Below are positions 1-32,517 of a DNA stretch of 32,517 nt, piece by piece (the first letter of the stretch is position 1; each line of letters opens with the position of its first letter). Location of the stretch: contig JAFRXI010000072.1 in the NCBI GenBank assembly GCA_017437755.1, forward strand, positions 1-32,517, written 5' to 3'. Source of the DNA: Bacteroidales bacterium (lineage in GTDB: Bacteria; Bacteroidota; Bacteroidia; Bacteroidales; UBA932). Under the pieces are notes generated by a model. It was not told where the DNA came from and searched no databases. It worked only from the letters and a program-made list of their open reading frames with translations. The position numbers and the translations under genes were made by a program.

Positions 1-517
1 CGGCCTTGGGCATGCGCAGTTCGTTCCCGTCCTCGTCGAGGATCAGGACCTCGTTCTTCCAGGTCTGGTATACTTCGCCGGTGAAGATCTCGCCCACGCG
101 CTCGGAGTATTTCTTGTAGACGCCGGCCTTCTCTATGTCCATGATCCTTCCCTGGAGGTTCTGGCGGATGTTGAGGATGCCCCTGCGGCCGAAGGACGAC
201 AGGCTGAGCTTGCGGGTGTAGGTGTCGCCGATCTCGTAGTCGTCGTCGCCGGTCTCGGCCTTGATCTCGTCCACGGTAATCTCGCAGATAGGGTCCTCGA
301 CCTCTTCCACCACCTCGAAGTTCTGGTAGATTTCGCAGTCTCCCTTGTCGACGTTGATGATCACGTCAAAATTGTCGGAGGTGCCGTAGGTCTTTGCGAT
401 CTGTGTAAGGAACACGTCCTTCAGAACGCCCATCATCACAGGCCTCTCGATGTTCTTCTCTTCCTTGAAATCCTTGAAGGCATCGATGAGGGTAATCACG
501 TTTTCTTTCTCTTTCAT
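1..517 (-). CDS. nusA: Transcription termination/antitermination factor NusA, N-terminal part (cut by window edge)
   Basis: Reading from the ATG complementary to 515-517 gives 172 residues that run off the left edge. The N-terminal ~120 residues match the NusA N-terminal RNA-polymerase-binding domain, including the LSSFGRRGILNIRQNL stretch where the family has an R..I..A.Q.. helix. The last ~30 residues (GEIFTGEVYQTWKNEVLI) open the S1 RNA-binding domain; the KH domains would lie outside the window. NusA binds RNA polymerase and nascent RNA and modulates pausing, termination and rRNA antitermination in the cytoplasm. It sits 15 bases downstream of rimP on the same strand, the classic rimP-nusA(-infB) order, so the two are very probably co-transcribed. 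Confidence 0.95.
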   Translation of the reverse strand, partial: MKEKENVITLIDAFKDFKEEKNIERPVMMGVLKDVFLTQIAKTYGTSDNFDVIINVDKGDCEIYQNFEVVEEVEDPICEITVDEIKAETGDDDYEIGDTYTRKLSLSSFGRRGILNIRQNLQGRIMDIEKAGVYKKYSERVGEIFTGEVYQTWKNEVLILDEDGNELRMPKA

Positions 518-532
518 GTTTTTATGTTTTAT

Positions 533-1003
533 TTATTCAAATTCGATGTAAGGTGTGACCGAGTTGATCCAGTCAAAGGGGAGGGTTTCTTCGTGCAGGA
601 CCTTTTCCTTCTTCTTCTTTCCCTCCACGGCTTCCAGTGCGGTATAGCTGACGCCGATTCCGTTTTCATCGGCCGAGGTGAGGGTGGCGACCATCCTGCG
701 GCCTCCCTTTAGGCTGACCGTGACCTTGCTGCCAACGGCCTTCACATACTGGGCGAGGACCTTGAACGGCCTGTCCAGGCCGGCGGAAGTGACTGTGAGT
801 GAATAGTCTTCGTCGTCCTGCGGGAATTTCTCGTGCACGAGGTGGTCAACCGCCACGCAGTCTTCCATCTCAACCGTGCCTTCAGTCTTCTCGATGGCGA
901 TCTCGATGTCGTTCTCCGCACTCACGGTAACGCCTACCAGGAAGCAGCCCCTCTCCTGGAGAAGCCCTTCCACGACTTTTGCTATTTCTTCCTTTTTCAT
1001 CAT
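533..1003 (-). CDS. rimP: Ribosome maturation factor RimP
   Basis: 156 residues. The start is set at the MMKKEE double methionine (ATGATG, complement of 998-1003), because the family begins with a helix like KKEEIAKVVEGLLQERGCFLVGV. The same frame stays open far upstream, but that extension lies antisense to lpxD, crosses the promoter region and has no RimP similarity. The signature VTSAGLDRPFK (family: V.SPGLDRPL) separates the N-terminal alpha/beta domain from the C-terminal SH3-like barrel (KVTVSLKGGRRMVATLTSADENGI). RimP assists 30S subunit maturation. A lysine-rich insertion (GKKKKEK) precedes the C-terminus. It is first in an operon with nusA; a promoter -7 box lies about 55 bases upstream. 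Confidence 0.93.
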   Translation of the reverse strand: MMKKEEIAKVVEGLLQERGCFLVGVTVSAENDIEIAIEKTEGTVEMEDCVAVDHLVHEKFPQDDEDYSLTVTSAGLDRPFKVLAQYVKAVGSKVTVSLKGGRRMVATLTSADENGIGVSYTALEAVEGKKKKEKVLHEETLPFDWINSVTPYIEFE

Positions 1004-1056
1004 GTCCACATAAAAAAGATAGGGGACCCGGGCGTCCTCTATCTCATTCACGGGTG

Positions 1057-1064
1057 CAAATATA
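1057..1064 (-). promoter_or_regulatory. Promoter -7 box for rimP-nusA
   Basis: On the minus strand the sequence reads TATATTTG, an exact match to the Bacteroidetes primary-sigma -7 motif TAnnTTTG, about 54 bases upstream of the rimP start and in AT-rich DNA. No convincing -33 TTG is visible. It lies back to back with the lpxD promoter box, so the 123-bp gap between rimP and lpxD appears to be a divergent promoter region. Confidence 0.6.
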
Positions 1065-1089
1065 GTAATAATTATTGAATAAAAAAGAG

Positions 1090-1097
1090 TATCTTTG
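1090..1097 (+). promoter_or_regulatory. Promoter -7 box for lpxD
   Basis: TATCTTTG matches TAnnTTTG and is followed by GCA, a common extension in this window. It lies 29 bases before the lpxD ATG. A clear -33 TTG at the usual 19-21 base spacing is not present; the nearest TTG (1075-1077) is too close. Confidence 0.6.
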
Positions 1098-1126
1098 CAT
1101 GTTTTTGTAAAACTGACGACGACGAT

Positions 1127-2116
1127 ATGGAATTGACAGCCAAACAACTTGCACAGTACCTGAAGGGAACGGTCGAGGGCGACGAGAACGCAACTGTGAC
1201 CAAATTTGCGAAAATAGAGCACGGAAAGCCCGGGGCGATCTGCTTCTTTGCAAACCCCAAATATGAGCAGTTCGTATATACCTGCAAGGCCAGTATTATC
1301 CTGGTAAACAAGGACTTCCAGCCCAAGGAGACGGTCAGCGCCACCATGGTGAGGGTGGATAACGCCTATGCCGCAGTGGCGGAGCTGTTGAAGTTCGTGG
1401 CATCCAAAAAGCGCAAGAGCGGCCGTCACCGCAGCTGGCACGCCCGCTATTTCTGGACCACAAGGTTCGGGAAGAGGGTGCATGTGGGGGCCCATGCCTA
1501 TGTGGGGCATCACACCACCGTGGGCGACGACACGGTCATTTACGAGCATGTGTACATTGGCGACGACTGCACCATCGGCAAGGGCTGCATTTTCTATCCG
1601 GGGGTAAGGGTTTATCCCGGAATGGTTATCGGCGACAACGTCATCGTCCATTCCAACGCCGTGATCGGGGCCGACGGCTTCGGGAACGTGCCCAAGCCTG
1701 ACGGAACGTGGGAGAAGATCGAGCATCTGGGTAACGTGATAATCGGGAACGACGTGGAGATCGGGGCCTGCACTACCATCGACCGTGCCGAGATGGAATC
1801 CACCATCATCGGGAACGGGGTCAAGATCGACAACCTCTGCCAGATCGCCCACAACGTCCAGATCGGCGACAATACCGTAATGGCCGCCCAGACCGGGATC
1901 GCCGGGTCCACCAAGATAGGCCGCAACTGTATCTTCGGCGGACAGGTGGGCATTGCAGGGCACCTGACAATAGCCGACAATACCACCATCGGCGCCCAGG
2001 GCGGCGTCATCGGGAATATCCGCAAGAGCGGCCAGGTCCTTCTGGGATCGCCGGTCATTCCCGCCCGCCAGTATATGCGCAGTTATGCGATTTTCAAGCG
2101 TTCCGGTGAAGAATAG
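1127..2116 (+). CDS. lpxD: UDP-3-O-acylglucosamine N-acyltransferase LpxD
   Basis: 329 residues, normal for LpxD. It transfers the second 3-hydroxyacyl chain from acyl-ACP to the 2-amino group of UDP-3-O-acylglucosamine, the third step of lipid A synthesis, at the inner face of the cytoplasmic membrane. Residues 1-95 form the uridine-binding N-terminal domain. From ~117 on there is a left-handed beta-helix of hexapeptide repeats ([30 protein letters not shown]). The catalytic histidine is probably His242 in [19 protein letters not shown] is a family signature. Residues 97-115 ([14 protein letters not shown] region) are unusually basic and aromatic compared with the first coil in typical LpxD; this could be lineage-specific or a compensated local frame change. 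The gene has its own promoter and precedes lpxC by 77 bases. Confidence 0.95.
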
Positions 2117-2118
2117 TC

Positions 2119-2147
2119 TTGCAGTATCTGAAAATTTGTTATCTTTG
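2119..2147 (+). promoter_or_regulatory. Promoter for lpxC-lpxA
   Basis: TTG at 2119-2121 and TATCTTTG at 2140-2147, 18 bases apart, in the AT-rich gap directly after the lpxD stop. The TATCTTTGCA form is the same as at lpxD. The lpxC ATG is 46 bases downstream. This implies lpxC can be transcribed independently of lpxD. Confidence 0.65.
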
Positions 2148-2193
2148 CACGCTTTTTGAATAACAGAGACGCAGCAAAGACAACAAAAGACGA

Positions 2194-3114
2194 ATGCATT
2201 GTAATCAGCATACCCTCTCCGGGGAGTGTATCTTTGAAGGAAAGGGGCTCCATACCGGCAAGATCTCAAAAATGACCGTAAAACCCGCACCTGCGGATTC
2301 CGGTATCAGATTCCATAGGACAGACCTGGGTCCCGACGCCATAGTCGAGGCCCTGGCCGGAAACGTATCCTCCACCGCCCGCAGCACCACCATTTCTTCA
2401 GGCGAGGCCTCGGTTGCCACCGTGGAGCATATCCTTTCCGCACTGACCGGAATGGGAATCGACAATGCCTTCATCGAGATAGACAATGTGGAGGTTCCCA
2501 TCCTGGACGGCAGCGCCCGTTACTATGTTGAGGCATTCGGGAAAAAGGGGACCGTGGACCAGGGCGTACCCAGGCGCTGGATCAACATCCCGGAAGCGGT
2601 TGAGATAAGTGACGAGAAGACGGGATCCTTCGTCCGGATAGAGCCCGCACTTTCTCCCTCCGTGTCAGTCAGCGTGGATTTCAATTCCCGCGTACTTGGA
2701 GTCCAGCAGGCCTCATGGGACCTTTCAACGGACTATGCCCGCGAGATCGGTCCCTGCCGCACATTCGTTTTCTTCCATGAACTCGAGTTCCTTTTCAGGA
2801 ACAACCTCATAAAGGGCGGCGACGTTGACAACGCCATCGTAATCGTGGAGCATCCAGTCTCCGCAGAGCAGCTGGCATCCCTTTCCGCCCTGTTCGGAAA
2901 ACCTTCGCTGGAGATTACCGGGGAGGGTTACCTGAACAACCTCGAGCTGCATTTCCCCAACGAATGCGGCCGACACAAACTCCTGGACCTTTTGGGTGAT
3001 CTGAGGCTGACCGGCGGCTTTCTCAATGCCCGTATAACTGCATTCAAGCCGGGTCATACCATCAACACCGCAGCAGCCAAGGCGATCAGGGCTCTGCTCA
3101 ACATCAAACAATAA
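2194..3114 (+). CDS. lpxC: UDP-3-O-acyl-N-acetylglucosamine deacetylase LpxC (stand-alone, no FabZ domain)
   Basis: 306 residues, the length of a monofunctional LpxC (E. coli 305). It removes the N-acetyl group of UDP-3-O-acyl-GlcNAc, the committed step of lipid A synthesis, using zinc. Visible ligands are His79 (TVEHILSAL), His261 and Asp265 (GRHKLLDLLGDL), with the catalytic His288 in FKPGHTINTAAAKAIR. Most Bacteroidetes carry an LpxC fused to a C-terminal FabZ dehydratase of ~150 residues. Here the reading frame stops right after the LpxC core, and the next gene, lpxA, begins in the stop codon (TAATG), so there is no room for FabZ. fabZ must be elsewhere if it is present. Translational coupling with lpxA is likely. 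Confidence 0.95.
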   Translation: MHCNQHTLSGECIFEGKGLHTGKISKMTVKPAPADSGIRFHRTDLGPDAIVEALAGNVSSTARSTTISSGEASVATVEHILSALTGMGIDNAFIEIDNVEVPILDGSARYYVEAFGKKGTVDQGVPRRWINIPEAVEISDEKTGSFVRIEPALSPSVSVSVDFNSRVLGVQQASWDLSTDYAREIGPCRTFVFFHELEFLFRNNLIKGGDVDNAIVIVEHPVSAEQLASLSALFGKPSLEITGEGYLNNLELHFPNECGRHKLLDLLGDLRLTGGFLNARITAFKPGHTINTAAAKAIRALLNIKQ

Positions 3115-3926
3115 TGGCAAAGATTCATCCTCTCGCCACCGTCAGCCCCAATGCTATCCTGGCCGATACCGTAGAAGTAGGTCCCTATGCTTTCATCGAC
3201 GACAATGTCGAAATAGGCGAGGGTACCCGGATCCTTCCTCATGCAACCATCTTCTCCTATGTGAAAATGGGGCGCGACTGCACCGTTTTCCCCGGAGCCG
3301 TGGTAGGAGCCATCCCCCAGGACCTCAAATTCGAGGGTGAAGTGACATATGTGGAGATCGGCGACCGTGTCAATATCCGCGAGTGCGCCACCATCAACCG
3401 CGGCACCAAGGCCAGCGGCAAGGGCGTCACCAGGGTGGGAAGCGACACTCTCATAATGTCTTATGTCCATGTGGCCCATGACTGCAATGTGGGCAGCCAC
3501 TGCATCCTGGTCAGCTACGTGGGAATCGCCGGCGAGACCGATGTGGAAGACTGGGCGATAATAGGCGGCAGCTCAGTCGCCCACCAGTTCTCAAGGATCG
3601 GTGCCCATGCGATGGTGGGCGGCGGCTCAAAGATCAACAAGGACATCCCTCCCTATGCACTGTGCGGCCGTGAGCCCCTGTGCTACGTGGGAATCAATAT
3701 CGTGGGCCTCAGGCGCCGCGGTTTCACCACCGACCAGATCCGCAATATCAAGGATATCTACGATACCATCTATTTCCAGGGCATGAACGTCACCGACGGC
3801 CTTGCTAAGGTGGAATCGGGCTTCCCCCAGTCGGAAGAGAGGGACAACATCATACGTTTCATCCGCAATTCCAAGAGGGGAATCATCCGGGCAAACAACC
3901 CTTCCGAGAAGGGTGAGGTCTACTAG
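3114..3926 (+). CDS. lpxA: Acyl-ACP--UDP-N-acetylglucosamine O-acyltransferase LpxA
   Basis: 270 residues, slightly longer than the usual ~260. It performs the first step of lipid A synthesis, 3-O-acylation of UDP-GlcNAc. Hexapeptide repeats (VEVGPY, VEIGEG, VKMGRD, VEIGDR) form a left-handed beta-helix. Family signatures include GAIPQDLKF, the INRGT segment, and YVHVAHDCNVG with the probable catalytic base His122. The C-terminus (LRRRGFTTDQIRNIKDIY onward) is the helical domain seen in LpxA. The ATG overlaps the lpxC stop by one base (TAATG). The product is made acylated first and deacetylated by LpxC, so the enzymes of steps 1-3 are encoded together. Confidence 0.96.
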   Translation: MAKIHPLATVSPNAILADTVEVGPYAFIDDNVEIGEGTRILPHATIFSYVKMGRDCTVFPGAVVGAIPQDLKFEGEVTYVEIGDRVNIRECATINRGTKASGKGVTRVGSDTLIMSYVHVAHDCNVGSHCILVSYVGIAGETDVEDWAIIGGSSVAHQFSRIGAHAMVGGGSKINKDIPPYALCGREPLCYVGINIVGLRRRGFTTDQIRNIKDIYDTIYFQGMNVTDGLAKVESGFPQSEERDNIIRFIRNSKRGIIRANNPSEKGEVY

Positions 3927-3940
3927 TCCCGGAAGGGGCC

Positions 3941-4552
3941 ATGCTGCTTTCCACGGCATATTTCCCGCCCTTGAGCTGGTTTGCCCTTGCGGCGGGCAGT
4001 CCTGTGGTGCAGCTTGAAGCCTTTGAGCACTACACCAAACAGACATGGCGTAACCGCTGTGCCATCATGACGGCAGGCGGCAGGGAAACCCTGCACGTTC
4101 CGGTGGTCCATTCCGGCGGGAAGGTCCCGATCAGGGAAGTGAGGATAGAGTACCTCACGCCATGGGTGGTCCGTACGGAGAGGACCATCGATTCGGCCTA
4201 CCGTTCATCTGCCTGGTTTGACTATTACAGGGACTCCCTGTATTCCATACTGGAAAGCGGGGAAGAATACCTGTTTGACCTTAACCTTAACATTATCAAT
4301 TATTTCCTGCAGAAGATAGGTATTCCAACCGCGGTTGTGCCTACTACCGAGTGGACTCCCCAGGGAGGCGGGGACGACTGGAGGGATGCACTGCATCCCA
4401 AGAGGGAGGACACGGTCCTCCGGGACATGGGACTGGAAAAGCCGTATTTCCAGGTCTTTTCCGGGAAATACGGCTTTGTGCCCAATCTTTCCGTCATGGA
4501 CCTCCTTTTCAACGAAGGTCCTGAGTCGGTCTTTTATCTAAGGAAGCCTTAG
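3941..4552 (+). CDS. WbqC-like family protein
   Basis: 203 residues resembling the WbqC family (PF08889): N-terminal MLLSTAYFPPLSWFALAAGS, then EHYTKQTWRNRCAIMTAGG, RTERTIDSAYRSSAWFDYY and a C-terminal KYGFVPNLSVMDLLFNEGPES block. These proteins are often found near surface polysaccharide or envelope genes; the biochemical activity is not settled, though an acyl- or aminotransferase-like role in sugar modification has been proposed. No signal peptide or membrane span is seen, so it is cytoplasmic. It starts 14 bases after lpxA and is probably the last gene of the lpxC-lpxA unit. Its stop codon overlaps the convergent stop of the downstream outer-membrane protein gene by four bases. Confidence 0.8.
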   Translation: MLLSTAYFPPLSWFALAAGSPVVQLEAFEHYTKQTWRNRCAIMTAGGRETLHVPVVHSGGKVPIREVRIEYLTPWVVRTERTIDSAYRSSAWFDYYRDSLYSILESGEEYLFDLNLNIINYFLQKIGIPTAVVPTTEWTPQGGGDDWRDALHPKREDTVLRDMGLEKPYFQVFSGKYGFVPNLSVMDLLFNEGPESVFYLRKP

Positions 4553-6159
4553 AATCTCCACCCGAGGGTGAATATCACGTCCCATTTCTTTGTCTTGGCA
4601 AGGATCTCGGGCGAAGGCATGTCGTTGAGGTAGTCTTCGTACACCTTGACGAACTCGTCAGGCATGAAGGTGGCCCTCACGGCAAGGTCTGCGAAGAACG
4701 ACCCGTTGGAACTGTATCCCAGACCGGCCGAGACAGCCTGCCTTGCGGCGTTTACGGTATCCTTGAAAGGGGTGGAGGTGTAATTGTATCCCGCGCGTAC
4801 TGCAAATGAGGGAGTGGGCCTGAATTCGGCACCCAGCCTGAACAGGTGCGACGCCTTCATCCCGGCCACTATGTCCTCGTTCTGGATGGCATAATCATCG
4901 TCGCCGTAGAAATTGGAGCCCCTTGTGCGGAAACGCATGGTGCTGTAGTCGCAGAGCTCATAGTCGGCGCTGATCATTCCGTAATTCCCGAAGGTGTAGG
5001 CTATACCTGCATCCAGGAGGTAAGGGGTGCGGAAATGGTATGTGGAGGTCCCGGGATAATCGGTCCCGCCGCTGGCATCCCACTGGGAATCGGTGTAGGT
5101 TGTGTAGGCGTCGTAGCTCCAGGACTCCTTGATCGTCATGGCGGTGGGGGTCTGGATGGCGGCACCCAGCCTGAGGCCCGAGAACGGGGTAGCTATGAAA
5201 CCGGCCTTGAAGTAGACTCCGCTTCCGTCGGTGTCAAGGGCGAAGCGGGAACGCATGTCGCGGAAATAGGTCTTGGCTGTTTCGTCGAAATTCAGGTCAA
5301 AGTCCTGCGGGTCCACAGCGGCCTCGTAGATGTACTCGTTGTAACGGTAGTCGAGGGAGGTCACCCCAAGGTTGGCGCCGATGAACAGCTTGTCGTTGAT
5401 GTTAGCGCCGAAGTTCATGAGGATGTCGTACTTGTTGCCGGAAGTGAGCCTTCCATATTTCTGGGAGAGGTCACCGGCGATGCCCATGGTCCCGTCGGGG
5501 AATATCTTTTCCGATGTGCCGATGTACTGGTCGGGGATGATTTCACCGTCTTCCACGGTATTGCTGATGAGACCGGCGTCCCAACCGACTATGACGGGCC
5601 ATGGGATGCTGGCGTTGTCCCAGGCGTTGGAAGCCTTTATGTCATTGACATTTATGCCGTTGGCCTGCGTGGAAAGCCATCCCATGTATGAGGAATGCAT
5701 GTTCTCTCCGGAGGCATAGAGTTCGCTGTTGTAATTGTTGGTGGCGTTGCCTGTTATGCCGAACGACCAGCTCTTGACGCCCCTGGTGCGGTGGGTGTCG
5801 AAGTTGAACATGAACCCGAAGTGGGGGAAAATCATCTTGGTTTTGCTGTTGACGTTCTCGTCGCCGAAGCAATAGGGCGATTTGTCGCCGTCGAGGGTGA
5901 GCCCCATGGCGTTGACAGACGCGATGCTGATGCCGGGGGAGAGGGTGATCTGGGAATACCCGGCCACGGCCGAACCGGCGGGATTGAACGTGAGTGACCC
6001 GAGGTCACCTCCCACGGCGGTCATGGCATTGCCCATTCCCACCGAGCGTGCAGTCCCAAGATAGTTGGTCTGGCTGTAGTTGTAGGCATCCCACATGTTC
6101 TGGGCTCCGGCGCTGAGCGCGAGGCCCGCAAGCATAGATATGATAATGGTCTTTTTCAT
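4549..6159 (-). CDS. OmpP1/FadL-type outer-membrane transport protein
   Basis: 536 residues with a signal peptide (MKKTIIISMLAGLALSAGAQ, cleavage after the AGAQ end). The mature start contains YLGTARSVGMGNAMTAVGGDLGSLTFNPAGSA, the family hallmark in which an early GMG...A...D...NPAG segment forms the N-terminal hatch. The remainder is rich in alternating aromatic beta strands and ends in Phe (FTLGWRF), as outer-membrane barrels do. Members import hydrophobic molecules such as long-chain fatty acids; in Bacteroidales the ligand is mostly unknown (some are labelled hemin receptors). It follows the aromatic-rich lipoprotein gene by 37 bases on the same strand and likely shares its transcript. 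Confidence 0.85.
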   Translation of the reverse strand: MKKTIIISMLAGLALSAGAQNMWDAYNYSQTNYLGTARSVGMGNAMTAVGGDLGSLTFNPAGSAVAGYSQITLSPGISIASVNAMGLTLDGDKSPYCFGDENVNSKTKMIFPHFGFMFNFDTHRTRGVKSWSFGITGNATNNYNSELYASGENMHSSYMGWLSTQANGINVNDIKASNAWDNASIPWPVIVGWDAGLISNTVEDGEIIPDQYIGTSEKIFPDGTMGIAGDLSQKYGRLTSGNKYDILMNFGANINDKLFIGANLGVTSLDYRYNEYIYEAAVDPQDFDLNFDETAKTYFRDMRSRFALDTDGSGVYFKAGFIATPFSGLRLGAAIQTPTAMTIKESWSYDAYTTYTDSQWDASGGTDYPGTSTYHFRTPYLLDAGIAYTFGNYGMISADYELCDYSTMRFRTRGSNFYGDDDYAIQNEDIVAGMKASHLFRLGAEFRPTPSFAVRAGYNYTSTPFKDTVNAARQAVSAGLGYSSNGSFFADLAVRATFMPDEFVKVYEDYLNDMPSPEILAKTKKWDVIFTLGWRF

Positions 6160-6196
6160 GATTCAAAGGAAGTTTAGGAAACTGTTCAGAAACTTC

Positions 6197-7510
6197 TTAC
6201 CTGCGGCCTCCACCGCTGTGAGAACTGGAATGTCCGCCGGAGGAATGGCTGCTGGAGGAGTGTCCTCCCGAGTAACCTCCCGAGGAATGCCCTCCCGAGT
6301 AGCCGCCGGAAGACCTGCTGGATCCGCCGTAACTGCTGGAAGACGAGGACCTGCCGGAGGAATAGCTGCCGCCGGAATAACCGCCGCTGGACCTGCTGGA
6401 CGAGGACCTGCTGGAGGAATAGCTTCCGCTGGAGGAGGAAGACGACCTGCTGGCGGACGACGATGACCTGGACGACGAAGATGAGGATGAAGGGGTGCGG
6501 TACGATGTTGAAGGAGTTGTCCTGGAAGACGAGGCCCTGCTTGAGCGGGATCCGGAGTATGAACTCCTGGAAGCAGTTGAGGCAGAAGACCTTACGGCTG
6601 ATGAGGAGCCGGATGCCCTTGATACTGCGGACGAGCTGCGCGAGGCGCTGGATGCGGTGGAAGGACTCCTCCTCACGGGGGTGAGGGCGGTCCTGGCCGA
6701 TGAAGTGCGGGACGCTGAACTCATCCTGGATACGGAACTGTTGGACCTCCTTGCGGAAGAGGTTGCGGGAGAACCGTACCTGGAGGAAGTCCCGAGTCCG
6801 GTGAGGGCCCTGCCGGAGTTGCTCCTGGGAGCGGTATAGGACCTTGGCGTGTAGTGTGCACGGCCCCAGTAGCGGTCGCCGTGATAATAGTGGTGGTGGC
6901 CGTAATAGCCGCCGTACCATCCGCCGTAGTAGCCGTACCAGCCGTAATCACCGTAGAACCAGGGATCGTGGAACCAGGGGCTCCAGTACAGCGAGGAATA
7001 GCCCCAGCCGTAATGCCAGGGATGGTGATAGTACCATGAGGGACCATAGTACCAGGGGCTGCCCCAATACCATGAATCCCAGTAAATACTGCTGTAATAC
7101 CAGGGGCTGCTCCAATACCAGGAAGAGCCGTACCAGGGATCCCACCATGAACTCAGGTACCAGGGACGGTATGCCCAGGAATAGTTCCAGTAGTAGTCCG
7201 GGGTGTCGAACACGGTGACCGTGGTGTTGCCTTCCTGCGGATTGAACTTGAACGACACTGCCTTGTTTTCAGGGATGAAGAGGGTGTCGTTCTGACCGCT
7301 GTGCAGAAATATCTGCGAGCCCTTTGTCTCTTCAACCAGGTTTGCCACCTCACTGTCGGCGACAGGGGCTGCAACGGTTTCTTCGGTTTGAGGTTTATAG
7401 TAGATTCCGTCCCTGAACCTCTGGGTAGGGGCTTGGGAGAGCTGCGCCATTGAACCGCACGCGGATAGTGCTGCAAGCGCTGTCAGGCAAAGTACAATGT
7501 TCGTTTTCAT
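6197..7510 (-). CDS. Low-complexity surface lipoprotein with Trp/Tyr-rich and Ser/Arg-rich blocks
   Basis: 437 residues, not recognised as a named family. The lipoprotein signal ends at Cys18 (LAALSACGS). Residues ~20-105 look like a small folded domain (QIFLHSGQNDTLFIPENKAV, ending VTVFDTPDYY). Residues ~106-222 are extremely aromatic, with about 22 Trp plus many Tyr, Pro, Gly and His in repeats like SPWYYGPSWY. Residues ~225-370 are almost only Ser, Arg, Ala and Thr; the last ~65 are Ser/Gly/His/Tyr repeats such as SSGGYSGGHS. A possible Shine-Dalgarno AGGAG lies at 7521-7525 on the minus strand, unusual in this phylum. A structural or sticky envelope protein is a guess; export is supported by the lipobox only. 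The frame is open across all low-complexity blocks. Confidence 0.85.
   Translation of the reverse strand: MKTNIVLCLTALAALSACGSMAQLSQAPTQRFRDGIYYKPQTEETVAAPVADSEVANLVEETKGSQIFLHSGQNDTLFIPENKAVSFKFNPQEGNTTVTVFDTPDYYWNYSWAYRPWYLSSWWDPWYGSSWYWSSPWYYSSIYWDSWYWGSPWYYGPSWYYHHPWHYGWGYSSLYWSPWFHDPWFYGDYGWYGYYGGWYGGYYGHHHYYHGDRYWGRAHYTPRSYTAPRSNSGRALTGLGTSSRYGSPATSSARRSNSSVSRMSSASRTSSARTALTPVRRSPSTASSASRSSSAVSRASGSSSAVRSSASTASRSSYSGSRSSRASSSRTTPSTSYRTPSSSSSSSRSSSSASRSSSSSSGSYSSSRSSSSRSSGGYSGGSYSSGRSSSSSSYGGSSRSSGGYSGGHSSGGYSGGHSSSSHSSGGHSSSHSGGGRR
7050..7120 (-). repeat. Imperfect 48-bp repeat inside the aromatic-rich lipoprotein gene
   Basis: 23 bases at 7050-7072 recur at 7098-7120 with one mismatch (core CAGGGGCTGC), 48 bases apart, encoding the repeated SPWYY / GSPWYYG unit. 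Shorter related units with the core TACCAGGG continue to about 7160. This indicates growth of the Trp/Tyr block by slippage or unequal exchange. Confidence 0.65.
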
Positions 7511-7546
7511 GTTTATGAATCTCCTATATTATATAAATATTTTCAT

Positions 7547-7554
7547 TATCTTTG
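7547..7554 (+). promoter_or_regulatory. Promoter -7 box upstream of proS
   Basis: TATCTTTG matches TAnnTTTG in the 157-bp divergent gap between the lipoprotein gene and proS. The predicted start of transcription leaves a leader of about 105 bases before the proS ATG at 7668. The leader has a loose ATTGC...GCAAT inverted pair (around 7581 and 7613), but no recognisable riboswitch or T-box. Confidence 0.5.
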
Positions 7555-7667
7555 TGCCGCATACGACACTCGAAACAGGTATTGCAATTTCTATACCCAT
7601 TTTGATTATGTCGCAATGTTAACAACAAAAATCGGTAAATGCAATTAATTTAGAATCGTTTCTGAAC

Positions 7668-9146
7668 ATGGCAAAAGAGGTAACGAGCAGATCGGATAAT
7701 TATTCGCAGTGGTATAACGACCTTGTGGTGAAGGCGGACCTGGCCGAACAGTCGGCCGTGAGGGGCTGCATGGTAATCAAGCCCTATGGCTATGCCATAT
7801 GGGAAAAGATGCAGTCGATCCTGGACGGTATGTTCAAGAAAACGGGCGTGAAGAACGCTTATTTCCCGCTTTTCATACCAAAGTCCTTCCTGAGCAGGGA
7901 AGCGGAGCATGTGGAGGGATTCGCCAAGGAATGCGCCGTGGTTACGCATCACAGGCTGATGGCCAATCCCAACGGCCCCGGCGTGGTGGTGGATCCGGAT
8001 GCCAGGCTCGAAGAGGAACTTGTGGTCAGGCCCACTTCGGAAACAATTATATGGAATACCTACAAGAACTGGATACATTCGTGGAGGGACCTTCCCATCC
8101 TGTGCAACCAGTGGTGCAACGTGGTCCGCTGGGAGATGCGCACGAGGCTCTTCCTCCGCACCGCGGAATTCCTCTGGCAGGAAGGCCATACGGCCCATGC
8201 CACGGCCCAGGAGGCCCGGGAGGAGGCTGAGAGGATGGTGGGCGTGTATGCCGACTTTGCGAGGAACGTTATGGCACTGCCCGTGGTCGTGGGCCACAAG
8301 AGCCCCCATGAGCGGTTTGCCGGTGCGCTGGACACCCTCACAATAGAGGCCCTGATGCAGGACGGAAAGGCCCTGCAGGCCGGAACTTCGCATTCCCTGG
8401 GGCAGAACTTCGCCAAGTCTTTCGATGTCCAGTATACCGACAAGGAGGGTAATCAGCAGTACGTATGGGCCTCGTCCTGGGGCGTTTCAACAAGGCTCAT
8501 GGGAGCCCTGATCATGGCACACGGCGACGACAACGGCCTTGTGCTGCCTCCGGCGCTGGCTCCTATACAGGTTGTTATGGTCCCCATCTACAAGACTCCC
8601 GAGGAGAGGGCTGCCATCGTGGCCAGGATGACTGAAATCAAGGCTGAACTGGAGAAGGACGGGCACAGCGTGGAAATCGACGACAGGGACAACCTCCGCC
8701 CTGGCTTCAAGTTTGCCGAGTGGGAACTGAAGGGCGTTCCGGTAAGGCTCGCCATCGGGCCCAGGGACCTCTCCGGAGGCACCGTGGAGGTGCACCGCCG
8801 CGATACCCTCGAGAAGGTGGTTGAACCCCTTGAAGGCCTTGCAGGAAGGATCGAGGGACTTCTGGACGATATCCAGAGGAATATCTACGCCAAGGCCCTG
8901 GCTTTCCGCGACGCCTCCATCCGCAAGGTCGACACCTGGGACGAGTTCAAGGAAGAAATCGAGAAGGGCGGCTTCCTCCTGGCCCACTGGGACGGTACCC
9001 CTGAAACCGAGATAAAGATACAGGACGAGACTAAGGCCACCATCCGGTGCATCCCCGTGGACAGCGCGGTATGCATGGAGGAAGGCAGGTGCGTCTATTC
9101 CGGGAAGCCTTCGCACCAGAGGGTGCTTTTTGCAAGATCATATTAG
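7668..9146 (+). CDS. proS: Prolyl-tRNA synthetase, eukaryote/archaeal-like type
   Basis: 492 residues. It charges tRNA-Pro with proline in the cytoplasm. Class II motifs are visible: [17 protein letters not shown], then [17 protein letters not shown] and the motif 2 region [33 protein letters not shown] and [15 protein letters not shown] complete the active site, and [22 protein letters not shown] holds motif 3. The anticodon-binding domain follows ([11 protein letters not shown] onward), and the C-terminal domain ends in the typical terminal Tyr (LFARSY). There is no editing INS domain between motifs 2 and 3, as expected for the short eukaryote-like ProRS common in Bacteroidetes. DUF3078 follows after 18 bases. 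Confidence 0.97.
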
Positions 9147-9164
9147 AAATCAATTATTTACACA

Positions 9165-10232
9165 ATGAAAAAGATAGCAGTCTTCTTTGCCGGAATGCTC
9201 GTTGCAGCACTTCCTGCATTTGCCCAGGACGATGCCCAGCAGGCGGCGGCACAGGCCGCGGAAACAATCGCCGCGGCTCCCGATGTGCCGGTAGTCCCTC
9301 CAAAGCCCAAGTACTGGACCCTGACCCTGCAGAACAATATCAACTTTGGCCAGACCTTCCTCAGCCAGTGGGCGGCCGGAGGTTACAACAACTACTCCCT
9401 TGCAGCAGGCATCGACGCCAACGCCAACTATGCCAAGGGCAAGATGATCTGGAACAACCGCCTTCAACTTGACTACGGATTCATGTATTCCGCCGACAAG
9501 CCCATCATCCAGAAAAACAAGGACCGGATTTACTTCGAGTCCAAGTGGGGCCTCGAGACCCCGGCCCCGCATTTGAGCTGGTCGGCCAACTTTGACTTCC
9601 GCACCCAGTTCAACAACAACTGGAACTATGCCACTCCCAAGTCTTTCGCCGGTGACGAGCCCACCAAGCAGGAGTGGAAAGCCGCCCGCGAACTGAAGTC
9701 CGGCCTGTTCTCCCCGGCCTACATCAACCTGGGTCTCGGTCTCCTGTGGACCCCCAAGCCATGGTTCTCGCTCAACTTTGCGCCCATTACAGGAGGCGTG
9801 GTGATTGTCAGCGATGACTTGCTCCGCTACACTTACGGTATGGATCTGGTCAAAGGCAGTTCCTATACCGACAGGAAGCAGGCTTATACCGACGGCTTTT
9901 ACTCCGATTTCCGCCCGGTGCGGTATGAATTCGGTGCCCAGCTGAAGATTGACGCCAAGTGGGTGATCAATGAGAATTTCACCTACACCACACAGCTTGC
10001 CCTGTTCTACAACTATCTGACACCCAAGGTGGAACCCCGTATCAACTGGGATAACAAGGTGTTCTGGAAGATGGCCAAGTACTTTGCCCTCACCCTGTCC
10101 ACCAACCTCATCTACGATCCGCTTGTGATGGTAAGGGATTCCGACAAGGACGGAAAGCCCGACACCAAGGGCGTGCAGTTCAGGGAATTCCTGGAACTCG
10201 GTTTTACCTACACCATTTCCGCCAAGAAGTAA
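9165..10232 (+). CDS. DUF3078 family outer-membrane protein
   Basis: 355 residues with a signal peptide (MKKIAVFFAGMLVAALPAFAQ). An Ala/Gln/Pro-rich spacer follows, then a beta-rich body typical of DUF3078 (PF11276): WTLTLQNNINFGQTFLSQWAAGGYNNYSLAAG is the signature N-terminal strand pair (NFSQ..LS.WA.GG.NS in the family). WNNRLQLDYGFMYS, KYFALTLSTNLIYDP and a calcium-like DSDKDGKPDTKG loop follow near the C-terminus. Function is unknown; the pattern suggests an outer-membrane beta-barrel. Its stop overlaps the tilS start (TAATG), so the two are translationally linked even though their roles seem unrelated. Confidence 0.85.
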   Translation: MKKIAVFFAGMLVAALPAFAQDDAQQAAAQAAETIAAAPDVPVVPPKPKYWTLTLQNNINFGQTFLSQWAAGGYNNYSLAAGIDANANYAKGKMIWNNRLQLDYGFMYSADKPIIQKNKDRIYFESKWGLETPAPHLSWSANFDFRTQFNNNWNYATPKSFAGDEPTKQEWKAARELKSGLFSPAYINLGLGLLWTPKPWFSLNFAPITGGVVIVSDDLLRYTYGMDLVKGSSYTDRKQAYTDGFYSDFRPVRYEFGAQLKIDAKWVINENFTYTTQLALFYNYLTPKVEPRINWDNKVFWKMAKYFALTLSTNLIYDPLVMVRDSDKDGKPDTKGVQFREFLELGFTYTISAKK

Positions 10233-11569
10233 TGGGATTGATCCTCGCGGCCGTGAGCGGGGGGATCGACTCCATGTGCATGGCTGACATATTGTATGGC
10301 AGGGGCGATGCTTTCGGCATCGCCCATTGCAACTTCTGCCTGCGCGGGGAGGAGAGCGACTCCGATGAGGCCCTGGTACGCGGCTGGGCCAGGGACCGTG
10401 GTATCCCGTTCCATGTGGAAAGATTTGATACTGAGGGGTATGCATCTGAGAAGGGGATCAGTATCGAGATGGCGGCAAGGGAACTCCGGTACGGATTCTT
10501 CGCCAGGGTCGCCCGTGAGCACGGCTATTCCGGAGTGGCCGTGGCCCATAATGCCGACGACAATGCGGAGACTTTGATACTCAATTTGTTGAGGGGAACC
10601 GGAATCAAGGGACTTACAGGAATGAGGAGGGAGGGGACCCTGCCTGTGCCGGGTTGCGACATCCCGCTTCTGAGGCCGCTTCTCTCCATGACCAGGGCCG
10701 GGATCATGGAATACGCCGCCTCGCACGAGGTTCCGTATCATGAGGACAGGACCAATCTGGAGGTGGAGTACAAGCGGAACAAGGTCCGTAACCTGGTATT
10801 CCCGGTTTTTTCCCAGATCAATCCCTCGTTCGTGTCCACCCTGTGCGACGACATGCACCGGCTTGAGGCGGTATCGGATATCGCCGACGAATGGTACGGC
10901 GCTTGCCGCGGCCGGGTGTTCGATGGGGAAACAATTGATGCTGAGAGCCTTATGGCGCTCCCGCATTGGGAGTACGTGCTGTGGAGGCTGTTTGACGAAC
11001 TGGGTATGGAACCGGTCCAGGCTGCCGAGGCGGCACGTCTTCTCAAAAGCGGTCCGGTGCCAGGCGGGAGGGTTTTCGCTTCGAGCTCGGCACGCCTTGT
11101 CTCATTCCGCCGTGGATTCCAGCTTGCGCCCCTTTGCATCCGGGAAAATGACGGTTGCACAGTTGTGGAAGGGCCAGGCATATACAATGTTTCAGGTACG
11201 CGGTTCAGCGTTGAACAGCTGCCTTATTCTCCCGGGATGAAGCTCGCCCAGGAGGAGGGGACCGTCATAGTGGACGCTGCTGCCATTCCTTTCCCCTTCA
11301 TTGCCAGGGGGTGGAAAGCCGGCGACTGGATGAAGCCCCTTGGGCTCGGCGGCAGCAAGAAGTTGAGCGACCTTTTCGTTGACCTCAAGTTCTCGCCGGC
11401 GGAAAAAGCCTCGGCAGTGGTGCTCCTCAGGCCCCTTATGAATAAAGAAGGGGCCGCGAACGAACATGTCGCAGCCCTTCTGGGTTACAGGATCGACGAG
11501 GCGTTCCGGGTAGGCCCCGGAACAAAGGTCCTCTATCGGATCTCGATATCGAACGGCAGTCGGGCGTAA
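10232..11569 (+). CDS. tilS: tRNA(Ile)-lysidine synthase TilS
   Basis: 445 residues. It uses ATP and lysine to convert C34 of the CAU anticodon of tRNA-Ile2 to lysidine, switching its decoding from AUG to AUA. The PP-loop motif AAVSGGIDSMCMADIL is at residues 6-21, and HNADDNAETLILNLLRGTGIKGLTGM is a further family signature. The C-terminal part (FIARGWKAGDWMKPLGLGGSKKLSDLF) is the TilS C-terminal tRNA-binding domain. The N-terminus is very short, with only seven residues before SGG; the ATG is fixed by the TAATG overlap with the upstream gene, and no other start is visible in the frame nearby. Its 3' end overlaps the convergent sppA gene by 37 bases. Confidence 0.95.
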   Translation: MGLILAAVSGGIDSMCMADILYGRGDAFGIAHCNFCLRGEESDSDEALVRGWARDRGIPFHVERFDTEGYASEKGISIEMAARELRYGFFARVAREHGYSGVAVAHNADDNAETLILNLLRGTGIKGLTGMRREGTLPVPGCDIPLLRPLLSMTRAGIMEYAASHEVPYHEDRTNLEVEYKRNKVRNLVFPVFSQINPSFVSTLCDDMHRLEAVSDIADEWYGACRGRVFDGETIDAESLMALPHWEYVLWRLFDELGMEPVQAAEAARLLKSGPVPGGRVFASSSARLVSFRRGFQLAPLCIRENDGCTVVEGPGIYNVSGTRFSVEQLPYSPGMKLAQEEGTVIVDAAAIPFPFIARGWKAGDWMKPLGLGGSKKLSDLFVDLKFSPAEKASAVVLLRPLMNKEGAANEHVAALLGYRIDEAFRVGPGTKVLYRISISNGSRA

Positions 11570-13317
11570 GCCTTTCCGGCCTTGTTCGACATTATTTCGC
11601 GGATACCCTGTTCCATGAACTCGAAAGCGGTTCCGGCAAGGATCGCGGGCTCGTCGGGCGATTTCTGCCCAAACATCTCCATTACGGTTTCCATGGTTGT
11701 CTTGGCCTTGGGATATCCCACGACGGCGTAGGCCTTGGGATCCTCGAATCCGGCCAGTGACGCTGCGTATGCCACGGCGTCCTGGAGGGTGCCGATTTCA
11801 TCCACCAGCCCGATGCCGATGGCGTCGGAACCGGCCCATACGCGGCCCTGGGCAATCTCGTCGACCTTTGCCTCGGTGAGTCCGCGGCCCTGGGCGACTA
11901 TGGAGACGAACGAGGAGTAGATGTCCTCGATGGATGCCTGCATGTAATCGAGCTCCTCCTTGTTGAAGGGCCTCATGAGCGAGAACATGTCGGAATGCTT
12001 GTTGGAGCCCACCGAAGTGATACCTACGTGCGCAATGTCCTTTGCGGTCTTTCCAAGATCGGGAATCATGCTGAACACGCCGATGCTGCCGGTGAGGGTG
12101 GTGGCGTCGGAATAGATCTTACCGCAGTTGTTGGAAATCCAGTAACCGCCTGAAGCTGCGTAGTTTCCGTACGATGCCACAAGTGGTTTCTGCTCCTTGA
12201 GGAGGTCGAGGGCGTCCTTGATCTTGTTGGATGCCAGGACGCTTCCGCCGGGAGAGTTCACCCTCAGGACCACGGCCTTCACGGTCTCGTCCCTGCGAAT
12301 CTTGTCGATGATGGACGCAAAGCGGTCGCCGGCCACTTCCTGAGCTTCCTTGCCGTCGACGATGTTGCCGTCGGCATAGATGACTGCCACGTTGTTCTTT
12401 CCGGGGATTGCTGCGGGAACCTTGGAGTTTACGTAATCCACGAACGGGATGAGCTTGAGGTCTTCAGGCTTGGCTGCGCCGGAAAGTTCCGCCAGCTTCA
12501 TTACAAGCTGCTCGTGGGTGAAGAGGCTGTCCACCAGTCCTTCTGCGAGGAAGTCCTCGGGATGGAGCAGGGAAAGGTTGTCTATGAGGGAGTTGAGCTT
12601 TTCAACGGAGATCCCGCGGCCCTCGGCCATGTCGCCCGAGAATTTCTTCCAGATGGCGTCTATCATGGCCTGGTACTGCTCCAGGTTCTCAGGGCTGGGG
12701 GAGTTCCTTATGAACATCTCGCCGGCCGATTTGTATTTTCCGTGGCGGATGAGCTGGACGTTTACCCCGAATTTGTCGAGGAGGTCCTTGAGAAAGGTCA
12801 TCCTGCTGGATATTCCAAGCAGCATGGACTGTCCACCGTGGTCCTTGAGCATGTATATCTTGTCGGCCGCCGAGTCGAGGAAATAGCTGCCGTTGCTGGG
12901 CTGCTCGGTATAGGCCACCACGGCTTTTCCTCCGGCGCGGAACTTGAGCAGGGAGGCGCGGAATTCCTCCAGCTGTGCCATTCCGGACATCATGGCGTCG
13001 CTGCGGAGAAGCAGGTATTTGACCGAAGGGTCCTCTGCGGCGATGTCAATGGCCTTGGCCGCCTCCAGGATTCCGACGGTGGGGTAGCTCTCGGTGTTGA
13101 GCGACCTGAAATCGGGGATGCCGGCTTCCTGGTTCTGCTCGCCGAGGATGAATTTTGACATGTCCACGTCCAGCACGCCCTCCCTGGGAAGGACGGGCTT
13201 GCCGGAAGAACCGCCAGCAACGGCTCCTATGATTCCAAAGAAGAAGAACATTCCTATGAGCCCTGCCAGGATTACGCCCACTATGCATGCGAGCGTCATT
13301 TTGAAGAATTCTTTCAT
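11533..13317 (-). CDS. sppA: Signal peptide peptidase SppA, 67K type
   Basis: 594 residues from MKEFFKMTLACIVG (ATG complement of 13315-13317). The frame is open 13 codons further up, but that part crosses the promoter and spoils the N-terminal membrane anchor, so the shorter start is used. There is one transmembrane helix near residues 8-35. The protein has two tandem peptidase S49 domains as in E. coli SppA. The catalytic Lys is probably Lys196 (HGKYKSAGEMF, in the first domain) and the Ser is Ser389 (YGNYAASGGYWIS, in the second). LRVNSPGGSVLAS and TLTGSIGVFSMIPDLG are family signatures. It cleaves remnant signal peptides in the inner membrane and faces the periplasm. The gene is monocistronic, between convergent tilS and divergent hisS. 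Confidence 0.95.
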   Translation of the reverse strand: MKEFFKMTLACIVGVILAGLIGMFFFFGIIGAVAGGSSGKPVLPREGVLDVDMSKFILGEQNQEAGIPDFRSLNTESYPTVGILEAAKAIDIAAEDPSVKYLLLRSDAMMSGMAQLEEFRASLLKFRAGGKAVVAYTEQPSNGSYFLDSAADKIYMLKDHGGQSMLLGISSRMTFLKDLLDKFGVNVQLIRHGKYKSAGEMFIRNSPSPENLEQYQAMIDAIWKKFSGDMAEGRGISVEKLNSLIDNLSLLHPEDFLAEGLVDSLFTHEQLVMKLAELSGAAKPEDLKLIPFVDYVNSKVPAAIPGKNNVAVIYADGNIVDGKEAQEVAGDRFASIIDKIRRDETVKAVVLRVNSPGGSVLASNKIKDALDLLKEQKPLVASYGNYAASGGYWISNNCGKIYSDATTLTGSIGVFSMIPDLGKTAKDIAHVGITSVGSNKHSDMFSLMRPFNKEELDYMQASIEDIYSSFVSIVAQGRGLTEAKVDEIAQGRVWAGSDAIGIGLVDEIGTLQDAVAYAASLAGFEDPKAYAVVGYPKAKTTMETVMEMFGQKSPDEPAILAGTAFEFMEQGIREIMSNKAGKAYARLPFDIEIR

Positions 13318-13334
13318 GAGTATAGAGTTAAACC

Positions 13335-13365
13335 TTGCAAAGATAGTCAAAATCAAATATATTTG
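13335..13365 (+). promoter_or_regulatory. Promoter for hisS
   Basis: TTG at 13335-13337 and TATATTTG at 13358-13365, 20 bases apart, an excellent match to the Bacteroidetes consensus. The hisS ATG is at 13383, so the leader is only about 10 bases. The -33 element abuts the minus-strand -7 box of sppA. Confidence 0.72.
13338..13345 (-). promoter_or_regulatory. Promoter -7 box for sppA
   Basis: The minus strand reads TATCTTTG followed by GCA, 20 bases before the sppA ATG. It lies inside the -33/-7 spacer of the hisS promoter, so the two polymerases would compete for the same DNA. Confidence 0.6.
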
Positions 13366-13382
13366 TATGATAATTCAGTATC

Positions 13383-14771
13383 ATGGCACAAAAACCGTCA
13401 ATACCAAAGGGCACCAGGGACTTCGGCCAGGAGGAGATGGCCGCCCGCAACTATATATTCGACACCGTCAGGAGCGTGTTCAAGGTTTTCGGGTATTCCC
13501 AGATAGAGACCCCGGCAATGGAGAATCTTTCCACGCTGCTTGGAAAGTACGGTGACGAGGGCGACAAGCTCCTTTTCCGGATCCTCAATTCAGGCGATGC
13601 CTTTGCAGGAGTGGATGCAGGGGCGGTTCAGGCTCCTGACGGCAGCCTGGACGGAAGGGCAATAACCGCGAGGGTCTGCGAAAAGGGCCTGAGGTATGAC
13701 CTTACCGTTCCCTTTGCCCGCTATGTGGTGCAGCATCAGAACGATATCTCATTCCCTTTCAAGCGTTTCCAGATCCAGCCGGTTTGGCGGGCCGACCGTC
13801 CGCAGAAGGGCCGTTACCGCGAGTTCTACCAGTGCGACGTGGACGTGGTGGGCTCGGATTCGCTGCTGTATGAACTGGAATTGCTGCAGATGGTGGACAT
13901 GGTGTTCTCCAGCCTTGGAATCGGCGTCCTCATCAAGGTTAACAACCGCAAGGTCCTTACCGGCCTGGCAGAAATCTGCGGATTCCCCGACAAGGTGGTG
14001 GACATTACCGTAGCCATCGACAAGATGGAGAAGATAGGCTTGGCGAAAGTTGAGGAAGAGCTTCTGGAGAGGGGACTTTCCGCTGAGGCCGTGGGACTTC
14101 TGGAGCCGGTGCTCACCCTGGAGGGTACCACCGGTGAGAAGATCTCCGTCATGCGGAAACTCTTCAGCGACAAGGACTCCGCCACGGGCCTCAAGGGCGT
14201 GGAAGAACTCGAGGTGCTTTTCTCGCTGGTGGAATCGGCCGGAATAGCGTCGAGGATTGAGATGGACCTCTCGCTCGCGCGCGGACTTAATTATTATACG
14301 GGTGCGATCTTCGAGGTAAAGGCCTTGGATTTCCCTATCGGAAGTATTTGCGGCGGAGGACGTTACGACAACCTTACCGGCATTTTCGGCCTTCCCGGGG
14401 TGTCCGGAGTGGGCATCTCCTTCGGGGCCGACAGGATATACGACGTGCTGAAGGGGCTGGACAGGTTCCCTTCCGGTACGGGCGTTTCCACCAGGCTGCT
14501 CTTTGCCAACATGGGTGATGCCGAACTGCGATACATCCTTCCCGTGGTGAAGGCCCTCCGGGGGCGGGGGATTTCTGTGGAAATCTATCCCGAGGCGGCA
14601 AAACTGCGCAAGCAGTTCGAGTATGCCCAGAAGAAGGATATACCGTTCCTTTCAATATGCGGTGCCGACGAGGCTGCTTCCTCGTCCGTGAACATAAAGG
14701 ACCTTGCCTCCGGGGAACAGCGCCGGTTCCCGTCGGAGGATGTGGATGCAATGGCCGGATTCATAGGATAA
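13383..14771 (+). CDS. hisS: Histidyl-tRNA synthetase
   Basis: 462 residues. It charges tRNA-His in the cytoplasm. The start [17 protein letters not shown] is the family N-terminus. Motif 1 lies at [17 protein letters not shown]; motif 2 is [16 protein letters not shown] followed by [15 protein letters not shown]. The histidine-specific motif [15 protein letters not shown] and motif 3 [13 protein letters not shown] with [13 protein letters not shown] follow. The C-terminal anticodon-binding domain starts near [16 protein letters not shown]. The ECF sigma gene begins three bases after the stop, so read-through from the hisS promoter into the sigma gene is likely unless a promoter hides within hisS. 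Confidence 0.97.
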
Positions 14772-14774
14772 TCC

Positions 14775-15272
14775 ATGGATATAGAGGCACTTTTCAGGCA
14801 GTACTATCCCCGTATGAGGAATTTCGCCACGCGCATCGTTGAGCGTGGTGATATTGCCGACGACATAGTGCAGGAGTGCTTCATAAAACTCTATGAGAAG
14901 CGTTTTTCCATACGGGACGTCTCGCCCGGCGCCCTGCTGTTCGTGATGGTGCGCAATTCCTGCATCAATTATTTAAGGCGCAGGGCCCAGCTCTATACCG
15001 GAATGGAGGCGGCTGCGCAGGTGATGGTCACCCCCGAGGACGAGATAATGTACGCCGAGTTGCAGCAGGAGATAGAAAAGGTGATGCGCACCCTTCCGCC
15101 AAGATGCCGGGAGGTATTCTATATGAGCCGTTTCGAGGGCTTGAAAGTCAAGGAGATAGCGGAGCGGACCGGAACTTCCACCCAGAATGTGGAAAAGCAT
15201 ATATCAAGGGCCCTGGAGGTGTTTGCGCGCCATTTTGGCGGACTGGACATCTATGCCCGCAGTTTTGCTTGA
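14775..15272 (+). CDS. ECF sigma-70 factor, Bacteroidetes FecI-like
   Basis: 165 residues. Region 2 (residues ~5-70) shows LFRQYYPRMRNFATRIV, DIADDIVQECFIKLYE and the FVMVRNSCINYLRRR promoter-melting helix. Region 4 (~105-155) shows LPPRCREVFYMSRFEGLKVKEIAERTG and STQNVEKHISRALEVF, a helix-turn-helix for the -35 element. It redirects RNA polymerase to a small set of target promoters and is normally held by the FecR-type protein encoded 52 bases downstream. The STN-containing SusC after that completes the usual three-part trans-envelope signalling cascade. The target is most likely the susCD operon; no promoter of the housekeeping type is visible before fecR or susC, which fits sigma-specific control (inference). 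Confidence 0.93.
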   Translation: MDIEALFRQYYPRMRNFATRIVERGDIADDIVQECFIKLYEKRFSIRDVSPGALLFVMVRNSCINYLRRRAQLYTGMEAAAQVMVTPEDEIMYAELQQEIEKVMRTLPPRCREVFYMSRFEGLKVKEIAERTGTSTQNVEKHISRALEVFARHFGGLDIYARSFA

Positions 15273-15324
15273 TTTTTTTTGATTTTCAAGGTTGGTTTTT
15301 TGATGGTTTTCTTGTTATATATGC

Positions 15325-16302
15325 ATGACAAGGAACAACCAATTTTATAAAGACCTGTCTTTCAAGTATTTCAGGGGAGAGATAACGGCTTCGGAAGAAA
15401 AGGAGCTGTTTGAGTGGCTCAAGGCCGGTGAAAACCGTATGGCCACCCTTCATGAGTGGGAGGACGAGTGGAAGGATACCGGCGTGGTTGAGAATACACC
15501 GGTGTGGGAGTCGATGCTGGGAAGGATCGCTGCCAGGGAGGCGCTGGAGACATCCGACGTGATGCCCCGCAGGAAGATGTCCCCCTGGATCGGTGCCGTG
15601 GCCGCTGCGGTGGTGGCCCTATTTGGCGCTATCTTCCTTCTGGCAAGACCCGAACCGGTCCAGGAATATGCGATGGAAGCGCCCGCAGGGGAAAAAAGCA
15701 GGATTTTCCTGCCCGACAGTTCGGTGGTCTGGCTCAATTCGGGGTCAAAGCTCTTTTTCAACAGTTCGTTCAATTCCAAGGACCGCCGGGTAGCCCTGGT
15801 GGGGGAGGGGTATTTTGAGGTAAGCCACAACGAGCAGCTTCCTTTCAGGGTGACGTGCGGCGACGTGGACGTGCTGGTCAAGGGGACCAAGTTCAACGTG
15901 TCGGCCTATCCCGAAGACCTGTTTGTCACGACCAGTGTACTGGAGGGGCATGTGGTATTCAGCCACGGAGACGCCCACATGGACCTGCTGAAGGGACAGT
16001 CGGCCAGGTACGACGTGGTTTCCGGCTCCTTCTCACGTTCTCTCCAGACCCCGGAGAACGAGTCGGCATGGACGGAAAGCCGTTTCGTTTACGAGGGGAT
16101 AACCTTGTCGGAACTTGCCGAGAAACTGTCCAGGACCTATGCGGTGAGATTCCACTTCAATACCTCCGAACACCTCGACGGCAAATTCAATATCTCGCTG
16201 CGCAACAACGAGTCGCTTGACGATGTCCTGAGGGCACTTGAGAAGATGATTCCCATCAAGGCCAGGAGAGAGGGCGACAATGTGTACATAGACAAGCGGT
16301 AA
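15325..16302 (+). CDS. FecR-type anti-sigma factor
   Basis: 325 residues. The cytoplasmic N-terminus (1-86) carries the helical sigma-binding segment FRGEITASEEKELFEWLKAG. A single transmembrane helix spans ~87-108 (WIGAVAAAVVALFGAIFLLA). The periplasmic FecR domain follows (~115-215, with EKSRIFLPDSSVVWLNSGSK, VALVGEGYFEVSHNE and VLVKGTKFNVSAYPED), and a C-terminal DUF4974-like/STN-like domain (~250-325, FVYEGITLSELAEKLSRTY) completes it. It should relay ligand binding at the outer-membrane SusC to the ECF sigma factor. The ATG at 15325 is chosen; an ATG four bases upstream is in another frame. The 52-bp gap before it is T-rich with no clear housekeeping promoter. Confidence 0.93.
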   Translation: MTRNNQFYKDLSFKYFRGEITASEEKELFEWLKAGENRMATLHEWEDEWKDTGVVENTPVWESMLGRIAAREALETSDVMPRRKMSPWIGAVAAAVVALFGAIFLLARPEPVQEYAMEAPAGEKSRIFLPDSSVVWLNSGSKLFFNSSFNSKDRRVALVGEGYFEVSHNEQLPFRVTCGDVDVLVKGTKFNVSAYPEDLFVTTSVLEGHVVFSHGDAHMDLLKGQSARYDVVSGSFSRSLQTPENESAWTESRFVYEGITLSELAEKLSRTYAVRFHFNTSEHLDGKFNISLRNNESLDDVLRALEKMIPIKARREGDNVYIDKR

Positions 16303-16357
16303 TTAATTCTAACCAACAATATATCGTAATCTAATCTAATCATTAACTGTAAAGCAA

Positions 16358-19300
16358 ATGAAACTGCAATCAAAAACAGGAATCATCGTCCTCCTGCTGC
16401 TGGCAGTGACATTCTCCGCCTGGGCGCAAGGCTCGGTTACGGGGAAATGGAACGGCCAGCCCTTGAAGACGGTGCTCAGGAGCATCGAGGGGCAGACCGG
16501 CCTCTCGGTATTCTACCGTTCCGACGAGATTGACGAGTCTGCACCAGTTACCGCTGATTTCAACGCGACCCCGGTGGAGGCGGCCCTGCGCTCCATCCTC
16601 GGCTCCGACGTGGACGTCAGCATAAGCGGCAAGATGATCGTCCTCTCCAAGAAGGAGGCAAAGCCTGCGGGAACAGTCCACGGCCGGGTGACCGACGAGT
16701 CGGGCGAGGGCGTTCCAGGTGCGGGTGTCTTTATCAAGGGAACCACCAGGGGCGTTTCCACCGACCTTGACGGGAATTATTCCATCGCAGCCACCCCGGG
16801 AACGGTACTGACCTTCTCTTCAATGGGTTACGCCAGCAAGGAGGTTACCGTCGGAAAATCCTCGGTGGTGAATGTAGTCCTGGCCGAGGACAACGAAATG
16901 CTCAACGAACTGGTGGTGGTGGGTTATGGTACCCAGAAAAAGGCCAACCTTACCGGTGCAGTATCCGTGGTCAAGGCCGATGCACTCCAGGACCGTTCGG
17001 CCATCGACGTCGCGCACATGCTCCAGGGTTCAGTTCCCGGACTTAACGTTACGTCCTCTTCAGGACAGCCCGGAGGTGTGGCGGACCTCAACATCCGCGG
17101 CCGCAACTCCATCAACGGCGGTTCACCGCTGGTCCTTGTGGACGGTGTGGAAAGCACCCTCCACTATATAAACCCGGCTGACGTGGAGTCCATCTCCGTT
17201 ATCAAGGACGCCGCCGCGGCAGCCATCTACGGAGCAAAGGGTTCCGCCGGCGTCATCCTCGTCACCACCAAGAGCGGAAGCAAGGACAAGGAAGGGAAGG
17301 CCACCGTCCGTTACAGCGGACGTGCCGGTTTCACCGCCCCTACCGCTTCCACCGACTGGGAGACGCGCGGCTACTATTCCGTGTACCTCAGCAACATGTT
17401 CCTCAGGACATACAGCGGTGAGAACCTCTATGCCTATTCCGAAGAGGACATGGTGGAACTGTGGAACCGCCGGAACGACAAGGTCGAGAATCCCGCCCGC
17501 CCGTGGGTGGTGATAGGCCAGGACCAGTCCGGCAGGGATGTCTATAACTACTATGCCAACACCGACTGGTGGCATGTGGTCTACAATGACATCAAGCCCT
17601 CCACGAGCCATACCATAACCGCCAGCGGTGCCACCAAGAACGTTGACTACCTGATTTCCGGAGGGTACAACTTCGAGCAGGGAATGTTCAAGATCAAACC
17701 CGACAAGTACAACCGCTACAACCTCCGCGTGAAGGTGGGCTTCGACGTTACCAAGTGGCTTCGCATAGGAAACAACCTCAGTTTCTTCAGCAGCAGCTAT
17801 TTCTATCCCGGACAGGGAGGAATCAAGAACTCGCTGTACTGGGCTTCCGCCCATGCCCCTGCGAGCTATCCTGCCGTAAATCCCGACGGAACAACCCTTT
17901 ACAAGACCAAGTATAACAACAATACGGTCCTTGCGGGTCTTATGGTGACCCTCGCCAACGGCGACTGCAACACCGACAGGATAGACAATCTGAGCGATAC
18001 CTTCGACGTGACCATCAAGCCGTTCAAGGGAATGACCGTGAAGGGAGACTTCACCTATTCGCTGAACCTTGTCCGCTACATGAACAGGACCACGCCCGGG
18101 GAATATTCCACATATCCCGGTGTCATAGAGACCATAGATACCGGCGACGGGTTCGAGAACAAGCTGACTGAGACTGCGAACATCTCCACCTACAAGTCGG
18201 CCAACCTGTATGCCACTTACGAGCATGTATGGGCCAATGCCCACAATTTCAAGCTCATGGCCGGTTTGAACTATGACCACAAGCACATCAAGGACCTCAA
18301 GGGGGTTGGATACGACCTGTATTCCATGGACCTGAACGACCTTGACCTTACCGGTCAGGATGAAGAGGGAAACAAGCGGATGGAAGTCTACGGCGGCCAG
18401 AACGAATACATGACGGCCGGTTACTTCGCCCGTCTCAACTATGACTACAAGGGCAGGTACCTGTTTGAGGCGAACGCCCGTTACGACGGATCGTCCCGCT
18501 TCCTCCGCGGAAGCCGCTGGGTATTCTCCCCGTCCTTCTCCGTTGGCTGGAGGGTTTCGGAAGAGAAGTTCTTCGAGCCCCTCAGGTCGTGGTGGGACAA
18601 CCTCAAGATCCGCTTCTCCTGGGGCCAGCTCGGCAACCAGCAGCTCAGCGAATACTATCCTGCAATCCGTACCATCTCCACGGGATCGCTTTCCTCTTAT
18701 ATCATAGGCGGTCCCAGGCCTTCCCTGGCCAGCATCTCCGCTCCGGTTTCGTCCGGACTTACTTGGGAGCGCTCCATCCAGAAGAACCTGGGTATCGACA
18801 TGACATTCCTCAGCGGCAGGCTTGATTTCTCGGCCGAAGCATATATCCGTGACACCAAGGACATGCTCACCGCCGGCGAGCCCCTGCCCGCCACCTACGG
18901 ATACAGCACCGCTCCCAAGGAGAACGTGGCTGACCTCCGCACCAAGGGTTATGAGCTGTCGATTACCTGGAAGGATTCCTTCCAGCTGGCCGGCAGCCCC
19001 TTCCACTACAGCGTGGGCGGATCGCTGAGCGACTATGTCTCCCACATCACGAGGTTCAACAACCCCGACAAGCTCTTTGCAAAGAATTACTGGGTGGGAC
19101 AGAAGTACGGTGAAATCTGGGGTTACCATATCCTGGGCCTGTTTGCAACCGATGCCGATGCCGCTGCCTGGTCGGAGAAAGTCGACCAGTCCAAGGTCAA
19201 CGCCATCATCAACGCCAGCACCGGTACCGTGAATCCGGTTTCCGGCAAGCCCGGACTCTGCGCAGGTGACCTCCAGTACTGGGACAACGGCGACGGCGTC

Positions 19301-19882
19301 ATCAACCAGGGTGCAGAGAAGGTCGGCGACAGCGGCGACTGGCAGATAATCGGTAACAGCCAGCCCAGGTTCAACTTCGGCCTCAACCTGAGCGCCTCCT
19401 GGTACAATTTTGACATATCGGCGTTCTTCCAGGGCATAGGCCACATGGACTGGTATCCGCAGTATGAAGTCCGTCAGTTCTGGTCGCTCTATGCCAGGCC
19501 GTTCTGTACATTCATCCCCAAGGATTTCCAGACAATGTACTGGACCGAGGAGAATCCCAACGCCTACTTCCCCCGTCCCAGGGGTTATGTGGCCGGCGTG
19601 GGCCGCGGCCGTGAGCTCACCGAGCCCAATGACCGTTACCTCCAGAACATCGGCTACCTGAGGCTCAAGAACCTGACCGTTGGCTATACCGTTCCTGAAA
19701 AGATATCGCGCAAGGCCGGAATCAAGCAGCTCCGCATCTACTTCACCGGCGAGAATCTCTTCTACTGGTGCCCCGGACTCCATTCAAAGTACATCGATCC
19801 GGAAATGGCACAGACCAACGGGAATCTCCGTATCTATCCCTGGCAGAAGACCATCATGTTCGGTCTGGACATCACCCTTTAA
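16358..19882 (+). CDS. SusC/RagA-type TonB-dependent outer-membrane transporter with N-terminal STN signalling domain
   Basis: 1174 residues, longer than plain SusC because of the extra STN domain. Order: signal peptide (1-24, ending AWAQ); STN/secretin-like domain ~30-98 (LKTVLRSIEGQTGLSVFYRS, VEAALRSIL); carboxypeptidase-regulatory-like domain ~107-176 (VHGRVTDESGEGVPGAGVFI, DGNYSI); TonB box region ~182-190 (LNELVVVGYG). A plug domain follows (~193-310, with LNIRGRNSINGGSPLVLVDG and IYGAKGSAGVILVTTK), then a ~860-residue barrel ending IMFGLDITL. It should import a ligand across the outer membrane with energy from TonB, while the STN domain contacts the FecR-like protein to signal occupancy. 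The gap before it (16303-16357) holds only a short CTAAT-type tandem motif. Confidence 0.96.
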   Translation: MKLQSKTGIIVLLLLAVTFSAWAQGSVTGKWNGQPLKTVLRSIEGQTGLSVFYRSDEIDESAPVTADFNATPVEAALRSILGSDVDVSISGKMIVLSKKEAKPAGTVHGRVTDESGEGVPGAGVFIKGTTRGVSTDLDGNYSIAATPGTVLTFSSMGYASKEVTVGKSSVVNVVLAEDNEMLNELVVVGYGTQKKANLTGAVSVVKADALQDRSAIDVAHMLQGSVPGLNVTSSSGQPGGVADLNIRGRNSINGGSPLVLVDGVESTLHYINPADVESISVIKDAAAAAIYGAKGSAGVILVTTKSGSKDKEGKATVRYSGRAGFTAPTASTDWETRGYYSVYLSNMFLRTYSGENLYAYSEEDMVELWNRRNDKVENPARPWVVIGQDQSGRDVYNYYANTDWWHVVYNDIKPSTSHTITASGATKNVDYLISGGYNFEQGMFKIKPDKYNRYNLRVKVGFDVTKWLRIGNNLSFFSSSYFYPGQGGIKNSLYWASAHAPASYPAVNPDGTTLYKTKYNNNTVLAGLMVTLANGDCNTDRIDNLSDTFDVTIKPFKGMTVKGDFTYSLNLVRYMNRTTPGEYSTYPGVIETIDTGDGFENKLTETANISTYKSANLYATYEHVWANAHNFKLMAGLNYDHKHIKDLKGVGYDLYSMDLNDLDLTGQDEEGNKRMEVYGGQNEYMTAGYFARLNYDYKGRYLFEANARYDGSSRFLRGSRWVFSPSFSVGWRVSEEKFFEPLRSWWDNLKIRFSWGQLGNQQLSEYYPAIRTISTGSLSSYIIGGPRPSLASISAPVSSGLTWERSIQKNLGIDMTFLSGRLDFSAEAYIRDTKDMLTAGEPLPATYGYSTAPKENVADLRTKGYELSITWKDSFQLAGSPFHYSVGGSLSDYVSHITRFNNPDKLFAKNYWVGQKYGEIWGYHILGLFATDADAAAWSEKVDQSKVNAIINASTGTVNPVSGKPGLCAGDLQYWDNGDGVINQGAEKVGDSGDWQIIGNSQPRFNFGLNLSASWYNFDISAFFQGIGHMDWYPQYEVRQFWSLYARPFCTFIPKDFQTMYWTEENPNAYFPRPRGYVAGVGRGRELTEPNDRYLQNIGYLRLKNLTVGYTVPEKISRKAGIKQLRIYFTGENLFYWCPGLHSKYIDPEMAQTNGNLRIYPWQKTIMFGLDITL

Positions 19883-19894
19883 AAGAATATGCAT

Positions 19895-21691
19895 ATGAAA
19901 AAGATAGCATACATACTGATTCCGGTCCTGGCCTGCTGCGTTTTCACCGGTTGCGACGACCTGCTTGACGCAGTTCCCAAAGATAAGATGTCGCCGGATA
20001 CTTTCTTCAAGAGCGAGAAGGAACTCAAGGCCTTCAGCATGAACATGTACGGCATGCTGCCGGGAGCCGGTTCCCTTTTCATGGAAGATGCCGACAATTA
20101 CATCCAGATGGGTCTCACCGACGAGATCAAGGGTACCCGCCAGATCGAGCCGTCCGGCAACGGATGGAGCTGGGGTGCACTCCGTAACGTCAACACCCTG
20201 ATCGAATATCTTCCCAACTGCGACGATGCCGCCGCCCGGACCAGATACGAGGCCCTTGCCCGTTTCTTCCGCGCGTACTTCTATTTTGAGAAGGTAAAGC
20301 GTTTTGGCGACGTTCCCTGGTATGACAAGCCCGTGGGCTCTGCCGACACCGACGCCCTGAACCGTCCCCGTGACAGCAGGGAGTTCATCATGGGCAAGAT
20401 GATAGAGGACATCGATTTTGCAATCGGCCATCTACCTGCCACGAAGAGCGCCTATGAGATTACAAAATGGACCGCGATGGCCCTGAAGTCCCGTTTCCTC
20501 CTCTTTGAGGGAACCTTCCGGAAATACCACACCGAGTTTGACTATGGTGCAAATGCCCATGAATGGAAGTGGTACCTGGATGAATGCGCAAAGGTGTCCG
20601 AGGAGTTCATGGGAGCCAGCGGTTACGGTATCCATACCACCGGCGGTGCTTCCAAGGCCTATTACAGCCTGTTCACCAGCGAGAACGCCACGGCCAACAC
20701 CGACGAGGTGATCCTGGCCCGCAACTACAACAGCGCCTACAACGTGACCCACAATGCCAACGGAATGATGAATTCCGCCACCAACGGACGCCACGGCATG
20801 ACCCGCAAGATGGTGGCCAGCTACCTGATGGCGGACGGCTCGCGCTTTACGGACAGGGAAGGCTGGGAAACCATGGACTTTGTCACTGAGACCCAGGACC
20901 GTGATCCCCGTCTGGCACAGACCATACGCACTCCCGGTTATACCAGGCTCGGCGACAAGACTCCCTGCCCTCCCAACTTCCTGTACTGCATGACGGGTTA
21001 CCACCCCACCAAGTACGTAATGGGCCTTGACAAGGACAATTACAACATTTCCGACGTCGACCTCATCATCTTCCGTGCAGCGGAGGTGCTGCTCAACTTT
21101 GCCGAGGCAAAGGCCGAGGCCGGAACGCTGACGCAGTCCGACCTGGACATGTCCGTAAACAAGATCCGCGCAAGGGTCGCCCTGCCCAAACTTGACATGC
21201 AGGAAGCGAATGCCAATCCGGATCCGTTCCTCACCAACCCCGACTGGGGCGGTTACCAGAACGTCACCGGCTCCAACAAGGGTGTCATCCTGGAAATCCG
21301 TCGCGAAAGGGCGGTGGAACTTGCCCAGGAAGGCTTCCGCTACTATGACATCATGCGCTGGAAGGAAGGCCAGGTCTTCACCAGGCAGTTCTATGGCATG
21401 TATTTCCCGGGTCCCGGCGAGTACGACCTAAACTCCGACGGAATCGTGGACATCCTCCTGTACGCCGGCGATTCCGCCCCTGCCTCCACTGCTCCCGTAA
21501 AGTACAAGGTGGGAAGTGCCGATTTCATCCTGAGCGCTGGGGAATCCGGCAACGTCAATCCTTACAAGGAGCTCACCTGCAAGTGGAATGAGGGACGCGA
21601 CTATCTCTATCCTATCCCTACCGACGAGCGTAACCTTACCGGCGGCGCCCTGAAGCAGAATCCCGGATGGAATGACAATTTGAATTTCTAA
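19895..21691 (+). CDS. SusD/RagB family glycan-binding lipoprotein
   Basis: 598 residues from MKKIAYILIP; another ATG lies two codons upstream (19889). The lipoprotein signal ends at the Cys in VFTGCDDLLD. The SusD N-terminal region has DKMSPDTFFKSEKELKAFSMNMYGML, and the TPR-like part has RFFRAYFYFEKVKRFGDVPWYDKPV. The C-terminal signature is IFRAAEVLLNFAEAKAEAG, then ILEIRRERAVELAQEGFRYYDIMRW and the final YLYPIPTDERNL. It caps SusC on the cell surface and binds the glycan. It begins 12 bases after susC, the normal SusC-SusD arrangement. The binding ligand cannot be told from sequence. Confidence 0.96.
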   Translation: MKKIAYILIPVLACCVFTGCDDLLDAVPKDKMSPDTFFKSEKELKAFSMNMYGMLPGAGSLFMEDADNYIQMGLTDEIKGTRQIEPSGNGWSWGALRNVNTLIEYLPNCDDAAARTRYEALARFFRAYFYFEKVKRFGDVPWYDKPVGSADTDALNRPRDSREFIMGKMIEDIDFAIGHLPATKSAYEITKWTAMALKSRFLLFEGTFRKYHTEFDYGANAHEWKWYLDECAKVSEEFMGASGYGIHTTGGASKAYYSLFTSENATANTDEVILARNYNSAYNVTHNANGMMNSATNGRHGMTRKMVASYLMADGSRFTDREGWETMDFVTETQDRDPRLAQTIRTPGYTRLGDKTPCPPNFLYCMTGYHPTKYVMGLDKDNYNISDVDLIIFRAAEVLLNFAEAKAEAGTLTQSDLDMSVNKIRARVALPKLDMQEANANPDPFLTNPDWGGYQNVTGSNKGVILEIRRERAVELAQEGFRYYDIMRWKEGQVFTRQFYGMYFPGPGEYDLNSDGIVDILLYAGDSAPASTAPVKYKVGSADFILSAGESGNVNPYKELTCKWNEGRDYLYPIPTDERNLTGGALKQNPGWNDNLNF

Positions 21692-21704
21692 GATGCTTTG
21701 CGGT

Positions 21705-23399
21705 ATGAAAAAGATATTTATACTGATTCTGGCCCTTCCAATCCTTGCCGTTTCCTGCAAGAACGGGGATGATGTAGTCCCCGGGACCATGAAGGGCATC
21801 TTCTATGCCGACATCCCCGGCGATAAGGAGATGGTGGAGATCGTCCCCAACGGCAGCAGGACATATAACCTCAGGGCCTGCGCCCAGGGTGACAATGTTG
21901 CCGACGCGGTGATGAACTTCACTTTCAAGGCCGATCCCGACCTGGTTGACGCCTATAACTCTGCGCACGGGACTTCCTACAGGATGTGCCCCGGCTCGGC
22001 TTTTGAATTCGTGGTCAACGAGGTCATGCTTCCCCGTTACGGAAAGTCTTCCACCACGGCCAAGGTAAAGGTTATCGCTTCCGGTCTCGAGAATGGGGTG
22101 CAGTACATCCTCCCCGTCACAATCGACCAGGCAACCGGATCTCCCAACTGGGCTGTGGCCGACACCATGGCCGCATACGTCCTGTTCCACATGAGCGATT
22201 ACGACCCCAACGGCCCCGGTACGGAGAACAATCCTTATCCCATAACGTCGGTGGACGACCTCAAGGCCATGGGCTCCAAGGCAATCGAGGGCACCAGGGT
22301 TTATTTCCGCATGGAGAACGACATCGACATGGCCGGTGTGACCGACTGGGAGCCCGTCAACCAGTTCGAGCCTTACAAGGAGTTCGACTTTGACGGCGGC
22401 GGCTTCACGATCTCCAACTTTACCGGCGGAACCAGCCTGTTCGGTGCAGTGGTGGGCAGCTGCCATGACCTGACTGTGGTGAATGCCAACATTACTGCGG
22501 CAGCCGCTCCCATAGGCATCATAGGTGCTTACGGCGGAGCAGCCGACATGCCCGTGGATGTGAGCCACGTGTACGTGCAGGGCAAGATCAACAACACCGT
22601 GGGTCACGGAACCGGCGGCCTGTTCGGCAAGATAGTGGAAGCCACCATCGACGCCTGCTCGGCCGATGTGGTGATTGTCAGCAACAAGTACGACTCCGGC
22701 GGAATCTATGGTTATGACGAAACCGGCGCAAACAAGAAGAGCGTGATCTCCAACTGCTGGACCGCCGGCGACATCACCGGTAACCGAATGGTGGGCGGTA
22801 TCGCGGGAATGGTATCGATGAATGAAAGCGAATGTACCATAAGGTGCTGTTACTCAACTGCAAAGGTCCATGCCCAGTTCAAGTACGGCGGTATAGCCGG
22901 CGATGGCATGATGAGCTTGAAGGACAACAGCAAGACTCCCAAGAACCACTTTGAGAAGTGCATAGCCTGGAACGAAGCAATCCATTCCGACGTGAGTGAT
23001 GCCAGCGTGCACTACAGCGCCGGTGCCATAGTGGGCTTCAGCTCCACCAAGAACTACCATGTTGACTGCATGCGCAGGGAGGACCTCAACTTCTCCGACT
23101 GCCCCGGGAACACCACCAACACCCTGGTGGACCAGGGCAACTCCTCGCCGGATTCCCCCCTGGTGCAGGTTGCAGTGAGCCCGGGTTCTACCAACTACAA
23201 CTATCCTTACCACGGCAAGGCTGCCGCCAAGGGTGCTACGGCATCACAGGTGGCCCAGCTCCTTGGTTGGGATGAGAGTATCTGGGACCTTTCCGGCGCC
23301 TTGCCGTTCTTCAAGGGAGCTTCTGCCCCCGTTGAGAATCCCGACGTGAACCCCGGAGGCCAGTTCCCCGACTTTGACGAGAACGAGTTCTACAATTAA
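21705..23399 (+). CDS. Surface lipoprotein: DUF1735 (BT_3987-like) N-terminal domain plus GLUG-like repeats
   Basis: 564 residues from MKKIFILILALPILA; an in-frame ATG four codons upstream is less likely because it breaks the signal peptide. Lipobox LAVSC, Cys18, followed by KNGDD, which fits a surface-export signal. Residues ~25-155 match DUF1735: LVDAYNSAHGTSYRMCP and VQYILPVTIDQATG. From ~160 to ~460 the protein is a beta-helix-like array with GLUG-type GGLFG, GGIYG and GGIAG turns (start NPYPITSVDDLKAMG). The last third (EKCIAWNEAIHSDVSDASVHY, GWDESIWDLSGALPFF) is closely related to the next gene's C-terminus. By position it is probably a surface glycan-binding protein of the SusCD locus; no catalytic residues are recognised. 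Confidence 0.85.
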   Translation: MKKIFILILALPILAVSCKNGDDVVPGTMKGIFYADIPGDKEMVEIVPNGSRTYNLRACAQGDNVADAVMNFTFKADPDLVDAYNSAHGTSYRMCPGSAFEFVVNEVMLPRYGKSSTTAKVKVIASGLENGVQYILPVTIDQATGSPNWAVADTMAAYVLFHMSDYDPNGPGTENNPYPITSVDDLKAMGSKAIEGTRVYFRMENDIDMAGVTDWEPVNQFEPYKEFDFDGGGFTISNFTGGTSLFGAVVGSCHDLTVVNANITAAAAPIGIIGAYGGAADMPVDVSHVYVQGKINNTVGHGTGGLFGKIVEATIDACSADVVIVSNKYDSGGIYGYDETGANKKSVISNCWTAGDITGNRMVGGIAGMVSMNESECTIRCCYSTAKVHAQFKYGGIAGDGMMSLKDNSKTPKNHFEKCIAWNEAIHSDVSDASVHYSAGAIVGFSSTKNYHVDCMRREDLNFSDCPGNTTNTLVDQGNSSPDSPLVQVAVSPGSTNYNYPYHGKAAAKGATASQVAQLLGWDESIWDLSGALPFFKGASAPVENPDVNPGGQFPDFDENEFYN

Positions 23400-23411
23400 A
23401 CCAGACGAGAT

Positions 23412-25373
23412 ATGAAAACATATAGATATATCATAGCACTCATTGCCGGAGCAGCCGTTCTTTCCTGCACCAAGGAGATGAAGGAACTTCCGGCCCCGCA
23501 GGACTCGGCTGAACTTGTGACCATCAGGGCCACTCTTCCTGAAAATGCGCCTCTGATGAAGGCGGGCCCCCATTCCGGTTTTTCCTGGCGCTGGTCCGCC
23601 GGTGACAAGCTTACCGTTATGGGCGAAGGCGGAGCGCAGGAAGTTTTCACCATCAAGTCCGGTTTCTCCTCCAATTTCGCCGAATTTGAGGGAAAGGCCG
23701 TTCCCGGTGAGAAATTCACCATCCTTTTCCCGGACGAAAAGGCCCTCACCACCGACTGGAGCAAACAGACCCAGGCCGGAAACGGCAGCATCGACCACCT
23801 CAAGTACGAGGCTTGCCTTACCGACGTGGACGATTACATGAGTTTCACCTTCAGCCCGGAGTGGGCGGCTGAGCACGGCGGAAGCCTCAAGCATACCGGC
23901 GTCCTCAAGCTCACCGTCACCCTGCCTGCAGACGTGAAGAAGGTCACCAAGGTTACCCTGTCGGCCCCCACCGCCCTTTTCTACGGCGGGAACGGCGATA
24001 CCATGACCGACAAGATCGCCCTTGACCTGTCCGACTGCAACATCGGCGACGACCACCTGCTAACAGCCTGGATGACTACATCCTGGAACGAGGCGGTGGT
24101 TCCCGTCGACGGAACCCTCTCGCTGAGCGTCGGAACCTCGGATTCTCCCATAGCCAAGACCGTTACCTTCACCAAGGAAGGAAAGGTCCTGGGCGGCAAG
24201 ATTAACACCTTTGTAACCGATGCGGCCGGTTGGACTTATTCCAGCCGCTACGCCTCCGGTTCCGGTACCGAGGCCGATCCATGGATCATCACCACGCCCA
24301 GGCATATGAGCTTCATGGCAGAGGATATGGCCGACGGCGAGACCCGCTACTTCAAGCTGGGCGCCGATATCGACATGGCGGAAATCACCGACTGGGTGCC
24401 GCTCAATGCCGCCGGGTCGTTTGAAAAGAAGATAGATTTCAACGGCGACGGCCATACCATTTCCAACTTCAGCTGCTCTGCCTCCAAGTATTCCAGCTTC
24501 TTTGGCGTGCTGTACGGCAAGTGCTACGATGTGAAGTTCGTGAATGCCACCATCAATGCCACCACGGCAGGCAGCGGCATACTGGGAGGCTATTGCGGAA
24601 CCACCGGCAAGCCCGGCGAGGCCACCAGGGTATCCGTCCAGGGAACCATAAACTGCGAGGCCAACAACCATGGCGGATTGTTCGGCAATGTCAATGAGGC
24701 TACAATCACTGCCTGCTCGGCGGATGTAGTTATCACGGCAAAAGGCCAGTGCATAGGCGGACTGTTCGGAGTCGACCCCGGACTGGTGACAGTCAGGGAT
24801 TGCTGGAGCGCCGGAAGCATCTCTACCACCGCTTCGATAGCAGGAGGTATCTGCGGTGACCTGAAGACCGCCAACAGTTCCATATACAACTGTTACTCAA
24901 CTGCTTCCGTGACCACTCAGTTCATTTTCGGAGGCATTGTGGGACGTGCCGTGGCAGGTCAGAAGTCCAACAAGAACAACTGCACCAATCAGGATCCCAG
25001 GAACCATATAGAGAAGTGCATAGCCTGGAACGATTTCCTAAAGTCCGACTATGTCCCCGATACGTCCGAGCACTACGGGAGCGGTGCCGTCGTGGGACAG
25101 ACCGCGTTCAAGAACTACCTGACTGGCTGTATCCGCAAGAGCGACCTCTCCTATACCCTTTGTGCCGCCAACGTTGCCGCGGGAGGCTACGACCTGTTTG
25201 ACCAGGAGGATGCCGATCCCGATCACCCCATGGTCTTCGGCACCGGCAACTATGCTTTCGGATACAACGGAAAGGCCGCCGCTGCGGGCAAGACCATCAG
25301 CCAGGTGGCCCAGGATCTGGGCTGGAGTTCTGAAGTCTGGGACTTCAGCGGTAATGCACCCAAGTTGAAATAA
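23412..25373 (+). CDS. Surface lipoprotein: Mfa-like/fimbrillin-type N-terminal domain plus GLUG-like repeats
   Basis: 653 residues. The lipobox is AAVLSC. Residues ~35-270 resemble the fimbrillin/Mfa-like group (WRWSAGDKLTVMGEGG, AEFEGKAVPGEKFTILFPDE, HTGVLKLTVTLPADVKKVTKVTL, GGKINTFVTDAAGW). Residues ~275-653 parallel the previous gene's GLUG-like half: ADPWIITTPRHMSFMAEDM, VQGTINCEANNHGGLFG, ITACSADVVI, EKCIAWNDFLKSDYVPDTSEHY and the terminal QVAQDLGWSSEVWDFSG. So the two are paralogues by their C-terminal parts only. It is probably a second ligand-binding protein at the cell surface; a fimbrial role is less likely given its position in a Sus-type operon. It starts 12 bases after the preceding stop. 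Confidence 0.83.
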   Translation: MKTYRYIIALIAGAAVLSCTKEMKELPAPQDSAELVTIRATLPENAPLMKAGPHSGFSWRWSAGDKLTVMGEGGAQEVFTIKSGFSSNFAEFEGKAVPGEKFTILFPDEKALTTDWSKQTQAGNGSIDHLKYEACLTDVDDYMSFTFSPEWAAEHGGSLKHTGVLKLTVTLPADVKKVTKVTLSAPTALFYGGNGDTMTDKIALDLSDCNIGDDHLLTAWMTTSWNEAVVPVDGTLSLSVGTSDSPIAKTVTFTKEGKVLGGKINTFVTDAAGWTYSSRYASGSGTEADPWIITTPRHMSFMAEDMADGETRYFKLGADIDMAEITDWVPLNAAGSFEKKIDFNGDGHTISNFSCSASKYSSFFGVLYGKCYDVKFVNATINATTAGSGILGGYCGTTGKPGEATRVSVQGTINCEANNHGGLFGNVNEATITACSADVVITAKGQCIGGLFGVDPGLVTVRDCWSAGSISTTASIAGGICGDLKTANSSIYNCYSTASVTTQFIFGGIVGRAVAGQKSNKNNCTNQDPRNHIEKCIAWNDFLKSDYVPDTSEHYGSGAVVGQTAFKNYLTGCIRKSDLSYTLCAANVAAGGYDLFDQEDADPDHPMVFGTGNYAFGYNGKAAAAGKTISQVAQDLGWSSEVWDFSGNAPKLK

Positions 25374-25375
25374 AG

Positions 25376-26494
25376 ATGAAGAGAAGTCGTTTTTTCACTG
25401 TTCTGGTCATCCTGCCCCTGCTGCTTGCCGGCTGCGGGGGCAAGGATGCACCCGAACTTCCGCCTCCGGTCATAAAGCCGGACACCCCGTCAACCCCAAG
25501 TGATCCCGATACTCCGGAAGATCCCGGTACTCAGGACGATACCCCCAAGCCTTGGGACCAGAACCGCGGCAAGGTGGTGACCCCTTCCGGGAGTAACTGG
25601 ACTTCCAAGACCATCGACGAAGGTGTGGTCTACTACTCCTTCTCAGGAAAGGATGAACTTTCCAACCAGATGGAAGAGGTGTTTGTAGTGGACGTGGACC
25701 TCTCCAAGAGCCAGTATCAGGTCAAACTGGTCTGGAAAAGCCCGCGCGTGGCCTGCTCGGAAGTCCAGAAGAGTTTCGGTGACAAGGCCATCGCCACGAT
25801 GAACGCCAATTACGAACTGGGTTCCATTTTCGTCAAGGTTGACGGTACCACCCGGTACCAGATCAACAACCTGAAAATCGGCGATACGGATGTTCCCAAC
25901 TGGAAAAACGAGGGAGCGTTCATGTGCGACGGGGAGCGGGGCATCGATATCCAGTTTGCCGGTTCTCCCAAGAAAGACGGCAAGATTACCGGAATCAAGG
26001 GAAAGACCGACGCCGAGGCCGTGGGGCTTCAGAGGACCTATTACAAGAGCATCGCGGGTTCATGGCCTCATCTGATTTCCAGCGCGCCCATGCTGGTCAA
26101 CGACTACGAACCGGTAGGGGAGAGTTTCTGCAACAATTCGCTCTCGAGCAGCGAGGTGCTCAAGCTCAACTCCGAGGATCCCGACCGCCACCAGAGGGTG
26201 CTGCACCCCCGTACCGCGGTGGCGCTGACGGAGAACAACCACTTCATAATGTTCGTGGTTGACGGACGTCAGACCAGCAAGGGCATGTCGTGCCGGCAGC
26301 TTACCAGATTCATGGTGAAGTGGTTCAATCCCCAGTACGCCCTGAACATGGACGGAGGCGGTTCCACCACCCTCTGCGTAAAGGGTCAGGGAGACCCCAC
26401 CACCCATGTGGTGAACTACCCGTGCGACAACAACCAGTATGACCACGCGGGTGAACGTGCGCGCGACGTCCACTTTGTAGTGTTAAAGAAATAG
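25376..26494 (+). CDS. Phosphodiester glycosidase (NAGPA/DUF2233 family) lipoprotein
   Basis: 372 residues. The lipoprotein signal ends at Cys20 (LLLAGCGG). A Pro/Asp/Thr-rich linker (~24-62) follows, then a NAGPA domain (PF09992). Visible family motifs: MNANYE (~142-147, equivalent of the N-G/A-x-F/Y segment), SAPMLVNDY (~236-244), LHPRTAVAL (~276-284), IMFVVDGRQ (~291-299) and NMDGGGSTTL (~324-333). Characterised relatives hydrolyse sugar-1-phosphodiesters, as when the mammalian uncovering enzyme removes GlcNAc from GlcNAc-P-mannose. Here it is probably anchored at the cell surface and acts on the ligand of the SusCD pair; the exact substrate is unknown. It begins two bases after the previous stop and is followed by the SGNH gene after three bases: clearly one operon. 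Confidence 0.87.
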   Translation: MKRSRFFTVLVILPLLLAGCGGKDAPELPPPVIKPDTPSTPSDPDTPEDPGTQDDTPKPWDQNRGKVVTPSGSNWTSKTIDEGVVYYSFSGKDELSNQMEEVFVVDVDLSKSQYQVKLVWKSPRVACSEVQKSFGDKAIATMNANYELGSIFVKVDGTTRYQINNLKIGDTDVPNWKNEGAFMCDGERGIDIQFAGSPKKDGKITGIKGKTDAEAVGLQRTYYKSIAGSWPHLISSAPMLVNDYEPVGESFCNNSLSSSEVLKLNSEDPDRHQRVLHPRTAVALTENNHFIMFVVDGRQTSKGMSCRQLTRFMVKWFNPQYALNMDGGGSTTLCVKGQGDPTTHVVNYPCDNNQYDHAGERARDVHFVVLKK

Positions 26495-26497
26495 CAA

Positions 26498-27280
26498 ATG
26501 AAAATGCGTTTTGCATGGCTTCTGGCGTCGGTCCTGGTCGCATTCTCCTGCGGCAAGGAACCGGCGCCGGAACTGCCGCCGCCCGTCGCTCCGCCGTCGG
26601 TGGTGGATGACAATAATACCCACACGGGCCCGCTTGCCGTATTCATCGGCGACAGCATCACCTGGCAGTGGGCCCGCGCGTCGCGGACCGATACAAGGGA
26701 CAAGCTTGTGATTCCCCTGGATCCGCTGCCTTCATTCATGAAGCAGAACGGGGACAGCTACACCACTTATTTCCATCCCCAGTTCTTTACCTCCAACAGG
26801 TACAGCAACAAGGGAATCAGTGCGGAGAATACCACCCAGATGCTGGCCCGTTACAAGACCGACGTGCTTGACCAGGACCCGCACAGCGTTGTGATCATGG
26901 GCGGTACCAACGACCTGGCCCAGGGCGTGCAGAAGGCCCAGATACTCTCCAATATCAAGCAGATGGCGGAACAGGCGGAGGCCAAGGGAATAAAGGTCAT
27001 CCTTTGCTCCGTAACTCCCTGCAACGAAAAGTATTCCCGCCTCAGCAACCCCAGCACCAAAGGGGACCACATCATTACCCTTAACGGCATGATAAAGGGC
27101 TATGCCCAGGAAAAAGGTTATACTTATTGCGACTACCATCCCACCCTTGCGGCCCCCGACGGCCTGGCACTCAGGGACGAGTACTGCCTGTATGACAGGC
27201 TTCATCCCAACCCCGATGCCTACACCGAGATGGAGAAGATAATAAAGCCCATCATAGAAAAGGTACTGGAAAGCGAGTAA
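26498..27280 (+). CDS. SGNH/GDSL-family hydrolase lipoprotein
   Basis: 260 residues. The lipobox is VAFSC with Cys18. A Pro-rich linker follows, then an SGNH fold. The four blocks are visible: FIGDSIT with nucleophile Ser53, NKGISAENT (oxyanion Gly107), GGTNDL with Asn138, and DRLHPN with Asp233/His236. Closest in style to acetylhydrolase/lipase-like esterases that act on acylated sugars; alternatively a phospholipase-type esterase. Its leader shares the APELPPPV sequence with the preceding NAGPA lipoprotein. It is the last gene of the Sus-type locus, and its stop codon TAA lies directly against the stop of the convergent channel gene. Confidence 0.88.
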   Translation: MKMRFAWLLASVLVAFSCGKEPAPELPPPVAPPSVVDDNNTHTGPLAVFIGDSITWQWARASRTDTRDKLVIPLDPLPSFMKQNGDSYTTYFHPQFFTSNRYSNKGISAENTTQMLARYKTDVLDQDPHSVVIMGGTNDLAQGVQKAQILSNIKQMAEQAEAKGIKVILCSVTPCNEKYSRLSNPSTKGDHIITLNGMIKGYAQEKGYTYCDYHPTLAAPDGLALRDEYCLYDRLHPNPDAYTEMEKIIKPIIEKVLESE

Positions 27281-28831
27281 TTATCGGGGCTTTTCGGGCA
27301 ATGTCTTGATATACAGGTCTCTCTGCGGGAACGGGATTTCTATTCCGTTCTCGTTTAGGGCGTTGTAGATCAGTTCCTTTGCCTTTGCGGCATAGGTGTA
27401 GTGTTCTTCGACGGTGGTGAACTGGTAAACCGACAGGTTCACGCTGTTGTCGCCGAATCCCATGAACCTGACCTGTATGCCGAACTTGGGATCCACCACC
27501 TCGCGGCCGTATTTGTCCCTGACCTGCAGGGGCTTGAGAGCCTCCACGATGATCGAGCGAACCTGCTCCACGTCGCACCCGTATTTCACCCCCACTTCGA
27601 TGGCGAGCATCTCGTAGGAGTGGTTCTTGGTGAGATTCTTGAAATTCTTGGCAAAGAGGGTGCTGTTGGGGAATGCCATCACGGCGCCGTCGGCCGAGAC
27701 TATCTGGGTGGTCTGGTAATTGATGGAGTCCACGCGGCCACGGACCCCGTCGCATTCGATGTAATCGCCAACCCTGAGTCGTCCGGACATCAGCTGTACC
27801 CCGTAGAAGAAGTTGTTGAGGATGTCCTTCATGGCGAATCCAAGGCCGGTGGCAAGGCCGGCGCCGATCACCTTGACGGCCGCTGTAGGTATCTTGAGGA
27901 TGGTGAACAGCATGATCAGGTACAGTGCCCACAGCGAGATGGCGATTATGTTCTCTGCAAGGGTGAAGTTCACCTGGTTCTCCTGGAAAGCCTTGCCTCC
28001 GGAGTTCTTGACGATTGAACGGATCTTGTAATGCCTGTACAGCGTCTTGCCGAGGTAAACCAGGAAGGCGAACAGGAAGTACAGCGATACCACCAGGACT
28101 ATCTTGCTGAAAGACAGGTGGATGTATCCTTCCACGTTGACGAAGGGATATGCCGCATATTCGGAGAATATCCCGTTGAGGTCGAACACGCTGGAAGCCA
28201 GGTACAGGCTGAGGGGCAGTGACAGTATGATGGCGATGGGCGCAAGTGCCTTCTTGACAAGGGAATATGGCCAGGTGACGGCAACAAAGTCATCCTCGTT
28301 CCGATAAGGGAATTCGGGGTGGAGTTCCTTGTAACGCAGTTTCATGTTCCTGATGTGGCCCTTGTAGTAGATCTCGATGAGGTCGTACACCGCATTGACA
28401 GTCTGGAGCAGGGTAAGCTCGAAGATCCACCAGATAAGGACCTCCACGCCAAGAAGCACGTATCCCAGGATGGCTATGACGGTGGTTATCACCATTATGG
28501 CAAGCGAAACCCAGCCGAAGACCATGTCGCTGTTGGGTACGCTCTTGCGGTATCTTTTGAGGGTGAGTCCCTGGAAGACGGTAAACAGCAGCAGAAGGGG
28601 AGGGAAGACTATGTTCAGCAGGCTGTTGGGGATGAACGCTATGCGTAAAGAAATGATTATGAAGCACAAAAGGAGTATCGGAAAGTACAGCCAGATGCCT
28701 TTCTTGACCGCGTCGCCCTCAAGCCTGATGACCAGCGATACGAGGATGGCGGCCAGCATCCATGCAAATTCCACGAGCAGTTTGGAAGCCATGGAGAAGA
28801 AGTTCTGGCTGGATGTCCACCCGGCGATCAT
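27281..28831 (-). pseudogene. MscS-type mechanosensitive channel, C-terminal part (split gene)
   Basis: 516 residues if translation starts at the ATG complementary to 28829-28831, which overlaps the stop of the N-terminal part (TAATG). It contains several membrane helices (for example LLVEFAWMLAAILVSLVI, LAIMVITTVIAILGYVLLG, ENIIAISLWALYLIMLFTIL). The MscS pore helix and beta domain follow: AVKVIGAGLATGLGFAMKD, FFYGVQLMSGRLRVGDYIEC, VRGRVDSINYQTTQIVSADG and FPNSTLFAKNFKNLTK. In the same frame, upstream of that ATG, lies GTHFSVIIFALTI, which completes a membrane helix continuous with the end of the N-terminal part. One added G at the C-run 28868-28870 (plus strand) would join both into one 891-residue channel. 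Broken gene, sequence error or a coupled two-piece protein are all possible. Confidence 0.8.
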
Positions 28832-29955
28832 TATGGTAAGGGCAAAGATGATGACCGAGAAATGAGTCCCATCTCGAACCTGTGATTCCGGAACTTCTCT
28901 TTCTGGAAGAACTTGACCCTGGCGGTGAGAAGCATGACCAAAAGCCATCCCAATACCAGGGATACGATGATGTAGAACAGCGTGAACAGCGAGAAGCCTA
29001 TAACCATGGGGCCTCTCCACTGGCTGTGCACGTTCTCCAGTTCCTTGCGGCTGTATTTTTCGTTGGCGTCGGAAACCGCCCTGCTCCAATACATGGGGAA
29101 TGACCGTAGGAGCTTGACATAGTTGGTCTGCCCCTCGATGAAAATCTTGTTCTGGACGGTCTTGTAGCGCTTCTGGGCGTAATTGTAGGCCGATTCCAGC
29201 ATGGCGGCGGTTTCAGTGTAATGGGTACTGTCCCTTACAAGGGCCTCCTTCTGCATGCTGGAAATCAGGAGCAGCCTCTCGGCGTAGAACAGGCAGCTGT
29301 CGCGGTCGGCCTGGCCGAGGGAATCCAGCACGAATCCCTGGCCTCCGAAGTTCCCGAGGTCCCTCTCGGCCTGGGTGGCGCCGTCAGGAACCGGGGGGGA
29401 CGGCCTCTCGGGAAGGGCCCGCGCGCTGTCGGAGGGGTGTCCTTCGTCCTCGGGTCCACCCTCGTGGTGATGATGCCCGGTATCGGAGCCGGGGCCTCCG
29501 CCGATCCGGACCACGTTTCCGGTGCTGTCGATATACTCCACGGTGGTGGACGGCGGCAGGCTGCGGAGCGTGTGGATAAGGCGGTCGTACCGGTCTATCT
29601 CAATGTCCAGCCGGGATACTATGTCGTCGAACGGCATCCTCCTGGCCGAGAATTCCTTGTATTGTTCGGATACCTCGTTCAGGGCATAGGTCATGTCAAA
29701 GGTGTAGTCCTGCTTCTGGGAATAGAGCATCAGCGACAGTTCGTTGGACATCTGCATCATCTTCACCATGCGGGTGTGCTGCCTTTCACCGCTTCCCCTC
29801 ATCCTCTTGGCGCTCCTTTCGGATGCCTTGAAAGCCGATTTGAGCTCGTGATGCAGCACCGAAAGCGTCTGCGACAGGTCTTTCTCGCTTAGGACGGCAA
29901 AGGCCGGAACTGCTGCGAGGAATATGGCCAGGGCCAGGAAAACTTTCTTTTTCAT
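28831..29955 (-). CDS. MscS-type mechanosensitive channel, N-terminal periplasmic part (split gene)
   Basis: 374 residues as read. Signal peptide MKKKVFLALAIFLAAVPAFA, then a helical, coiled-coil-prone periplasmic domain (HHELKSAFKASERSAKRMR, YALNEVSEQYKEFSARR). A low-complexity hinge with GHHHHEGG (~160-167) and Pro-rich LPERPSPPVP follows, then more helices, and a transmembrane helix ~316-345 (FSLFTLFYIIVSLVLGWLLV). The last ~17 residues after FRNHRFEMG (LISRSSSLPLP) do not resemble a channel, whereas the alternative frame continues with a hydrophobic helix. This supports a frameshift just before 28866. It is 27 bases downstream of serB on the same strand. In related Bacteroidetes such proteins are single large channels thought to release solutes on osmotic down-shock. 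Confidence 0.78.
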   Translation of the reverse strand: MKKKVFLALAIFLAAVPAFAVLSEKDLSQTLSVLHHELKSAFKASERSAKRMRGSGERQHTRMVKMMQMSNELSLMLYSQKQDYTFDMTYALNEVSEQYKEFSARRMPFDDIVSRLDIEIDRYDRLIHTLRSLPPSTTVEYIDSTGNVVRIGGGPGSDTGHHHHEGGPEDEGHPSDSARALPERPSPPVPDGATQAERDLGNFGGQGFVLDSLGQADRDSCLFYAERLLLISSMQKEALVRDSTHYTETAAMLESAYNYAQKRYKTVQNKIFIEGQTNYVKLLRSFPMYWSRAVSDANEKYSRKELENVHSQWRGPMVIGFSLFTLFYIIVSLVLGWLLVMLLTARVKFFQKEKFRNHRFEMGLISRSSSLPLP

Positions 29956-29982
29956 GCCTGTAATAAACTGGGTATTAGGTAA

Positions 29983-31215
29983 TTATTGCATCCGCCCCTG
30001 CTCTCCCAGGTGGCTGTCCTTGAATCCGAGGAAGTACAGTACGCCGTCCAGTCCGATGGTGTTGATGGACTGGCGGGCGTTTGCCACCACGCGCGGCTTG
30101 GCGTGGAAGGCGATTCCGAGGCCGGCCTCGGCCAGCATAGGAAGGTCGTTCGCCCCGTCGCCCACGGCTATCGTCTGGGCCAGGTTGACGTGCTCGCTCT
30201 GGGCTATCAGTTTGAGGAGGTCGGCCTTCCTCCGGCCGTCCACGATCTCTCCCAGATACCGTCCTGTGAGCAGTCCGTCTTCGCCTATCTCAAGCTCGTT
30301 GGCATATACGTAGTCTATGCCGTAGCGGCGCTGGAGATACTCTCCAAAGAAGGTGAATCCTCCGCTCAGGATGGCGATCTTGTAGCCGCAGGTCTTGAGG
30401 ACCGACATAAGGCGGTCGGTTCCCTCGGTGATGGGAAGATTCTCGGCGATTTCCTGCATTACGCTTACATTGAGGCCTTTGAGCAAGGCCACGCGGCGCT
30501 TGAAGCTCTCCTTGAAATCTATCTCGCCCCGCATGGCCGATTCAGTGATGGCCCTGACCTGGTCGCCCACGCCGGCCCTTTCCGCCAGTTCGTCGATGCA
30601 CTCGGTCTGGATGAGGGTGGAGTCCATGTCAAAGCAGATGAGCCGCCTCATCCGGCGGTACATGTCGTCTTTCTGGAAGGAAAAGTCCATTCCCATCTCC
30701 GACGAGAGCTGCATAAGTTTTGCCTGGAGGGCCTCCTTGTCCACCGGGGTTCCCCGCACTGAAAATTCGATGCACGAGCGGGTGTTCCTTTCCGGATGCA
30801 TGATGCTCTGGCGGCCGGTGAGCCTTTTGATGGAGTCGATATTCAGGCCCTGCTGGGCAATCACCTGCGATGCCGCCTCAATCTGACGGGCGGAGAGGCT
30901 CCTGCCTATTACGGTGAGGATGAACCGGTTACGGCCCTGGCGGCCGGACCATTCTTCGTATTCGTCATCTGGAACCGGAACGAATCCGATGGTGACCCCG
31001 AGCTCGGTCGCCTTGAACAGGAGTTCCTTCATAACCTGCCCCGAACTGATATCGTCGATACGGATCAGGATGCCGAGGGAGAGGGTGGAATGGATGTCGG
31101 CCTGGCCGATGTCAAGGATCTGTGCGTCGTATTTTGCCAGGATGGACATTATTGAGGCGGTGAGCCCTATCCTGTCCTTTCCGGCTATGCGTATAAGAAT
31201 CTGTTCTTTTGCCAT
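29983..31215 (-). CDS. serB: Phosphoserine phosphatase SerB with two N-terminal ACT domains
   Basis: 410 residues. The last step of serine synthesis: L-phosphoserine to serine. ACT domain 1 is ~5-80 (ILIRIAGKDRIGLTASIMSIL, ILDIGQADIHSTLSLG) and ACT domain 2 ~97-175 (NRFILTVIGRSLSARQIEAAS); they probably sense an amino acid. The HAD phosphatase domain begins ~190 with ICFDMDSTLIQTECIDELA (nucleophile Asp196, Asp198, Thr200). AILSGGFTFFGEYLQRR and the metal loop IAVGDGANDLPMLAEAGLGIAFHAKP follow. The promoter box lies only ~8 bases before the ATG. The split channel gene follows closely and may be co-transcribed. Confidence 0.95.
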   Translation of the reverse strand: MAKEQILIRIAGKDRIGLTASIMSILAKYDAQILDIGQADIHSTLSLGILIRIDDISSGQVMKELLFKATELGVTIGFVPVPDDEYEEWSGRQGRNRFILTVIGRSLSARQIEAASQVIAQQGLNIDSIKRLTGRQSIMHPERNTRSCIEFSVRGTPVDKEALQAKLMQLSSEMGMDFSFQKDDMYRRMRRLICFDMDSTLIQTECIDELAERAGVGDQVRAITESAMRGEIDFKESFKRRVALLKGLNVSVMQEIAENLPITEGTDRLMSVLKTCGYKIAILSGGFTFFGEYLQRRYGIDYVYANELEIGEDGLLTGRYLGEIVDGRRKADLLKLIAQSEHVNLAQTIAVGDGANDLPMLAEAGLGIAFHAKPRVVANARQSINTIGLDGVLYFLGFKDSHLGEQGRMQ

Positions 31216-31222
31216 AATGATA

Positions 31223-31230
31223 CAAAAATA
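31223..31230 (-). promoter_or_regulatory. Possible promoter -7 box for serB
   Basis: The minus strand reads TATTTTTG, which fits TAnnTTTG, eight bases before the serB ATG. The transcript would start close to or at the start codon. The surrounding DNA is a run of A/T, so a chance match is possible. Confidence 0.4.
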
Positions 31231-31250
31231 TATATTTTTTGTCAGAAAAA

Positions 31251-31280
31251 TTGGAATTCAAATAAAAATGCCTATCTTTG
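31251..31280 (+). promoter_or_regulatory. Promoter for the initiator tRNA gene
   Basis: TTG at 31251-31253 and TATCTTTG at 31273-31280, 19 bases apart, the best consensus match in the window. The mature tRNA 5' end is ten bases further on. Confidence 0.78.
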
Positions 31281-31289
31281 TAGTCCCAT

Positions 31290-31362
<73 letters not shown>

Positions 31363-31364
31363 CT

Positions 31365-31403
31365 AAAAAACAAACCAGCCGTTCATCGGTTGGTTTGTTT
31401 TTT
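31365..31403 (+). terminator. Intrinsic terminator of the tRNA gene
   Basis: A 16-bp stem (31365-31380 with 31388-31403) with one G-T wobble and a seven-base loop GTTCATC. The A-run at the base of the 5' arm pairs with the terminal T-run, so it may work in both directions. It begins three bases after the tRNA. Confidence 0.85.
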
Positions 31404-31421
31404 AATGGGTAGGACGAGAAC

Positions 31422-31533
31422 CGGAGGTTCGAACCGACGCAGCAGCCGAGCGCAATGGGAGCCCTGCTCACATTGCCGAGGCGCCAGGAGGAAAAGCCGC
31501 ACGCAGTGCGGGTTAGTCCTCCCCCCGCTACTA
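31422..31533 (+). repeat. Duplicated tRNA-Met T-arm/acceptor end interrupted by an 82-bp hairpin-rich segment
   Basis: CGGAGGTTCGA at 31422-31432 equals tRNA positions 31337-31347. The 19 bases AGTCCTCCCCCCGCTACTA at 31515-31533 equal 31347-31365. Together they rebuild the T-arm and 3' acceptor end of the upstream tRNA, split within the T-loop by 31433-31514. That segment holds two hairpins: GCAATG..CATTGC at 31452-31476 with an inner GAGC/GCTC, and CCGCAC-GCA-GTGCGG at 31497-31511. A longer GGAGGA/TCCTCC pair (31487-31492 with 31517-31522) encloses the second hairpin. The insert ends read ACC...GGTT. It may be a tRNA-targeted attachment site later invaded by a small palindromic element, or a known tRNA-flanking repeat; open frames across it look spurious. 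Confidence 0.75.
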
Positions 31534-31536
31534 CTT

Positions 31537-31578
31537 AAAATGCTAACTAGTTTGTTATCAATCGGTTGGCATTTTTTT
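31537..31578 (+). terminator. Intrinsic terminator after the tRNA-derived repeat
   Basis: The stem AAAATGCTAAC (31537-31547) pairs with GTTGGCATTTT (31565-31575) with one G-T wobble, followed by more T to 31578. It sits four bases after the copied acceptor end, the same relation as terminator to tRNA upstream, suggesting that a second complete tRNA gene once stood here. Confidence 0.7.
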
Positions 31579-31611
31579 CTTTTACCTGAAAACTGTATTA
31601 TCGAGGCTGAT

Positions 31612-31723
31612 TGTACAAGGTGTGTTTTTAGGCTACAGACCTTGTACACGATATCGTCAATAGAAGGCCGTCCAGGCTGGTTTCAGCGTTCAAGGTGTAT
31701 AATTCAGAATGACACCTTGTACA
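31612..31723. repeat. Cluster of ACAAGGTGT inverted repeats
   Basis: TGTACAAGGTGT at 31612-31623 is the exact reverse complement of 31712-31723. The ten-base form ACCTTGTACA recurs at 31639-31648, and CAAGGTGT(AT) at 31691-31700. So four copies in both orientations lie within 112 bases of AT-rich, apparently non-coding DNA between the terminator and the small lipoprotein gene. They could be binding sites of a dimeric regulator, recombination sites, or a transposon remnant. I see no protein-coding gene in 31579-31757. Confidence 0.6.
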
Positions 31724-31757
31724 TCATAATAAAAACTATTAATTCATTTTAAATCAC

Positions 31758-31765
31758 TATCTTTG
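31758..31765 (+). promoter_or_regulatory. Promoter -7 box abutting the small lipoprotein start
   Basis: TATCTTTG, followed by GCA, ends seven bases before the ATG at 31772. Transcription would start at or within a base or two of the start codon, so the mRNA may be leaderless. No clear -33 TTG is seen. Confidence 0.55.
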
Positions 31766-31771
31766 CATAAG

Positions 31772-32227
31772 ATGGGAAAGAATAAACTGTCGTTAATCGT
31801 ACTATCTGTTCTGTTGGTCTTGAGCGGATGTGACCTTAAATCCGGCATCAAGATTGACAGGAACTCCGTGAAGATTATCCAAGGAAAATACAACGGCGAA
31901 ACGGTCGATCTTACATTCTATGCTGACCTGACATCCACTGTCGAACCGGAGTGGACGTATTGGAGCAAATCTGACGGTCGATTCCATCAAGAAGAGCACC
32001 CTAACGACGGTACCACGCTCTGCTATGAGGTGTTCAATCCTTTCGGTGAACTTGATCTGAAAACGTTGAGCGACAAGGTTGGCTCTTCTAAAACCGTCAC
32101 ACTTCCTCTTCCCGTTTTTGGGTCTGACGATAATCCTTACGAGTACACTTTGAGAGTCACGTTCTATTACAACGCCAAGAAGCAAGATAGTTTTAGTGTC
32201 AGATTCCGGTTGAACGAACCGAACTGA
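31772..32227 (+). CDS. Small lipoprotein of unknown function
   Basis: 151 residues from MGKNKLSLIVLSVLLVLSGC (Cys20), a clear lipoprotein signal; a TTG three codons upstream is inside the promoter box and is rejected. The mature part is predicted from its sequence to be beta-rich: NSVKIIQGKYNGETVDLTFYADL, TVEPEWTYWSKSDGR, SKTVTLPLPVFG, YEYTLRVTFYYNAKKQDSFSVRFRLNEPN. This pattern resembles a single immunoglobulin-like sandwich, but I do not recognise a family. Codon use is more AT-rich than in the Sus locus, consistent with acquired DNA. There are no co-directional neighbours before the HTH gene, so it is likely a single-gene unit. Confidence 0.75.
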   Translation: MGKNKLSLIVLSVLLVLSGCDLKSGIKIDRNSVKIIQGKYNGETVDLTFYADLTSTVEPEWTYWSKSDGRFHQEEHPNDGTTLCYEVFNPFGELDLKTLSDKVGSSKTVTLPLPVFGSDDNPYEYTLRVTFYYNAKKQDSFSVRFRLNEPN

Positions 32228-32242
32228 TTACAAATTCTCACC

Positions 32243-32326
32243 TCATTGATTTTCAATATTTTGCAAGAGTCTTTCAACCTTCCTGAGGTCCTCCACAAGG
32301 TTCGAGATTTTACCGGTGTAGTCTAC
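32243..32326 (-). pseudogene. Tail remnant of an unidentified gene
   Basis: On the minus strand, 27 codons up to a TGA stop read VDYTGKISNLVEDLRKVERL then LQNIENQ, a convincing amphipathic, coiled-coil-like protein C-terminus with no start codon. An in-frame TAA lies immediately upstream, and a hairpin begins at the next base. It looks like the surviving 3' end of a gene removed or displaced by recombination. The family is unknown; chance cannot be excluded at this length. Confidence 0.35.
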
Positions 32327-32361
32327 TTAGAAAGCACTTGCATTGCAGGTGTTTTTTCTAA
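32327..32361. terminator. Hairpin, probable (bidirectional) terminator
   Basis: TTAGAAAGCACTTGC (32327-32341) and GCAGGTG..TTTCTAA (32345-32361) form a stem with a three-base loop ATT, one wobble and one or two bulged bases. The stem is flanked by A- and T-runs, so it could stop transcription from either side. It separates the gene-tail remnant from the HTH gene's promoter. Confidence 0.5.
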
Positions 32362-32372
32362 ATAGCCATTCT

Positions 32373-32436
32373 ATTCTTGCCGATATCGGCAAGAATTATT
32401 ATATTTGTATCGGCATAGAAGCATTAATTGCCGATA
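32373..32436. promoter_or_regulatory. Operator: perfect 24-bp palindrome plus a second inverted repeat
   Basis: 32373-32396 is a perfect 24-bp palindrome with centre CTTGCCGATATCGGCAAG. Half-sites recur as TATCGGCA at 32408-32415 and TTGCCGATA at 32428-32436, forming a second inverted repeat with arms TATCGGCA/TGCCGATA. The four half-sites cover the -33/-7 spacer and the leader of the HTH gene. This is a typical layout for self-repression by a dimeric DNA-binding protein. Confidence 0.72.
32377..32407 (+). promoter_or_regulatory. Promoter of the HTH gene
   Basis: TTG at 32377-32379 and TATATTTG at 32400-32407, 20 bases apart. The palindromic operator overlaps the -33 element and most of the spacer. 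The HTH gene ATG is 33 bases after the -7 box. Confidence 0.65.
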
Positions 32437-32440
32437 GATT

Positions 32441-32517
32441 ATGGAATTCATTACCGTCAGTCAATATGCAGAATTGCATAACCTTTCCGAACGCACTGTG
32501 CGAAACTGGTGCAGCGC
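32441..32517 (+). CDS. Helix-turn-helix DNA-binding protein, N-terminus (cut by window edge)
   Basis: 25 codons are visible before the right edge: MEFITVSQYAELHNLSERTV then RNWCSA. This is the start of an excisionase/MerR-like HTH_17 domain (ITVSQYAELHNLSERTVRNWC resembles the winged-helix start of Xis-type and related regulators). Similar N-termini are found in excisionases of integrative elements and in regulators paired with toxin-type genes in Bacteroidales; the remainder is needed to decide. The adjacent palindromic operator suggests it represses itself. Confidence 0.7.
   Translation, partial: MEFITVSQYAELHNLSERTVRNWCS

Follow-up and report, generated by a model that had tools for sequence, protein, structure and literature searches.

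Here we describe a gene cluster of gut Bacteroidales that looks suited to binding and importing a phosphate-bridged sugar polymer, and that is probably a polysaccharide utilization locus (PUL) for a glycan bearing sugar-1-phosphodiester bonds. The cluster lies at 14775..27280 of the stretch of DNA that we analyzed, which spans 32,517 nucleotides and is hereafter called the window. Its gene content, its conservation in related genomes, the gene fusions found in these genomes and the conserved motifs are best read as those of a previously undescribed PUL variant for surface glycans that contain phosphodiesters and are probably of microbial origin.

The eight co-directional open reading frames of the cluster, all on the + strand, were confirmed at their coordinates, and Pfam and NCBIfam assignments agree with the Sus-type locus proposed in a first-pass annotation of this DNA. 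The intergenic gaps are, in gene order, 52, 55, 6, 1, 12, 2 and 3 bases; of the range of 2-55 bases given earlier, the upper limit holds and the lower becomes 1. The cluster opens with an ECF sigma factor (14775..15272, 165 aa; PF08281/PF04542, Sigma70 r2/r4 in Pfam; TIGR02985 above cut-off) and a FecR-type anti-sigma factor (15325..16302, 325 aa; PF04773, FecR, and PF16344, FecR_C). They are followed by a SusC-type TonB-dependent transporter with an N-terminal STN-like extension (16358..19882, 1174 aa), which had been annotated as STN-SusC. Its SusC identity is clear (TIGR04056, SusC/RagA in NCBIfam, 866.6 bits; CarbopepD_reg_2 and Plug domains in Pfam), but STN scored only 20.4 bits against a cut-off of 28.4. 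Sigma factor, anti-sigma factor and STN-like SusC together constitute the kind of linked regulator expected of a PUL, with a putative response to glycan. The SusD-type glycan-binding lipoprotein (19889..21691, 600 aa; SusD_RagB, PF07980, 6.1e-49) is encoded 6 bases after susC, giving the adjacent pair that marks a Sus-type PUL. The hisS gene lies upstream on the same strand, its end 3 bases from the sigma gene, so the transcript may start further upstream, and a convergent MscS-type gene begins at 27281.

Two GLUG-like surface lipoproteins follow susD. The first (21693..23399, 568 aa) carries a BT_3987-like N-terminal domain (PF08522, BT_3987-like_N, 3.5e-15) and matches the solved chain 3n6z (3.5e-22) as well as the DUF1735 protein 8w01 (0.0011), and the second (23412..25373, 653 aa) matches 3n6z (3.9e-31) and reached no family in the Pfam search. 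Chain 3n6z is labelled 'putative immunoglobulin A1 protease'. Neither member of the pair, earlier described as GLUG-like, matches Pfam Glug, but Glug does score in relatives. Both are probably surface glycan-binding proteins. The last two genes encode a NAGPA-family phosphodiester glycosidase lipoprotein (25376..26494, 372 aa; PF09992, 2e-21, 77.4 bits against a cut-off of 25) and an SGNH/GDSL hydrolase lipoprotein (26498..27280, 260 aa; Lipase_GDSL_2, PF13472, 1.5e-23, 84.7 bits; solved chain 3p94, 3e-26), which are the linked carbohydrate-active enzymes of the window. All of the motifs reported earlier are present, namely NMDGGGSTT in the former and the GDS, GGTND and DRLHPN blocks in the latter.

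The assignment of the window NAGPA protein to the phosphodiester glycosidase family, as the one conserved enzyme of the core, is supported by its sequence. Across 59 NAGPA-only proteins, P278, R279, G297, R298, G303, A322, N324, D326, GGG327-329, P349 and R361 are invariant (59/59), and D296 and S330 are each kept in 58. Its RTAV, VDG and N.DGGGS segments align with the uncovering-enzyme chains 6pki/6pkg, and the conserved positions R279, D296, N324, D326, GGG and S330 are common to solved family members. The first-pass annotation had named a NAGPA domain devoid of its catalytic residues as a finding that would speak against its proposal; this was rejected, as the alignment to solved chains and to the 59 relatives keeps the conserved positions of the family.

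Loci with the gene order susC-susD-GLUG1-GLUG2-NAGPA are found repeatedly in a single genus of Bacteroidales. Close NAGPA proteins were found in 91 of 400 genus genomes, the other 309 giving no NAGPA match at 1e-40, and in a search across the order Bacteroidales only the window's own genome reached this level. The five-gene core was present in 34 of the 40 NAGPA-bearing Sus runs examined, which is not an unbiased rate because the loci were taken from the best NAGPA matches; several of the species are closely related, so that this count and those below are not independent. Before counting, six slices that duplicated contigs already represented were removed (L040, L047, L070, L043, L044 and L045). 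Genes were called with a custom script in slices of at most 20 kb, with a second slice for 8 of the 34 loci. Beyond this core, SGNH occurs in 28/34 loci and the ECF sigma factor in only 5/34. Sigma control thus describes the window but is a minority state in the group, in which a divergent DUF6377 regulator takes its place in 16/34 loci. The five sigma-linked loci share sigma factors of 66-75% identity, the anti-sigma factor of the window is 56-63% identical to the copies in the other four, and their SusC proteins measure 1161-1176 aa, compared with 1079-1101 aa in the remaining core loci (one contig-cut copy set aside).

The enzyme content of the relatives is richer than that of the window. 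A histidine-phosphatase relative is linked to 22/34 core loci, an Exo_endo_phos protein to 18, an organophosphate-type MFS transporter (GlpT/UhpT/PgtP-type) to 12 and an Agp-like protein to 6, the MFS and Agp assignments scoring below NCBIfam cut-offs. Metallophosphoesterases adjoin two more loci, additional NAGPA genes occur in 24/34, and glycoside hydrolases (GH20, GH78, GH97) are linked in at least 5/34. A phosphate-cleaving family was absent from 7 of the 34 core loci, the window included, within the slices read. The view that NAGPA and SGNH are the only enzymes therefore fails as a rule: it holds for a reduced member and not for the system as a whole. Hydrolases routinely flanking the conserved block had been named as a finding that would speak against the first-pass proposal; they do occur in part of the loci, although the majority of the additional enzymes add support to a phosphodiester-bearing target. 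What is supported is a Sus-type locus with a NAGPA-family lipoprotein as its one conserved enzyme, in surroundings where phosphate-cleaving families abound.

The strong part of this evidence is a separate NAGPA paralogue fused to the phosphatase domain. The fusion occurs in both domain orders, in 39 and 24 of the 400 genus genomes (tallied by hand, with two NAGPA halves supplied from the genus-wide NAGPA search), and supports a scheme in which a sugar-1-phosphodiester is cut and the phosphate is then removed. The NAGPA domains of the fusions group in a single clade, distinct from those of the core (33 rows, support 100/100). The phosphatase domain, a putative histidine acid phosphatase of branch 2, retains the RHG.R and GHD motifs, as RHGSRY(A/L/F-type) without the canonical P of RHG.R.P, and matches solved histidine acid phosphatase (1.8e-36) and MINPP (1.9e-23) chains. 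In these loci it reaches no Pfam family, and its name rests on homology to the protein L057_10 and to the PDB chains. A simple lipobox pattern was found in 20/20 SGNH proteins, 6/6 Agp-like proteins and 1/32 fusions, a distribution consistent with initial steps at the surface or on the membrane and with completion in the periplasm. Chance proximity of the phosphatases is partly real: in the window genome, 4 of 8 histidine-phosphatase matches lie within ~12 kb of a SusD match, inside or outside NAGPA loci. Proximity alone is weak for this reason, and we place the weight on the fusions. In the window, the locus lacks a phosphatase of its own, and its genome (84.87% complete) yielded no fusion; the best explanation is that the window copy is a reduced member, for which any phosphatases and transporter in use would be supplied by unlinked genes.

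We propose that SusC/SusD and the two GLUG-like lipoproteins would capture and import pieces of the polymer. The NAGPA lipoprotein, probably at the cell surface, would cut the sugar-1-phosphate linkage on its sugar side and leave a phosphomonoester on the next residue, and the SGNH lipoprotein would strip O-acyl groups. In the fuller relatives, oligosaccharides may be finished in the periplasm by the second NAGPA paralogue joined to the histidine acid phosphatase, with the assistance of Exo_endo_phos, Agp-like or metallo-phosphatase proteins, the organophosphate-type MFS transporter and a few glycoside hydrolases.

We considered whether the target might be eukaryotic, i.e., fungal phosphomannan (Man-1-P-Man) or host or protozoal GlcNAc-1-P-mannose, on which the uncovering enzyme of animals classically acts. 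The presence in GLUG1 of PF08522, named after BT_3987, would agree with such a target. However, no GH92, GH76, GH38 or GH99, and no α-mannosidase, mannanase or endo-GlcNAcase family, appeared among the flanking genes scanned (in one scan, among the 25 of 64 families listed), the flanks carry GH20, GH78 and GH97 instead, and the likeness to animal enzymes is a likeness to a very broad family. We have therefore downgraded phosphomannan and host GlcNAc-P-mannose, both suggested by the first-pass annotation, and regard a eukaryotic target as quite unlikely.

It is rather unlikely, too, that the locus serves foremost to scavenge phosphate or phosphosugars, with the polymer as a phosphate source (cf. 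teichoic acid, inositol phosphates) to which NAGPA opens access for phosphatases. The kinship of the histidine phosphatases to MINPP chains, the Exo_endo_phos proteins, metallophosphoesterases and GlpT/UhpT/PgtP-type transporters, and a GDPD gene beside one fusion gene (L051) all fit this explanation, but the PUL-type regulation (ECF/FecR/STN or DUF6377) is not obviously phosphate-responsive, the large SusC/D and GLUG proteins suggest a polymer, and glycoside hydrolases are linked to at least 5/34 loci. Remodelling of the cell's own capsule or O-antigen, in place of consumption of a foreign glycan, seems very improbable: one COG label of the protein group, given in a published table (PMC5114307), reads 'exopolysaccharide biosynthesis protein related to NAGPA', but SusC/SusD, surface lipoproteins and TonB-dependent import constitute uptake machinery, and neither the core nor the adjacent genes scanned include an annotated glycosyltransferase.

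For a PUL acting on sugar-1-phosphodiesters, the most likely substrate would be a phosphodiester-linked polymer of another microbe, such as a capsule or a rhamnose-containing cell-wall phosphopolysaccharide. The lactococcal pellicle, described in an excerpt of its source as a Glc/Gal/GlcNAc/Rha polymer joined by phosphodiesters (PMC5596347), is of this kind, and the linked GH20, GH78 and GH97 agree with a pellicle-like polymer. More tentatively, and as a possibility that we would not yet favor, the loci may represent an undescribed PUL class in which sugar-1-phosphodiester hydrolysis is the key depolymerization step, gut Bacteroidales eat the phosphopolysaccharide coats of their neighbors (capsules, pellicles, teichoic-type polymers) and a bifunctional enzyme, in both domain orders, uncaps and dephosphorylates. 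No NAGPA-centered PUL appeared among the open-license papers listed (in one search, 20 of 38, judged by titles and the starts of abstracts), a weak negative. Interpretation of PULs commonly relies on their glycoside hydrolases and lyases, an approach that a widespread type centered on a phosphodiester glycosidase would escape; such a type would point to phosphate-bridged microbial glycans as a gut food source. The NAGPA-phosphatase fusions offer a direct and cheap biochemical test of the two-step chemistry and could become tools to trim phosphopolysaccharides.

The window enzyme shares the conserved R, VDG and N.DGGGS segments with the NAGPA/DUF2233 family, which includes the animal mannose-6-phosphate uncovering enzyme and the solved bacterial 3ohg. 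In animals, the uncovering step precedes removal of mannose-6-phosphate by lysosomal acid phosphatase, and two separate enzymes are used. In contrast, the enzyme described here is a bacterial lipoprotein inside a PUL, and its paralogue is fused to a putative histidine acid phosphatase domain. UDP-GlcNAc is hydrolyzed by the animal enzyme (PMC12024695). The phosphatase domain matches Bacteroidota MINPP-type histidine acid phosphatases (4fdt/4fdu, 5cx4; chains from B. thetaiotaomicron) over most of its length but, unlike them, is fused to or beside NAGPA, and free phytate alone is an unlikely substrate. Some ShfP-family calcineurin-like phosphoesterases of Gram-positive bacteria are likewise fused to NAGPA and are predicted to act on surface polymers, e.g., (lipo)teichoic acid (PMC11488536, excerpt). 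Both cases join a phosphoesterase to NAGPA, although the phosphatase folds differ and that excerpt does not describe ShfP in a Sus-type uptake locus. With Bacteroidota Sus-type PULs the loci have in common the SusC-SusD pair, the lipoproteins after SusD and, in the window, ECF/FecR/STN-SusC regulation, the regulator type being swapped in relatives. They differ from the usual members in having a phosphodiester glycosidase as the conserved enzyme and, across the 34 loci, in being accompanied more often by phosphatases than by glycoside hydrolases.

The window is the complete 32,517-base contig C42 of genome G000 (2.88 Mb, 84.87% complete), and gene positions confirmed the eight co-directional genes at 14775..27280 (forward strand) for an ECF sigma factor, FecR, SusC, SusD, two GLUG-type proteins (GLUG1 and GLUG2), a phosphodiester glycosidase of family PF09992 (NAGPA) and an SGNH hydrolase. 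Intergenic gaps measured 1-55 bases, in agreement with the upper but not the lower figure of the 2-55 bases proposed earlier. Each gene name was backed by Pfam or NCBIfam, except that the STN portion of SusC scores under its own Pfam cut-off and that the name GLUG is indirect, being based on matches to the solved chain 3n6z and on relatives that do match Pfam Glug. The locus is bordered by hisS, on the same strand 3 bases upstream, and by a convergent MscS-type gene downstream. Elsewhere in the window, Pfam matched no FabZ part in LpxC (2194-3114, 306 aa), LpxC-FabZ fusion being usual in Bacteroidota; two long reverse-strand ORFs (4549-6159 and 6197-7510) gave zero Pfam matches, the second being rejected as a gene by the scripted gene caller.

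Loci were chosen by NAGPA similarity, genes were called by script and labelled with phmmer seeds, and six duplicate loci were removed ahead of counting. The order susD-GLUG1-GLUG2-NAGPA recurred in 34 of 40 NAGPA-holding Sus runs (core loci, window included); SGNH is present in 28/34 and an ECF sigma factor with FecR precedes the core in five. Sigma control, as put forward in the first-pass annotation, thus applies to the window and four further loci but is not a general rule, as a divergent DUF6377 protein replaces sigma/FecR in 16/34 (PF19904 in slice L048; homologues by BLAST); the other core loci, with neither, are cut or have different genes. The five core-linked sigma factors are orthologous (66-75% mutually versus 30-34% for the other ECFs of the window genome), yet their loci are scattered over the SusD tree, with at least three changes forced and clustering not above that of shuffled labels. 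SusC also has a longer N terminus in sigma loci (1161-1176 aa versus 1079-1101 aa in the remaining core loci, one contig-cut copy excepted). We therefore conclude that the control module was repeatedly exchanged or lost while the core was retained.

The window NAGPA scored 77.4 bits against PF09992 (cut-off 25), and its alignment with solved family members showed common R-T, VDG and N.DGGGS segments. R279, G297, R298, N324, D326 and GGG are invariant among 59 NAGPA-only proteins, and D296 and S330 are kept in 58. The conserved set, whose loss would have spoken against the proposed enzyme, is intact and activity is predicted. More than one NAGPA gene occurs in 24/34 core loci. A strict lipobox pattern was found in 23/34 core NAGPA proteins; the remaining 11, judged by eye, have a Cys ending the hydrophobic stretch.

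Partner phosphatases and MFS transporters were counted on both strands, with a second slice added for eight loci. Histidine-phosphatase relatives are linked in 22/34 core loci, Exo_endo_phos in 18, GlpT/UhpT/PgtP-like MFS in 12 and Agp-like phosphatases in six; calcineurin-like phosphoesterases adjoin the core in L074 and L085. Glycoside hydrolases are linked in at least 5/34, namely GH20 (L069, L076, L088/L109), GH78 (L069, L091/L110) and GH97 (L089/L108). In the slices read, seven core loci, including the window, had none of the phosphate-cleaving families. The suggestion that NAGPA and SGNH are the only enzymes consequently holds for the window, where SGNH is the last gene, but is not the rule among its relatives. 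As most of these carry added partners, and as L066, the nearest sigma-linked relative, continues past SGNH with a NAGPA-phosphatase fusion, the window layout is a reduced form. A phage-integrase-type gene (L109:15375-16331, reverse strand) separates the core from a GH20/MFS/fusion part, a hint that the accessory part is able to move. In one relative a serpin gene (L077:17559-18791, reverse strand) lies directly upstream of susC. Another Sus-type locus, L056 (G009:C36:43000-62999), has two NAGPA genes with GH39, GH3, S1/P1 nuclease and AXE1; NAGPA and phosphate-cleaving proteins are found together in this different polysaccharide utilisation locus (PUL).

The domain of ~400 residues joined to NAGPA in the fusions reached no Pfam family itself; it is homologous to the His_Phos_2 protein L057_10 (about 30%, 1e-31 to 1e-60) and, among solved structures, matched 7r5y, a histidine acid phosphatase, at 1.8e-36 and MINPP chains at 1.9e-23. 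Its RHG.R and GHD motifs are kept, the canonical P being absent. Single open frames with the phosphatase-NAGPA order occur in at least 39/400 genus genomes and with the NAGPA-phosphatase order in at least 24/400, lower bounds counted by hand from the matches listed, with two NAGPA halves taken from a separate NAGPA search and, for some matches, with stop codons inside the alignment at the ends of domains. Among the matches listed for 393 genomes of the order, none outside the genus spanned both parts. When 92 NAGPA domains (87 different) were placed in a tree, those from fusions of both orders grouped, along with one stand-alone neighbour, into one clade (33 rows, 100/100), separate from core NAGPA. 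A simple lipobox pattern was found in 1/32 fusions, 20/20 SGNH, 6/6 Agp and 15/18 Exo_endo_phos proteins, and the fusions are thus predicted to differ in export from the other three and from core NAGPA. In L051 (1772-4878), a phosphatase-NAGPA fusion is directly followed by a GDPD/DUF4996 protein, with no Sus pair nearby in the slice.

The window genome has eight NAGPA matches, seven over the cut-off, and five lie near SusD matches (46 in total), distributed over four loci (contigs C4, C41, C42 and C45). The C41 locus (L060) is a diverged version of the window layout (sigma-fecR-susC-susD-GLUG1-NAGPA-GLUG2), while the Sus-type C4 (L057) and C45 (L061) loci combine NAGPA and BACON proteins with His_Phos_2, and a NAGPA-BACON protein with Exo_endo_phos, respectively. 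Eight histidine-phosphatase matches, a GlpT-like MFS (81%) and an Exo_endo_phos protein (50%) are also encoded in this genome, unlinked to the window's locus, which they may serve. At E <= 1e-40 the window NAGPA matched 91/400 genus genomes, counting core type or fused paralogue, and 36/150 in the good-quality subset. Across the 393 order genomes, of which three or more belong to the same genus, no genome but that of the window reached 1e-40, the runner-up giving 1.2e-18 across ~90 residues. Sampling names suggest a ruminant source for 6/7 checked relatives, all MAGs, the origin of Tb.RUG, one of the six, and that of RUI007 being guessed.

In the proposed mechanism, SusD and GLUG proteins would capture the substrate at the surface, the NAGPA lipoprotein would split sugar-1-phosphodiesters, SGNH would strip acyl groups and SusC would import the products. 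In fuller relatives, the fusion may uncap and dephosphorylate in the periplasm, after which the MFS would take up phosphorylated or free sugars. By analogy, the accessory GH20, GH78 and GH97 are compatible with polymers in which Glc, Gal, GlcNAc and Rha are joined by phosphodiesters, the type described for the lactococcal pellicle (PMC5596347), with related structures in PMC8327497; the pellicle is a compatible, putative example substrate. No description of a NAGPA-centred PUL was found in the open literature searched, of which coverage was partial. NAGPA joined to a phosphoesterase has already been described for ShfP-type proteins (PMC11488536); these share such a fusion with the window's relatives, but their phosphoesterase is of a different kind.
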